Source of the DNA: Lentisphaerae bacterium WC36
GTDB taxonomy: Bacteria; Verrucomicrobiota; Lentisphaeria; Victivallales; SZUA-371
Direction: 5' to 3'
Assembly (NCBI GenBank): GCA_020683205.1
Contig: CP085689.1
Span: 1,798,001-1,862,000 of the forward strand
Length of the DNA stretch: 64,000 nt
Shown: positions 1 to 64,000 of the stretch, piece by piece
Layout: every line of letters starts with the position of its first letter
Position numbering within the stretch: position 1 is the first letter of the stretch
The notes under the pieces: model-generated
Database searches by the model: none
Told to the model about the DNA's origin: nothing
What the model saw: the letters and a program-made list of their open reading frames with translations, nothing else
Translations under genes and position numbers: made by a program

Positions 1-2901
1 AACAACATTCAATTTGAAGATGACGAATGGCGACGCTTTGTTGAAGAATATTTAGACAACCCTAGCGATAGAATTGTCGATAAAACTCGTAAAATCCATG
101 ATGATTATGTTTATGATTTTGTTTTTGATAATGGACGTATTCAAAATATTTATTTAGTAAATAAAAAAAATATTACAAGAAATAAAGTTCAAGTAATTAA
201 TCAATTCGAGCAAACCGGAACCCACGCTAATCGCTATGACGTTACTATTTTAGTTAATGGTTTACCATTAGTACAAATTGAACTAAAAAAACGTGGCGTT
301 GCCATTCGTGAAGCTTTTAACCAAGTTCACCGTTACAGCAAAGAAAGCTTTAATAGTGATAATTCACTTTATAAGTTTTTACAAATTTTTGTCATTTCAA
401 ACGGCACCGATACTAGATATTTTGCTAATACTACCAAACGCAATAAAAATAGTTTTGACTTTACCATGAACTGGGCTAAATCTGATAACAGTTTAATTAA
501 AGATTTAAAAGATTTTACGGCAACTTTTTTACAAAAAAATACTTTATTAAATGTGATTCTTCATTATTCAGTGTTTGATATTACTGATACTCTGTTGGTA
601 ATGCGTCCCTATCAAATTGCTGCGACTGAACGTATTTTATGGAAAATTAACGGCTCATATCAAGCTAAAATTTGGAGAGCTTCAAAAAAACATGATTTTC
701 CGCAAAATGGTGGGTTTATCTGGCATACTACTGGTTCAGGAAAAACGTTAACGAGTTTTAAGGCTGCACGTTTGGCAACTGAACTTGACTTTATTGACAA
801 AGTTTTCTTTGTGGTAGACCGTAAAGACTTGGATTATCAAACCATGAAAGAATATCAGCGTTTCTCACCTAATAGCGTCAATGGCTCAGATAGTACTGCT
901 GGTTTGAAACGTAATTTAAATAAAAGTGATAACAAAATCATTGTCACTACCATTCAAAAATTAAATAACTTAATTAAAGGTGAAAGTAATTTAGACGTTT
1001 ACCAGCAACAAGTGGTCTTTATTTTTGATGAAGCTCATCGTTCACAATTTGGTGAAGCTCAAAAGAATTTAAAGAAAAAATTTAAAAAATTCTATCAATT
1101 CGGTTTTACTGGTACACCAATTTTCACTGAAAATGCTTTAGGTGCTGAAACTACCGCTAGTGTCTTTGGTAAACAGCTACATTCGTATGTTATTACAGAT
1201 GCTATTCGCGATGAAAAAGTTTTAAAATTTAAAGTTGATTATAATGACGTTCGTCCAAAGTTTAAAGCATTAGAGACAGAGAAAGATGAAGAGAAATTAT
1301 CTTCTGCTGAAATGAAAAAGGCATTTTTGCACTCAAAAAGAATTGAAGAAATTTCTCAATATATTTTAAATAACTTTAATCAAAAAACTCATCGATTGCA
1401 TACAAATAATGGATTCAATGCGATGTTTGCAGTTGCAAGTGTTGACGCCGCAAAAGCTTATTATGAAACGTTTAAAAATTTACAAAAACAAAGCGATAGA
1501 CCGTTAAAAATTGCGACAATTTTTTCATTTGCTGCTAATGAAGAACAGGATGCAAAAGGAAATATCCCCGACGAAAGCTTTGAAATTACAGCAATGGATA
1601 GCAGTGCAAAAGAATTTTTAACAATGGCAATTGATGATTATAACAAAACATTTACTACTAATTATGGTGCAAACAGTAATGCTTTTCAAAATTATTATCG
1701 CGACCTAGCAAAACGTGTCAAAAAGAAAGAAGTCGATCTATTAATTGTTGTTGGTATGTTTTTAACAGGATTTGATGCTCCAACATTGAATACATTGTTT
1801 GTTGATAAAAATTTACGTTATCATGGCTTAATACAGGCTTTTTCGAGAACAAACAGAATTTATGATGCAACTAAAATTTTTGGAAATATTGTAACGTTTA
1901 GAGATTTGGAGCAAGCTACTATTGATGCAATAAAAACTTTTGGTGATAATAACAAAAAAGATGTTATTCTTGAAAAAAGTTATAAAGAATATATGGAAGG
2001 TTTTACGGATTTGCTGACTGGTAAAACTCATCGTGGTTACTTAGAAATTGCTTCTGAATTACAAGAGCGTTTTCCACATCCAGAAGAAATTGTTAGAGAA
2101 AAAGATAAAAAAGAATTTGTTAAATTATTTGGTGAATATTTGCGTGCTGAAAATATATTACAAAATTATGATGAATTTGTAAGCTTAAAAGCACTACAGA
2201 TTTTGGATTTAAATGACCTTAATGCTGTTGATGAATTCAAAAAATTACATTATCTAAATGATGATGATTTAAAAGCTATACAGCAAATTGATATGCCTTG
2301 TGAGCGAACTATTCAGAACTATAAGTCAAATTATAACGATATTCGCGAATGGTTACGTAAACAACGAGCTGGAGACAATGAAGGTAAATCAACCGTTGAC
2401 TGGGATGATATTGTTTTTGAAGTTGATTTATTAAAATCTCAAGAAATTAATTTAGATTACATTTTAGCACTTATTTTTGAAAAGAATAAAACAGTCAAAG
2501 ATAAATCAGCCCTGGTTGATGAAGTGCGTCGTTTAATTCGTGCTAGCATTGACAACCGTGCCAAAGAAAGCTTAATGGTTAAGTTTATTAATCAAACTAA
2601 TTTGGATAATATTAGTGATAAAGCAACTATTATCGAAAAATTTTTCATTTTTGCTCAAGCGGAACAGAAGAAAGAAGCAAAAAAAATAATTAGTGCTGAA
2701 AAATTAAACGAAGATGCAGCAAAGCGTTATATAACAGCTTCTTTAAAACGCGAATATGCTAGTGAAAATGGAACTGAATTAAATGAAATACTACCTAAAA
2801 TGAGTCCTTTAAATCCTCAATATTTGACTAAAAAACAATCTGTTTTTCAAAAAATTTCATCTTTTATTGAAAAATTTAAAGGTGTTGGAGGTCAAATTTA
2901 G
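1..2901 (+). CDS. hsdR: Type I restriction enzyme R subunit (HsdR), 5' end outside window
   Basis: Restriction and DNA-translocation subunit of a type I restriction-modification complex. It cuts DNA lacking the host methylation pattern after ATP-driven translocation, together with HsdM and HsdS, which are not in the window. The frame is open from base 1 and 966 residues are visible; the first in-frame ATG (466) lies inside the conserved protein and is not the start. Near visible residues 78-97 the segment RYDV...IELKK gives the Asp and Glu-x-Lys of a PD-(D/E)xK nuclease. Helicase motifs follow: Walker A TTGSGKT (243-249), DEAH box (343-346) and TGTP (370-373). The C-terminal third is the helical HsdM-contacting region. 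The HEPN-like gene follows after 43 bases on the same strand. Confidence 0.95.
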
Positions 2902-2944
2902 TCAAAGTATTTTTTTCTAATTAAAATAAAATGAGGGATCAATA

Positions 2945-4186
2945 ATGAGTAATAATTTTCCTGTAGTACTAAATGAACCAACGCTTGATCTATTTCCTGC
3001 ACTTGTTGAAAATGAAATTCATCTATTGTCAGAAGCGAAGAGGCTTTTAGAACTGGAATTTCCTGGACACTCTTTGCTTAATATATGGTTAGCTGGAGTT
3101 AATAATATACGTCGTAGGATAGAGTCTTATGGTATTGAGTTATTTCAATCAGCAGTTGAAGATGAAGCTGGTAGAAAAAAATATAACGAAGATGGAGAAA
3201 CTATAAATGAACGTTGGTCTGGAGTAGATGACCTTGTGCTTATAAATGGAGCTAGTAAGCTTGGAATTTTAAGCAAAAAAGCAGGAAAGTCACTTGAAAT
3301 GATAAACTGGATGCGTAATCACGCGTCACCTGCTCACGGAAGCGATAGCACCGTACAAGCAAAGGATGTAATTGCATTAGCTATTATGCTACAAACTAAT
3401 TTATTTGAATCAGAAATGCCTGACCCTGGACATTCTCCATCAGGTCTTTTTAAACCAATTAAGACGATTGAACTTGCAGATGAAAAATTAGAGTTGTTTA
3501 AAGATCAAATAAAATCATTCAAGGCACATGAAATAAGAACTGTTTTTGGATTTCTTCTGGATATGATTTGTAAAGGAGAAGATCCATCATATAAAAATGC
3601 AAAGGAATTATTTCCTGAAGTATGGAATAAATCAAATGAAAATTTAAAGAAATCTGCAGGACAAAAGTATCATTCATATTTAACTAATTCAAGTGAAGAT
3701 AGTGGAGGAAAAACTCGAGTTCTTGAATCTTTAGTTCAAGTTAAAGGTGTGAAATATATCCCAGATGCTGCTCGAGCAACTATTTATCGTCATATAGCAA
3801 AAAAAATAGCTGAGGCAAAAAATACATCTTATGGTTGGAATAATGAGGAAAAAGCAGCAAAATCGTTGGCTCAATTTGGTCCACATGTTCCATCAATTGC
3901 ATTTGAAGATGTTTACCAAGAAATAATTGCTGTTTGGTGTGGTAATTACTGGGGGAGATCACAAGCTCATTTGACATTAAAACCATTTATAGATTCCCTT
4001 GATAGTATTAAGTTAATGGTATTAGCAAGAATGTTTAAGGATAATGAGCGCGTGACTGAAGAATTATTTCAAGATAAGCCAAAAAGAATGGCAAAAAAAT
4101 TATTGACCCAGATTAAAAATAAATTGACACTTGAGGCTAACATTAATGAAATTGATGAAATAAAAGATTCTCTTGATACTATCTAA
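2945..4186 (+). CDS. HEPN-like accessory protein of the restriction locus
   Basis: A 413-residue protein I cannot assign to a named family. It has no signal peptide or membrane segment. The segment WMRNHASPAH carries R124-x6-H131, with a polar residue after the Arg. This is the RX4-6H signature of HEPN ribonucleases, which often serve as abortive-infection or toxin effectors. The surrounding 100 residues look helical, as expected for HEPN. The rest of the protein, including an Asp/Glu-rich C-terminus, shows nothing further. A GAGGGA ribosome site precedes the ATG, 43 bases after hsdR, so the two are probably co-transcribed. Its 3' end overlaps the convergent integrase by 8 bases. The role as an RNase effector coupled to restriction, in the manner of PrrC with EcoprrI, is inference. 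Confidence 0.75.
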   Translation: MSNNFPVVLNEPTLDLFPALVENEIHLLSEAKRLLELEFPGHSLLNIWLAGVNNIRRRIESYGIELFQSAVEDEAGRKKYNEDGETINERWSGVDDLVLINGASKLGILSKKAGKSLEMINWMRNHASPAHGSDSTVQAKDVIALAIMLQTNLFESEMPDPGHSPSGLFKPIKTIELADEKLELFKDQIKSFKAHEIRTVFGFLLDMICKGEDPSYKNAKELFPEVWNKSNENLKKSAGQKYHSYLTNSSEDSGGKTRVLESLVQVKGVKYIPDAARATIYRHIAKKIAEAKNTSYGWNNEEKAAKSLAQFGPHVPSIAFEDVYQEIIAVWCGNYWGRSQAHLTLKPFIDSLDSIKLMVLARMFKDNERVTEELFQDKPKRMAKKLLTQIKNKLTLEANINEIDEIKDSLDTI

Positions 4187-5232
4187 ATTTTAAATTACAT
4201 ATTTTTAATAACTCTTCGATTTTTTCTAATGGTAATTTGTCGATGATTTGTTTTAGTTGGGTACGTTTTTCTTGTAATACTTTGTCTTCTTCTGTTTGGG
4301 TATTGCTAAAGTCTACATTCATATCTTTGAATGCATTTTTGATATCCCGTTGGTTTGCGTGCATTGAATAATGTTTTGTCATCTCTGGTGACATATGACC
4401 AACCACTGCTTGTACGACTGCTAGAGGAACGTTGTGCATTCCAGCGTAATAGCAAAATGAATGGCGTAGACTGTGTACATCTTTTACACTTACTACTCGT
4501 GTACGACCTTTAGGAACCTTACTGGTAGTAATGTTGATGCTTTCAAGGAATTTTTTAACTCTATGTGAAATCCCAGAGACGTTTTTTTCGTACATTTCAG
4601 CATTTTCTGGGAGGACGTACTCAGATTTATCTTTAAATGCTTGTTCTTGCAGAAAAGTTGCTAATGGTGGCATAATCGGTATCATAACCTCTTTTTGCGT
4701 TTTACGAGTCATACGGGTAATTAAACCTTCATTGAGGTTGACTTCATTCCACTTCAACAAACAGATGTCAGCTTCACGCAATCCAGTGTACAGGCCAACT
4801 GTAAATAAACCTCGAATAAAGTCGTTTGCTTTTTCAAATATTAGGGTTAATTCGTCTGGAGAAAATGCTTCACGTTTTTCTTGACTTTGCTCTAGCTTTT
4901 TAACTCTTGAGAATGGACTTTGTGTTAAATTAATATCGTCAACTAACAAATTGAAAACTTCGTTTAGTGTCACCATATAGCCATTAATTGAGCGTGGCGA
5001 CAGCATTGACTTTTTATTTTTATACTCGCTAACTTTACCATCTCGTAGAAATGTCACATTTTGGTTAAATTTACCTGACTTGATTAAATTGCTTACATAC
5101 TCTTCAGCATGTTTGGGCGTGACTTCGCAAACAGTTTTTATTATATTCCATGAAGCTCAGGAAATCTTGCCATTGCTGAGACTTGGCTTTCATAGACTTT
5201 TCGCTTATTTTTCTACGTCGTGGTTTATTCAT
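4179..5232 (-). pseudogene. Tyrosine recombinase / phage-type integrase, frameshifted
   Basis: Site-specific tyrosine recombinase. The catalytic domain (4179 to about 5057) has the full set of residues: Arg in TGLRE (residue 94 of the downstream frame), H195-S-L-R198, His221 in VVGHM and Tyr230 in TKHYS. The N-terminal arm and SAM-like core-binding part is split between two frames. MNKPRRRKISEKSMKAK...QDFLSFMEYNK is read from the ATG at 5232. The continuation TVCEVTPKHAEEYVSNL is in the next frame and runs into the catalytic domain. Removing one base from the T5 run at 5135-5139 (A5 on the coding strand) rejoins them exactly. The true start could lie further upstream, since the first frame is open to 5391. 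As read, only a fragment starting at GTG 5057 would carry the catalytic residues. It converges on the HEPN-like gene and probably marks a mobile defence island. Confidence 0.85.
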
Positions 5233-6063
5233 CGCAACTTCAAAAGCATTTTTCAAGAATATGCGGTTACTTTTCAGAACACGGGTTAATAATAAAAGAA
5301 TCATTGAACAGCTTGTAATAATTATTGTATGGTGGTAAATTAGTTTATTGATTATCATTGAAAAACTGTTGATTTTACAGTGTTTTTGCACTCAAAAAAA
5401 ATCGTAGCCGTTTGATGCCATAAAAGAATTTTTCAGTGTCAAAAAGTACCGTTTTTTGATAATTTTATTTTTCGCATCAATTTAGCTAAATCAGACATTT
5501 TGAACTTAAAAATTAATATTTTTGAGGTTAATTAAAAAATAAAGCTGCCATTCCCGGAGTGCCATTTTTACCCTCAAAAATTTGAAAATTATTTTAAAAA
5601 ACTGAAAAAAAGGCCAAATCAAGCTATATCAGATATTTCCCCATAAAATTAGTGTTTATAAATTTGTTTAAATTTTAACAATACATTTAAAGCTAATCAC
5701 GTTTTGATTTATTATAATAAACTTCACATATAGAGCGTTTGCTTACAATGATTTAGTTATAGAATATATTAAAGCAACCTATACCAAAAAATATATTTAT
5801 GACTGATAAAAACAACGCGATTAAAGTTTTGACAGAGTTTTTTTCGATAGTAAAAGGCTCTTTGAAAATATAATTCGAATCAATTCTATAATTTCGTTTA
5901 GAGGCAAAAACTTGCCATATTCGATAATTTAGCTAATTCCTTAAATGATTTTACAACACTTAAAAGAATGATAAATATTGACAAAAATAGTTTTAACGGG
6001 TATATTTAACTAATCAATACGATTAAATACATTATTAATTATTAACTTATTTGGAGGTTTTTT
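5233..6063. other. AT-rich intergenic region between integrase and flavodoxin
   Basis: I see no convincing gene. The integrase N-terminal frame stays open to 5391, so the first 160 bases may hold its true start. Around 5480-5510 and 5615-5635 there are two imperfect copies of a motif of the form ATCAA..AGCTA.ATCAGA.ATTT. These could be recombinase arm or core sites, but the match is weak. A strong ribosome site (GGAGG, 6053-6057) for the flavodoxin lies at the right end. Confidence 0.4.
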
Positions 6064-6660
6064 ATGTTTAAAAATTTGTTTATTATTTTATTAATAGTAT
6101 TGTTTATAATTGGTTGTAAAGAGTCTACAAAATCACCTAAAAAGGACTATACTATGAAATCAAAAAATATATTGATCGTTTATTTTTCATATACAGGAAA
6201 CACCGAAGCATTTGCTAAAAAAATTGGCAAAATAACCAATGGAACAATTTATAAAATACAAGTTCCTCAGGAATATATCGAGAATGTTGACAAATTAATG
6301 GCATGTTATGCAAAAGGTGATTCTGAAGAGAAAATGGCAAAATATAAAAAGAAACTTTATGATATTGAAATCACAAAATTTGATAAAAAAATTTCTGACT
6401 ATGATATAATTTTTATTGGTTCGCCTATTTGGGATAGAACGATTTCTCCTCCAGTTGTAGAATTTTTAAAACAAAATAACTTGGCAGGTAAAGTGGTTGT
6501 TCCTTTTGTAAGCCATGGTGGATGGGGTCCTGGGAAAAGTTTTGAAGATATAGCTAAATTAACCCAAGGTGCTACAGTAAAAGATGGATTGGCTATTTCA
6601 GAAAGAAGTATCCCAACAGAAAAAAAACTTGTTGAATGGATTAATAAAGCGATAAACTAA
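6064..6660 (+). CDS. Flavodoxin family lipoprotein
   Basis: FMN-binding flavodoxin-like electron carrier or quinone-reductase-type protein of 198 residues. The N-terminus is a lipoprotein signal peptide ending in IIGC, so the domain is probably anchored outside the inner membrane; flavodoxins of this type (Flavodoxin_4-like) with signal peptides are common in Bacteroidota and PVC bacteria. The phosphate-binding loop is SYTGNTEAFA near residues 41-50, and the later flavin-contact segment is GSPIWDRTISPPV. GGAGG six bases before the ATG supports the lipoprotein start. A second in-frame Met at 6154 would give a cytosolic form but lacks a good ribosome site. It stands alone, followed by a convergent TetR gene. 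Confidence 0.85.
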   Translation: MFKNLFIILLIVLFIIGCKESTKSPKKDYTMKSKNILIVYFSYTGNTEAFAKKIGKITNGTIYKIQVPQEYIENVDKLMACYAKGDSEEKMAKYKKKLYDIEITKFDKKISDYDIIFIGSPIWDRTISPPVVEFLKQNNLAGKVVVPFVSHGGWGPGKSFEDIAKLTQGATVKDGLAISERSIPTEKKLVEWINKAIN

Positions 6661-6727
6661 TATTAAAATGTTTATAATAGATTAAGTTTTTCATACTGTA
6701 ACTGTTATAACCATCTTTATAAATTCA

Positions 6728-7300
6728 TTAGTTTAATTTTAATTGAGAAACTAAAAAAGTAATGCATGAAGCATGCAACTTTTTTAAATGATCAACATTT
6801 GTTGCGCCATACTTCACAGTTCTTAAAGAAACATATATCAAGTCTGCAAATTCTTTTATATCGAGCCCAATGGATTCAATATTTTTTTTATAAGGAGCTA
6901 TAAAAGAAACAATTAATTCACAAAATTGGCTGTCAACTTTTTGCTGTGCACTTTTATCAATTGGTAAGTTTCTGTCAAGTAAATCTTTTGCAGCAGGTGA
7001 TTGCTGTGTTATTATATATCCTTTGACAATTTCATCACAAAATAATTGAAGCTTTTTTTTGAAAGAAGTGTTGCTATTAATTTTATTTTTTATTGAATTA
7101 ATTGATTTATCTGCAGAATAAATTAACGCTCCAGTTAGGATATCTGCTTTACTATTAAAACAATTATAAAGCGTTTGTCTAGCAACATTAGCTTCCTTGC
7201 AGATATCATTTATAGTTGTTTTTTTATAGCCATATCTGCCAAAACACTTAATACTAGCTTCTAATACATCATTTTTGAAGTCTCGAGACATTGTAATCAT
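6728..7300 (-). CDS. TetR/AcrR family transcriptional regulator
   Basis: DNA-binding repressor of 190 residues. The N-terminal helix-turn-helix (about residues 8-55) reads ..CFGRYGYKKTTINDICKEAN..RQTLYNCFNSK, the standard TetR recognition region. The C-terminal ligand-binding half is divergent and gives no clue to the inducer. An AGGA ribosome site lies five bases before the first ATG. It is the last of three minus-strand genes (hydrolase, SDR, regulator) and is a candidate binder of the inverted repeat at 9394-9420 upstream of the hydrolase. That link is inference. Confidence 0.9.
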   Translation of the reverse strand: MITMSRDFKNDVLEASIKCFGRYGYKKTTINDICKEANVARQTLYNCFNSKADILTGALIYSADKSINSIKNKINSNTSFKKKLQLFCDEIVKGYIITQQSPAAKDLLDRNLPIDKSAQQKVDSQFCELIVSFIAPYKKNIESIGLDIKEFADLIYVSLRTVKYGATNVDHLKKLHASCITFLVSQLKLN

Positions 7301-7428
7301 ATGTTCCTTTTTTTATTAAATAAATCATTTTAATTTTTAACAGTATATTTTTTTTATTATTTTTCAAGATTTTTTTTTAGCTTTTTAAACTTTTCCATTT
7401 AAATATTTCAAAAAAAATACACTGTTTA

Positions 7429-8355
7429 TTAAACAAGTTCTCCGAAATCTGCTCCTGTTAATTTTATAGAAATATCCCAAAGCTGCTCCAAATTTTGTTT
7501 ATTCTCGGAATATGGTAGCTTACGAGCAATACCTGGTTCTCCTTTCATTTCATCTAATTTTTGAGGTCCATAATAATCACCTCCCCTAGCTTGTGGCGAA
7601 AGAGCTGCCATTATTTGTGGCAATACGCCATTTGAAACATCATTAGATATTACTGGCAATAGCATATATTCAATAACGCAATAGAGTAATTTAGGGAGAT
7701 GTTTTCCTAACTCAGTCCCAGCTGTTGCTCCAGGATGAGCCGCAACTGAAAGAATTTTCTTCCCTGCCCTTCTCAAGCGATAATCAAGTTCGTTCGCAAA
7801 CATTAGGCAGGCTAATTTACTTTGCTGATAAGCCTTTGAACTTGAGTAATTATTTTCCCAATTTAAATCTTCAAAAAATATTTTTTTGGGACCATGCCTA
7901 TGAGCAACACTACTAAGCAAAACTATTCTAGATTCTGCAGTGTCTGGCATAATATCTAATAATAATGATGTCAATAAAAAGTGTCCAAAATAATTTGCAG
8001 CCATTTGACTTTCAAATCCATCTACAGTCTTATGATATGGAGGAACCATAATTCCAGCGTTATTTATTAAATAATCCAATTTTTCATATTTTTCTCGATA
8101 ATTTTGTGCGAATTTTCTTACAGAAGATAACTCGCACAAATCGAGTTTCATAAACTCTAATTGACCATTTGGAACTTCAGATAATAACTTATCACGAGCA
8201 ATAATTGCTTTTGTTTCATTTCGACAGGCCATTATTACTTTGATATCTTTTTGTAGAAATCTTAAAGCATTTTCATATCCTAAACCAGCATTAGCTCCAG
8301 TGATAATTGCAATTTTACCTTTTTGTGATGGGATATTATTAATAGAAAAATTCAT
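7429..8355 (-). CDS. Short-chain dehydrogenase/reductase, retinol-dehydrogenase-like
   Basis: NAD(P)-dependent oxidoreductase of 308 residues, longer than the classical 250-residue SDR and like the retinol dehydrogenase/WWOX/protochlorophyllide-reductase branch. The nucleotide-binding motif TGANAGLG is at 19-26 and NNAG at 98-101. The catalytic residues are Asn121, Ser at 148-149, Tyr176 and Lys180 (YQQSK). No signal peptide is visible, so it should be cytosolic. AGGAG lies nine bases before the ATG. It sits between a hydrolase and a TetR regulator on the same strand, suggesting a small inducible detoxification or carbonyl-metabolism unit. The substrate cannot be read from the sequence. Confidence 0.9.
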   Translation of the reverse strand: MNFSINNIPSQKGKIAIITGANAGLGYENALRFLQKDIKVIMACRNETKAIIARDKLLSEVPNGQLEFMKLDLCELSSVRKFAQNYREKYEKLDYLINNAGIMVPPYHKTVDGFESQMAANYFGHFLLTSLLLDIMPDTAESRIVLLSSVAHRHGPKKIFFEDLNWENNYSSSKAYQQSKLACLMFANELDYRLRRAGKKILSVAAHPGATAGTELGKHLPKLLYCVIEYMLLPVISNDVSNGVLPQIMAALSPQARGGDYYGPQKLDEMKGEPGIARKLPYSENKQNLEQLWDISIKLTGADFGELV

Positions 8356-8439
8356 AATATATACTCCTAATTTATTTACTGAACTTACCTTTGGAAATTT
8401 ATATTTGGATTATTAATGAAATATTATCAATGATATACT

Positions 8440-9351
8440 TTATTTCATGTGTTCATCAAACCATTCAAGCATAAGCTCTGGATTATCAGAGAAATATTTA
8501 TAACAATCAAAACGATGAGGGGTATCTTCAATCCAGTATATTTTTTTATCTTTTACTGGTAATGCATCATATATTTCTTGAATATAAGAAACATCTGTCG
8601 AAATATCATTACGCACTTGTACCACAAACGTTGGTATTTTTATTGAATCGGTATATTTTCTCATATCATGACTATCAATATTAAAACCTGTTTTTTCAGT
8701 ATATTTTTTTTCAAACAAGGGCATTAATTTTTCCGCTTCTGCTCCCATAAGTTCAAACCCTTTTTGAACCATGATGCGCATATTAAACGGTTGTAACAAC
8801 ATTTGGCAAATAATTTTTTCAAAAAGATCGGGTCTTTTTTTCATAGCAATCATGGCACAATTAGCACCCATGCAAACATTTATCATGCCTATTTTCATAT
8901 ATCGCATGCGGTCATCTGATTGAGCAAACTCTATAGAAGCAACAACCTCTTCCCATTCTTTTTGACCAAGTCCAATTACTCCATCTTTATCATCTGGACT
9001 TTCACCGTGACCACGTGCATCGTACGTTAGTATATTGTACCCCGCATCATGTAACGCTTTATAACGTGGTAGAGCATTAATTTCCCCAGCAGGATTTTGA
9101 AATTCTTTCAAATGACCTGGATAACCGTATTTATTGCCAGGTGAAAAATGGTTGGAAATTATTAGTAAATTTGAATTAGCGGGAATAAACCAACCTTTCA
9201 ATTTTAATTCATTGCCAACTTCAAGAATTATATCTTCATATTCCATTCCATAATCGGTAGGATTTTTCAAAATTGGAGCATGTGGAGGGCTTGAAGTCCC
9301 TATTAATAATGCTTGCATTGCTTGTTCATTTATATGTTTTTGGTCTATCAT
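8440..9351 (-). CDS. Alpha/beta hydrolase with a cysteine nucleophile
   Basis: Alpha/beta-hydrolase-fold protein of 303 residues. The segment YDARGHGESP (about 110-119) is the usual fold marker. The nucleophile elbow, normally G-x-S-x-G, reads N-V-C160-M-G, so a Cys replaces Ser, as in dienelactone hydrolase. An acid, D249 or D253 (RNDISTD), and His279 (TPHRFD) complete a plausible triad. No signal peptide is visible. AAGGA precedes the ATG by eight bases. An inverted repeat 43 bases upstream of the start suggests control by the TetR regulator encoded two genes downstream. Substrate unknown; ester or small-lactone hydrolysis is the default guess. Confidence 0.88.
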   Translation of the reverse strand: MIDQKHINEQAMQALLIGTSSPPHAPILKNPTDYGMEYEDIILEVGNELKLKGWFIPANSNLLIISNHFSPGNKYGYPGHLKEFQNPAGEINALPRYKALHDAGYNILTYDARGHGESPDDKDGVIGLGQKEWEEVVASIEFAQSDDRMRYMKIGMINVCMGANCAMIAMKKRPDLFEKIICQMLLQPFNMRIMVQKGFELMGAEAEKLMPLFEKKYTEKTGFNIDSHDMRKYTDSIKIPTFVVQVRNDISTDVSYIQEIYDALPVKDKKIYWIEDTPHRFDCYKYFSDNPELMLEWFDEHMK

Positions 9352-9393
9352 TATTTAATTCCTTTGTTAATGAATGGTGTTTCTCTTACTCTT

Positions 9394-9420
9394 ATAGACT
9401 ATATTAGTATTCTAGTCTAT
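9394..9420. promoter_or_regulatory. Inverted repeat, probable TetR-type operator
   Basis: Perfect 8-bp arms, ATAGACTA (9394-9401) and TAGTCTAT (9413-9420), are separated by 11 AT-rich bases. They sit just upstream of the hydrolase gene that heads the hydrolase-SDR-TetR group. Position and symmetry fit a dimeric repressor site overlapping the promoter. Confidence 0.55.
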
Positions 9421-9528
9421 TAATGTCAAGTTCTATTTTCCATTTTTTATGGAATTATACTTATATATTAATAACAGTTCAAATTAAAGTAATATAGTTG
9501 AACCAGAATAAAATATTTAAATTTTATA

Positions 9529-9566
9529 TAAAAAAAACGCTTTAGAAGTTTAATCCTAAAGCGTTT
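9529..9566 (-). terminator. Rho-independent terminator of the GH2 gene
   Basis: An 11-bp stem, arms 9535-9545 (AAACGCTTTAG) and 9556-9566, is followed on the minus strand by a run of T (A run at 9531-9537 on the plus strand). It lies about 35 bases after the GH2 stop codon. Confidence 0.8.
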
Positions 9567-9598
9567 TTGCTATTTGCAATAATTGCTTAAAATATCAA

Positions 9599-12500
9599 TT
9601 ATTTTGCTTCTAGAGTAATTGTTGCTCCTTTTAAGCCTTCACTTTGTGCTGTTAGCTTAATTGCTCCTTTTACTCCTTTTTTACTTCTAATAATCACCAT
9701 CACTTTTCCGTTAAAAGCTTTACGCTTTTTAGAACTGAAAACTGTATGATTTGTTGCGTCACCGTTGCCTGTCGCAATAATTTCACCTGCGCCTTCTACT
9801 GAAAACTTAACTAAATTACTGCTGCGTGGCACAACGCCATTTTCAGCATTTAACACATCACAAGTTACAAATGATAAATCATAGCCATCAGCTTTAATAA
9901 CTTTTTGATCTGCCGTTAAATTAATTTTTACTGCTGGAGTCGAAGTTTTTACCGTGTCTGTTGCCCATTTTTTACCATTTTTATATGCGACAACTTTCAC
10001 TACGCCAGGAACATATTTTACATCATCCCATTTCAAACGATAATCATATTTGCCACGTTTTTTACGCCCTAAACTTTTACCATTAAGGAATAACTCAGCC
10101 TCATCCCCTGACGTATAAACATGAATCGGCGTAACTTTGCCAACACGTTCTGGCCATGTCCAATGTGGTAAAATATGTGCCATTGGTAAATTTGGTCTCC
10201 AACGAGCTTGATAGATATAGAAACGATCTTTTTTGAAGCCAACTAAGTCAACAATTCCAAAATAGCTGCTGCGTGATGGAACCTGTAATTTACCTAATTT
10301 TTTCATTTCTGCAGCCATTGCCGCTTTCTGTTTTGGATCTGTAAAATTTAGTAAATTTGTTGCATCATTATTATATGGAGTAGGTTCACCAATGTAGTCA
10401 AAACCCGTCCACACAAATTCACCCATGCAGTCACGGTGTTTATCTAATTCTTTAAATTCAGTGTCTGGAGTACAACCCCAACCTGGATGCGAAACATCAT
10501 AACTACTCATTTGAAAATTAGCTTTATTATTGCGTGTCACTGGGAAAAAATATTCACCACGACTAGAAATACATGATGAAGTTTCTGTTCCCATATACAT
10601 TTCATTTGGTTTCTTACAGTATTTATTAAATTTCCCATATTGCCAAATATTATAATTAAACCCAAATACATCAACAGCTTGAGCAAAACCTTTTTTATAG
10701 GCTTCTCCATAGTTGGAGCCAATTGTCGTAGGACGTGTAATATCAAATTTTTTCACCTGGTCAGAAATTTGACGACCTAATTTAGCCTTATCTCGTGACC
10801 ATAAACCTAAAATCTCATTACCAATACACCACATAAAAACTGATGGATGATTGCGCGCACGTTTAACTAATGCCTCAATATCACGTTTCCACCATTTATT
10901 AAAATCTTTACCATAATCAAGTTTACGTTTACCACGATCCCAACAATCAAACGTTTCTGCTTGAACTAAAACACCCATTTTGTCACATAATTCATAAAAT
11001 TCTGTTGCAGCTGGGTTATGTGATGTACGAATAGCATTCACACCCATTTCTTTAAGTATTTCGATTTGACGTTCAGCAGCGCGCACGTTAAATGCCGCTC
11101 CTAAAGGTCCTAAATCATGATGCTGACATACGCCATTAATTTCAACACGACGACCGTTTAATTTAAAACCATCTCGTTTTGTGAATTCTAAAATTCTAAA
11201 ACCAAATTTAGTATCTTTAACATCAACTAATTTACCATTTTTAAATACTTTAGTCGTTACAACATAACGATTTGGCGCAATAATATCCCATAATTTAGGA
11301 TTAACAACCTTTAAATTTGTTGTTAAAGTTGCCTGACCACTTTGAGCCGCAATTTTCATTGTTTTTGAACAACTTTCTGCAACTTTTCCCCCTTTAACAT
11401 CATTTTTATCAATTGGGTAAATTTCTGTTTTTACTTGAACTTTTGCCGCGCTGTCTGATTCATTATCAACAGTTGCTACAACTTTTACTTCACCACAATT
11501 TTTCGTAATTTTTGGTGTTAACACCTGTACTCCCCAGTGATCCAAATGTACTTTATCAGTCATTACAATCCACGTATTTCGGTAAATACCAGCACCTGGA
11601 TACCAACGTGAATCCCAATTAACAGTATCTAAACGAACCGCAATTTTATTAGTTTCGCCAAATTTGATAAATTTAGTCGCATCAATGCGGAACGCAGTGT
11701 AACCATATGCCCAACCACCAGCGTAATTTCCGTTGATGTAAACTTTGCTGTTTGACATTGCGCCATCAAAATCGATGAATACTTTTTTGTTCGCGTCACA
11801 TGCAGGAACTTTAAAATCTTTACGATACCAACCAATGCCTTTCCAAGGTAATTTTCCAGTATTTCCTGGTAAATCCTGTCTAAAAGGACCTTCAATACCC
11901 CAATCATGTGGAACGTTTAATTTACGCCAATTTGAATCATCAAATTTAATTTCAGAAGGGCTAATTTTACAAACAACTTTTTTCTCTTTTTTCTTTTCAG
12001 GTTTGATTAAGTTGCCATTTTTGTCAAAAAGTTCAATTTCGCGAACTGAAGCCCATCTACTTTTATTGGCATCTGTTAAAGTCAAACGTACAAAACGTGC
12101 AGCCTTGTTTAAGTCGAATTGAGGATCCTTAGCGTTTCCGCTGTTTGCCAGTGCCCAACTTTGACCATCATTTGAAACTTCTAATTTGTAAGCATAACTT
12201 TTGTCAGCAAATTCAAAAGCAATTTTCGCTTTGCTGATGTCCATTTTTTTGCCTAAATCAATTTTTACCCATTGATTATTTTTAGCACCATTAGCGCACC
12301 AGCGTGAATCTTTATCACCATCAACAGCGTACTCAGTTTTTTGACTCGCTTCAGTTGAAGAAGCCCACGTTTTGAAGAAATTGCTCTCTTTTCTAACTAC
12401 GCCAGGTTCATCAATGTAATCCCCTCCAGCGATTGGTGATGGACCAAAACGAGCAAACTTCCAATTTTCATTAAACGATTCTTTCGAACGAGCAGTCTTT

Positions 12501-12613
12501 TTAGAACAATCTTTAGTGTCCATGTCAATACAGGCACTAGCAATCATTCCAATTCCAGCAAGCATCCCTAATAAAGATGCCACTGCAACTTTTCCTTTTT
12601 TTCTTTTTGTCAT
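9599..12613 (-). CDS. Glycoside hydrolase family 2 (beta-galactosidase-like) with inserted discoidin domain
   Basis: Secreted or surface GH2 enzyme of 1004 residues, probably cleaving beta-galactosides or related beta-glycosides. The N-terminal hydrophobic stretch (..VASLLGMLAGIGMIASAC) may be an imperfect lipobox. I place the start at ATG 12613 because AAAGAGA precedes it; an upstream ATG at 12652 has no ribosome site. The GH2 jelly-roll begins at NENWKFARFG, is interrupted by an F5/8-type C domain (TEYAVDGDKDSRWCANG ... SVREIELFD), and resumes at NVPHDWGIEGPF. The TIM barrel carries the acid/base Glu in WCIGNEILG (about residue 600) and the nucleophile Glu in MGTETSS (about 677). C-terminal Ig-like and DUF4982-type domains follow. 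It lies downstream of di-heme protein 1, with 70 bases between the coding regions. Confidence 0.92.
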   Translation of the reverse strand: MTKRKKGKVAVASLLGMLAGIGMIASACIDMDTKDCSKKTARSKESFNENWKFARFGPSPIAGGDYIDEPGVVRKESNFFKTWASSTEASQKTEYAVDGDKDSRWCANGAKNNQWVKIDLGKKMDISKAKIAFEFADKSYAYKLEVSNDGQSWALANSGNAKDPQFDLNKAARFVRLTLTDANKSRWASVREIELFDKNGNLIKPEKKKEKKVVCKISPSEIKFDDSNWRKLNVPHDWGIEGPFRQDLPGNTGKLPWKGIGWYRKDFKVPACDANKKVFIDFDGAMSNSKVYINGNYAGGWAYGYTAFRIDATKFIKFGETNKIAVRLDTVNWDSRWYPGAGIYRNTWIVMTDKVHLDHWGVQVLTPKITKNCGEVKVVATVDNESDSAAKVQVKTEIYPIDKNDVKGGKVAESCSKTMKIAAQSGQATLTTNLKVVNPKLWDIIAPNRYVVTTKVFKNGKLVDVKDTKFGFRILEFTKRDGFKLNGRRVEINGVCQHHDLGPLGAAFNVRAAERQIEILKEMGVNAIRTSHNPAATEFYELCDKMGVLVQAETFDCWDRGKRKLDYGKDFNKWWKRDIEALVKRARNHPSVFMWCIGNEILGLWSRDKAKLGRQISDQVKKFDITRPTTIGSNYGEAYKKGFAQAVDVFGFNYNIWQYGKFNKYCKKPNEMYMGTETSSCISSRGEYFFPVTRNNKANFQMSSYDVSHPGWGCTPDTEFKELDKHRDCMGEFVWTGFDYIGEPTPYNNDATNLLNFTDPKQKAAMAAEMKKLGKLQVPSRSSYFGIVDLVGFKKDRFYIYQARWRPNLPMAHILPHWTWPERVGKVTPIHVYTSGDEAELFLNGKSLGRKKRGKYDYRLKWDDVKYVPGVVKVVAYKNGKKWATDTVKTSTPAVKINLTADQKVIKADGYDLSFVTCDVLNAENGVVPRSSNLVKFSVEGAGEIIATGNGDATNHTVFSSKKRKAFNGKVMVIIRSKKGVKGAIKLTAQSEGLKGATITLEAK

Positions 12614-12683
12614 AAAAAATCTCTTTGAAATAAATTTAACACTACTTTTCATAAATTAAAATTTGGTAAAATATTACCAAATA

Positions 12684-15600
12684 TTAAAAATCTTCAATAA
12701 TTAAACGAATACCGACATCAAAAACTTTTTGGTAACGTTTATAACCATAACGATAGCTACTTGTCGCATATTTTGGTCTCGTAATCCAACTACCCCCACG
12801 AATAACCAAATCAATTTGTATATCGCCGCCACTAATATTATTATTACGGCCATCGCCTGCGTCATATGGATAATCCCAGTAACGACTACGCGTCCACTCT
12901 GAAACATTTCCTATCATATCATATAAACCAAACGCATTTGCCGCATATGACTTTGATTTTGTTGATAATTGAGCATTATCATTTACACTTTTAATTCTTG
13001 GTAACCATGAACGATAATCTCCTAACTCAACTTTCTTTAATGGGTGACCATGGCGAACACCAAACCAACGTAAATTATAATCAGCTAAATTTGCAAACTT
13101 GCTGAAATCAGCTTTTTTAGAACCATAGAACATATCAGTTGTAGTACCACCACGCGCAGCCCATTCCCATTGAGCTTCCGTTGGAATTGTCACCTTTTTG
13201 CCAATTTTCCCACTCAACCATTTACAGAAATCCATAGCTTCATCAAAACTAACACGCACCACTGGCTGCTCTGGTTTATTTAACGGCCAACCACGATCTG
13301 TTTGATTATGACTCAAACGCGGATAATAGCGGCTATCATGCTCTTTATTAAATTTAGCGTACAATGCATTTGAAACTTCTGTTGTCGCCATCAAGAATGG
13401 TTTCTTAATCTCAACAATTGCACGTGGACGCTCTTGAACGGTTTCAGTTTTCGATCCCATCACAAATTTACCAGTCGGAATCTGCACAAAATCAATCTTT
13501 TCACCATCAATATTATATGTTACAACCTCAGGAGTTTTCACCGCAACGTCAGGAACGCTCAAATTATCAGTATATTTTGGTAATGCTTTAGGACGAATCG
13601 ATTCAACCTTCACATCTTTTTCCACATGGACGTTATATTTGCTAACATCACGATTTGCAAATAGTTTTGCATATTTATTACGCGCTTTAGTATATCTTGC
13701 CATCTGCTCATTCTGATGCTTAATAGACTTAGAACCAGCCCAACCACTATATGCATGACGATGCGCATCTTTCCAACTACCATTATATGGAACATTTAAA
13801 TCAATCCATGTGTATAAGCGCTCCCAAGCCTCTTTTGGCATTTGAACATTACGATGACCTTTTTTCAAAATTCGAATCAATTCACTTGTTGAAGCTACAT
13901 ACTCCATCGGATTATCAATATGGTTATCACTCTCAGGCCCAGGGCGACGCACATAGCGATGTAAGTTTAAGTACGCCTTTGGCAATTTAACATGATTAAA
14001 TTTCATCTCAGGAATTTCAACCAATTCTTGACTCTCAAAATCAGGAATGCGATTACTTCCAGCATCATGACATGAGATACAATATCTATTAATAACTTCA
14101 TTTTGAACTTCATTTTTGAAGCTAAATCCACGCGGCTTACCATACCAAGGCTTAATCGCTTTCGGCGGCTTTGTAGACGCAATTGCACGACGTACCTTTA
14201 CTGCATCATTTTGACTTTCGTGACAACCAATACAAGTTAAGTTTTCGCCAGGCATTCCTACCATCCAGCTCTTCATTAACTGAATTGCTTGACCATTTTC
14301 ATCAAGAGGTTGAACTGCGATTGGAGTATTAGCCGGTCCAACAAACATCACTGAACCATCTTTTTCAACCTCAACCGTCCCTAAAATACGCTTCACATCC
14401 CATGAACACTCCACGCCAACAGATTGAAATGATCCACCTTGCATATATGCAAAATCATATTCAAAAACACGCAATGCTTTAACTGTTCCTTTTGGAATAT
14501 GTGGCAAACCCTGCCCAGCATAGACATTTGCAACATAAAATACTGCCGTATTAGATCCTAAATCAACTTTACCTGGAATCACATCTGGAGTTTTCTTATT
14601 GTTTAAAAGAATTGGTTCAAAATATTTTTTACCTTCACTAATTGGAATAATATTATCAAAAACGTCAACCAAGTAGATACCCCAAGGAGACTTTGGCGAT
14701 AATTTTCCTGACACAATAAAATATTTTCCTGCGCCATCACTAGGGTTTGTGCCTAATGGCTGAGGGTTTAAGAATTTCGGCCAACGATTTGCATATAATG
14801 CATCAACAATCTCATTTTTAATTTTCTCATCACGTCCTGGTATAGGCTGAATAACCCCACTAATCTCACGACGACCTTTGCGAATATCAAATAACACCAA
14901 ACGACCAGGTCTTCCAGTATGATGCCCAGTCACAACCGTAATAAATTGACTATCATTTCCAGGAATCGGTTTTGAAAAATACATCGTATTTGGCCAATAC
15001 GAATTAGAACCATAGTACTCTTTTTGATCGGTTCCATCTGGATTCATGCTCATTAAAATACGAGTATAAAAGTGTGATTGGTCTGAATACTCCCAGCGAG
15101 TATACAAAACTCGCCCACTTTCTAACATTGTAGGATTTAAGCCACTATCTTGATCAAACGTTAATTGACGAATTTTTTTTGTCGCCATATTTAATTTATA
15201 CATATTTGCGATTGGCTTACGACCAAATTCACATGGTAGACCTTGAAACGGCGCTGTAGACATAAAAACGATGTCACCAGATGGCAAATAACAGCTATCA
15301 AATGAATCAATATCATCATATTCAGTAGGAGTTAACTGTTCTAATTTTTTATTTTTTAGATCATATTGGAAGACTTGCCAGCGATTATGAGTACCTGTTT
15401 TACTAAACATAATCTTATCATCAGAAAAATTTACATCTAAATCACTTATCGTTAAAGCTTGTTTTGGCTGATAAATTAGTTCTTCATTCAACTCACCACG
15501 CAAATTACTTAATCTAACGATTTCGGAAAAAATATTACGTTTAACATCAGTTTGAATATAAACAGACTTAGCAACTGCAGGGTCATCTTGTTTACGTTTA

Positions 15601-15842
15601 ATAACCAACATATTATCAAAGTCAAGAATTGGGTTTGCGAGCAACGCCTCTCTGATAATTGATTTATCGCCTGCTTGCAATTTTTTTAAATATTCACGAC
15701 CTTTTGGATATTTTCCAGGGTTATGCTTTAAAATATCTTTTACTGCCATAATTGCCGAGTCAAGCTCTTTATCAGCAGCAAAAGTATTCAAAACGCCAAC
15801 AAAACTAACACTAATTAATAGTGTTTTACAAATTTTATTCAT
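12684..15842 (-). CDS. Di-heme protein 1: hydrazine-synthase-alpha-like propeller, two CxxCH motifs, FGE-like C-terminus
   Basis: Exported protein of 1052 residues; a signal peptide (..LLISVSFVGVLNTFAA) follows the ATG at 15842, which has AGGA upstream, while an earlier ATG at 15896 lacks one. The first part is a TolB/WD40-like propeller with SGDIVFMSTAP, RILMSMNPDGTDQ and VVTGHHTG, the pattern of the hydrazine synthase alpha middle domain. Two c-type heme motifs follow, CIGCH (near residue 536) and CISCH (near 587). From about 785 to the end is a SUMF1/formylglycine-generating-enzyme-like domain (GKFVMGS, PTEAQWEWAARGG, GLYDMIGNVSEW, RGGSW). The active-site Cys pair of real FGE is missing, as the region reads YATSSYRYGY. 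Similar proteins are frequent in Lentisphaerota and Planctomycetota without known function. A periplasmic redox or sugar-related role is inference. Confidence 0.85.
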   Translation of the reverse strand: MNKICKTLLISVSFVGVLNTFAADKELDSAIMAVKDILKHNPGKYPKGREYLKKLQAGDKSIIREALLANPILDFDNMLVIKRKQDDPAVAKSVYIQTDVKRNIFSEIVRLSNLRGELNEELIYQPKQALTISDLDVNFSDDKIMFSKTGTHNRWQVFQYDLKNKKLEQLTPTEYDDIDSFDSCYLPSGDIVFMSTAPFQGLPCEFGRKPIANMYKLNMATKKIRQLTFDQDSGLNPTMLESGRVLYTRWEYSDQSHFYTRILMSMNPDGTDQKEYYGSNSYWPNTMYFSKPIPGNDSQFITVVTGHHTGRPGRLVLFDIRKGRREISGVIQPIPGRDEKIKNEIVDALYANRWPKFLNPQPLGTNPSDGAGKYFIVSGKLSPKSPWGIYLVDVFDNIIPISEGKKYFEPILLNNKKTPDVIPGKVDLGSNTAVFYVANVYAGQGLPHIPKGTVKALRVFEYDFAYMQGGSFQSVGVECSWDVKRILGTVEVEKDGSVMFVGPANTPIAVQPLDENGQAIQLMKSWMVGMPGENLTCIGCHESQNDAVKVRRAIASTKPPKAIKPWYGKPRGFSFKNEVQNEVINRYCISCHDAGSNRIPDFESQELVEIPEMKFNHVKLPKAYLNLHRYVRRPGPESDNHIDNPMEYVASTSELIRILKKGHRNVQMPKEAWERLYTWIDLNVPYNGSWKDAHRHAYSGWAGSKSIKHQNEQMARYTKARNKYAKLFANRDVSKYNVHVEKDVKVESIRPKALPKYTDNLSVPDVAVKTPEVVTYNIDGEKIDFVQIPTGKFVMGSKTETVQERPRAIVEIKKPFLMATTEVSNALYAKFNKEHDSRYYPRLSHNQTDRGWPLNKPEQPVVRVSFDEAMDFCKWLSGKIGKKVTIPTEAQWEWAARGGTTTDMFYGSKKADFSKFANLADYNLRWFGVRHGHPLKKVELGDYRSWLPRIKSVNDNAQLSTKSKSYAANAFGLYDMIGNVSEWTRSRYWDYPYDAGDGRNNNISGGDIQIDLVIRGGSWITRPKYATSSYRYGYKRYQKVFDVGIRLIIEDF

Positions 15843-16472
15843 ATTAACTTTTCCTTTATTTTGCTTAAAATGTCTACATTTGATATAGTCATTCAATAAA
15901 TAAATTAATAAAAAAATACTTTATTTCAATAGCAAGTCTTTTTTATTTTAATATTTTCATTTTTTGAAAATTAGTAAATACTAAATATAACATGATTTAA
16001 GCTTAAAAAAAGTTTTATTTTAATAATAATTATATTTTGAAATACCTTTACTATACTTTACCTAGCATTGTATAAGAAGCAATAATAAAACTAACTTAAT
16101 TACAAAAAATGTTTTAATTACAAATTAAATAAAAATAAATAAATTACTTATTTATGACAACTTAATACTGATACTCATTTACAGAAAAATCCAAACTTTA
16201 AATATTACTATTGAGAAATGAAACTTAGCTAAAACAAACACGAGATAATCATTAAAATTTTTCACTTTTTCTATTAACTATCCTTAATCGTAAGAAAAAC
16301 AACAATTTTTGATAATTAAACGTATGGTCTATAATTTAAAATTAAATGCAATAAATTTCATCATTGAAAAATCACTAATTGATCAAAGTTAAGTTGAAAC
16401 GACAATGAATTCATGCTAGGTTCTTTAATGTCTTTAGCACATAGGTTATTATTAAAAATAAAGGACTTTCAA
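15843..16472. other. AT-rich divergent intergenic region
   Basis: About 630 bases between di-heme protein 1 and the aldo-keto reductase. It should hold the two divergent promoters, but I could not pick out reliable -10/-35 boxes against the AT background. No RNA gene or conserved ORF seen. Confidence 0.5.
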
Positions 16473-17462
16473 ATGGATTATATAGCAAGTAGTGATCGTT
16501 ATAAAAATATGAAATATAAGCGCTGTGGCAAAAGCGGGCTTAAACTTCCTGCAATATCTCTAGGGTTATGGCATAATTTTGGTAGTGTTGATGATTTTGA
16601 TAATGCTACAAAAATGGCTACAACAGCGTTTGATACAGGTATAACTCACTTTGACTTAGCCAATAATTATGGACCGATTCCAGGTTCTGCTGAATCAAAT
16701 TTTGGTAAAATTTTGAAACAACAATTCAAACATTATCGCGACGAATTAATAATCTCTAGCAAAGCTGGTTACACTATGTGGGAAGGTCCTTATGGTGATT
16801 GGGGTTCACGCAAATATCTAATTTCTAGTTGTGACCAATCTTTAAAACGTCTTAATTTAGACTATGTGGATATTTTTTATCATCATCGCTATGACCCAGA
16901 AACTCCTCTAGAAGAGTCAATGAATGCCTTAGCATCAATCGTTCAAGCTGGAAAAGCGCTCTATGTGGGAATTTCTAACTATCCAGTTCATGCAGCTATT
17001 GAAGCCTTTAAAATTCTTAAAGAGTTAAAAACTCCAGCAGTTTTACATCAAGTGAGATATAATATGCTAAACCGTATGCACGAAGAAGAAGGAACTTTTA
17101 AATTGCTTGATGAATATGGAGTTGGTGGAATTGTTTTTTCACCTCTAGCACAAGGGTTGTTAAGTGACCGTTACTTAACTGGAATCCCAAATGATTCGCG
17201 TATGACTCGCAATCACTTTTTAAAAGAAGAAGTACTAACCGACGAATTATTAAATCAAATAAATAAACTAAATATTTTTGCTAAAAAACGTGATATGAGC
17301 TTAGTAAACTTGGCAATAAAATGGTTATTAGCTCGTCAAGGAGTAACAAGTACTTTGATTGGAGCAAGTAGCCCTGAGCAGATAAAAAATATCGTTGAAG
17401 GCTTAAATAAGCCTAAATTAACTCCTGAAGATATGATTTCCCTTGATAAAATCTTGTCTTAA
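16473..17462 (+). CDS. yghZ: Aldo/keto reductase, YghZ (L-glyceraldehyde 3-phosphate reductase) type
   Basis: NADPH-dependent reductase of 330 residues. It closely follows E. coli YghZ from the first residues: RYCGKSGL-like RCGKSGLKLPAISLGLWHNFG, then HFDLANNYGP, KAGYTMWEGPYG, KRLNLDYVDIFYHHR, and the C-terminal LIGASSPEQI. The AKR tetrad is present: Asp in HFDLANN, Tyr in NNYG, Lys in SSKAGY and His in FYHHR. YghZ-type AKR14 enzymes reduce L-glyceraldehyde 3-phosphate and methylglyoxal and may also act on keto sugars. AAGGA eight bases before ATG 16473 fixes the start; a longer frame to 16413 is not needed. It converges on the Gfo/Idh/MocA-DUF1080 operon, which would fit a role in sugar detoxification. 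Confidence 0.92.
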   Translation: MDYIASSDRYKNMKYKRCGKSGLKLPAISLGLWHNFGSVDDFDNATKMATTAFDTGITHFDLANNYGPIPGSAESNFGKILKQQFKHYRDELIISSKAGYTMWEGPYGDWGSRKYLISSCDQSLKRLNLDYVDIFYHHRYDPETPLEESMNALASIVQAGKALYVGISNYPVHAAIEAFKILKELKTPAVLHQVRYNMLNRMHEEEGTFKLLDEYGVGGIVFSPLAQGLLSDRYLTGIPNDSRMTRNHFLKEEVLTDELLNQINKLNIFAKKRDMSLVNLAIKWLLARQGVTSTLIGASSPEQIKNIVEGLNKPKLTPEDMISLDKILS

Positions 17463-17570
17463 TTAAATAAAACACTGCAAAAAAATAAAAGTATTTTGGG
17501 CACTAAATAGTTATTACCAATCAAAAAAATTCTATTTACAATATTTTGTAATAGATTTTTAGCTTAAATT

Positions 17571-17600
17571 TAAAAAAGCTCTACCTTTTACGGTAGAGCT
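17571..17600 (-). terminator. Terminator of the DUF1080-oxidoreductase operon
   Basis: A 9-bp stem, AGCTCTACC at 17577-17585 pairing with GGTAGAGCT at 17592-17600, has a six-base loop. On the minus strand it is followed by T6 (A6 at 17572-17577). It lies 43 bases past the stop of the last operon gene. Confidence 0.8.
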
Positions 17601-17642
17601 AGGGTGTTATTTTTTTGGAGTATTAAAATTTAACTCTTTATT

Positions 17643-18989
17643 CTAAAATTTACGGTATGGAGCATCTAACAGTTTATTTGCTTTTTCTTCTTTAAATTTC
17701 GCTTCCTTTGCGTTCCAGTGCAAAGTTTCACCAGGGAAACGTCCTGCAATTGTACCAAGAAGAATTACTTCTGTTAGTTTTGCAGAGTATGAGAATGGTG
17801 CAGAAGTGCCACCTTTACCTAAACAAGCATCAATAAATTCATGATAATGACCTCTATTTTTCATGAAATCTTTCTCGCCTTGAGCAATATTATATTTCTT
17901 CTCAATTGCCTTAATTTCTTTAGACATATCTTTGTATTTACCATTAACAATTAGTTTAGGAACTCCGATATGTGGAAGTAATAAACGTCCTTTTTCGCCA
18001 ATAAACATTACGCCCTGCTCTGGAAGTTTTTCTCCATTAGGTAACATTAAATCATCAGCTAAAGTTGGAGCTCCAGGACCATCATACCAAATCCATTTAA
18101 AATCATCAGTAGTATGTTTTGTTTGTGGAAATTCGTATATAACAGTATTATTTAATGGGAAACCAACTCCATTAGGTTGACGACAAATAGTTTTAACTGT
18201 TTTTGGTACGTCTAACTGCAACGCATTGTATGGAGTATCAAAGATATGCACGCCCATATCACCTAAAGTACCACAACCAAAATCAAGAAGTTTTCTCCAA
18301 TTACCTGGATGGTAATAACCCTTTTTGTAAGGTCTTGCTTTAGCCGTACCTAGCCATAAATTCCAATCTAAAGTTTCAGGAATTTCATCAGCACCCTCAG
18401 GAATTTTGCCATCATATCCCCAATTTTTTGGCGACCAAGCTTTTACATATTTTGATCTACCAATAATACCAGATTGAATTAAGTAAGTAGCTAGCTTATA
18501 CTCATAAAATGAGTGAACTTGAATCCCCATTTGCGTTGGCAATCCTTTTTCTTTGGCTAACCTTGCCATAGTTCTTGATTCTGAAATATGATGAGTAAGT
18601 GGTTTTTCACAATAGACAGGCTTATCCATTTCCATTGCCATAATTGATACTGGAGCATGAGTATGATCTGGAGTTGCAACAACTACAGCGTCAATTTCTT
18701 TTTCCAATTCTTTAAGCATAACGCGATAATCTTTATAAATTTTCGCATTAGGATAAGCTTTTTTAGCAGAAGCTAAATTTTTAGAGTCGACATCACAAAG
18801 AGCAACAACATCAACTTGAGGATGCGATGCAATTGCATCAAGGTCAGCTCTACCCATACCACCTACTCCAACATGAGCAGTTCGAACACGTCCATTAGGA
18901 CATTCTGGCAAACTGCTTTTTTTGATACATGCTGTTAGCGAAAGTACCGCCACAAGCAACATCATAGTAATTTGAATAAATTTTTTCAT
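17643..18989 (-). CDS. Gfo/Idh/MocA family oxidoreductase, exported lipoprotein
   Basis: NAD(P)-dependent sugar dehydrogenase-like protein of 448 residues. The N-terminus is a lipoprotein signal with the lipobox LTAC, so the enzyme is exported, as seen for many PVC and Bacteroidota members. The Rossmann motif is GVGGMGRADL near residues 40-50, followed by CDVDSKNL and the family motif YCEKPLTH. The C-terminal alpha/beta domain contains DFGCGTLGDMGVHIFD, a typical active-site region. It is the third gene of a minus-strand operon after DUF1080 x3 and a second Gfo/Idh/MocA protein, 43 bases after the latter. In studied 3-keto-glycoside pathways such enzymes oxidise or reduce the C3 hydroxyl of glycosides, giving the substrate for DUF1080 hydrolases. 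Confidence 0.9.
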   Translation of the reverse strand: MKKFIQITMMLLVAVLSLTACIKKSSLPECPNGRVRTAHVGVGGMGRADLDAIASHPQVDVVALCDVDSKNLASAKKAYPNAKIYKDYRVMLKELEKEIDAVVVATPDHTHAPVSIMAMEMDKPVYCEKPLTHHISESRTMARLAKEKGLPTQMGIQVHSFYEYKLATYLIQSGIIGRSKYVKAWSPKNWGYDGKIPEGADEIPETLDWNLWLGTAKARPYKKGYYHPGNWRKLLDFGCGTLGDMGVHIFDTPYNALQLDVPKTVKTICRQPNGVGFPLNNTVIYEFPQTKHTTDDFKWIWYDGPGAPTLADDLMLPNGEKLPEQGVMFIGEKGRLLLPHIGVPKLIVNGKYKDMSKEIKAIEKKYNIAQGEKDFMKNRGHYHEFIDACLGKGGTSAPFSYSAKLTEVILLGTIAGRFPGETLHWNAKEAKFKEEKANKLLDAPYRKF

Positions 18990-19032
18990 AATAATTCCTT
19001 TTTTTTAATTAATATTTTTAAATAACTATTTT

Positions 19033-20289
19033 TTATACAACAAGTTCTACAGTGCCATTTTTTCGTGCTTCTTCAGCCTTAAAGACAGCAAGGTGAGTTT
19101 CTAAACTCACGTCTGGCCCTGAAATAATCATCGTTTGATCGTTTGCCAAATTTGCTTCAATAAAGTTTTTAACAACACCACGATCTCCGCCGTCATGATG
19201 GTCTAATAATGAATCATTATTTAATCCAACATTTATCGTTTTAGTTTGTTCATTAATAAAGTCAAAAATTTCAATTTTATTCTCTTCAACAGTAATTTGT
19301 GCCTTAGTTCCATAAATTATCGACTTGCGCCCAGAATTTGCGGAAAAAGCTGTCATCATAAAACTTGCAGAAGAATGATTTTGAAATTCAATATTTACCA
19401 ATTGATTATCAACAACATCATTATCACATGCATAAACACAGCGTCCATATGGACCCGTTCTTAATGCTTCCTCAATATTTACTCTATTCGGTTCAGCAAC
19501 AACCGTATCAAGAGGTCGCCCTAATTGACCATTTTCTAGGAATCTATTATAGATTCTTTTTGCCGAATAAGGGCAATTTTTTTCAATATGCTTAGGGCAA
19601 TCTAAACAACGTTCAGGAGCTCCTTGTGGTTGTTCAGTTTTTTTAAAATGACGCAATGAAGCAAAGGATGACACCCGTGCTATTTTTTGATCCATAATAT
19701 ACTGAATCCAATCTAAATCATGACATGACTTTGATAGAAGCATAAAAGTTGAATCCGATTCTTTACGCCAATTTCCTCGAACATAAGAGTGAACATGACG
19801 CCAAGAACCTACAGGTTCAACGTGCTGAATATTAACAATGTCTCCAGCCACTCCAGAATTAATAATTTCTTTGAGCTTCTGAGAATAATTTGTATAGCGT
19901 AAAACATGGCAAACTGAAAAAATTATGCCATTTTGCTTCACAGCATCAACAATTCTACGACAATCATCTTCAGTTGTAGCCATTGGTTTCTCAAGTAAAA
20001 TGTTATACTTCAAATTGGCAAACGCAATTGCTGGTGCTGCATGCATATCGTCGTGAGTACAAATCACAACTGCATCTGCAATTTTTTCACCAACAGCTAC
20101 AACTTCACTCCAACAGTTAAAAACCATCTCTTTAGGAAGATCAAAATCTTTAATCATCTTTTGACGACGATGATCATCTGGGCCAGCAACTCCAACAATT
20201 CTACATTTCAGAGGAGCCTCCTTAGCATACTGAGCGTATGCTTCTCCACGACTACCTGGTCCAACTATAATTACTTCTACTGCTTTCAT
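19033..20289 (-). CDS. Gfo/Idh/MocA family oxidoreductase, cytosolic
   Basis: NAD(P)-dependent oxidoreductase of 418 residues without a signal peptide, so probably the cytosolic counterpart of its exported neighbour. The Rossmann segment VEVIIVGPGSRGEAYAQY is at the start and ILLEKPMATTEDD gives the conserved EKP. A Cys cluster of the form C-LD-C-P-(x7)-C-P-Y-S lies near residue 240; this cluster is seen in one branch of the family and could bind metal. It starts 21 bases after the DUF1080 stop, with AAAAGG before its ATG. Likely job: interconverting 3-keto and hydroxyl sugars inside the cell; inferred from context. Confidence 0.88.
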   Translation of the reverse strand: MKAVEVIIVGPGSRGEAYAQYAKEAPLKCRIVGVAGPDDHRRQKMIKDFDLPKEMVFNCWSEVVAVGEKIADAVVICTHDDMHAAPAIAFANLKYNILLEKPMATTEDDCRRIVDAVKQNGIIFSVCHVLRYTNYSQKLKEIINSGVAGDIVNIQHVEPVGSWRHVHSYVRGNWRKESDSTFMLLSKSCHDLDWIQYIMDQKIARVSSFASLRHFKKTEQPQGAPERCLDCPKHIEKNCPYSAKRIYNRFLENGQLGRPLDTVVAEPNRVNIEEALRTGPYGRCVYACDNDVVDNQLVNIEFQNHSSASFMMTAFSANSGRKSIIYGTKAQITVEENKIEIFDFINEQTKTINVGLNNDSLLDHHDGGDRGVVKNFIEANLANDQTMIISGPDVSLETHLAVFKAEEARKNGTVELVV

Positions 20290-20310
20290 AACCTTTTCCC
20301 ATATAGTTTC

Positions 20311-22215
20311 TTAAAGTTCTTGAATTACAATATTTCTCCATTGAACTTTAATACCGCCCCCATCATGAATTTGTAATGCAATACGACCAACAGCTGCACC
20401 AATTTTAGCATCTTCGATATCAGCCATTTGTACCCCATTCAACCATGTTGTAATTCTATTGCCTACTACTTTGATTCGCATTTTATTCCATTCACCAACT
20501 TTAAGAGCTGATTCTTTATCATTAGGAATTTTAGCTAACCAACCACGACCATAAGATTCATAAATACCTCCTGTATCACGATTTTTCGGTGCAACTTCTA
20601 CTTGCCATCCTGAAACTCTTGTCCCTTTTACTTTTGAGCGGATAAATACTCCACTATTACCATTTGAAAGCTGTTTAAACTCTAAATTTAAATCAAAGTT
20701 TTTATAATATCTTTCAGTTCCTAAGTAACCATATTTTTTCTTCGGTCCACTTTCACACACCAATAAACCGTCTTTAACATACCATTTTTCTTCACCAAAA
20801 TTTTTCCATCCTGTTAAATCTTTACCATTAAACAACGATACTGGTGCTGATTTTTTCTTAGGTAATTCTTTTACTTTAATATCTTTAAACCAAATTTTTG
20901 CGCCATGATCTTGTAAACAAATATGCCCAATTGGAGAAAGTCCATATTCTGGTTTATCACTCCATTTACCACTATTTCTTCTTTCAAACCAATCTTTATT
21001 CCAAGTTGTAAATTCTAAAAGTTTTTTACCATTCAACCAATGCTCAACATGACCATTATCAAAAACAATTTTTGAATTATTCCATTCACCTGGAGGGTTT
21101 AATTTTTTCTTTGAATCGTCAGCTAAATGCATTGCATAATTTCCACCTGCTTGACACCAAGGTTGTAATTCACCAACATTTTCTTTCACACCCATGCTTT
21201 TATTGTAAGCAATTAAACCATTTCGATTCATAGCTGCAAAATTTTTATCATCAATAATTTGATATTCAGGTCCTGTTAGATATGGAGCATCACCAAACAT
21301 TTTATCTTCAACAACGTGATACATAATTCCACTATTTGCACCTTTACCAATTTTCCAATCAACTGAGAATACAAAATTTTCATATTGTTTTTTAGTAATG
21401 ATATCTCCACCTAAATCACCACCTTTTCCTAATGCGACCAAGCAGTCATCTTCAATAACCCAACCTTCTACGTTGCCACCATTGTACATTTTCCAGTTAT
21501 CAAGACTTTTACCATCAAATAAGCTTTTCCATGGAATATTACTATATTTTTCAAGCTCTTGAGTTTCTGGTAATTCTTTAATTTTTATATTTTTAAACCA
21601 TAATTTTGAACCATGACCAAGAAATGCAATATGCCCTTTTTTATTTCCTAGACCTGGATGATTTTTACGGTCTACAGTTCTACCATTTTTGACGTATAAA
21701 CTAATATCACCATCAACAATTGTTACACCATTAAGAATAACTTTTATATTGTTTCCATTAGCAATCACTTCTTGAGTGTTCCATTCTCCAACAGGTTTTA
21801 AATAGCCGCGAAGTGCTGGAATAACTCCATAAACTGAACCGTGATATTGATAACACTGTAGCTTATTATATTTTGTTGCAGTATTATCTAAAATTTGTAA
21901 TTCCATTCCTACATAATCAGCATCTCCAGACATTGGCGTTCTGATTCCCAAGCCATTATTTGCGCCGGCTGTCAATTTAAAATCAAACTTCATATGAAAA
22001 TTGCTATACTCTTTTTTAGTATAAAGATTACCACCGCTGCCCTGCCCAGGTTTTACAGCAATAACACCCTCTTCAACAACATATGCATTTTTATTACCCG
22101 TCCATTTATCAAGATTTTTTCCATCAAATAAAGACTGCCAATTTGAACATTCTTTAGCAAAAGTCAAATTTGGACCTAACATCATAAGAGCTAAAAGTAG
22201 AGATTTTTTAAACAT
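20311..22215 (-). CDS. Three-domain DUF1080 protein (3-keto-disaccharide hydrolase family), secreted
   Basis: Secreted protein of 634 residues with an N-terminal signal peptide (..LLLALMMLGPNLTFAK). It contains three DUF1080 (concanavalin-like) domains, each opening with a version of SLFDGK-L--W and ending with WFKNIKIKELP-like text: about 25-215, 228-452 and 457-634. DUF1080 proteins hydrolyse 3-keto-glucosides and other 3-keto-glycosides, and their jelly-roll also suits carbohydrate binding. Three copies in one chain is unusual, as one is the common number. It is the first gene of an operon with two Gfo/Idh/MocA oxidoreductases and is divergent from the kinase-sigma pair. AGGGA precedes the ATG. 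Confidence 0.9.
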   Translation of the reverse strand: MFKKSLLLALMMLGPNLTFAKECSNWQSLFDGKNLDKWTGNKNAYVVEEGVIAVKPGQGSGGNLYTKKEYSNFHMKFDFKLTAGANNGLGIRTPMSGDADYVGMELQILDNTATKYNKLQCYQYHGSVYGVIPALRGYLKPVGEWNTQEVIANGNNIKVILNGVTIVDGDISLYVKNGRTVDRKNHPGLGNKKGHIAFLGHGSKLWFKNIKIKELPETQELEKYSNIPWKSLFDGKSLDNWKMYNGGNVEGWVIEDDCLVALGKGGDLGGDIITKKQYENFVFSVDWKIGKGANSGIMYHVVEDKMFGDAPYLTGPEYQIIDDKNFAAMNRNGLIAYNKSMGVKENVGELQPWCQAGGNYAMHLADDSKKKLNPPGEWNNSKIVFDNGHVEHWLNGKKLLEFTTWNKDWFERRNSGKWSDKPEYGLSPIGHICLQDHGAKIWFKDIKVKELPKKKSAPVSLFNGKDLTGWKNFGEEKWYVKDGLLVCESGPKKKYGYLGTERYYKNFDLNLEFKQLSNGNSGVFIRSKVKGTRVSGWQVEVAPKNRDTGGIYESYGRGWLAKIPNDKESALKVGEWNKMRIKVVGNRITTWLNGVQMADIEDAKIGAAVGRIALQIHDGGGIKVQWRNIVIQEL

Positions 22216-22449
22216 ATTTTTATTTCCCTGTTTTAATTATTTTCAATATTTATAGCTTAATTTTTTTTTAACCAAAATATTTTATGGTCGACTCTATAAC
22301 GAGGGGAAAATTAAAACTTCACAGTAAAAATGCAAAAATATCAAATTTTTTTGAAATTTAAAAATAACTGTTGTAAAATCAACTTTATTGACTTATCCTA
22401 TTATGATGGAATAACTGAAGGATATTTCTAAAAAAGGGAAAAAGAAGAA

Positions 22450-24633
22450 ATGGTTACGAAGTTTAATTTACAAGAGAAGCAGTTTGTTGATTCTCGCCAA
22501 CAAATGGAATATTTATATACTCAGGCTTTTGAAAGTGTTTGCACTTCTGACTCTGAGTCAGCTATCCTAGAAGAGATTCGCAATGATAGTGAACGTTATA
22601 CTATTATTAAAACTATTGCTGAAGGCGGCGCGAAATTTATACACTTGGTTGAAGATATTGTAACTGGGCGTACTCTCGCAATGGCTGTACGAAAAGAAAA
22701 ATCTTCAGATGAAGAAAGTGAAGGTTTTTTACGTGAAGCAAGAATAACCTCGGTGCTTCAACATCCAAATATTTTACCTGTTTACGACATGGGTATTAAT
22801 GAACAACAGCAACCATTTTTCACAATGAAGTATATTGAGGGAGAAAACCTCCGCCAATTATTAGAAAATGATAAAATTTCATTAAGTGATAAAATTGATA
22901 TTTTTTATAAAGTTTGCGATGCGGTTGCTTATGCACACAGTTGTGGTGTTTTGCACCTTGATTTAAAACCTGAAAATATTCAAATCAGCAGTTACGGAGA
23001 AGTTTTGGTCTGCGATTGGGGATTAGCAGAAATCCTTGATTCACACTGCAATGACCCACACATTGAACGCTACTCTTTCGATAAAATTGAACAAAAACAA
23101 AATTTACACTGTTCAATTAAAGGCACACCTGGTTATATGGCTCCAGAACAAGTACTTCAAGGGCGACGTAAAGACCAGCGAACCGATATTTTTACACTTG
23201 GGGCAATTTTGTATGAAATTATTACCAGTAAACCTGCTATAAATGGTGGTATAGAAGAATGTTTAAACCAAACGGAATCTAATCCAACAATTTGTTTTGG
23301 TGACACGGCACCACAAGAAAGTTTATTAGCAATTGCCTACAAATGTATGCAACTAGATCCTGAAATGCGTTATCAATGTGTGGACGAAGTTATTATAGAC
23401 TTGAAAGCATATCGAGAAGGCTTTGTCACTTCTGCAGAGGAGGCTCCCCTTTGGCGCCATCTCCAGCTTTTTTACAAAAGACATCAAACAACAGTACAGT
23501 TAACAGGCATATTCTGCTTAATAGTGATAATTGCAACCATTTTTTCATTTATTTCAATACATAAAAGTGAACAAGCTGCAATTGCGGCGCATGACGCACT
23601 ACTCTTAGAACAAAGAGAACGAGCTAGGCTTGGACGAGAGGCTGCGCCACGAATATTTAAACAAGCTGAGCAATTTTTCTCTCAAGGAAATTTCATCAAA
23701 GCTAAAGAGCGAGCTGAAACAGCATTAATGTTAGATGATAAAAGTGCCAAAGTACGTACATTATTAGGGATACTTCTTTTTATGGAAAGAAAGTATGAGC
23801 GTGCAAATAATCTTTTAAAATCTGCAAATACGCCACTAGAAAAAAGCGTTCGCGATTTAAACAACCTTTATTGTCAAAAAAAATATACTCCAGACCAAGA
23901 AAGGACGTCTATTAATAACTTACTTTTGTACTGTAGTAGACTAATGCCGACTCCATTAACAATTGCACTCTGTTTTAATTGGATCAACAGTGAAAATAAA
24001 GCTTTTCAAAATAAAGCTATGTGGTCGTTAAAAGTGTCAAAAGAACTTAGTATGAGAGTTCTAAATTCTGTGGCTAAATGTAATAATGAAAATATTAAAA
24101 ATTATATCCTATCTCAAGTGCTTCACCAATTAGAACAAGACCCAGAGTGGTTACAACGACGAATTCCAGCAACCTTAGGAATGCAATTAAGCACTAATGA
24201 CCAAATAAAAAAAAGATTTAAAGCGTTGATACCTGCAAACTTAGCACTTGGACAACATGTTTTTTCTAATGGCGGCGACGAACGTTATGCGTCTTATGCT
24301 GTTGATGGCGAAACTAAAGGCGAATTCTGGGCGGGAAACCCATTTCCGGCTCATATCACGGTTGACTTAAATAGAGAAACCATTGTGAAAAAATTTAAAG
24401 TTTATTTTTACTATGGACCAGAAAAAGAGCGCTATTATCAATATTTAATTCAAACTTCTGTAGACGGCATAATTTACCAGACAGTTGTTGACCAATCATC
24501 AAACAAAAAATATAGTAGTCCAGTACCATTTGAACATAATCTGCCACCAATTTCAGCACGTTATGTTCGTTTAGTGGTGACGCATAATAGCGCGAATGAA
24601 GCGGTTCATGTCAATGAGTTAGAGGTTTTTTAA
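22450..24633 (+). CDS. Membrane Ser/Thr protein kinase with TPR and C-terminal discoidin domain
   Basis: Transmembrane kinase of 727 residues. The kinase domain (about 50-325) has HLDLKPEN as catalytic loop (near 169), CDWGLA in place of DFG (near 187), GTPGYMAPEQ and TDIFTLGAILYE. The Gly-rich loop is IAEGGAKFI. The beta-3 segment reads TLAMAVRKEK, so Ala sits where the VAIK lysine is expected and nearby Arg/Lys may substitute. One membrane segment (about 348-370) is followed by a helical, TPR-like part (about 395-460). The end (597-727) is an F5/8-type C domain (SYAVDGETKGEFWAG ... ARYVRLVVTH), which usually binds glycans. Kinase inside and sugar-binding domain outside suggest a receptor. 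Its stop codon overlaps the sigma-factor start (TAATG). Confidence 0.88.
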   Translation: MVTKFNLQEKQFVDSRQQMEYLYTQAFESVCTSDSESAILEEIRNDSERYTIIKTIAEGGAKFIHLVEDIVTGRTLAMAVRKEKSSDEESEGFLREARITSVLQHPNILPVYDMGINEQQQPFFTMKYIEGENLRQLLENDKISLSDKIDIFYKVCDAVAYAHSCGVLHLDLKPENIQISSYGEVLVCDWGLAEILDSHCNDPHIERYSFDKIEQKQNLHCSIKGTPGYMAPEQVLQGRRKDQRTDIFTLGAILYEIITSKPAINGGIEECLNQTESNPTICFGDTAPQESLLAIAYKCMQLDPEMRYQCVDEVIIDLKAYREGFVTSAEEAPLWRHLQLFYKRHQTTVQLTGIFCLIVIIATIFSFISIHKSEQAAIAAHDALLLEQRERARLGREAAPRIFKQAEQFFSQGNFIKAKERAETALMLDDKSAKVRTLLGILLFMERKYERANNLLKSANTPLEKSVRDLNNLYCQKKYTPDQERTSINNLLLYCSRLMPTPLTIALCFNWINSENKAFQNKAMWSLKVSKELSMRVLNSVAKCNNENIKNYILSQVLHQLEQDPEWLQRRIPATLGMQLSTNDQIKKRFKALIPANLALGQHVFSNGGDERYASYAVDGETKGEFWAGNPFPAHITVDLNRETIVKKFKVYFYYGPEKERYYQYLIQTSVDGIIYQTVVDQSSNKKYSSPVPFEHNLPPISARYVRLVVTHNSANEAVHVNELEVF

Positions 24634-25223
24634 TGTCAGAATTATATACAAGAGTTACACTATTAAACAAAGTACGTTCAACAAACTCAGAAACTGCGTG
24701 GGTTGAATATGTTTCATATTATAAAGGTTATATTTATGCTTTATTAAAAGGTATGGATGTACCAAATCACGATCGTGATGACTTACTGCAAGTTATATTG
24801 TTAAAGTGTTGGAAATATTTACCAGAATTTGAATATAATCCAAACCGTTGCAAATTCCGCTCATGGTTGACAATTATGGTGCGTAATACGGTGCGAGATC
24901 ATTTCAAGGCTAAATCATATCGAAGCAAACAGTTAGAAACTGATATTGAGCCATTAGCAAACTCTTTGGAATCAGATGACAATATCGAAGTTTATGCTGA
25001 AAAAGAGTGGCGCATATATGTGGCGGAATTAGCGTGGGAAACTGTTAGCAAGGAGTTTAAAGACACTGTAATTGAAGCATTTGTGCGTCGCGCAAACGGT
25101 GAAAAACTTGCTGATATTGCACAAAAGTTAAATATTGCGCAGAGTTCAGTTTCAACCTATGAAACACGTGTTAGAAGAGCAATAGCTAAAGAAATTGTCC
25201 GCTTAGAAAGCTTCCTCGCATAA
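24633..25223 (+). CDS. ECF-type RNA polymerase sigma factor
   Basis: Sigma-70-family protein of 196 residues with only regions 2 and 4. Region 2 covers DRDDLLQVILLKCWKYLPEF...FRSWLTIMVRNTVRDHFK (about 48-95). Region 4 is the C-terminal helix-turn-helix LADIAQKLNIAQSSVSTYETR (about 150-175). The ATG overlaps the kinase stop codon by one base, which points to translational coupling. No anti-sigma gene is present. ECF factors paired with Ser/Thr kinases are common in Planctomycetota and Lentisphaerota, where phosphorylation rather than an anti-sigma factor is thought to control activity. The divergent DUF1080 operon is a natural candidate target. Confidence 0.92.
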   Translation: MSELYTRVTLLNKVRSTNSETAWVEYVSYYKGYIYALLKGMDVPNHDRDDLLQVILLKCWKYLPEFEYNPNRCKFRSWLTIMVRNTVRDHFKAKSYRSKQLETDIEPLANSLESDDNIEVYAEKEWRIYVAELAWETVSKEFKDTVIEAFVRRANGEKLADIAQKLNIAQSSVSTYETRVRRAIAKEIVRLESFLA

Positions 25224-25542
25224 AGCTATAGTTGAGAAGAATTCTATGCTCTAAATTGATGTATATTTATATGTAAAATACTATAATTAAAATATTTAAT
25301 TATAATATTTAAAAAATATAATTTTTACTCTTTTAGAAAATCATTTTATAATATTTAATTGCCGAAGCTTATATTAATTCAACAAAATCACTAAGGAAGA
25401 AAAAGAGCACTTTTTTATTTTTATTAACCAAAATTAGTTTTATTTACTTCAACGGCTAAAATTTAGTTCAAAGTCAAAACTATCAGTTTAAAAAATACTC
25501 TGAGTTCTAAGCTTAATAACACAATCTTTATTGTAATTTAAA
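25224..25542. other. AT-rich intergenic region
   Basis: No gene or RNA recognised in these 319 bases; it separates the sigma-factor gene from a convergent decaying region. Confidence 0.5.
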
Positions 25543-26196
25543 TTAATTAGAAATAATTTTCATTTTAAAGGTCTTATATTTAAAATAGGCTCTATAGTAC
25601 CATTTAATAAACTTATCAATTAAATTAACTGGTATTGTGGCATCTTATTTAATTAATAAGCCATTCATGTCACTAAATTCAGTTTTAATTAACTGACCAT
25701 TTTTATAAAACAAAATTCTACTATCTTTTAAACCGCTACTCCCTAATTGCATTTTCCATATTGTACCATACCATTAACTGGCTTACCATCTAAATAATGA
25801 CAATCACTTACAAGTTTACCATGAAAATTATAAATTTTAGTATTTAAAATCTGATCTCTTTTGAAAATTATTTCAAATTTCATACAATTTCCATCAATAT
25901 AACACCTTTTTCCCATTCCAATATCTAAAATATCTCACTTCGCTAAGGTCATTTTTATTTTTAATTATTTTTTCATAAAACGTGCCATGCTTTATTTGAA
26001 AAATTTAAACCCATAATAAAAATAGTAGATTTCGTTATATTCAGTTTTGGTTGAAAAACTTTTAGCTTTAAAAAAATATATGTTACAAACAAAAATAAAA
26101 ATTGCTATTATGAAAAAAATCGTTTTGTTTTCTGTTTTATCACCTGCTTTTTTCCATTTTTTTAAAACACCTTCTTTGATATCTATATTTTATCAT
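25543..26196 (-). pseudogene. Broken membrane-anchored MORN-like repeat protein
   Basis: No single frame is open, but one protein can be stitched together from three frames in order. The pieces are an N-terminal stretch ending in a membrane anchor (TIFFIIAIFIFVCNIYFF), then IKHGTFYEKIIKNKNDLSEV, then KRCYIDGNCMKFEIIF..., then NFHGKLVSDCHYLDGKPVNG. They are followed by SRILFYKNGQLIKTEFSDMN, an in-frame TAA at 25645-25647, and DATIPVNLIDKFIKW to a final stop at 25543. The G-x-x-x-x-Y/F spacing resembles MORN_2/YwqK-type repeats. At least four frameshifts and one nonsense codon are needed, so it is not functional as read. Confidence 0.6.
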
Positions 26197-26273
26197 TATT
26201 GTCTCTTTTTCCTGTAGCTTACCCCCCTATTTATTGCTAATTTTCTCGAAAACAAAATATTAATTTAAATATT

Positions 26274-26834
26274 TTATTCTATATAAGGGCTATAATTAAA
26301 AAATGCTTTCGTAAAAATGATTAATATTTCGGTCCCGGCATAAATAATAATTTCACCATCTTTTTTTTCAAAAGAAAGTCGATTACGAACAATCCCCGAT
26401 TTATAAAGCGTTCTAACTCTTTTTGAATATTTTCTCAAATAATAAATATCAACTTTTTCAGCATAAGAACTAGAATGTACTTGATCACTTATAACCATGT
26501 AAACCATCAGGTTTGAGTCCATTACAATTTCTCTGACTAATCTGATTTCATATTTATCATTGGGATAATTTTCTTTATAAAATTTATTCCAAATATCTTT
26601 GTGATTAATATTTTTATATTCCATTTTTAATCGTTTTTCTAAAGGCCTCATTCTTGTATCTAAATCTTTTAATATTTTTTTATACTCAAGATTTTGCTTA
26701 TAAGTTAAACCTTTTATATGATAATTGTTTGATAAGTTTTCTATATTTTTTTTATTGATATTAGCATCAAAATTACATTGACAACAATATGGTATCAATG
26801 TAATTGCAATATTAATTAATGGTGGCATTAGCAT
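26274..26834 (-). CDS. Hypothetical exported protein
   Basis: Unrecognised protein of 186 residues. The first 20 residues (..INIAITLIPYCCQC) look like a signal peptide or lipoprotein signal. The mature part is Lys/Tyr-rich with a helical stretch (about 45-90) and a beta-rich C-terminus (VRNRLSFEKKDGEIIIYAG). Its ATG (26832-26834) overlaps the stop codon of a broken upstream frame, so it was once translationally coupled to that gene. It is the only intact frame in a run of decaying minus-strand genes and may itself be degenerating. Confidence 0.5.
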   Translation of the reverse strand: MLMPPLINIAITLIPYCCQCNFDANINKKNIENLSNNYHIKGLTYKQNLEYKKILKDLDTRMRPLEKRLKMEYKNINHKDIWNKFYKENYPNDKYEIRLVREIVMDSNLMVYMVISDQVHSSSYAEKVDIYYLRKYSKRVRTLYKSGIVRNRLSFEKKDGEIIIYAGTEILIIFTKAFFNYSPYIE

Positions 26835-27008
26835 TTTTTTATCTCCGATAAGTTATCCGTTTTAGGTTTAAATGGTAAATATTTAACACCATATTTATCA
26901 CAAAGTTTAAAAACAACTTGAGCATATTTAAGAGCGTAATGTTTTACATTTCCCGTTCTCAGGCTTTACAAAAATATGATATATCCCTTAGATTTATGTT
27001 CTTTTAAC
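26828..27008 (-). pseudogene. Remnant of a small gene
   Basis: Two frames join into one plausible peptide: HKSKGYIIF / VKPENG followed by NVKHYALKYAQVVFKLCDK and YGVKYLPFKPKTDNLSEIKKC. A frameshift falls near 26960 and another near 26980, and no start codon is seen after the strong GGGGGAGG ribosome-like site at about 27012-27019. Its stop overlaps the start of the following 186-codon gene. Family not recognised. Confidence 0.4.
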
Positions 27009-27020
27009 CTCCCCCTTTTG

Positions 27021-27406
27021 TTAAGAATCTATTAAATAGCTCACTATTATATCAAGACCAAGGTCATAATAACTGTAGCTAACGTTTTGTACGAAACGTA
27101 CCCGATTACAAGGAAAATATTTATTAATACTTTTTTCACAAACAATTTTCTTTCGGATAAACTCATCTTTTATTCTACAATTTTTAACTATACTTTGTGG
27201 CAAATTTCGAATATACTTTTTGTAGAGCTCCTCTTCTTTTAGCACAACCACTGTAAGTTGATCACAATTATTTATCACATAATTAATATCGCCATTTTTA
27301 CAAGATTTTTCTAAAATTCTTTTTACAGGCTTAGTTTGAATTTGATTAAGCTCAATGGCTATCGAAAAAATAATTGGAATTGAATTGTTATTACCGTATT
27401 AATCAT
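27021..27406 (-). pseudogene. Hypothetical gene, probably frameshifted near its start
   Basis: The main frame (27021 to about 27390) reads IPIIFSIAIELNQIQTKPVK RILEKSCKNGDINYV... and ends VSYSYYDLGLDIIVSYLIDS. It has no ATG; only an internal GTG at 27278 is available. A short frame from ATG 27406 (MINTVITIQF) runs into it after a one-base shift near 27380 and would supply a hydrophobic export signal. Family not recognised. It lies in a run of similarly broken small genes for exported proteins. Confidence 0.45.
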
Positions 27407-27473
27407 ATTATTAATCTCTTTTAATTACTTATTGAAGGCGTACATCACACAATAAATCACATTTTTAATTTTT

Positions 27474-27978
27474 TTAAAATTTCGTATAATAATTTTGTCT
27501 CTTGGTGTAAATTTTAACGTTTCCAATTTCTTTTAGATCAAAAGTTATCAAATATCTATCTCCTTTATAAATTTCAATAGCAAACATTGAAAAATCAATA
27601 TCAATAGTACTATATGGAATAATAAGCTGAATTATTTTCCAAAAGAAATCTCTTTATCATCTTGAATGATGAATGCTGAAAACAGGTATCAATACAATTT
27701 TTTTTCACCAAACCATTTTATTATAATATATTCATATACCTCCGGATATTTGTAGAATATAATTTCAAATTTATTAGCATCTTCAATCATTTTATTCAGT
27801 AATATCTTGTGTCTTAATACATTTTCATCATTCATCCGCTTTCTAAGGTCAATAAATTTTTCTTTGTTTTTGTCTTTTTAATATTATTATTAACCCAGTA
27901 GGAAAAAATTAATTAACATGTTAATATTACTAGCTGTAAACTAGTAATAAATAAAATCAAATAATTTATTTTTTTCAT
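27474..27978 (-). pseudogene. Broken exported-protein gene
   Basis: The start MKKINYLILFITSLQLVILT is a clear export signal with AAGG upstream of the ATG at 27978, but a TAA follows directly after a Cys. The rest continues in other frames: KFIDLRKRMNDENVLRHKIL ... YEYIIIKWFGEKKLY, a TGA, YLFSAFIIQDDKEISFGK, then IIQLIIPYSTIDIDFSMFAI EIYKGDRYLITFDLKEIGNV to a stop at 27474. Two or more frameshifts and one or two stops. Family not recognised. Confidence 0.5.
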
Positions 27979-28247
27979 GCTATTAGCCTTATTTTTCCAA
28001 TTTTGCCCTCTTCTCCGTTTGAATCTAAAATACCACCTAGACATAAAAAGATAGCACTTATTAATCCTCCATTCAACTCAACAATATTTTTTACTAACTT
28101 ATATCTATTATAAAGATTTAACTACTTAATATAATACTCTAGGTTCTTTTGCCCACTTTATATTAACGACATAATAAACTCTTTACAAAAAAATCATTAC
28201 CTATTATCTTAAATTTATCAATGCATTGATATAAAAAGAGGCAAAAC

Positions 28248-30557
28248 ATGAGTTATAGTGAAAATGATTTCATTACAAATAGTTTTATTATGTTACAAAT
28301 AATTGAAAATATTTTCAAAAATGTTATTCTAAACATCATTCCAGCTAATTTAAATTTAGATGAATGTGATACTTCATATAACATGGCAAATATTCAAGAC
28401 CTTGAACGCTTACAACTATTTATTCAAAAATATTTTCATATTGCAAGTTGCCCATTAATATTCAATAGAACATCCACACCTCATGCTCCTGATAGTGACG
28501 AGGAAATGCCTAGCTATTCCACTATAACTGAAGTAAGTCGTATTCATTCTGATACTCCAACAATAGATATTGTTGATTTTTCAGCAGCTAATTATAGTTT
28601 TTTTATAAAAAAAGTTAAAGAGAATCCTCGCCATTATAACGAAAGACTTTCAGAAATAGATCATTTTTCCGAAAGCCAATTCTTTAAACAGCTATGCCTT
28701 TTTAGATTTTTTTATAAATACTTTTTCAAACAAACTTTAATGCCCCTTGGAACCGATAAATTATATTTTGCTCTTAAACAAGAATTTTGTGAATTTCATG
28801 CTGATGATTGCGAAGGAATAGCTGAAGCTATTTTAACAGTTTCACAAAATTACGGAGCAAAGCAAATTAAACCTGATAAACTACTTTTAAATTTACGAAG
28901 TACAGCATTAGAAGTTGACAAACTTAGAACTGAACGAGAATTAATGTGCGAAAATCAAGTGAGAGCGCTTCAATACATTCATGAAAGGAAATCGGAGCTT
29001 AGGGAAGCAAAAAAATCTTTTTCTATACAAAAAGCTGCAGCATTCCATTTTTTAAATGCAATTGCTAATGTATATGCACGGGGTTTTTTAGTAGCAGCAC
29101 AAAATCCTCGCTGGGGAAGATACCTTAATGACGTTAAAGAAGAAAATAGAAGAATCAACAAGCATGAATCATTAATGTTTTATTCAGTTTTCCCCCCAAA
29201 ATATTTTAGTTATCCAGAATTTAAAAATAACTATAAATCTTTAAAAGACACTTTTAAAAATAATAAATTTTTAAACATTATAACCTATATTTTATACAAT
29301 TGCTACAAACAGCGAATTAGCCTAGAGGGAGGTCCTTTTAATGGTCATTTATGGCACTGGTGGTATGGTTACCAATATGTAGAAATGGCAAAATTAATTT
29401 TGGATATATTAAATAGTGATAGTGGAAGGTATGTTTTAATGCTTAAATCAAATTTGCCTTATGAGTTTAAATGGAGCAACTTTCATAAATTTCACACCTC
29501 TGAAATGTATAAATTCAATCCCAAATTCACTGCTTTTAATTTTGATTACAATGATAACTTCCGCTGTGCGTATTCTGTTATACAAATTTGCCAGGTAAAT
29601 CTGAGCAAAGCAGAAACAACTTATCAGGATATTTTAAAACTTGATAGTGACATAGCAATAGCAGAAGAAAAATTTAACGCTATAATTTTTGCAGTTTGCG
29701 AAAAAATTAGTTACGCTCATAGAAAACAACACCGTGAAGTAGCTCGTCGTTTAAGCCTAAAAAAATCGTCTTCACAAGCCACCAATACAGACATTGATCA
29801 AAAAGATATTGAAACTGAAAGTATAGGAGATGAATTCTATGAATCTGCGAGCGAAGCGTCCCTGCCCGACACAGTTAGTAGTTTTAATATTTTACGCTCA
29901 GCAAGCGAAGAATCTCTAAACAATCCCAAATTTTCTGTAAAGCGAGCTTCAGGAGCAGACGTACGTTCTTTTCAAAAAATTCGTGCTTTTTCTAGCCAAA
30001 AAAGAGAGCATGGAACAACCGAACAAAAGTCTTTTCAAATTGTTGATTTTTTAACAGGTGATGAAAATAGTGATTTCAAATTATGTTTAGATTTTATCAT
30101 GCAGCATAGTAGTGATTATATTGATTTGATTACTATTAGGAACCAACTTTATAAAACGTATTTGGCAAGAGAAATTCATATGTCAATGCACGTGACTTGG
30201 ACAGGAACAAGACAACGCAAATGTACCGAATATTGGTCACATATAGAGCGAATAATTCAAATTTTATCATTAACAAACATGATGAGCAGAGGAATGAAAT
30301 TATCCAATATTTCTAGAATTTGTGATCATCATTTTTTCTTAATACAAAATCGTTGCGCCTTAATTATTCTCAAAAAAAATCAAAAAAGAATATGTGGAAT
30401 GGCAAAAAGGTTCTTTACTCATTTGAGAGCCAAAGAATACTGTTTAGCTTTAGAAGATTTGCGTATTAAATGGGTTCGATATGTACAACTTTACGAGTTA
30501 CCAGAAATGGATACCGAAAGCATTATCGCAAATAATCCTGAATATTTTCAATCATAA
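28248..30557 (+). CDS. Large orphan protein of unknown function
   Basis: Intact 769-residue protein with no signal peptide, membrane segment or family signature that I recognise. The first 500 residues look mostly helical and rich in aromatic residues and Lys, with an aromatic cluster GHLWHWWYGYQY near 377 and a predicted coiled region near 225-260. Residues about 497-566 are a Ser/Glu-rich, disordered-looking linker (ESASEASLPD..., RSASEESL) with several basic-x-x-Ser sites. A second helical domain follows (about 585-769) with ICDHHFFLIQ and repeated Cys/His. AGAGG seven bases before the ATG supports the start. It stands alone among decayed accessory genes. The mix of helical domains and a phospho-site-like linker recalls secreted effectors, but no secretion signal is visible. 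Confidence 0.7.
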   Translation: MSYSENDFITNSFIMLQIIENIFKNVILNIIPANLNLDECDTSYNMANIQDLERLQLFIQKYFHIASCPLIFNRTSTPHAPDSDEEMPSYSTITEVSRIHSDTPTIDIVDFSAANYSFFIKKVKENPRHYNERLSEIDHFSESQFFKQLCLFRFFYKYFFKQTLMPLGTDKLYFALKQEFCEFHADDCEGIAEAILTVSQNYGAKQIKPDKLLLNLRSTALEVDKLRTERELMCENQVRALQYIHERKSELREAKKSFSIQKAAAFHFLNAIANVYARGFLVAAQNPRWGRYLNDVKEENRRINKHESLMFYSVFPPKYFSYPEFKNNYKSLKDTFKNNKFLNIITYILYNCYKQRISLEGGPFNGHLWHWWYGYQYVEMAKLILDILNSDSGRYVLMLKSNLPYEFKWSNFHKFHTSEMYKFNPKFTAFNFDYNDNFRCAYSVIQICQVNLSKAETTYQDILKLDSDIAIAEEKFNAIIFAVCEKISYAHRKQHREVARRLSLKKSSSQATNTDIDQKDIETESIGDEFYESASEASLPDTVSSFNILRSASEESLNNPKFSVKRASGADVRSFQKIRAFSSQKREHGTTEQKSFQIVDFLTGDENSDFKLCLDFIMQHSSDYIDLITIRNQLYKTYLAREIHMSMHVTWTGTRQRKCTEYWSHIERIIQILSLTNMMSRGMKLSNISRICDHHFFLIQNRCALIILKKNQKRICGMAKRFFTHLRAKEYCLALEDLRIKWVRYVQLYELPEMDTESIIANNPEYFQS

Positions 30558-30653
30558 TCGAGTATGGCATAAAAAATATTAATCTATCTATATTTTAGAT
30601 AACGAAAAGAACTAATCTTCTCTATTTTTTTAGCCAATTTATAATTTAGCTTT

Positions 30654-31223
30654 TCATTCATTTTCTTTACCTAGCAGCCATAAATACCTATCAATTTCTT
30701 TATAACAAAAATCCTCGAGATTGTAAAAAATTTTAAAGTTATTTACTACTTCAATAAATTTACAATAATCAGTTAAATCCTTTCTCTTTTAATCAAAAAA
30801 ATTATCTTTTTTTTTAAACGTCCAAAGGACATTATTCACTATTTGATCGTAGATGGGATAAGCTTCTGGACGCTGAAAACTACAAAATTTAGTTGCAAAA
30901 CAATAGTACTTATTACCTCCCCAATTACTAATATCATTAACTAAAGAATAATCATTATTATTTATATGCTCATCTACATTCAAAGATACAATATGGTTAG
31001 TTACACCTAAAAGATCAATCGCTTTTATTTTAATACTATAAAGTTCGTTTAAACAGCAAACCTTAGTTAATACCTCTTCAACATTATGGTTATATTTATA
31101 TTGCTCTTTAAATAATTTATTTAAACATTTCTCTTTAATTAAATAGTTTTCCGATTTATCCCACTTTTTCAAAAAATGTCTTACACTTTTAGTTGAAGGA
31201 GATTCCATTCGAATATTTTTCAT
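30654..31223 (-). pseudogene. Conserved hypothetical gene interrupted by an in-frame stop
   Basis: The frame from ATG 31223 gives 144 residues (WDKSENYLIKEKCLNKLF, then ATKFCSFQRPEAYPIYDQIV) and ends at TAA 30789-30791. The same frame continues without shift to a TGA at 30654 as KRKDLTDYCKFIEVVNNFKI followed by FYNLEDFCYKEIDRYLWLLG. From memory this is the normal C-terminus of a widespread family with the TK-x-C-S-x-x-x-P-x-x-Y-P-I-Y-D motif, whose function I do not know. One nonsense codon (position 145 of about 189) therefore splits an otherwise intact gene. No other damage is visible. Confidence 0.65.
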
Positions 31224-31585
31224 TTTATCACCCTTACTTTTGACATCTCAATATATGATATATTGTTAATAAGCTCAAATATAAGATAGATTATTAATTT
31301 CTAAATGCTTAATTACGGGTATTAATATTTATTGGAATTTACAATTTTTTATAATTTAACGAATAAAATTCCTAACTTATTGATTAAAATATCCAATTTA
31401 ATAGTCCAAATAATTATTGTATATCAACTATATTTTCAATTATAATCATATCACCAAAATCAAAATTACAGGTGATAACCAAATTTTAGCTATTGATGAG
31501 CAAGTTAATCTTAAACATTCTCCTCTAATGTGTAAAAATAAGATTAACTGAATTTTTTATCAATTATTATAAATACAAATTTTGT
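31224..31585. other. AT-rich intergenic region
   Basis: About 360 bases with no clear gene. A plus-strand stretch at about 31416-31551 can be read as a short peptide (YNHITKIKITGDNQILAIDE...) without a start codon and may be a gene remnant. Confidence 0.4.
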
Positions 31586-31620
31586 AAAAAAACGCCCTTA
31601 AGAACTAATCTTAAAGGCGT
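31586..31620 (-). terminator. Terminator of di-heme protein 2
   Basis: Imperfect 12-bp stem, ACGCCCTTAAGA near 31592-31603 pairing with TCTTAAAGGCGT near 31609-31620. A T7 run follows on the minus strand. It lies about 40 bases past the stop codon. Confidence 0.7.
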
Positions 31621-31661
31621 CTATATTTTTAAATTTTCTAATTACTTTAAAAATTTACTTT

Positions 31662-34600
31662 TTATTTTGCCTCCATCACAATACGGAAACCAACGTTGAA
31701 AACTCCTTGATATGTTGGATAACTTAAACGATAACTACTAGTTGCATATTTTGGTCGATCACGCCATGAACCACCACGCACAACTTTTTCTTTAGTTAAA
31801 TCAAATGAATTTACTTTTTCTCCTTCATACGGATAACGCACATAATCACTACTTGTCCACTCTGCTACATTACCAATCATATCATAAAGTCCCCAAGCAT
31901 TTGGAAGATAATGCCCAACTCCTGATACAATCATTTCACCATCATTAAAACGTTTATCACGTGGAATAAAATCATAAATTGGATTATTGCGTTGATTACT
32001 TCTGAATGTAGGATTCACACCATTGACTGCAAAACGTTCAATACTAATATCAGCTAAGTTTGCATATTTACTAAAATTAGCATTTAAATCACCATAGAAT
32101 GTCGCTTTATCGCTACCTGCGCGCGCAGACCATTCCCATTGAGATTCTGTTGGCAATGAAACTTTGATTCCAAATTTTGTACTTAAAACTTCACAAAATT
32201 CATTTGCTTGTTTCCAAGTTAAACGCACAGCTGGCTGTTCATCACTATTTGCCTCATAACCACGACGGGTATGATCTTTCCACTGTTGGTCATAAACCAT
32301 AGAATCATGCTCTGGGAACACTGTTCGAAATTGTCCATTAGTGATTTCAGTGGCCGAAATCCAAAATGGTTTTTCGATAACAACTTTATTTGTTGGCGCT
32401 TCCCACTTCGTTTCATTCAATGATCCCATTACAAATTCACCAGCAGGAATTAACATCATAGTAATCTTTAAACCATTGCCTAAGTCAACAACTTTACTAA
32501 TTTCTTTTCCAGCTTGTTTTTGCAATATTTTAGCTTGTTCAGTAGTCAACGGCCAATTCTTTGCAGAAACTTTACTGTAATTTTTACATTCTTTAATACG
32601 AGGGTTAACTTTTTTCAATGGATATGGTTTTGAAGCAACATTTTCCCAATCTTGAGCTACAATTGAATATTTTTTACGTAAGTCACGAGCCTGATCAGCG
32701 ATTTTTTTAGTATAGCCATCTTTTTTATAATTGTAGATGTTTGTCCAGCTTCCACCATAAGGAACATTTAAATCAATCCATGTATAAATACGATTCCATG
32801 CCTCCTCATCTAAATTAACACCATAATGCCCTTTTTTTAATATCTGCACCATTTCACTTGTCGATGCATGATATTCATACGGCATAAACATATGACCATC
32901 ACTTTCTGGTCCAGGTCGACGGAAATATGGACTAAAGTCATAATATGCACGGCTAAAACGCTCTTGTGCTCCACGTTTTCCTTTCACAATTTTACTATCT
33001 TTGAAATTTGGACGACCCTTTTTACTACCATCATGACAATCTACACAATATGCATCTAAAACTGGTTGAATTTCATTATTAAATGAATATCCTTCAATTT
33101 TATTATTTCCATGATGTAATTGAATTTCTTGAGGTCGTTTATTTGCTGCAATAGTTCTACGTACCAATGGCGGTTCGTTAGGAGATTCATGACATCCAAC
33201 ACATGATAAATTTTCTCCTGGCATTGCTACCAACCAACTTCTAAACAACTGAATAGCACGGCCTTCACTGTCAAGAGGTTGAATTGAAATGGTCGTATTA
33301 GCTGGCACTTTAAATGACGCAGAACCATCTTTTTCTACATTAACTTCACCAATTACACGTTTAACAGTCCAGCTACTCTCAACCCCTAAATGATAATGAC
33401 TTCCTTGACGGAAATAACCATAAACATAAGTAAAGAGACGTAATTTTTTGACTGTTCCACGAGCAACATTTCTCAAACCTGGACCACGATAAATATCTTG
33501 AATATTAATGGTGGCTACCTTAGATGATAAATCAACTTTATCTGGAATTACAGGTGGACGTTGACGTTTTTTAAATGGGATTGGTTCTAAAAATGCATAA
33601 TTTTGATCAATTTTAATTGGTACAATATTATCAAATTTATCGACTAAATAGAGGTTCCATTCATCACCTTTAGCCAAGCGCGCAACAGCAAAATAATAAC
33701 TATCACTAATTGGGTATGATTGAGTAAATTTAGGCCATTGATGTTCAACTAATCTATCAATATCTAAGGCAAAACTCGGATAATAATCACGCAAATGTGG
33801 ATAAACTTCAACATAAAATTTATTAATTTTATCTTGATAGTATTTCTGTTGCTTAAATCTACGACCATATTTAGCAATTAATTTTTTAATATTTTCTTTA
33901 AGGTCAGGATATTTTTTCACTAATTTTGGATTAACAGTTGGGTAAACATCCGTAACGCCAACGTGTTCAACTTCAATTCCATAACCTGGCACTCGTTGCA
34001 ACGCTCCATCAGCTTCAATTGATCCTTTATTCGCATCAAAAATAGTTAACTCCCCTGCTCTACGTGAAGAATTATTCCAGCTACCGTGATGTCCTGTAAC
34101 TACGGTTAAAAATTGTCCCGGCTTGCCTGGAATTGGGCGCGCATAAAACATACTATTTGGATATAAACTTTGAGATCCGTAAATTGAACGTTGGTTTGTT
34201 CCATCTGGATTCATCGTCATTAAAATACGTGAATAATAGTGCATTAAATCAACATATTCCCAACGTAAATACATAACTTTTCCATCTTCTAATACCACTG
34301 GATGCCAATCAGCATCTTGTTCGTATGTTAACTGACGGATATTTTCGCCATTAGCATTCATCTTATATAAATTCGGAACACTATGGTTTCCACTGATACA
34401 GGGAACTCCAAACATTGGAGCCGTAGAGCTGAAAATTATTTCACCACTAGGTAAATAAATAGCATTATAATTATGAACATTTTTACCATGGATATTTTTA
34501 GTCACTTCACGTAAATTTTTACCATCCATTCCAACTTCCATGACCTGAACACTACTATCTTTTTCGCTTATTGAAGTAAATAATATTTTATCCGCATCAT

Positions 34601-35192
34601 AATTAAGTTCAACTTCAGTCAAAAACTTTTTATTTGCTGGACGAAAAACCGTTGTTTCAGTGTTATCTTTTAAGTTTAATTTAATAACCTGATTGTCATA
34701 AATACTATCTTTAAGATTACCTATTTGTCCACTACGAACATTATTAATTGAGTGGGTTGCCAAATAGTTAAACGGTAATTTTACCATATTAGATTTTATC
34801 AACAATAACTCATCAAAATCAATCTCTGGATTCTCAATCAATAGTGCTTGCCGTTGAATTTCCAAAAACTTTTTAAAATTATCTTCACTACTAACTCCAC
34901 CATTGTCTTTTAATTGTTGTAGCTGTTGTAAAAATTTGTGCCCATTTTTATATTGCACAGGATATTTACGCAATAAATTTTTAATAGATTTCTCAGTTGC
35001 TAAAAAATTAGCATGCTTTTTAAGTAGATTATAGGTTTTTTGTGTTTGATAATTTTTCGCATATTTCCCTCCACGAATAAAATCATCTTTCTTAGGCTCT
35101 TTAGCTGCTAAATCAGTAATTTGACAAACGCTCCCAAGCGTGACAATCCCTAATACACTGCTAAATGTTAGTTTGTAAATTTCTTTTTTCAT
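31662..35192 (-). CDS. Di-heme protein 2: hydrazine-synthase-alpha-like propeller, two CxxCH motifs, FGE-like C-terminus
   Basis: Second and longest paralogue, 1176 residues from ATG 35192; a signal peptide (MKKEIYKLTFSSVLGIVTLG...) begins there, and an earlier in-frame ATG at 35258 adds only a charged extension. The propeller repeats the family phrases SGEIIFSSTAPMFGVPC, RILMTMNPDGTNQ and VVTGHHGSW. Compared with the other two copies it carries about 60-70 extra Lys/Tyr-rich residues after the GHHG segment (near 430-500). Heme motifs are CVGCH (near 663) and CVDCH (near 715). The FGE-like domain (about 910-1176) has GEFVMGS, PTESQWEWSARAG, GLYDMIGNVAEW and RGGSW, and again lacks the catalytic Cys (YATSSYRLSY). 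It is a single-gene unit with its own terminator. Confidence 0.85.
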   Translation of the reverse strand: MKKEIYKLTFSSVLGIVTLGSVCQITDLAAKEPKKDDFIRGGKYAKNYQTQKTYNLLKKHANFLATEKSIKNLLRKYPVQYKNGHKFLQQLQQLKDNGGVSSEDNFKKFLEIQRQALLIENPEIDFDELLLIKSNMVKLPFNYLATHSINNVRSGQIGNLKDSIYDNQVIKLNLKDNTETTVFRPANKKFLTEVELNYDADKILFTSISEKDSSVQVMEVGMDGKNLREVTKNIHGKNVHNYNAIYLPSGEIIFSSTAPMFGVPCISGNHSVPNLYKMNANGENIRQLTYEQDADWHPVVLEDGKVMYLRWEYVDLMHYYSRILMTMNPDGTNQRSIYGSQSLYPNSMFYARPIPGKPGQFLTVVTGHHGSWNNSSRRAGELTIFDANKGSIEADGALQRVPGYGIEVEHVGVTDVYPTVNPKLVKKYPDLKENIKKLIAKYGRRFKQQKYYQDKINKFYVEVYPHLRDYYPSFALDIDRLVEHQWPKFTQSYPISDSYYFAVARLAKGDEWNLYLVDKFDNIVPIKIDQNYAFLEPIPFKKRQRPPVIPDKVDLSSKVATINIQDIYRGPGLRNVARGTVKKLRLFTYVYGYFRQGSHYHLGVESSWTVKRVIGEVNVEKDGSASFKVPANTTISIQPLDSEGRAIQLFRSWLVAMPGENLSCVGCHESPNEPPLVRRTIAANKRPQEIQLHHGNNKIEGYSFNNEIQPVLDAYCVDCHDGSKKGRPNFKDSKIVKGKRGAQERFSRAYYDFSPYFRRPGPESDGHMFMPYEYHASTSEMVQILKKGHYGVNLDEEAWNRIYTWIDLNVPYGGSWTNIYNYKKDGYTKKIADQARDLRKKYSIVAQDWENVASKPYPLKKVNPRIKECKNYSKVSAKNWPLTTEQAKILQKQAGKEISKVVDLGNGLKITMMLIPAGEFVMGSLNETKWEAPTNKVVIEKPFWISATEITNGQFRTVFPEHDSMVYDQQWKDHTRRGYEANSDEQPAVRLTWKQANEFCEVLSTKFGIKVSLPTESQWEWSARAGSDKATFYGDLNANFSKYANLADISIERFAVNGVNPTFRSNQRNNPIYDFIPRDKRFNDGEMIVSGVGHYLPNAWGLYDMIGNVAEWTSSDYVRYPYEGEKVNSFDLTKEKVVRGGSWRDRPKYATSSYRLSYPTYQGVFNVGFRIVMEAK

Positions 35193-35793
35193 TATAAATT
35201 TACCACTCCTCTTCACTTTTTCAGATGTTTCGTCAATGACAAACATAACGTTATACAATATAATTAACTATTTTTACCCCTAAAAATAGTTAAGACAACA
35301 TTACATTTTTAAACATCTATTCTTTTTTCTGTTCTAAACGATACACCAGTATTAAATCAACAAAATAGTTGAATTGGTGTCAATTACTTTTTTTATATTT
35401 TTATGTTATCCAACTAAGGTAGTACAAAACATCAAAAATACAATTAATAAATAAAATATTTTACTGCACAATCTACCCGTTAAAATGTTTACAAAATAGC
35501 CTTATCATACAATATTTAATAAATCATTTAAATTTTTCACATATTATCATATAGTAATTTTAATCTCATTTTTTTTAATAAAACGCTAAATTATAACACT
35601 TTTTAAATCACTCAAGGTGAAATTGTAGAAGCTAAAAAAAAAGGAAAAATTTTAAGAAGTAAAATTATCTTATAATTTATTATTAAATATTGAAGATAAA
35701 AAATTTCATGAGCACAAAAGTATAGGTATTTTGTAAAATTCTAATAATTTAACTAATGAAGAAAATTGCTTTTATAATTCCCTTTATTTTTAT
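35193..35793. other. AT-rich intergenic region
   Basis: About 600 bases holding the promoter side of di-heme protein 2. A plus-strand scrap near 35608-35672 (TQGEIVEAKKKGKILRSKII) looks coding-like but has no start. Nothing else recognised. Confidence 0.4.
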
Positions 35794-36831
35794 TTAAATC
35801 TCATTAAACAATTCAAATGTTTTTATATCTTTTAACGATAGCGAAAAAGACTCTTCTCTCTGATCTGGCATTTGAAAATTGATAATAGATTCATTAATAG
35901 GAGTACACTTAACTTTATTTTTGTTCATTATATTGCTAATTTTATTAAGAATATGCTTATTTTTATAATCATCCATATAAATATAAAAATGACCTTCAAC
36001 CTCTTGGGTTTTCGGGGAATATAATAGCGCAAACTTAGAAAGACCAATATCTTTTGAAACATCACAATAAAACCCCCAGATAGCCGTTTCTAAAAATATA
36101 TCAAAATTTTTACCAGCCAGTTTAGCTTTTTGATACGCATGTTCCCTTAATGATTTCCCCTGTATTTTTCCAATACCGCTTACAATTAACTCAAATATAG
36201 GATCTTCTAGCTTGTATGGGATATTAAAATAACACACTCCAGACCAATAATGATGCATCCAATCATTATTATCATCATTTTGATTAATTTTTTTTAAGAT
36301 CCAATTTGAATCAACCTTTGAACAATGATTGGCTAAAAAATGAACATTAACAATATTTTTTAATTTTTCTTGTTGCATGCTTTCACAATTAAACCATTTC
36401 TTAATCGCATTTTTAGCATCTTTCAAAGATTCAAAGAAGAAAACTCCAGTAAATCTAGAAACTTCATTTGGAAAATAGTTTTTCCTAATGTGTTCTAAAT
36501 GAAATTCATTTCTAATTTGAGTTGTCAACAGATCTAATTCAGCCTGTATTTGGTTTTTATCACTTAATCGAGTTTTTTGATATTTATTTTTTAAGCAATC
36601 TTTCAAGTTTTCATTTTCTATAATATTGTCCCATTGCTCTAGTGAATTATATAATTTATCTTGTAATTTAGCAAATTTTTTCAAACGATTATACATCCAA
36701 GATGATATACCAAAGTTTTTATCTCTATCATCAGCAGAACGCACCCGTCCAATAGCAACTTCCCAGCAAGCTAAAGGATTATCAGTATCTATATAAGCAT
36801 ATAATTCTTTAATATTTTCAGATGCAAACAT
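35794..36831 (-). CDS. Hypothetical cytosolic protein, second gene of a two-gene unit
   Basis: Unrecognised 345-residue protein without signal peptide or membrane segment. It is rich in Asn, Lys and aromatic residues. The most distinctive stretch is SRFTGVFFFESLKDAKNAIK (near 125-145), followed by WMHHYWSGVCYFNIPYKLED (near 192-211). It starts 16 bases after the membrane-protein gene at 36848-37522, with AAGGTG before the ATG, so the two are almost certainly co-transcribed. A cytosolic protein paired with a small multi-pass membrane protein is a layout often seen in defence and toxin-immunity units, but no motif here proves that. Confidence 0.6.
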   Translation of the reverse strand: MFASENIKELYAYIDTDNPLACWEVAIGRVRSADDRDKNFGISSWMYNRLKKFAKLQDKLYNSLEQWDNIIENENLKDCLKNKYQKTRLSDKNQIQAELDLLTTQIRNEFHLEHIRKNYFPNEVSRFTGVFFFESLKDAKNAIKKWFNCESMQQEKLKNIVNVHFLANHCSKVDSNWILKKINQNDDNNDWMHHYWSGVCYFNIPYKLEDPIFELIVSGIGKIQGKSLREHAYQKAKLAGKNFDIFLETAIWGFYCDVSKDIGLSKFALLYSPKTQEVEGHFYIYMDDYKNKHILNKISNIMNKNKVKCTPINESIINFQMPDQREESFSLSLKDIKTFELFNEI

Positions 36832-36847
36832 AATTCACCTTTTTATT

Positions 36848-37522
36848 TTATTGCATTAAAATTTTAAGATTTACAACAATTATTTTTATAAATATCAAAC
36901 ATATTTTCAAAAATTGTGGAATCACTATAGAAACAAGACCTAAAATAAAGCCGTATTCAAAGGTCTTAAAAGATTTTTTAAAATTTTTATTTAATTTTTT
37001 ATATTGCATTCGAAAATTTGAAACTTGATTTTCAATGAATTTAGAGTGATTAGGAGTTAAATACATCAAATCTCTTAAAACTTCACATATAAAAGTTAAA
37101 CCAACAACGAAAAACATTATAGAAAGTGCAGCCATAAACAATTGTATACCTTTTATATCTTTTGAAATATTACCCATGTATGCTAATAGCACAACGACAG
37201 CACCGCCATTCATAACTAATAAAGATTTAGCCGAATTTTGAAGCGTTGTCGTTGAAAACTGCATTAACTCTAAATTCTTTTTGTCACTAAAATCTTTCTG
37301 AGTAACCTCTCTTTGTAACTCGAATTTATAAATATCTAATAAACATTGACTATCTTGAGAATTTAACTTTTCATTACTAGAAACTTGGCGAATTTTCTTA
37401 AACTGCTCAATATGAACTTGAAGGTCAAAACTTTCAATTTTTTCACTTTTATTATCCAAAACTTTGCAATCAAAAATATCATTCCCATCAACTACAACTT
37501 TATAGTTAACTTCTTGTTTCAT
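36848..37522 (-). CDS. Small membrane protein, first gene of a two-gene unit
   Basis: 224-residue protein with a soluble N-terminal 95 residues, then hydrophobic segments SLLVMNGGAVVVLLAYMG (about 97-114), IQLFMAALSIMFFVVGLTFI (about 126-145) and EYGFILGLVSIVIPQFLKIC (about 189-208), the last extending to near the C-terminus. The phrase NGGAVVVLLAYMG recurs in a loosely defined group of bacterial membrane proteins, some of them in defence loci. The ATG at 37520-37522 is the end point of a 14-bp tandem repeat in which each unit holds a short ORF overlapping the next start, so translation of this gene may depend on reinitiation. Confidence 0.65.
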   Translation of the reverse strand: MKQEVNYKVVVDGNDIFDCKVLDNKSEKIESFDLQVHIEQFKKIRQVSSNEKLNSQDSQCLLDIYKFELQREVTQKDFSDKKNLELMQFSTTTLQNSAKSLLVMNGGAVVVLLAYMGNISKDIKGIQLFMAALSIMFFVVGLTFICEVLRDLMYLTPNHSKFIENQVSNFRMQYKKLNKNFKKSFKTFEYGFILGLVSIVIPQFLKICLIFIKIIVVNLKILMQ

Positions 37523-37583
37523 TTTTTCACCATCATTTTTTCACCATCATTTTTTCACCATCATTTTTTCACCATCATTTTTT
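37520..37583 (-). repeat. 14-bp tandem repeat (4 copies) with nested mini-ORFs at the start of the membrane-protein gene
   Basis: On the minus strand the unit ATGATGGTGAAAAA occurs four times with an exact 14-base period; CACCATCAT on the plus strand falls at 37528, 37542, 37556 and 37570. Each unit encodes Met-Met-Val-Lys-Lys and then a TGA that overlaps the ATG of the next unit (ATGA). The last TGA overlaps the ATG of the membrane-protein gene. The GATGGTGA in each unit can also act as a weak ribosome site. Copy number would shift the number of upstream mini-ORFs but always leaves the final start available. Confidence 0.9.
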
Positions 37584-37797
37584 TCTTATTTAAAAAACAC
37601 AATATTTAGATTATCACTAATAATTTTATATGTCAAATAAAAATTAGTGCAATTTTTACACATATATAAATTTTTCCAACATTGCAAGATTTGCACTTTA
37701 ATATTAGCTAATACAAATTTCCTATAACTCTTCAAAAGTTGGCATATCTATTGCTAATACATAAATTAACTTACAACCTCAACTATAGGAGTAAAAA

Positions 37798-38106
37798 ATG
37801 AAAAACTTATTAATGAAAACTGTTATGTCGATTGCTTTATTAGCATCATTGAACACTTTTGCAGAAACAACAAATTCTAGCAAAGGAACTAATAACACAA
37901 ATACTACGGAGGCTAAAAAAACAAAAAATAAGCGTATGCGTAAACTTGATAATAATAAAGATGGCGAAGTTACTCGTAAAGAATTCAAAAAAAATACAAA
38001 TGCCGAAAACCCTAAAAAACGTTTCAATAGAATTGATAAAAACAATGACGGCACGTTAAGTCGTAAAGAAGTTAAAAATAAAAGAAAAAACAAACAAAAT
38101 AAATAA
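37798..38106 (+). CDS. Small secreted EF-hand protein
   Basis: 102-residue exported protein. The signal peptide is MKNLLMKTVMSIALLASLNTFA, followed by a Thr/Asn/Lys-rich stretch and two EF-hand calcium loops, LDNNKDGEVTRKEF (near 50-63) and IDKNNDGTLSRKE (near 79-91). The loops keep Asp at positions 1, 3 or 5, Gly 6 and Glu 12. The remainder is strongly basic. Related EF-hands end the DUF1566 protein at 40275-41732. TAGGAG lies seven bases before the ATG. It is a single-gene unit with its own terminator. Confidence 0.88.
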   Translation: MKNLLMKTVMSIALLASLNTFAETTNSSKGTNNTNTTEAKKTKNKRMRKLDNNKDGEVTRKEFKKNTNAENPKKRFNRIDKNNDGTLSRKEVKNKRKNKQNK

Positions 38107-38132
38107 GTTATCTAATCTTCCTTTTTATTTTT

Positions 38133-38168
38133 TGGTTGCAGGTTTTATACTTGCAGCCATTTTCTTTT
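38133..38168 (+). terminator. Terminator of the EF-hand gene
   Basis: A 10-bp stem with two G-U pairs, TGGTTGCAGG (38133-38142) and CTTGCAGCCA (38150-38159), is followed by TTTTCTTTT. It lies 26 bases past the stop codon. Confidence 0.7.
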
Positions 38169-38248
38169 GCTATTTTCATTCTTGATTATTAATTAAAAAC
38201 TATTATTTTATAGTATAACAGCAAACAAAATAAAGAAGGAATTTATTT

Positions 38249-38473
38249 ATGAAATATGAAATTTTAAGCGGATTTTTACTATTAACATCAGGCATCTTAT
38301 ACGTAACAAAATATATTTCTGCAGCTATTTTTATGAGCGGAAGAACTACTTGGAGTCCGAGAATATACGACTATTCACTTCAATGTATTGGCTACAATCT
38401 AAATATTGCTTCAGTTATTGCCTTAATTGCTGGATTATTTTTATTTTTTCTTAGCATACCTCCAAAAAAATGA
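38249..38473 (+). CDS. Small two-span membrane protein
   Basis: 74-residue protein with two hydrophobic segments, ILSGFLLLTSGILYVTKYIS (about 5-24) and IASVIALIAGLFLFFLSIP (about 53-71), joined by a polar loop with GRTTWSPRIYDYS. AAGGAA lies about eight bases before the ATG. No family recognised; the ribosome site and regular membrane pattern argue that it is a real gene. Confidence 0.6.
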   Translation: MKYEILSGFLLLTSGILYVTKYISAAIFMSGRTTWSPRIYDYSLQCIGYNLNIASVIALIAGLFLFFLSIPPKK

Positions 38474-38931
38474 ATCAATGTTACGACATAATTATAAAAT
38501 ATTTCTAGTTATTACACTTAATTTAATGCTGGATTTTGAATTTCATTTCATGGTTAGCCCTTAAGTTTTAACCATCATCATATCCTATAATGTTATAATT
38601 ATTTTTCAATATTTGTGATTAGGTTTCTTCTGCAGTTGTTTTTGACTTTTGCTGTAAATTATCAACTACATTTTCTAAACATTCGTAAGCAACAATATAA
38701 GGCTTAAACGTTTAGCGACAATCATTAACTTTATTTTTAAAACGCATAAAAATCAAACTGGTAATTTTTTAACTCTTCCTGTAATTGCTAAATTTAAGTG
38801 AAAAATAAAATCATTTTAGAAGGTAATTTTTAGCACTTTGAAATTCCAAATTGTACATATTCATATTCTTTAACCTCGAAAATTAGTGCCAAAATCACCC
38901 AATTTATACGTAAAACCTTTATCTTAGTATA
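38474..38931. other. AT-rich intergenic region
   Basis: About 460 bases between two converging genes. No ORF, RNA gene or clear hairpin terminator recognised. Confidence 0.45.
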
Positions 38932-40278
38932 TTAATTATAAGTAGAATTTTCTTTGGTAAATTGTGCTCCAACTTCTTTTAGACGTTGTTGTAAAAGTTT
39001 TTTTAATTTAGAAGTTAATTCACTGTCACTTTTTGCCAAATTTTTACTTTCTGAAATATCTAAGCTCAAGTCATATAATTCAACACTTTTGTCCTCTGGA
39101 TTATAAATTAATTTATAATTACCATCAATTATTGCCGATTGCGGTTTTTGACGAGGTCCTTTTCCATAATGAGGGAAATGAAAAAGCAAAGGCTTACTTC
39201 GTTTAATATTGCCATTGCTTAAAATTAAAGGCTTAAGACTTACTCCTTCAATATTTTCAGGCAATTTTGTTATTTTTGCTAATTGGCAAATTGTAGGTAA
39301 AAGGTCATAGCCAATGACTTTTTCACGGCAAATTCTATTTTTAGAAATTTCAGGTCCACAAATAATCATTGGCACTCGTATTCCTCCCTCATAAAATGAT
39401 CCTTTTCCACCCCGCAACGGAAAATTAGTCTTTCTTCCTGTAGCTTTTTTCCCTGCACCATTATCGGACATAAAAATAATATAAGTATTGTCAGCAATTC
39501 CCAGTTCTTTAATTTTATCTAAAACCATTCCAACGCTAGTATCAAAATCTTTTGTCATCGCAGCAAATTTTTCATTATTATGACAATTGCCCTTTTGCCA
39601 TTTCTCAACAGCATGTAAGGTTTCATTTCTACAGGCAATAGGCTCATGAACAGCATAATGAGAAAGTTGAACATAAAATGGTTTGTTTGCTTTTACATTT
39701 TTAGCCATAAATTCTTCTGCACGTTGCGTAATACCAAATATATCCTTGGGATTGTTTTCTTCAAAATTACTATTTGGGGCATTAGAAGTATTCCCATCGC
39801 TAATTTCAAAACCATGCTGTTCTGGTCCTCCACCATTTAAGTGCCATTTTCCAAAGTGAGCACAAACATAACCTTTACTTTTTAGCAACTCAGGAATAGT
39901 TATTTCTGATTCAGGGAATTCACTTATGTGCTGAGGAGCAATAAGTTTTCTGGAACCTGAATTTTTCTTTGGTCGTCCTGGCGTTGTTATATGAAGTTGT
40001 GCAGGACTTTTTCCTGTTAAAATGCTAGCTCGGCTTGGGCTACACAAAGCTGCTGGGGAGTACGCGTTAGAAAAACGTACTCCATTTGATGCTAATTTTT
40101 CTAAATTTGGAGTCTGATAATAATCACTTATGGAATTTTTTATCTTATCATCCATTTGAACTGACGATCCAGTCCATCCCATATCATCAACAAGAATAAA
40201 AACAAAATTAGGATTTGAGGTTTGACCATTAATATTTAACGCAAGCATTCCAGTCAAAAATAATAATTTTTTTCTCAT
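38932..40278 (-). CDS. Type I sulfatase (arylsulfatase family), secreted
   Basis: Sulfate-ester hydrolase of 448 residues, probably acting on sulfated glycans outside the cytosol. The N-terminal MRKKLLFLTGMLALNINGQ is a signal peptide. Metal-binding Asp-Asp is at 31-32 (ILVDDMGW). The active-site signature is C79-S-P-S-R83 (LCSPSRASILTGK), whose Cys must be converted to formylglycine. FMSDNGAG supplies the later metal ligands. The gene overlaps the upstream DUF1566/EF-hand gene by four bases (ATGA), so the two are translationally coupled in a MarR-led operon. No convincing maturation enzyme is in the window: the three FGE-like domains lack the catalytic Cys. Confidence 0.93.
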   Translation of the reverse strand: MRKKLLFLTGMLALNINGQTSNPNFVFILVDDMGWTGSSVQMDDKIKNSISDYYQTPNLEKLASNGVRFSNAYSPAALCSPSRASILTGKSPAQLHITTPGRPKKNSGSRKLIAPQHISEFPESEITIPELLKSKGYVCAHFGKWHLNGGGPEQHGFEISDGNTSNAPNSNFEENNPKDIFGITQRAEEFMAKNVKANKPFYVQLSHYAVHEPIACRNETLHAVEKWQKGNCHNNEKFAAMTKDFDTSVGMVLDKIKELGIADNTYIIFMSDNGAGKKATGRKTNFPLRGGKGSFYEGGIRVPMIICGPEISKNRICREKVIGYDLLPTICQLAKITKLPENIEGVSLKPLILSNGNIKRSKPLLFHFPHYGKGPRQKPQSAIIDGNYKLIYNPEDKSVELYDLSLDISESKNLAKSDSELTSKLKKLLQQRLKEVGAQFTKENSTYN

Positions 40279-41732
40279 TTTATACCTCTACGTGAACGTG
40301 GGCGTCTTGATGAATTTGATGATGGCGGTTTTAGTTCATCTGAAGATAAACTTCCATCTTTGTTTTTGTCCATATGGTCAAAATGTTCAGCAGGTCCATC
40401 AAATTCAGAGCGCGATATTTTTCCATCATTATTTTTATCTAATCTATTAAAATGAGAATCTGCACCATTTTTATTTTGTTGATGAGATCTATTTGAACTT
40501 CCGTTTTGCACTTTTTCTAATGCTGGACCTTGTGTATTAATTGTTGAATTACCTCCTCGAACTAATCTCACATAATTCTTTATTCTAATAACATCTCCTT
40601 GAGGACCATGTCCATATGGGTAATTACTTGCATTACCAGATTTAGGGTCGCTGCGCTGAGCTCCAGCTCCATGAACATCCATCAAAGTTTTTCCTTTACC
40701 TGAACGCCTATCTTCCATGAATCCAAGTGCTTCACCAAAACAAATAGATACACCATTACTTGCGCCACGCGAATTAACATGTGTGGTGCTCGACCAATAA
40801 AACCCATAATTCTTTTTTCCACCTTCGTCCTTAATTACAGTACACTTAAAAACAGGATTTATTGCCGGAGAATTAGTTGATTGAAGACTTCTATTGTAAT
40901 CAACAATACTTTGAAGCTCTTTTGCATTCGGTAATCTCCAATCTGAATAACCTGCATAATTTGAATTTTCCGCATAATTTAATGCGTCTTTCCAATTCAA
41001 GGCTTTTTGGCTATCTTGTTGAGCCCACATCAAACCCGTCGCTTTATCAGAAACTATACCATTTTTATTAAAAACAAAGTTATTTTTTCCATAGTTTTTA
41101 TTTCCCCTTACATACATTACGTAATATTTTTTGTTACGACGACTTTGTGTAGGATAACCTTTAATACGTCCATCAGCTAAATTAACTCCAAACATAGTTT
41201 CGTTGCCACCCATTGTTTTTCCTTTATAAATGGTCGAAGTAGCATATTGCGAGTCAATAATACGTTCGTTACCAGAGCCATAGCTAAATTTAAAATACTT
41301 CGTGTTTATAAAAGGTTTATTTTTATTTGAAGGCGATGAATTTGGGTCAACATCTTTGCCATTAAAACAAATCAAAGAATATAATTCCTTAATCGTCGGC
41401 ATTCGCCAATCTGAATATCCTCCAGTACGACATTTTGTTGCTCCTTTTACTGCATCATAGTAACTTTTTTTACTACCTGGATCTCTTTGCCACATTAAGC
41501 CTGTGACTAAATCTGTTATCGTGCCATCATTGTTATTACGGTATTTAGGTTGATTTCCTTTATATTGAGCATCTTGTCCATAAAAACTACTATTTTTCTT
41601 AGGATATTTTATCTCTTTTTGATTATCATAACATCTTATTTGAGCTGTATCAACTATTGGGTAATTTAGTTTAGCATAGACCGAAAAAGTTGATAAAACA
41701 ACCCCAAAAATTAACATTTTTTTTGCTTTCAT
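40275..41732 (-). CDS. Secreted protein with two DUF1566 domains and C-terminal EF-hands
   Basis: 485-residue exported protein with signal peptide MKAKKMLIFGVVLSTFSVYA. It has two DUF1566 (Lcl C-terminal-like) domains, each with the pattern VTGLMWQ ... YSDWRMPTIKELYSL (about 60-225) or ATGLMWAQQ ... YSDWRLPNAKELQSI (about 230-400). The C-terminus carries two EF-hands, LDKNNDGKISRSEF and MDKNKDGSLSSDEL (about 430-465), and ends in a basic Arg/Ser tail. DUF1566 domains belong to a C-type-lectin-like/FGE-like fold and occur in surface proteins. It lies three bases after the MarR stop and overlaps the sulfatase start, so it may bind substrate or calcium for the sulfatase; that role is inference. 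Confidence 0.85.
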   Translation of the reverse strand: MKAKKMLIFGVVLSTFSVYAKLNYPIVDTAQIRCYDNQKEIKYPKKNSSFYGQDAQYKGNQPKYRNNNDGTITDLVTGLMWQRDPGSKKSYYDAVKGATKCRTGGYSDWRMPTIKELYSLICFNGKDVDPNSSPSNKNKPFINTKYFKFSYGSGNERIIDSQYATSTIYKGKTMGGNETMFGVNLADGRIKGYPTQSRRNKKYYVMYVRGNKNYGKNNFVFNKNGIVSDKATGLMWAQQDSQKALNWKDALNYAENSNYAGYSDWRLPNAKELQSIVDYNRSLQSTNSPAINPVFKCTVIKDEGGKKNYGFYWSSTTHVNSRGASNGVSICFGEALGFMEDRRSGKGKTLMDVHGAGAQRSDPKSGNASNYPYGHGPQGDVIRIKNYVRLVRGGNSTINTQGPALEKVQNGSSNRSHQQNKNGADSHFNRLDKNNDGKISRSEFDGPAEHFDHMDKNKDGSLSSDELKPPSSNSSRRPRSRRGIK

Positions 41733-41735
41733 TTT

Positions 41736-42212
41736 TTACTCCTCTGTTATAATAAATTTATTGCGTATTATTAATAAAAAATCGTTTATAATATCTACTT
41801 CTTCATCATCAAAATCCTTTTGTATTTCTGCTTCAATTTCAAGCCATATCTCATGAATTTTAGAAACCAAAGCTTCTCCTTTAGGTGTTAATGAAACATT
41901 AACAATTCTCATATTTTCTTTCGGTCGAATACGTGTTATAAACTGTTGAGTTTCCATCCTTTTAAGTAACTGAGTAGTTCCTGACCGTGAAAGATTTAAT
42001 TTTTTAACTAGTTCTTTTTGTGTTAGGCTGCCATTGACTAAAGCATTTAAAACTCTTGCTTGAGCATGTTGAAGATTATATTCACTCATTTTTTCACGAG
42101 TTTTGTCACGTAATATTTTTCCTATATGCATAAATAGGTGGTATAGACGTCCAGGAAAAACAGTAGCATCTTTTTCTAGACAAGGAATCATAAGTTTTTC
42201 TCTGCTTGCCAT
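41736..42212 (-). CDS. MarR family transcriptional regulator
   Basis: Winged-helix regulator of 158 residues heading the sulfatase operon. Helix-turn-helix LTQKELVKKLNLSRSGTTQL (about 80-99) and the wing RIRPKENMRIVNVSLTPKGE (about 107-126) are typical of MarR. AGGAT lies before the ATG. A 14-bp perfect palindrome at 42258-42271 in its promoter region is the likely operator, implying autoregulation together with the DUF1566 and sulfatase genes. The inducer is unknown. Confidence 0.92.
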   Translation of the reverse strand: MASREKLMIPCLEKDATVFPGRLYHLFMHIGKILRDKTREKMSEYNLQHAQARVLNALVNGSLTQKELVKKLNLSRSGTTQLLKRMETQQFITRIRPKENMRIVNVSLTPKGEALVSKIHEIWLEIEAEIQKDFDDEEVDIINDFLLIIRNKFIITEE

Positions 42213-42257
42213 AATATTTTATCCTGTATATTATTTTAAAATTACAATCAATTAACA

Positions 42258-42271
42258 GTTAATATATTAAC
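42258..42271. promoter_or_regulatory. Palindrome, probable MarR operator
   Basis: GTTAATATATTAAC is perfectly self-complementary and lies 46 bases upstream of the MarR start, within a cluster of further TTAAC motifs. MarR proteins bind AT-rich palindromes of this size over their own promoters. It could also influence the divergent surface-protein gene. Confidence 0.5.
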
Positions 42272-42492
42272 AATTTAACAAAAAGCAAGTTAACTTTGCA
42301 CTTTTTATTAGTAGCAATTCCTAAAAAACTTAAATAATCAATTATTTATTACATTTATTTAATGAATAGTTGATTATTTAACAAAAAAATATTTGTAAAA
42401 CTGCAAAAATAAAAATAATATATTAAAGCTTATTTTTTATTTAGGTCAATAAACTACGCAGTTTAATAAAATATTAGAAGGAGTATATATTA

Positions 42493-45400
42493 TAGACGGT
42501 CGGGAGTGGAACAACAACTTATGTTGAAGGAAATCAATCCGTAGGATATAAAACAGTACTTGAAGAAGATACACTAATTGTCAAAGGTACAGCAGAAAAC
42601 ATTACTGTTTATGGTACAATAAAAATTAACTATAATTATTCCGCAACATCTGGACCTAGATACGGTAGAGTAACCCATTTAGATGTTCAAGAAGGTGGTA
42701 CATTAATTAACAGTGGAAACTTACTTTGGGGTGAAGCTCACGGTGCAACAGTAACGCTTAATGGACCAGAAACGTCATATTTTAAATTTTATTCCTCTGA
42801 TGTAACTATTAGTAACGGGGAAATGAATGCTTGTTCTTTTTATGACTGCACCATTTCTATTAATACTTCCTCATCTAAATACAAAAGTTTATCTTTACGT
42901 AATTCTAATACTACGGTGCACCAAACAGCTAATAATACAGTTTTTTTCTTGTACGGGGGAACATTTGAGCTAAAAGATAATGTTAACATATCAAGCTTAG
43001 ATGTATATAATGGTGATATAATTTTATCAAATTCACATGTTGAAGATATAACCTTTTGGGATCAAGAAGAAAGTACAACTGCCAATATTACAGGTAGTGG
43101 AACAATTGGAAACATGTACTGCGCAAATAATTCAGAGGGTAATGTAAATGTTACAATTGATGGAGATTTCCAGCTAGAGGGTGGAGTTAATATTAGAAAT
43201 GTTACCTTCAATTCTTCTTCTACAATCAATTTAGATGGAGAGGATGACTCACTCTACTTAAGAGGAAACAATACTATCCTCAATTCTGAAATTAACTTAT
43301 CAAATGGTACAGATTTATTTATTTCTGGAGCTTTAAATAATCTAGATGGTATAACAATTAGTAATGGTGGCGGACTATACTTTGATAACATTTATAGCGG
43401 TTATGAGCAACCTATCCTAGTTGATATAAATGGTGTTACGACTGATAAATATATGGTACGTTTAAGTAATTTTGATTATGCAGAATATAAACTTGCTGGT
43501 AATGCAAATTCTTTTGATAAAGAAGTCGTGTTAAAGTTGGATAATCAGGTCAAAGAAACTTTGTCTGTGGGAGACACTTATTTAAGAAATGGCAAAGATG
43601 TTGAATTAGTTATTAAAGATAATATTTTAACTTTAGAAATTTCTGAAAACCTTTTTGATAATGTTGAAGATGGTGATCTAATATTGTGGACAATGGATGA
43701 GGGAGCCCCACTTGTTGATTACTACATATTTTCTATGTCAAAATATGAGGATTTTTCAAAATCAAGAACTGAAACCATAACTAGCAATATGACCAAGGCT
43801 GTTGATACAAACCAATTTTTTTCAAAAACTGGTGCATATTATTATAAAATTGAAGCATTTGATAGTGATGGAAGTTTAATTGAAACTTATAAATCTGTAA
43901 CATACCATGAGGGACTTTCATATTTTACTCTCATTGAAGGAGACCGAGCAACAGGAGAGAAAGCCGTTGGAACTGAAGGAATTGGTATTTATATTGAAGT
44001 TAATAATAAAGGAGAATTGGTAAGCTCAAACTATGATACAAATGTGCGCATAGATGTCTCTAATAATAGCAGTATAACTTATTCAACATTAGATAATAAC
44101 TGCAACGTCTATCTATATCACAATAGCTCTGCAAGCAATCTCAAAATTTTAAACTCTTGCTCAATTAGAACAGACAAAACGTCCTCAGCTTCTTCAATTG
44201 AATTATCTGGAGAATATGATTATTGGACTAATGATGCCCGTGCTTCATTTATTTGTTCTGGCAATGCAAACGATATTTTAATTAAAGTTGGGTTTGCTCA
44301 TTTTAAAGATGAAGGCAACGTAAATGGTGTTACAATAACTGGGTGGAAATCATATGCTAAATTCGAAGATGTCACCGCAAGCAATATAAATATTAATAGT
44401 TCGAGTGATGCATTTTTTAAAGGTAAAACAAATGCACAACAAATAACCTCTAACAATGCTAACATTTATATATCTGAACAGGCTCATATTTCGGATATAA
44501 ATGTGGACAATAGCCAAATAGAAATAATTGATTATGCTGAAATTTCAGATTTAAATATTTTAAATAGTGACAGTCTATATCTAGAAGATAACTCTAGTAT
44601 TACAAATATAAATACCAGTGAAAGTACATTATTTTTTAAAAATAATTCAAAAGTAACTAATCTAGATTCTTCAAATAGCACTATTTATTTGAAAGATAAC
44701 GCTTCATTAGATGGCGCCAAATTAAAAAATAATTCACTTCTAAAAGTATATAACACTAAAGTAAAGGGTCTATTATACGTTGAAGATAGTTCTATAGAAA
44801 CAGCTAACGATTATGGAAATAATCATTATTTAAAAAAAGTTGAAGGAGATATTTTATTAACAAATAATGCTGATCTAAGTCAATCTGTGATTAACTTATA
44901 TGATAACTCAAGCATAGTCATTAATGGCGAACATAATAAATTTGGTAAAGTTAATTTCAAAGGTAATGGTTTTATTAATTTTGATATTACCTCAATTGAT
45001 GAAACTTCAACGAATTTTATGATTGATGGATTTTCTCAAGGATACGATGAAATAGAAAGAGTTGGGTTAGTAATAGATGGTAATATTGAATATGGAACGT
45101 ATGAATTAGCAAGTGGTATTAATGAAAATAATGATTACTTTGAATATAGTTCGCTTTATGTATTTGATGATTATGGTAATGAACTAGGTTCTTTATCGTT
45201 AAATACAAATTATAGTTCTAGTCAAAGAACATATGACCTTTATTTAGATGATGGTAGCGTTAAATTAAACGTGCGTGAGGATTTATCTGTTTCATCGCCC
45301 TACTCTCTTCAATATGATGATAAATGTATTTGGCAACATGGTGGAGATGAATCAGGAATAAAAAAATACATTTTAGAATATTCAAAAAATGCTGATTTTA

Positions 45401-48400
45401 GTGGCGAATCCGTTACTATTGATTGTTCTGATAATTATTGCTATGGCAGATCTATATATGGAAGCTATTATGTTAGAGTAAAAGCCATTGATAATGCTGA
45501 CAATGAAAGCGATTGGAGCGAATCTAAGTTTATGAATTTTGAAGATAACCAAGCTCCAACAACTGTTACAGATATTAAATTAAATAATAAAAATGTTATA
45601 TCTTGGACTCCATCTGAAGATTCGATGACTGGGATGAAGGAGTATCAATTAGAGTATTCGAAATATTCAAACTTCAGTAATAGCAGCACTTATAAAAGTT
45701 CTTCAAACTCTTTTGACAGTCTTCAACTTTATGGGAATTATTACATTAGAATAAAAGCTATTGATAATGTTGGAAACGAAAGTGGTTGGAGCTCAAGCAC
45801 TAGATTAGGATTTCGTGATTTGATAAGCCCGGAAGTCCCACAAAATTTTTCCATCGACAATACTAATGTTTTATCGTGGAGTAAAGTAATAGATCAAGGA
45901 ATTGGATTTAAAAAATATATTTTTGAGTATTCAAAAAATTCTGATTTCAGCGGTAATTCAACATCTGTTGATCGTTTTTCTAACTTTTTTAATGGAGCTA
46001 ACATTTACGGAGATTATTATGTTAGAGTAAAAACCGTTGATTTTGCTAACAACGAAAGCGATTGGAGTGAAACAAGCGCCATCAACTTCAAAGATGTTAT
46101 AAACCCAGGAGAAGTCAAAAACTTCGATGTAAATGATAAAAATATTTTATCGTGGACACCAATAGAGGATTCAGGCTCTGGGGTTAAAGAGTATATTATC
46201 GAATGCTATAAAAATAATAATAAAACAACTTATATAACCACTTCAAATACCTTCGAAGCAAAAGAACTTTATGGCAACTATTATATAAAAATAATAACAG
46301 TAGACAATGCAGGCAATAAGAGTGATGGTAATTTCACTAAAATGCTTACTTTTAAAGATTTACTTAGTCCAGACAGCCCGCAGAATATCTCCGTAAATGA
46401 TAGTAATATTTTATCGTGGAGCCATATAACAGATCAAGGAACTGGATTAAATAAATATATTCTAGAATATTCTAAAAATGCTGATTTCAGTGATGCTTCA
46501 ACTATCATTAATTGTCACAACAATTTTTTTAATGGAACTAATTTATATGGGGATTATTACATCAGAGTAAAATCTGTTGATAATGTTGGCAATGAAAGTG
46601 ATTGGAGTGAAACCTCAAGTGTCTTTTTTAATGATATAGTAGCACCTGGAAAGCCATACAATTTAGAAATAATTAATGGTAATATTTTATCGTGGAAAAA
46701 ACCAAATGAATATGGTTCGGGATTGAAAGAATACATTCTCGAATATTCAAACCATGCTGACTTCAGTAACAAAAGCACTGTAATAGTAGACACCAACAGT
46801 TATAATATGAATGGAGTTGATCTTGAAAATCTATATGTACAAGTAACAGCTGTTGACTTTGCAGGAAACAAAAATATTTTAAATAAAAAAATAAAAGTTT
46901 CAAATAACAATAGCTTCGAGAATTCACATCAAATTGACATAAACCAAACAACCAATAGTTGGGTTGGATTTGGAGACGCGCTTGACGTGCATAAATTCAC
47001 GGTTGATACTGCGGGATGTTTTGAGATTGATCTGACGAACTTAGACTCGAAAACATACTTCAATTTATACAAAGCATACGATTATAAAGACACAACTCAT
47101 TACAAAAAAATCAAGGGAGCGAGTTCAAAAACAGATAAAAACACCGGTTTGACGGCTGCTGAAATCAAAAATTTACTGCTTGACAAGGGCGAATATTATG
47201 TTGAAGTAATCTCTGGCGATAAAGGAAAAGGGCGTTATGAAACTGATTATGACCTGAATATCAATGCGGATTATTTCCCAGATGCAACAGAGGATGAATT
47301 CAACTTTAAAACTGGCGTTGGCACTGCAAATGAATTAACTCTAAACGATGATGGCGATGTTACAACCAATGGTTGGGTTGGATTTGGAGACGCGCTTGAC
47401 GTGCATAAATTCACGGTTGATACTGCGGGATGTTTTGAGATTGATCTGACGAACTTAGACTCGAAAACATACTTCAATTTATACAAAGCATACGATTATA
47501 AAGACACAACTCGTTACAAAAAAATCAAGGGAGCGAGTTCAAAAACAGATAAAAACACCGGTTTGACGGCTGCTGAAATCAAAAATTTACTGCTTGACAA
47601 GGGCGAATATTATGTTGAAGTAATCTCTGGCGATAAAGGAAAAGGGCGTTATGAAACTGATTATGACCTGAATATCAATGCGGATTATTTCCCAGATGCA
47701 ACAGAGGATGAATTCAACTTTAAAACTGGCGTTGGCACTGCAAATGAATTAACTCTAAACGATAATGGCGATGTTACAACCAATGGTTGGGTTGGATTTG
47801 GAGACGCGCTTGACGTGCATAAATTCACGGTTGATACTGCGGGATGTTTTGAGATTGATCTGACGAACTTAGACTCGAAAACATACTTCAATTTATACAA
47901 AGCATACGATTATAAAGACACAACTCGTTACAAAAAAATCAAGGGAGCGAGTTCAAAAACAGATAAAAACACCGGTTTGACGGCTGCTGAAATCAAAAAT
48001 TTACTGCTTGACAAGGGCGAATATTATGTTGAAGTAATCTCTGGCGATAAAGGAAAAGGGCGTTATGAAACTGATTATGACCTGAATATCAATGCGGATT
48101 TCTACCCTACCACAAATAACTGGGAAAATGCCGTTCAAATAACTGAAGATGAATTTGGCACAACTGGAGATTTCTCAGAGATTATTGGTATGACAGATAA
48201 ACATGATTATTATAAATTCACTGGAGTATCGGGAGCATATAGTTTAGAAGTTACTCACTCTATTGAAAATATAAATGATGGAAATCTTGAGTTAACATTA
48301 TATCAAATTAAAGGAGGAAAATTTGTAAAAATTGCTTCTGATGATTTAGATACAATTACTAAACAAATTAAAATACCAGATAATGAAAATGGGGACTGGA

Positions 48401-48558
48401 CAACGGAAGCAGTTGAAGTCTGTCAGGCTTCCCTTGTAAATAAAGGTAGTAAAGAACATATATACTTAACTCCGGGAGCTGAATATTTAATTGATGTAGA
48501 ATATACGGGCAATAATCCTAACGAAAACCTTGAATATCATTTAACGGTAATGTCTTAA
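42493..48558 (+). CDS. Giant repeat-rich surface protein, probable type I secretion substrate; start codon disrupted
   Basis: Very large Asn/Ser-rich, Cys-poor protein, probably a surface adhesin. The frame is open from 42496 (TVGSGTTTYVEGNQS...), but the first in-frame ATG is 42823, giving 1911 residues. AAGGAG at 42478-42483 is correctly placed for an ATG at 42492, where the sequence reads ATAG; removing A42494 would restore ATG plus 109 residues. The first half (to about 45200) has short beta-helix-like repeats (..NSSITNINTSES..). One fibronectin-III-like unit lies near 43650-43910 and six more at about 45290-46900, each with LSW, LEYSKNADFS and YYIRVKAVDNAGNES. Three 138-residue repeats (46960-48100) and a pre-peptidase-like C-terminal domain follow. 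No signal peptide; the secretion ABC transporter and fusion protein follow directly. Confidence 0.85.
46960..48100 (+). repeat. 414-bp near-identical tandem repeats inside the surface-protein gene
   Basis: Copies begin at 46960, 47374 and 47788 with an exact 414-base (138-codon) period; the third is cut short after about 313 bases. I found only a few differences, such as a CAT-to-CGT change (His to Arg) between copies 1 and 2 and GAT-to-AAT in the linker between copies 2 and 3. Each unit encodes a PPC-like domain beginning WVGFGDALDVHKFTVDTAGC. Such identity implies recent duplication or ongoing homogenisation. The period keeps the reading frame, so copy number can change without breaking the protein. 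Confidence 0.95.
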
Positions 48559-48573
48559 TAAAAAGTAGTAATT

Positions 48574-51150
48574 ATGAGTTTAGAGAAAATTATTAATAAT
48601 AAAAGCGGGTTGCTATGCTTAAAAATTATAGCAGCCTCCTTTCGTCCCAGTATCAATTTCTTGTCCGTAATTGATGAACAAATTATTGAGTTGTATAAGC
48701 AAAATAGCACTGATGCAGTATGTGAGATTTGTGAAAAATTAGAGTTACCTTTTCAATATAAAACTGCAGAAAAACTTGAAGATATTATTCATGATTCACA
48801 AGCACCTTTGTTATTGAAACTAATAAATGGCAACTTTATTTGTATAGCTGATTGTAATGAACTTAATGTTAAAAACGAGACTATTAATATTTTAGATCCC
48901 TTAATAAAAAATCAAAATAAAATATTAAAAGTTCCTCGAGCTGAATTATTAAAAAAATGGGCAAAAACAGCCATAGTTTTTAGCAATATTAATGATGATA
49001 TCAGAAAAAATCCAACTCTGTTTGCATTAGTCGCAGTTGCCCGTCATCATGAACTTAAAATCGATGTTAAAACCTTAGAGCATGAATATTCTATTGATAA
49101 TCAATATATCCATGAAGGATTATTGGTTAAAATTTTAAAAGATTATAATTTTAAGGTTAAAAAAATAAAATTAACCTTCAACAAAATGCTGAAATTAGGT
49201 GAAAGTTATCCTTTAATTGCCTACAAAGAAAATAATCATGCTGTGATTATTTGTGGAATAAAATATGATGATAATGGCGTTGATGTTCAATGTGTCATTC
49301 GAGATTCACAAAATATTGAAAATGAATATGCTTTTTATTATGAAGAAGAATTTAAAAAATTAAATTTAAAAAGTGTATTTTTGATTAAACGTAAATATTC
49401 TCTTAAGGATGAAGAACAACCATTTGGTTTAAGATGGTTTATTCCCGAGTTTATTCGCTTACGAAATATTTTTGCACAAATTGCTTTAGCGGTGGTAATG
49501 ATTAGCTGTATTGCTTTAGTAATACCGTTATTTTTTCAAATTGTTGTTGATAAAGTTCTGACAAATCAGAGCTACAATACTTTAAATGTTCTTGGAATTG
49601 GAATAATTTTGGCTTTAATTTTTAATGCAATATTAGATTTTGCTCGTGGATATTTATTAATTTTTGCAACTAATAAAATTGATATTAATACCGCATCAAG
49701 AGCATTTAATCATTTAATGAAATTACCTTTAGATTTTTTTGAGAAAATTTCATCGGGAGTTTTAATCAAGCATATGCAACAGACAGAAAAAATTCGTGGA
49801 TTTTTATCGGGAAGCCTCTTTTTTACAGTTTTAGACCTGTTTTCATTGATTATTTTTATTCCATTTATTATGCTGTATAGCGCAAAATTAAGTTTTGTGG
49901 TGATAGGATTCGCCGCAATGATGGCATTAGTTGCAGCTGTTTTAATCAAACCTTTTCAAGCTAGATTACAGGAATTATATCAAGCTGAAGGGAAAAAGCA
50001 GAGCATGTTAGTCGAAACAATTCATGGTATTAAGACGGTTAAATCATTATCTTTAGAACCTGCTCAGCGGAAACATTGGGATAATTCAACAGCATTTGCA
50101 ATTGGTCGCTATTTCAGAGTTGGAAAAATATCATTAACAGCGCAAACAATTAGTAAATTTTTGGAAAAATTGATGACAATTTCAGTTATTTGGCTTGGTG
50201 CTTTGATGGTTTTTGACAAAGAGTTAAGTATTGGTTCATTAATTGCATTTCAAATGATTTCAGGACGAGTAACTGCACCATTGGTAAAACTAGTGTCATT
50301 AATTCATGAATACCAACAGACAGCTTTGTCAGTAAAAATGTTAGGTAACGTAATGAACGCTCCTACTGAAGTGATTTGTGGAACTGTTCAGCCTAAAATA
50401 AAAGGAAATATCTCGTTTAGTAATATTAGTTTTAAATATAATCCCACTGCTCCGTTGATAATTAAAAATTTTAATTTAGACATTAAAGCTGGAACAACCA
50501 TTGGAATTGTCGGCAAAAGTGGTTCTGGTAAAACTACTCTAACAAAATTATTACAAGGGCTTTATCCTATTAATGAGGGGTTGATAAAGATTGATGGAAT
50601 TGACATTAAAGAAATAAATTTATCATACTTAAGAAGGCATATTGGAGTCGTGTTGCAAGATAATTATTTTTTTACTGGTTCAGTTAGAGAAAATATTTGC
50701 TTGACAAAAAAAATGGCAACGGATGAAGAGGTTGTATATGCAACAACTTTAGCTGGAGCTCATGAATTCATTCAAAATTTACCTCAAGGTTATGATACAA
50801 TTCTTGATGAAAATGCTTCTAATTTATCAGGAGGGCAAAAGCAACGCTTAGCAATTGCGCGTGCATTATTAACGAATCCACAAATTTTAATTTTTGATGA
50901 AGCTACCAGTGCTTTAGACCCAGAAAGTGAAGCGGTAATTCAAAAAAACTTACAAGCGATTTGCCGAGGGCGAACGGTGTTAATTATTTCACATCGTTTA
51001 TCAATGGTTCACGATTCTGATTTAATTTTAGTTGTCGACGAAGGCAAAAAAGATGCCGTTAATTCACATCATGAGCTCCTTAATGAATCAAAAATTTACC
51101 AAGAATTTTGGTATCAGCAAATGGGGAGGTATTATGAAAGACAATGCTAA
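48574..51150 (+). CDS. Type I secretion ABC transporter with C39-like domains
   Basis: HlyB/LktB-type exporter of 858 residues. The N-terminus holds two peptidase-C39-like regions. The second (about 145-275; FALVAVARHHELKIDVKTLE ... AVIICGIKY) matches the catalytically dead C39-like domain of HlyB, without the active-site Cys. The first (about 10-135; GLLCLKIIA ... LILDP-like NILDPL) looks like a more diverged copy. Membrane domain about 295-590. The ATPase has Walker A GKSGSGKTT (near 647), LSGGQKQR signature (near 751), Walker B LIFDEATSALD (near 776) and the H-loop SHR (near 807). It starts 15 bases after the surface-protein gene, its likely cargo. No TolC-like outer-membrane gene is nearby. 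Confidence 0.93.
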   Translation: MSLEKIINNKSGLLCLKIIAASFRPSINFLSVIDEQIIELYKQNSTDAVCEICEKLELPFQYKTAEKLEDIIHDSQAPLLLKLINGNFICIADCNELNVKNETINILDPLIKNQNKILKVPRAELLKKWAKTAIVFSNINDDIRKNPTLFALVAVARHHELKIDVKTLEHEYSIDNQYIHEGLLVKILKDYNFKVKKIKLTFNKMLKLGESYPLIAYKENNHAVIICGIKYDDNGVDVQCVIRDSQNIENEYAFYYEEEFKKLNLKSVFLIKRKYSLKDEEQPFGLRWFIPEFIRLRNIFAQIALAVVMISCIALVIPLFFQIVVDKVLTNQSYNTLNVLGIGIILALIFNAILDFARGYLLIFATNKIDINTASRAFNHLMKLPLDFFEKISSGVLIKHMQQTEKIRGFLSGSLFFTVLDLFSLIIFIPFIMLYSAKLSFVVIGFAAMMALVAAVLIKPFQARLQELYQAEGKKQSMLVETIHGIKTVKSLSLEPAQRKHWDNSTAFAIGRYFRVGKISLTAQTISKFLEKLMTISVIWLGALMVFDKELSIGSLIAFQMISGRVTAPLVKLVSLIHEYQQTALSVKMLGNVMNAPTEVICGTVQPKIKGNISFSNISFKYNPTAPLIIKNFNLDIKAGTTIGIVGKSGSGKTTLTKLLQGLYPINEGLIKIDGIDIKEINLSYLRRHIGVVLQDNYFFTGSVRENICLTKKMATDEEVVYATTLAGAHEFIQNLPQGYDTILDENASNLSGGQKQRLAIARALLTNPQILIFDEATSALDPESEAVIQKNLQAICRGRTVLIISHRLSMVHDSDLILVVDEGKKDAVNSHHELLNESKIYQEFWYQQMGRYYERQC

Positions 51151-52462
51151 ATTATGCTCTGAAGCTGTGGATTTTCAATCTGATGCGCTTGCTTTAGTCA
51201 ATAAAAAATTGCCATATTTTTTGCGAAATAATGTTTATATTTTATTACTAATTTTTATGACATTATTGGCATGGTCATATTTTGGAAAAGTTGATGTGGT
51301 TATTTCAACACAAGGCAAAATCATTTCAACTGCGCCAAATATTGTTATGTGCCCATTAGAAAGAACTGTTATAAAAAAAATTAATGTAAAGGTAGGGCAA
51401 ATAATTAATAAAGGTGATGTTCTACTTGAATTTGACCCAACTTTTAATCAAGCTGAATTTGACCGACTTGAAGCTCAATTATTGAGTATGAATGCTCAGT
51501 TTGATAGATTAAAAGCTGAATTTTTAAACAATATATATAATCCAAATGGTAAAAATATTAATGAACAACAACTATGGCAAAGGAAGATTTTTAATAAGCG
51601 TCAGAAATACTATAAGCAACGTATTAAGTATTATGATGAAAATATCAATCGTATTGAAGCAAGTATTGTTGCAAATAATGATAGTTACAGCAAGCAACTT
51701 GAACGTCTTGAAACATTCCAAAAACTTGAAAAAATATACGAAAAATTAAAGCAAAAAAATGTTACATCATTAAATCAAGTTTTGCAGATTCAAATTTCAC
51801 GCATGGAAATGGAAGCACAAGTTGATAGTTTAAAAAATAAAAAATTAAGCTTACAGCATGAAAAATTATCAATGATGGCAAATAAAAATTCTTTTGAGGA
51901 AGAATGGCAAAAGAATTTATCTGAAGAATTAGTTAAAGTTGAACGAGAAAAAAGCAGTATTCAAAAACAGCTAAGTAAAGCAAAACAAATGATTTCTTAT
52001 GTCAAATTGATTGCACCTTGTAATGCAATTGTTCATGAATTAAGCTCTTTATCAATAGGTTCCGCAGTTCGTGAAGCTGAACCATTGTTAACTTTAGTGC
52101 CAGTTAATGTAGACTTAGAAGCTGAAATTAATGTTTTACAAAAGGATATTGGTAAAATTAATATTGCTGATGACGCACGCATAAAACTAACTGCATTTCC
52201 ATTTCAAAAACATGGCACCTTGTCAGGTAAATTAAGAACAATTTCTGAAAATACTTTTGAAGTAAACACAGCTATGGGGAAAAATTCACAGTATCACGCC
52301 CGTTTATCTCTTAATGGTAAATTGAAAAATACTCCAAAAAACTTTAGGTTGATTCCTGGAATGGAAGTAATTGCTGAAATTAAAGTAGGTCAACGTCGTA
52401 TTATTGAGTATGTTATCTTTCCATTGATTAAAGCTTTAGACGAAGCAATTGATGAACCATAA
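51134..52462 (+). CDS. Type I secretion membrane fusion protein (HlyD family)
   Basis: Periplasmic adaptor of 442 residues linking the ABC exporter to an outer-membrane channel. One N-terminal membrane segment NVYILLLIFMTLLAWSYFGK is near residues 33-52. Then come a lipoyl-type half-motif (VKVGQIINKGDVLLEFDP), a long coiled coil (about 110-280), the second lipoyl half (LIAPCNAIVHELSSLSIGSA) and a beta-barrel. The HlyD-family C-terminal phrase PGMEVIAEIKVGQRRIIEYV is present. GGGGAGG six bases before ATG 51134 sets the start, which lies inside the ABC-transporter gene (17-base overlap); a longer in-frame reading from 51032 is not needed. Confidence 0.93.
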   Translation: MKDNAKLCSEAVDFQSDALALVNKKLPYFLRNNVYILLLIFMTLLAWSYFGKVDVVISTQGKIISTAPNIVMCPLERTVIKKINVKVGQIINKGDVLLEFDPTFNQAEFDRLEAQLLSMNAQFDRLKAEFLNNIYNPNGKNINEQQLWQRKIFNKRQKYYKQRIKYYDENINRIEASIVANNDSYSKQLERLETFQKLEKIYEKLKQKNVTSLNQVLQIQISRMEMEAQVDSLKNKKLSLQHEKLSMMANKNSFEEEWQKNLSEELVKVEREKSSIQKQLSKAKQMISYVKLIAPCNAIVHELSSLSIGSAVREAEPLLTLVPVNVDLEAEINVLQKDIGKINIADDARIKLTAFPFQKHGTLSGKLRTISENTFEVNTAMGKNSQYHARLSLNGKLKNTPKNFRLIPGMEVIAEIKVGQRRIIEYVIFPLIKALDEAIDEP

Positions 52463-52492
52463 ATAGGATTTATATCAATACTTTAATTTATA

Positions 52493-52792
52493 TTGTTATT
52501 AATTACTTTAATAGTAAATCAACTCAAAGTTTTAAAAACAATAATTCATTGTGTTAAAAATATAACTCGTTGCTTTAAAAAGGAAGACTTCCATCATATA
52601 AAATTATTTTATACTTACATTTTCTATAAACTGGAAATACTTTCCTTTTTAATTTTTAGCATTCATTTAGGAATAATGTTTGTTATCTTTGTCGAGTTAA
52701 TAATTATAATATTTGCAATTAATATAGATGAAAAACGCAATATATCACTCATTTTAAAGAGTATTATAAATTTTACTTTAAGTCAGATATAG
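52493..52792 (+). CDS. Possible small membrane protein
   Basis: A 99-codon frame from a TTG codon with a hydrophobic C-terminal half (LEILSFLIFSIHLGIMFVIF VELIIIIFAI). There is no good ribosome site and no ATG, and it overlaps the convergent propeller gene by 20 bases. It could be a small accessory of the secretion operon or a chance frame in AT-rich DNA. Confidence 0.25.
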   Translation: MLLITLIVNQLKVLKTIIHCVKNITRCFKKEDFHHIKLFYTYIFYKLEILSFLIFSIHLGIMFVIFVELIIIIFAINIDEKRNISLILKSIINFTLSQI

Positions 52793-53729
52793 CGTTTTTA
52801 TTCTCATTTAAAACCTGAACACTCATCATATTTTTATTAGGAATATTTATATCAACATAACGCCACACCAATCTTTTATCTCTCGTTATTTCTATAAGCC
52901 CTGCTCCATTTTTACTGATATTTGATCTATAAAAGCCAACTACAATATTACCATTTTTTAATACGTTGATACCACATATTTTTCCTAATTTCACTTGAGG
53001 AATATCCTTTGGTGAAAATTTCCAAATTTCCTTTCCATGCTTGTCATATTCAATAATGTCATTTATTTGCCCTGTTAAATAATTATCATTAGATAATTTT
53101 ATTATTGAAAACGCTATAGGGTTTTTAATCTTTTTTTCCCATAATATTTTTCCTGTCGCATCATATTCACGGTATAATTTATGTTTTCCAAGGGATACCA
53201 AATAGTTTCCAGCCTTTGTTTTTCTTACCATTCGTAGATTTAAATGATCTCCAATTTTTCTAGGAATTATTGCTAATTCAAAAATAATCTTTCCTGATGA
53301 ATCTACTTCTAAAATTCTACTTGTCGAATTTTCACCAATTAATGTATTACCATTTTCTAAGCGCTGGCATGAATAAACGCCACCGCCTTTATCCATTTTT
53401 GCTTTATAGTTAAAAATTATTTCTCCTGTCTTTAAATTAACTTCTTTTACCTCTCCATCAGCAATTAAAACATTACCATTTTTTAACATCCAAACATCGC
53501 TTGTGTTTCCTGTTTTTACAGCCCATACTATATCACCAAGCTTATTTAAAATTAAGGTTTTGTGTTGCCCCGTTGCCAAAATATATTTATGATTATTCTT
53601 TCCCAAAATTTTTTGATTTGATGTTTTTTCTATTTTTAAAAACTCTACCTTATCTGCAAAAGTATTAAGTGCTTTAAAAATTGTAAAAATTAAAATTATT
53701 AATAATATATTTATTAAATATTTTTTCAT
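52773..53729 (-). CDS. Exported PQQ/WD40-like beta-propeller protein
   Basis: 318-residue protein starting at ATG 53729 (AAAGGA upstream; an earlier ATG at 53774 overlaps a terminator hairpin). The N-terminus is a signal peptide or membrane anchor (KKYLINILLIILIFTIFKAL). The rest is six to seven repeats of the form ILEVDSSGKIIFELAIIP, NGNTLIGENS, YREYDATGKILWEKKI, which predict a beta-propeller like PQQ-binding or arylsulfotransferase-type repeat proteins. No catalytic residues can be assigned. It lies 104 bases after di-heme protein 3 on the same strand, behind a terminator, so it probably has partly separate expression. Confidence 0.75.
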   Translation of the reverse strand: MKKYLINILLIILIFTIFKALNTFADKVEFLKIEKTSNQKILGKNNHKYILATGQHKTLILNKLGDIVWAVKTGNTSDVWMLKNGNVLIADGEVKEVNLKTGEIIFNYKAKMDKGGGVYSCQRLENGNTLIGENSTSRILEVDSSGKIIFELAIIPRKIGDHLNLRMVRKTKAGNYLVSLGKHKLYREYDATGKILWEKKIKNPIAFSIIKLSNDNYLTGQINDIIEYDKHGKEIWKFSPKDIPQVKLGKICGINVLKNGNIVVGFYRSNISKNGAGLIEITRDKRLVWRYVDINIPNKNMMSVQVLNENKNAISDLK

Positions 53730-53759
53730 ATTATCCTTTCTTATATTGATGATTGATTT

Positions 53760-53789
53760 AAAAAGACACTTCAAATAATTGAAGTGTCT
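53760..53789 (-). terminator. Terminator of di-heme protein 3
   Basis: A perfect 11-bp stem, AGACACTTCAA (53764-53774) with TTGAAGTGTCT (53779-53789), has a four-base loop. A short T run follows on the minus strand. It lies 44 bases past the stop codon. Confidence 0.75.
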
Positions 53790-53832
53790 CTATATAGTTT
53801 TTGATAATTATTTTTCTTAATTTAGAAAAATA

Positions 53833-56800
53833 TTAATTAATTGGTTCGATTATTCGAAAACCTACATCAAATACACTTTGATATTTTTTAAAAGGAACTC
53901 TATAACTTGAAGTTGCATGTTTAGGACGGTCATACCATGAACCTCCACGTACAACTTTTTCTTCATTAACCATTAAAATATTTGGATTCCCAATATAGTT
54001 CTTATAATTTGAGACGGTCCACTCAGCAACATTGCCATGCATATCATATAAACCCCAAGCATTTGGTAAATATCCTCCACTTTTAACTGCGAGAAAACCA
54101 TGGTCATCAAACTTTCTATTCCGTGGTATCCAATCATCAAATTCCGTTGGATTTTTTAGCGTTGTCATTTTTTCTTTATAAGGTTGTGCCGCAAAACATT
54201 TTAACTGTTTATCTGCCAAGTTAGCATAGTAAGAAAAATCGCTATCTTTGTTACCAAAATAAAAATCAGTATCACTCCCAGCTCTACAGGCATATTCCCA
54301 CTGTTGCTCTGTCGGAATTGCTATTTTTTTGCCTACTTTATTACTTAACCATTTACAAAATTTTTGGATTTGGTTTAAGCTAACTCTAACAACTGGTTGC
54401 TTTGGTTTATTGCTTGGATATGGTTTTACCCCAAACTGATAACCATGACGAACTTCTGCAAAGCTATCATGTTCAGGGTCAAATAAAGAGTATTGGGCAT
54501 TGCTAATTTCATTCGCACTCATATAAAACGCTTTATTAACTTTTACAATGTGACGTGGCTGTTCATCATAGTGACCATTTGCTGATCCCATGATAAATTC
54601 TCCAGGAGGAATCAAAACCATTTTAATTTTTTGATTATTACCTATTTCGAAATATTTCTCAACTAATAGGTTATTTGCTTTTGCAAATTTATATTGTAGC
54701 TCTTTTGCCTCGGTGCAAGTCAAAGGAAATGAATTTGTATTAATAGGCATATTTTTTATCGCTTTTAATTTTTTAGGAGCAACATATTTGATTGTCTTTG
54801 GCAATGCTTTTTTTCCACTTTCATAGTCAAAGGCATTGCTGACTCCAGAAAATTTATCCATCAAATCTTTAGCTTTAGCAGTATTAGTTTTAGTTTTTTT
54901 TGCATTTAATAAAATATCGCTCCAATAACCGTGATAGACTGCATTCATATCAATCCACTCACTTATTTTTGCTAACTCTTTATGCGTCAACTTTACATTG
55001 TAATGCCCTTTTTTAAGCATTTTTACTAAATCTGTAGAATCGGCATGAAATTCCATTGCAGGTAATTGATGTATACCTCCCTCAATACCATTCCTTCTAA
55101 CTAAACGATGTAACGCTACATACGAATTACTAAATCTACGAGGTTTTAATGGTCTTTTACCACTAATGCTTCCATTGTGTTTTGAGCTCCATTTATTTGG
55201 ATACATTTTTCCATTTAATATTGGGCGGCCATCTTTTTGAGCCCCATCATGACAGCCAATACAATTTTTATCAATAATAGGTTGTACTTCATGAGCATAA
55301 CTATAGTTATTACTACCACCAATCCATCTCTGTATTATTTGAACAGGTTTTTTTGTTGCAATTCTCAATGATACTGGAGGAGTGACATCACTACGTTCAT
55401 GACAACCAATACAAGATAATTTTTCTCCTGGCATTGCCGTAAACCAACTACGCATCAATGCTAATGCTTTGCCATTTTCATCTAATGGCTGAATTGCAAC
55501 TGGTAATGTGGCTGGGACCTTAAACATTGCCGATCCATCTTTTTCGACATCTACAGTTCCCAAAATACGTCGCATATCCCAAGGTCCATCAATACCATAA
55601 ATTCCTAGCAATCCACCAACATTACGTGGACTAAAATGATAGGTGAATAAGCGTAATTTTTTAACAACACCACGTGGCAAGCCCTTTAAGCCCTCGCCTA
55701 AATAAATATCTTGAATAAAAACTGTAGCTTCATCAGTCTTTAAATTTACTCTATCAGGAACAATTGGAGGTAGAGGTTTTGACACGATTAAATTAGGCTC
55801 CATTAATGAATATTTGTTGCTTCCGTTAATTTTAGTCATATTATCAAAAGTATCGACTAAATAAAGAGCATATTTTGATTTGTTATTAACTCTTGCTGAA
55901 GTAATAAAATATTTTTCATTTATTGGATATGGATGAACAAATTGCGGATAGACACCATCAACTAGACGATCTCGGACAATTGGCTTAACAATTTTTTTAC
56001 GATACGGTATTTCTTGAACTACTCCTTCGGCTTCTCTTTGTCCCTTGTTAACATCAAAAATTAACAAACGTCCAGCCCTAGCAACACCATGATGTCCAGT
56101 TGCAATTGCAACAAACTTAGTTGGGTAACCTGGAATTGGTTTTGCGTAAAATAATGAATTTGGGAAAAACGATTGAGAACCATAATAAGCTTTTTGATCA
56201 GTCCCATCTGGATTCATGCTCATTAATAAACGTGAGTTTGAATGTTGAATATCTGTATATTCCCAGCGTTGAAATAAAACTTTTCCGCTAGCCAATACTC
56301 TTGGAGTCCAGTTATGTTCTTGGTCAAATGTCAAACGACGAATTCTTTTTGTTTTACTATCATAGCGGTATAAATTACCGATATAACTATTGCCATAAAC
56401 ACATGGAACTCCAAGCATTGTTGCTGTTGAAATAAAAATGATATCACCATTAGGCAAATAGCAACCATCATAGTTATCTATTTGGGGTTCTTCTATCAGT
56501 TTTAAACGGCGAATAATATTACCATGCATATCCATTTCTTGAATGCCATGCGTATTTCTATTTTCTGTAGTTGAAAATAGAAATTTTTTGCCAGAGAAAT
56601 CAATATTTATATCACCAATAAAACCTTTGTTTTTCGGTCTATAAATAGTTTTAAAATTCTCCGAGTTTATGGCGACATCATCAATAATTACAAATTCATT
56701 ATTAAATTTGCCTTTAATACTTGAATTACCATTATAGTTAGCAGGTAATGCAAGCTTCCCTACACGCTTAATAGCTAATAGTGATTTACCTTTTAATAAA

Positions 56801-57105
56801 GGATTATTTTCAAGCAAAACTTTTCTCTGAAATTTATAAATTTGCTCAAATTCGTTTTCATCTAACTTGTTATCTTTAGCAAATTTTGCTAATTCGTCTA
56901 ATTGCTTGAGATAAATTTTTGCATTAGGATAATCCTTCGGATAAAAACGAGCGTAATCTTTTATTGCTAAAGAGATTGAACATAAATTAATACGTTCGCC
57001 TACTTTGTTCGTAAAAACTTTATCAGGAAGAGTATTTGCATATATACCTATTACAGAACAACTACAACCTATAAATGCTATAATTACTTTTTTAAATTTT
57101 TTCAT
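53833..57105 (-). CDS. Di-heme protein 3: hydrazine-synthase-alpha-like propeller, two CxxCH motifs, FGE-like C-terminus
   Basis: Third paralogue, 1090 residues, with signal peptide MKKFKKVIIAFIGCSCSVIG and AAAGGGA before the ATG. The propeller part has NGDIIFISTATMLGVPC, RLLMSMNPDGTDQ and IATGHHGVARAGRLLIFD. Heme motifs are two CIGCH, near 563 and 614. The FGE-like domain (about 820-1090) has GEFIMGS, PTEQQWEYACRAG, GLYDMHGNVAEW and RGGSW and, as in the other copies, no Cys at the catalytic positions (HATSSYRVPF). All three share order and motifs but clearly differ in sequence, so the duplications are old and probably specialised. An SDR gene lies 52 bases upstream on the same strand. Confidence 0.85.
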   Translation of the reverse strand: MKKFKKVIIAFIGCSCSVIGIYANTLPDKVFTNKVGERINLCSISLAIKDYARFYPKDYPNAKIYLKQLDELAKFAKDNKLDENEFEQIYKFQRKVLLENNPLLKGKSLLAIKRVGKLALPANYNGNSSIKGKFNNEFVIIDDVAINSENFKTIYRPKNKGFIGDINIDFSGKKFLFSTTENRNTHGIQEMDMHGNIIRRLKLIEEPQIDNYDGCYLPNGDIIFISTATMLGVPCVYGNSYIGNLYRYDSKTKRIRRLTFDQEHNWTPRVLASGKVLFQRWEYTDIQHSNSRLLMSMNPDGTDQKAYYGSQSFFPNSLFYAKPIPGYPTKFVAIATGHHGVARAGRLLIFDVNKGQREAEGVVQEIPYRKKIVKPIVRDRLVDGVYPQFVHPYPINEKYFITSARVNNKSKYALYLVDTFDNMTKINGSNKYSLMEPNLIVSKPLPPIVPDRVNLKTDEATVFIQDIYLGEGLKGLPRGVVKKLRLFTYHFSPRNVGGLLGIYGIDGPWDMRRILGTVDVEKDGSAMFKVPATLPVAIQPLDENGKALALMRSWFTAMPGEKLSCIGCHERSDVTPPVSLRIATKKPVQIIQRWIGGSNNYSYAHEVQPIIDKNCIGCHDGAQKDGRPILNGKMYPNKWSSKHNGSISGKRPLKPRRFSNSYVALHRLVRRNGIEGGIHQLPAMEFHADSTDLVKMLKKGHYNVKLTHKELAKISEWIDMNAVYHGYWSDILLNAKKTKTNTAKAKDLMDKFSGVSNAFDYESGKKALPKTIKYVAPKKLKAIKNMPINTNSFPLTCTEAKELQYKFAKANNLLVEKYFEIGNNQKIKMVLIPPGEFIMGSANGHYDEQPRHIVKVNKAFYMSANEISNAQYSLFDPEHDSFAEVRHGYQFGVKPYPSNKPKQPVVRVSLNQIQKFCKWLSNKVGKKIAIPTEQQWEYACRAGSDTDFYFGNKDSDFSYYANLADKQLKCFAAQPYKEKMTTLKNPTEFDDWIPRNRKFDDHGFLAVKSGGYLPNAWGLYDMHGNVAEWTVSNYKNYIGNPNILMVNEEKVVRGGSWYDRPKHATSSYRVPFKKYQSVFDVGFRIIEPIN

Positions 57106-57157
57106 AATTTTTCCCTTTGTATTAATTGTTTTTTATAACTGATTTCAAAATCAATAA

Positions 57158-57883
57158 TTAAGGAACTTGTTTTGTCGGAGCAATAACAATTTCTCTAATA
57201 CAAACATGTTGAGGCTGTTCATGAGCAAATAACATAGCATCAGCAATATTATCTGCATTTAGAATTTCGTCTCCTAAATCTTTTTGCCAATCGCTGCTTG
57301 CTTGTTGGATTTCCTTGTTACTCATTTGAGTTAGTAAGTTTGTTGCCACTGCTCCAGGAGAAATTGTTACTACTCTAATATTACTTTCTGCAATGTCTTG
57401 GCGAATATTTTCACTAATCATTAAAACAGCAGCTTTTGTTCCACAATAAATAGCATGATTTGTAAAAGCTTTCTTACCAGCAACAGATCCTAAATTAATG
57501 ATAGTGCCAAATTGATTTTTTTTCATTTCATCTAAAATACAGTGCAACCCATTTAAAACTCCCAAAACATTAATATTAAGCATTGCTTGCCACTCTTGAG
57601 GGCTTTGAGTTTCAATAGTATCTGCTAACATAATTCCAGCGTTATTAATTAATGTTCCAATTTCACCAAAAAGCTCTTTACCTTTTTCAATAGCATTTTT
57701 ATAGCTTTTAATATCTGTAACGTCTAATTCTTGACATAAACAATTATCTAATTTAAGTTTTTTAACTCCACTAATATTTTTATCCAATAGTAATAGAGGA
57801 TAACCAGCCTCATAAAATTTTAAAGCTGTAGCTTTACCAATTCCCGAATTTGCACCAGTGATAACAACTAATCTTTTCATCAT
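57158..57883 (-). CDS. Short-chain dehydrogenase/reductase (classical SDR)
   Basis: NAD(P)-dependent oxidoreductase of 241 residues. TGANSGIG is near residues 8-15 and NNAG near 86-89. The catalytic Ser lies in NLGSVAGKK and Tyr/Lys in YCGTK. AAAGGA lies upstream of ATGATG. It resembles YdfG/serine-dehydrogenase-type SDRs acting on hydroxy acids, though the substrate is uncertain. It is divergent from a LysR regulator, the usual arrangement of regulator and target, and may share a transcript with di-heme protein 3. Confidence 0.9.
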   Translation of the reverse strand: MMKRLVVITGANSGIGKATALKFYEAGYPLLLLDKNISGVKKLKLDNCLCQELDVTDIKSYKNAIEKGKELFGEIGTLINNAGIMLADTIETQSPQEWQAMLNINVLGVLNGLHCILDEMKKNQFGTIINLGSVAGKKAFTNHAIYCGTKAAVLMISENIRQDIAESNIRVVTISPGAVATNLLTQMSNKEIQQASSDWQKDLGDEILNADNIADAMLFAHEQPQHVCIREIVIAPTKQVP

Positions 57884-58033
57884 AATCTAACTTTCCTTTG
57901 AGTAAATAATTCTTTTTACTTGCTTTTTTCTTAATTTGTAACTTTAGTAAGATATATTGCTAAACCGTTAATGTAAATGACCATCAATACCTTTTTATTT
58001 TCATTTTATTTATGGTTATCATAACTTTTAATT

Positions 58034-58897
58034 ATGGGTAAAACTAAAATGGATCAAAGATTACTAAAATATTTTATAGCTGTTTATGAAGAAAAAAGTG
58101 TTACAGCCGCAGCAAAAAAATGCTTTATTTCACAACCAGCATTATCCAATGCTATAAAGCAACTTGAAGAAGAATTAAACTGTCAACTTTTTATACGCTT
58201 AAAGCGTGGAGTAAAGATAACTGGTAATGCCGAACAATTTTATCCTCAAGCCTTAAAACTTGCAAAAGATATGGATAATATCACAAAATTATTCGAAGAT
58301 AAAGGCACTAAGAATATTATCAAAATTGGTGTTTATCGGGACTTTGATCATAACAAGTTAGCAAAATTTTATAAACATCTTTATGAAACAATTCCAAACC
58401 TATATCTAAAACTTCTTGATTATTATGATGATGAACCAATAGCAAAAATTTCTCCCGATTGTTTCAAAGGGAAGGACGATATTTTTCTAAAACTATGGGA
58501 TGAAGATTATGTTTTGTCAGTACCTAAGAACCACCAACTTACAAAACAAAAAGAAGTTACTATTAATGACTTAGCGAAATACCCATTCATTGAATATCCA
58601 AGTTGCGAACCACATCAAAGAATGATGGGTATTCTTTCAAGTGAAGGTGTAAAATTGAATATAGTCGCAACTGCAACTCATAAAAGTCAGGTAATGCACT
58701 TAGTTGAATCTGGTATCGCTATTTCATTTATTCCAACTGGAACACTAGCAATGACAACAAATTTAGTCCAATTAAAAGTCAAAGGAATTCCTAGAATGTA
58801 TCGCACTGTCGGCTTACAATTCAACTCCGTTAATTTACAAAACCCCAAAATAGAGGCGCTATCTAATTCATTAGAAAAATTTTATAACACTCATTAA
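58034..58897 (+). CDS. LysR family transcriptional regulator
   Basis: LTTR of 287 residues (or 282 if started at the second Met, 58049; neither start has a strong ribosome site). The helix-turn-helix SVTAAAKKCFISQPALSNAI (about 21-40) and LEEELNCQLFIRLKRGVKIT are typical. The effector domain (about 95-287) is slightly short in its first half. It is transcribed divergently from the SDR gene across 150 bases, so the SDR (and possibly di-heme protein 3) is the likely target. Inducer unknown. Confidence 0.92.
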   Translation: MGKTKMDQRLLKYFIAVYEEKSVTAAAKKCFISQPALSNAIKQLEEELNCQLFIRLKRGVKITGNAEQFYPQALKLAKDMDNITKLFEDKGTKNIIKIGVYRDFDHNKLAKFYKHLYETIPNLYLKLLDYYDDEPIAKISPDCFKGKDDIFLKLWDEDYVLSVPKNHQLTKQKEVTINDLAKYPFIEYPSCEPHQRMMGILSSEGVKLNIVATATHKSQVMHLVESGIAISFIPTGTLAMTTNLVQLKVKGIPRMYRTVGLQFNSVNLQNPKIEALSNSLEKFYNTH

Positions 58898-59274
58898 ACT
58901 ATATTACGGAATATTAATGGAAAAACGAGTTTAAAAAATTAATTGTTTTTACAACAAACAACAGCTGAGATCTGTTATGAACAAATATGGTTATAGCTGT
59001 AGTTGAGCATAAAATAATTCTCGAGTTTTTATCAGACAAATCATTTCAAAACTCATTATTCTATTTAGTCTTCCCATAAAAATACGCCTTCCCTCCTCTA
59101 ATTTTATTTCATACTTTCTAAAAAAAATAAAAAAAAATAGATTTTTATTGCAAAGTAGACAATTTAAAACAATAAGAGTGCCACACAAGTTGTAGAAATT
59201 TATAATTTACACTTGACAATTTATGCAAAGTTATATTTATTAATTACAATAATAACAATAAGGACTTAATTAAT
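58898..59274. other. AT-rich intergenic region
   Basis: About 375 bases before the AcrR-like gene. No gene, RNA or clear terminator recognised. AAGGA (about 59260) serves the downstream start. Confidence 0.45.
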
Positions 59275-59886
59275 ATGGCGAGAAAAACTAAAGAAGACAT
59301 GTTACGTACTAGAGAAGTCATCTTAAGTAGTGCTTTAGATCTTTTTTACAAAAATGGCTTTTCAAGGACAACTCTTGACCAAATCGCATCAAAATCAAAT
59401 TGTACACGAGGTGCTATTTATTGGCATTTTAAAAATAAAATTGAAATTTTCATAAAATTATCAGAAAAATTTGAAAATATTATTGCAGAGAGATTTGCTA
59501 ATATTGTTGAAACTGAAAATAATGAAATTAATGATTTGAAGAAATTTTGTCAAGAATTTATTTCTATTCTTGAAAAGAATAAGGACTTTAGACGTTTTTA
59601 TAATATGGTCTTAAGAAAAACAGAGTGGACTGACGAATTAAGATACGTTGAAAAAATTTTGATTGAGAATGATAAACATACTCAAAAATTTTTTGAACTA
59701 AAATTTCAGGCAATTGCAAATAGAAATAATCTACTTCCAGCAATAACTCCCAAGTTAGCATCTGTTGGGCTATTGTCGTATTTTTTTGGATTAATAAGTT
59801 GGTGGCTTATTGACCAAAATGAATGTAGCACCCAAGATATGTTTAAACTTGTTGATATTTATATTGATTCACTTATTATAGATTAA
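59275..59886 (+). CDS. TetR/AcrR family regulator of the efflux operon
   Basis: AcrR-like repressor of 203 residues. The N-terminal helix-turn-helix, FSRTTLDQIASKSNCTRGAI followed by YWHFKNK (about 28-54), closely follows AcrR/TtgR recognition helices. The C-terminal drug-binding half matches in layout (QNE near 180). It lies 210 bases upstream of an RND adaptor gene on the same strand. A palindrome with the AcrR half-site TACATACA sits between them, so this protein probably represses the pump and is released by drugs. Confidence 0.92.
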   Translation: MARKTKEDMLRTREVILSSALDLFYKNGFSRTTLDQIASKSNCTRGAIYWHFKNKIEIFIKLSEKFENIIAERFANIVETENNEINDLKKFCQEFISILEKNKDFRRFYNMVLRKTEWTDELRYVEKILIENDKHTQKFFELKFQAIANRNNLLPAITPKLASVGLLSYFFGLISWWLIDQNECSTQDMFKLVDIYIDSLIID

Positions 59887-59949
59887 ATTTATTTTTATTA
59901 TTTTTTTTGAAAATACTTGTTTTTTATGCGATTTGATACTATATATTTA

Positions 59950-59969
59950 TACATACATGTATGTATGTA
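59950..59969. promoter_or_regulatory. AcrR-like operator upstream of the RND efflux genes
   Basis: TACATACATGTATGTATGTA contains a perfect 16-bp palindrome (59950-59965) and the half-sites TACATACA and TGTATGTA known from the E. coli AcrR operator, but with a shorter spacer. It lies 128 bases before the adaptor start and 64 bases after the AcrR-like gene. Confidence 0.7.
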
Positions 59970-60096
59970 AATTTAAAATTGTTGTAATTTATATAATTTT
60001 TGTTACGAATTTAATAAAATTAATCAATGATTAAAAATAAATACGGAATTTAATTAATGAAGTTTAAAGATAATATTTATAAGGGATGATAGTAAA

Positions 60097-61389
60097 ATGA
60101 AATTTTTATTTAATAAAAGAATACTACATATGTCATGTTGGTTTTTTATTTTTACAATAATATTACTTACTTGTGCAAAAGTTTTTATAATTATTGATAA
60201 AAATAAAAACAGAGAACTCATAAAGCCTAAAAATTTATCTGTAGAAGTTTTTAAAGTTAAAAAAGGCAATATAAGTCAATGGATATGGGGAGAAGGAACT
60301 GCTTTTACAGTGAAAAGAGAATTTTTATGCTTTGAAAAGGCTGGAAGAATTGTCTACATCGCTAAAGATAACGACAAAAATATTATCCGTGAAGGATCAA
60401 TTGTAAAAAAAGGTCAAATTCTCGCAGAAATTGATTCACGAGATTATATTCAATTAAAAAAAGAATACAATGCAGACCTACTTCAGGCTCAAAGTACCAT
60501 AGATTTAGCAAATTTAAATATAGAAAAATTAAAAGATGATTATAAAACAAAACAAAAACAAATAGATAGGTTAAAACTATTAACACTAAAAAAAGTAATA
60601 TCAAAACAAAAACTTGAACTCATGGAAAATGAGTTTAATACCGTAAGGCTAGCAATAAAAAAAGCCGAAATAACAAAGAAACAAAATAAATTAAAATTAT
60701 TACAGATAAAAGCTAAAATTGAAAAAAATAATATTGACTTACAAAGAACAAAAATAATTGCTCCATTTGATGGAATAATCGCAAGATTTAATATTAAAAT
60801 TGGAGACTATGCATCGCTAAATTCAATTGATTTGAGTTCAAAACATCGATCTATTATGACAATGCCTATTATAATTATTGATCCTACTGCATATGAAATA
60901 GAATTATCAATTCCCGCCTACTCTGGGAAAAAGATTAAAACTGGTATGTTGGCACAAGTTTGTACAGACACTCTAGAGTTAAAAAATGTTACAGCTAATT
61001 ATATTTCTGGAAAAGTTTATTCTATTACTCCTGACATTTCTTTACAAGCAAGAACTATGCAAGTTAAAATTCGCACTTTAGAGGGAAAAAATAATTTAGT
61101 TAATGGGGAAAGTATTTTGGCTAGAATTAGAATAAAATTGAAAAAAGATTGTATTACAATTCCATTCTCAGTCATCCAATTTGATTCAAAACATCCATTT
61201 GTTTTTAAATATAACAAAAAAAATAAAACCGTACTCAAGCAATATGTTGAATTAGGCATGCAAGAAAACGATATTGTTGAAATTCAAAAAGGCTTAAATA
61301 CCGACGACTATGTAGTTTATCGGGGTCAAAATTTATTAAGCAATGGAGATAAAGTAAACATTATTGAAAAGAATGGAGAACAAAAATGA
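60097..61389 (+). CDS. RND efflux periplasmic adaptor (membrane fusion protein)
   Basis: Adaptor of 430 residues joining an RND pump to an outer-membrane channel. An N-terminal membrane anchor (CWFFIFTIILLTCAKVFIII, about 9-28) is followed by lipoyl halves (GSIVKKGQILAEIDSRDY near 108-125; TKIIAPFDGIIARFNIKIGD near 221-240). They flank a Lys/Gln-rich coiled coil, and beta-barrel and membrane-proximal domains complete the protein. The stop overlaps the RND start by four bases (ATGA), giving translational coupling. AAGGGATG precedes the ATG. Expression is probably controlled by the AcrR-like protein at 59275. Confidence 0.93.
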   Translation: MKFLFNKRILHMSCWFFIFTIILLTCAKVFIIIDKNKNRELIKPKNLSVEVFKVKKGNISQWIWGEGTAFTVKREFLCFEKAGRIVYIAKDNDKNIIREGSIVKKGQILAEIDSRDYIQLKKEYNADLLQAQSTIDLANLNIEKLKDDYKTKQKQIDRLKLLTLKKVISKQKLELMENEFNTVRLAIKKAEITKKQNKLKLLQIKAKIEKNNIDLQRTKIIAPFDGIIARFNIKIGDYASLNSIDLSSKHRSIMTMPIIIIDPTAYEIELSIPAYSGKKIKTGMLAQVCTDTLELKNVTANYISGKVYSITPDISLQARTMQVKIRTLEGKNNLVNGESILARIRIKLKKDCITIPFSVIQFDSKHPFVFKYNKKNKTVLKQYVELGMQENDIVEIQKGLNTDDYVVYRGQNLLSNGDKVNIIEKNGEQK

Positions 61390-64000
61390 ATTATAAATCA
61401 AAGAAAAAATTTAATTTATTTCAATTTCTATTCGTACAGAGAACTATTGCATGGGTTGCTATTTTAATAATGGCTGTGGCAGGTTATTTCTCCTATGATT
61501 CATTGGTAAAAGAATATGTTCCCGACATAAAAATACCTCAAGCTATTATTACTACCGAATGGCTTGGAGCTTCACCTGTATTAGTCGAAAAAGAAATTAC
61601 TGTGGAAATAGAAAAAAAAATAAAAGAAATTGAAGGAATAAAAGACTATTATAGTGGTTCCCGAAATAGTTTATCAGTTATTGGAGTAAAATTTTACGAT
61701 GATATTCCAATGAATATTGCAATGCAAAAATTGCAGGAAAAAATTGAAGAAGCAGAAGCTGAATTTCCTAAAAAAGTAGAAAAAACTCGTGTTGAAAAAA
61801 TTTCAATCAACGACATTCCCATAGTCAGAGCTGTTTTGAAAGGAAACGCTGATTATAAAACTTTTGATAAATTATCTAAAAAAATTAAGAAAAAATTAGA
61901 AAGAATAAAAGGCATAAAAAAAGTAGTTCTCACTGGAAAAAGATCAGAAGTTATACTAGTGCAACTCTATTCAGACCGTTTACGCATGCTAGGAATAACA
62001 CCTACACTCGTACATGATATTCTCAAACGATATGAAAACGATACTCCTATTGGTCGATTTGAAAAAGATGGTAATAACTTTTTTTTGAAACTAACTGGAA
62101 GTTTACAGGATACAGATATTATTCGCAAATTGCCTATAAAAAGAACTGCAGGTCATGTCGTAAGACTTGACGAAATAGCAAAAGTTTCAAGAAGGTTAGA
62201 CAAAGTAAAAACTATAGCAATGTTAAACACTAAAGAAGGTAGTTTTGAACCTATTTTATCTATAAATATTTTAAAAATGCCAGGTAAAGATACCGTTAGA
62301 TTAGTTGAAAAAGTAAAAGAAGCTATAACTCAGTTAAGACAACAAAAAGATTGGCCTAATAACATTAATTACGAAATTGTAGCAGATGAATCCGAACTAA
62401 TTTTTGAAAGTTTAGAAAAATCATTTAAAAGTGCATGGCAAGCATTTTTAATTGTTTTTTTAATTTTATTTATGATGCTATCATGGCGAGAAGCTATAAT
62501 TGCATCAACTGCTATTCCATTAACGTTATTAGCCTCAATTATAATTATTTGGTTTTTAGGATATTCGTTCAACATTATGGTAATTATTGGCGTGATTTTA
62601 GCACTGGGGTTATTAGTAGATGACTTTATACTGATTATGGAGGGGATGCATGAAAATTTTTATATAAAAAAACTTAGTTTTGCAAACGCTACAAAACGAA
62701 CTATTCAAAATTATGCAATTCCATCTTTATCTGGTTCACTAACTACAGTTATGGTGTTTATTCCTTTAGCTCTTATACCAGGAGTTGATGGTAAATTTTT
62801 AAGGTTAATACCAGTTACTACTGCCGTATGTTTAATTATGTCTTATTTTATTTCGATTTTTATTGCAGTACCTCTTTCTGGATTATTACTAAAAGATAAA
62901 CTCCAAAATTATATAAAGTTAAAAGGACCTAGCACTGTTGATAGAATATCAAAAAAGATTGAAATTTTTCTCCTTAAAACTTTAAAAAATTATATTTTAA
63001 CAAGTCGCTTGAGAGCTTTTAGCTATATAGTTATGTCTTTAGTTTTATTCATTTTATTTATGGGAGCTAAATTAGTCATCCCATCAAGACTATATGCAGA
63101 CGAAGATAGTAGAAATATAGGTATTACAGTTGAATTTCCAGCAGATACAACTATTGAACAAACAACAAAATATGCAAAAGAGATTGGAGATGAATTAGCT
63201 CAGAAAAAATATTTTAAATATGTTACAAAAAATATTGGTAAAAAGGATTCATATATTACAGGTTCACTGATATCGATGATGAATGAAACTCAAGCTCCTT
63301 ACTTATTAGGGTTTGACTGTTTGTTATTACCATTAAAACAACGTGATAAAGAAAGTTTTGAATATGTAGATGAATTAGAAAATCTAGTTAAATATTTAAC
63401 CAGTAATATTGCCGGTAGCAAAGTTCATGTTACTGCAGCACTAGGAGGTCCCGAACAAAAAGATCCAATCCAAATTGATATCACAAGTAATGATTTAAAC
63501 CAACTAATCAAAGCAGCAAGCCAAGTACAAAAAGCATTAAGTACTATTCCTGGAGCAATTGAAATTTGCAATAATTTAGGTCAACGAAGGTTAGAAGCCT
63601 CCTTTATACCTAAACGTGAAGCTTTAGATTTTTATAAAATAAATGAATTAAATTTAGCTTTACAATTGAATTTTTTATGGATTATATAGAAGTTTCAAAG
63701 TTTAGGACAAATGAAATTGATGAAGATTTAGATGTTATGCTAGGTACCTATTGGCAAAGCCGTAAAGGGAAAATCGGTGGACCAGGCAGCTGGCAGGAAG
63801 TCAATAAAATATTTATTATTAATGATGCAGGAATAAAAATTCCATTAATGTCCTTGTTAGAGCGTTCATTTGGAAGTTCAATTCCTACTATTATTCATAA
63901 AAATGGTGTTAGGTGTGCTACTGTATCTGCAAAGGTTTTTCAAACAACACCTACTGATATTGAAGAACAATTAAAGCCAAAATTAGACGAAATAAGCAAA
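61386..64000 (+). CDS. RND efflux pump, frame change at 63671-63677, 3' end outside window
   Basis: Inner-membrane proton-driven exporter of the AcrB/hydrophobe-amphiphile type. The first frame gives 767 residues: TM1 near 18-33, periplasmic porter domains, then a membrane block with LALGLLVDDFILIMEG, where the Asp pair is the proton relay, and a second porter half from about 570. It ends at TAG 63689. Homology continues at once in the -1 frame (MDYIEVSKFRTNEIDEDLDV ... RCATVSAKVFQTTPTDIEEQ) to the window edge. The junction is T-TTT-TTA in the zero frame, so either one T was lost from a T7 run or a -1 frameshift occurs on this heptamer. Full RND pumps have about 1000-1050 residues, so the last part lies beyond 64000. 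Confidence 0.88.

Follow-up and report, generated by a model that had tools for sequence, protein, structure and literature searches.

Kinases that lack the lysine of strand beta-3 are routinely filed as pseudokinases. The WNK kinases, which control blood pressure in animals, are devoid of this residue; instead, a lysine of strand beta-2 occupies the third-glycine position in their glycine-rich loop, and the glutamate of helix alpha-C is kept. WNK1 is active with the lysine supplied from beta-2 (PMC4718504, PMC10211241). In POMK/SgK196, the missing beta-3 lysine is likewise supplied from beta-2 (PMC10211241). POMK differs from the bacterial kinases described below in that it also lacks the HRD and DFG motifs and phosphorylates a sugar. 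In bacteria, a survey of the PVC superphylum applied a “K-D-D” test (PMC11032199). A family with a relocated lysine would fail this test, and a working family could therefore be hidden from the usual searches for active kinases. Bacterial pseudokinase families were reviewed in 2025 (PMC12599244); WNK appears in that review solely as an analogy, and no bacterial family with the swap is listed. We found no report of a bacterial lysine-swap kinase in the open literature, although an earlier description in subscription papers is possible.

Kinase genes are also found beside genes for ECF sigma factors. In the ECF43 pairs, such as PknT-EcfP of Vibrio parahaemolyticus and PknS-EcfK of Xanthomonas citri, a Hanks-type kinase gene lies next to the sigma gene and no anti-sigma factor is involved. 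Phosphorylation of the ECF factor by the kinase has been proven in ECF43 (PMC13147305). The ECF43 sigma factors have mostly lost the acidic DxxD residues of region 2.2, where a phosphothreonine is needed, and phosphorylation in the linker has been shown for EcfK (PMC8999054, PMC13147305). No lysine swap is described for the ECF43 kinases. ECF59, ECF61, ECF62, and ECF217 (planctomycetal) come from phyla related to the one studied here; by description, they are also encoded beside Ser/Thr kinases and keep a DAED-like motif (PMC8999054). In kinase-linked groups other than ECF43 the mechanism may differ, as the same review notes (PMC8999054).

Here, we describe a kinase and an ECF sigma factor encoded side by side in Lentisphaerae bacterium WC36. 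The window, i.e., the whole stretch of DNA analysed, covers 64,000 nucleotides (positions 1798001-1862000 of a 3.66 Mb genome). With a probability of about 0.6, the two proteins form a cognate, one-to-one signalling pair in which an active, WNK-type membrane kinase phosphorylates its sigma factor. The pair is best read as an instance of regulation by a kinase and an ECF factor, a kind already known, with a new active-site variant. Its interest lies in the active site and in the conserved pairing rather than in the glycan-sensing role first proposed for the locus.

Organization of the locus

The features are listed below with their positions in the window.

22450-24633, + strand: transmembrane Ser/Thr kinase of 727 aa, member of a WNK-like lysine clade of 87 (Pfam Pkinase, residues 51-309, 6.5e-36)
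22579-23439, + strand: kinase domain, residues 44-330, with motifs HLDLKPEN and DWG (alignments with relatives; AlphaFold2)
22633-22635, + strand: Lys62, at the third-glycine position of the glycine-rich loop (EGGAKF) and the start of strand beta-2 (invariant in alignments, 87/87; spacing as in WNK1)
22684-22686, + strand: Ala79 in place of the beta-3 VAIK lysine (strand beta-3 in the model)
22735-22737, + strand: Glu96, the retained glutamate of helix alpha-C (87/87)
23503-23559, + strand: transmembrane segment, residues ~352-370, about 19 hydrophobic residues (hydropathy 2.57)
23677-23826, + strand: TPR-like stretch on the putative extracytoplasmic side, residues 410-459 (TPR_19 0.002, below the Pfam cut-off)
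24286-24618, + strand: F5/8 type C (discoidin, CBM32-like) domain, residues 613-723 (Pfam PF00754 1.4e-15)
24633-25223, + strand: ECF sigma factor, cognate partner of the kinase (Sigma70_r2 1.2e-10; NCBIfam sigma70-ECF 4.9e-18; adjacency and co-divergence)
24771-24791, + strand: sigma region 2.2, DRDDLLQ, acidic residues retained (D/E in 94, 87, and 100% of 47 paired sigma factors)
22216-22449, no strand: divergent intergenic region of 234 bases (two-block motif search against shuffles)
20311-22215, - strand: exported protein of 634 aa with three DUF1080 (3-keto-disaccharide hydrolase) domains (PF06439 2e-132, three stretches)
19033-20289, - strand: Gfo/Idh/MocA oxidoreductase (PF01408 5.9e-17)
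17643-18989, - strand: Gfo/Idh/MocA oxidoreductase with a lipoprotein-like signal (PF01408 1.1e-20)

Chance is not an issue for these gene features, and they are as the initial annotation had them: a kinase with a discoidin domain, a sigma gene coupled to it, and, diverging across 234 bases, a DUF1080x3/Gfo/Gfo operon. The kinase and sigma genes overlap by one base; their junction reads TAATG, with an AGAGG about 8 nt upstream. The gaps within the operon measure 21 and 43 bases, and the last gene is followed by a terminator-like hairpin of 9 pairs. No anti-sigma (FecR-like) gene was found in the flanks of the pair; the next open reading frame of at least 90 aa, without a Pfam match, begins at a distance of 1 kb. 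Hence, the locus departs from the FecIR type, as had been claimed, but its route of control is not a new one, since ECF43 and five further ECF groups adjoin Ser/Thr kinases (PMC8999054, PMC13147305).

A lysine swap in the kinase active site

In alignments with relatives, the window kinase has EGGAKF in the loop, against GGMG in canonical kinases, and LAMAV in strand beta-3, against VALKV. The loop lysine, the beta-3 alanine, the alpha-C glutamate, and the catalytic and metal-binding aspartates are invariant in an alignment of 24 relatives. The family was then scanned in one genome per species, using the pattern HLD..KP.N and a helix motif; the swap positions formed no part of these patterns, which do favour HLD. 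The scan gave 80 named loci, and 129 distinct kinase domains were compared. The loop lysine occurs without the beta-3 lysine in 87 domains (86 with Ala and 1 with Gly at beta-3), the beta-3 lysine without the loop lysine in 42, and both or neither in none of the 129. The 87 lysine-swap kinases form one clade (SH-aLRT 99), which persists when the three swap columns are removed from the alignment (SH-aLRT 96). Among the domains compared, the swap is coordinated and falls in this single clade.

The distance from the loop lysine to the lost one is 17 residues, equal to that in WNK1 (the sequence was confirmed against solved WNK1). In the AlphaFold2 model of the window kinase domain (pLDDT 89.7), the lysine lies at the start of beta-2, the alanine in beta-3, and the glutamate in alpha-C. 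Lys62 would replace the missing beta-3 lysine and pair with Glu96, and the kinase would be active. There are also differences from the eukaryotic WNK kinases. The window kinase is a predicted transmembrane protein, with Ala and not Cys at beta-3, HLD and not HRD, and DWG and not DLG. In a tree built without WNK sequences, its clade is nested among bacterial DWG kinases. As the HRD arginine is replaced by Leu, the usual control through the activation loop is probably absent. Among solved structures, that of M. tuberculosis PknB comes closest, with a Z of 31.9, an rmsd of 1.9 over 256 residues, and 31% identity; PknB also dominates the 50 structural matches listed, among which there are no WNK chains, a result with no bearing either way. 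In NCBIfam, the kinase domain matches chlamydial PknD best, yet the 175 bits of this match are far under the cut-off of 839 for that family. Matches obtained with PADLOC were generic kinase matches, and a role as an anti-phage kinase was rejected.

Loss of the beta-3 lysine could also mean that catalysis is lost, the protein acting as a pseudokinase anti-sigma factor that binds the sigma factor directly, holds it at the membrane, and frees it when a ligand binds to the outer domain. This would fit the lack of the lysine from 87/87 domains and of a separate anti-sigma gene, and a sigma factor with an intact region 2.2 could act once released. However, the alpha-C glutamate, the catalytic aspartate and asparagine, and the DxG aspartate are retained in 87/87 lysine-swap kinases, with HLD and DWG each in 86/87; decay would not keep these residues. 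Moreover, the lysine that has appeared occupies exactly the same position as the one that rescues WNK kinases. We thus consider the pseudokinase explanation unlikely and retain an active kinase.

As far as could be checked in the open literature, no such active-site variant has been described in bacteria before. We lean slightly towards a wider proposal, in which bacterial kinases independently reached the WNK solution and serve, fully active, in dedicated ECF sigma switches of Lentisphaerota, Kiritimatiellota, and Verrucomicrobiota. With the beta-3 pocket emptied, these kinases may be able to sense an ion or a small ligand, as WNK1 does with chloride. If active, the clade is a bacterial parallel to the WNK kinases, in which the relocation of a catalytic lysine could be studied as a natural experiment.

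Pairing of the kinase with an ECF sigma factor

A sigma factor of the same family is encoded within 300 bp of 46 of the 87 lysine-swap kinases. Among the named genomes, such a sigma gene lies next door for 43/56 kinases of the swap clade vs. 1/20 canonical kinases, and that one case is weak. The position of the sigma gene varies: 28 of the 46 lie upstream and 6 downstream on the strand of the kinase gene (the latter being the arrangement of the window pair), 11 lie downstream on the opposite strand, and 1 is placed otherwise. In the genome studied here, both sigma factors of the paired family adjoin a lysine-swap kinase. The second pair (G000:C1:776683-780549; loci L007 and L076) has the sigma gene first and lies beside genes for an AraC-like regulator and a further HZS-like protein.

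Kinase and sigma distances are correlated (Mantel r 0.84, reached in 0/2000 permutations). Because species relatedness may contribute to such a value, shuffling was also limited to paralogues of one genome, which removes it; r was then 0.65 vs. 0.47 +/- 0.05 in the shuffles, and was reached in 1/5000. These data are strong evidence for cognate kinase-sigma pairing, and the co-divergence inside genomes points to direct contact between the two proteins. The kinase-sigma switch without anti-sigma factor put forward in the initial annotation is therefore supported.

An active kinase might nonetheless have another protein as its main target, the adjacency of the sigma gene reflecting co-regulation and not direct phosphorylation. 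The sigma factor shows no conspicuous Ser/Thr whose conservation is specific to these kinases, and a sister clade within the same kinases lacks sigma genes as neighbours; both would agree with such a target. Within-genome co-divergence argues the other way, and we hold this explanation to be improbable, even more so than the pseudokinase one. Swap-clade kinases without a sigma gene (L134, L146, L148, L151, and L159) seem, from tallies of the loci taken together, to lie directly after genes with ClpP and ClpX domains in several Lentisphaeria.

The cognate-pair reading thus remains the preferred one, and the sigma factor itself bears on how it might work. The 47 paired sigma factors share an N-terminal TRxTLL motif and the acidic residues of region 2.2. 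TRxTLL was ruled out as a kinase-specific phosphosite, since it is also found in relatives encoded beside canonical kinases or beside none. The acidic residues (DRDDLLQ in the window sigma factor) set the family apart from ECF43. A phosphothreonine of the ECF43 type would not be needed here, and another site or mechanism would be required, which weighs against the preferred reading. By analogy with EcfK, phosphorylation of the linker is possible.

The signalling route would be as follows. The kinase domain is predicted to be cytoplasmic and connected by one transmembrane helix to TPR-like helices on the extracytoplasmic side, ending here in the discoidin domain. Binding outside would change the state of the kinase, which would then phosphorylate the cognate ECF factor and so switch its regulon. 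If the kinase is active, this is a new type of kinase-sigma switch. A genome has one or several of them, each having an outer domain of its own and a regulon open to test.

The outer region and the neighbouring operon

In all 47 paired kinases, one transmembrane segment follows the kinase domain. The outer region mostly spans 250-400 residues, with weak LRR or TPR matches (Pfam) in a few. The F5/8 type C domain is found in the window kinase only and is absent from the other 46 of the 47. Its nearest relative in the same genome is the domain of a GH89 alpha-N-acetylglucosaminidase (NAGLU; 42.6% over 115 aa), which makes a sugar ligand plausible. Among 137 genomes of the order, the same architecture was not found elsewhere, the tail matching only discoidin domains, including those of glycosidases. 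For the outer half, the AlphaFold2 model is good up to residue ~470 of the protein but of no use for the discoidin part, for which the alignment holds no relatives.

The initial annotation took the pair for the sensor of the divergent 3-keto-glycoside operon. Naming the pathway in this way is reasonable, as BT2157, a 3-ketotrehalose hydrolase, and a putative 3'-ketolactose hydrolase both belong to the DUF1080 proteins (PMC9007349). The best NCBIfam match of the 17643-18989 Gfo/Idh/MocA protein is the BT_2158 glycoside 3-dehydrogenase, but its 318 bits are below the cut-off of 750. A pair that senses a glycan and turns on this operon is compatible with the cognate-pair explanation, as it concerns only the target. 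Besides the divergent position, the relationship of the discoidin domain to that of GH89 and the sugar-related genes beside some other pairs speak in its favour.

Comparison with relatives does not bear out this role. The divergent arrangement is not conserved: a search of 59 further genomes of the order gave a single weak match to the DUF1080x3 protein (42%, with two stops). No shared ECF promoter motif emerges from the 234-base region, where the best two-block match was 11 of 12 and shuffles mostly reached 12; a generic sigma-70 promoter scan gave 40 matches vs. 36 expected. The discoidin domain is unique to one paired kinase, and the genes beside other pairs are varied (sulfatase, GH95, GH2, cytochromes, coaE/rho, and many others). 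The opposite extreme, pairs that are never near sugar operons, does not hold either. A sulfatase gene is present in the flanks of 15/46 pairs, and a few pairs have GH95, GH2, or DUF1080. Of 143 near neighbours of pairs, 9 are sulfatases, 5 are of GH95 type, and 3 are GH2, vs. 3 sulfatases in 96 near neighbours of unpaired or canonical kinases. However, sulfatases are very common in these bacteria and make up 4.6% of the genes in one Pontiella (PMC10880615), so that 9/143 is near background and the excess modest. Control of the adjacent DUF1080/Gfo operon by the pair is accordingly doubtful, and the wider glycan-sensing version is no less tentative. In Pontiella-type genomes (L107, L116, L119, and L120), one copy of the pair lies in a conserved setting of HAD hydrolase, multihaem cytochrome, and coaE/rho-like genes, without sugar genes.

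Other features of the window

A protein of 769 aa without Pfam match is encoded at 28248-30557. Three large proteins that resemble one another (12684-15896, 31662-35258, and 53833-57105) contain CxxCH haem motifs, and the first of them matches the middle domain of hydrazine synthase alpha and FGE-sulfatase. Finally, a GH2 enzyme with a discoidin domain (9599-12652) was duplicated recently: two further, near-identical copies (100% and 99.8% over ~2.1 kb) lie near 40,900 and 1,067,400 of G000:C1.
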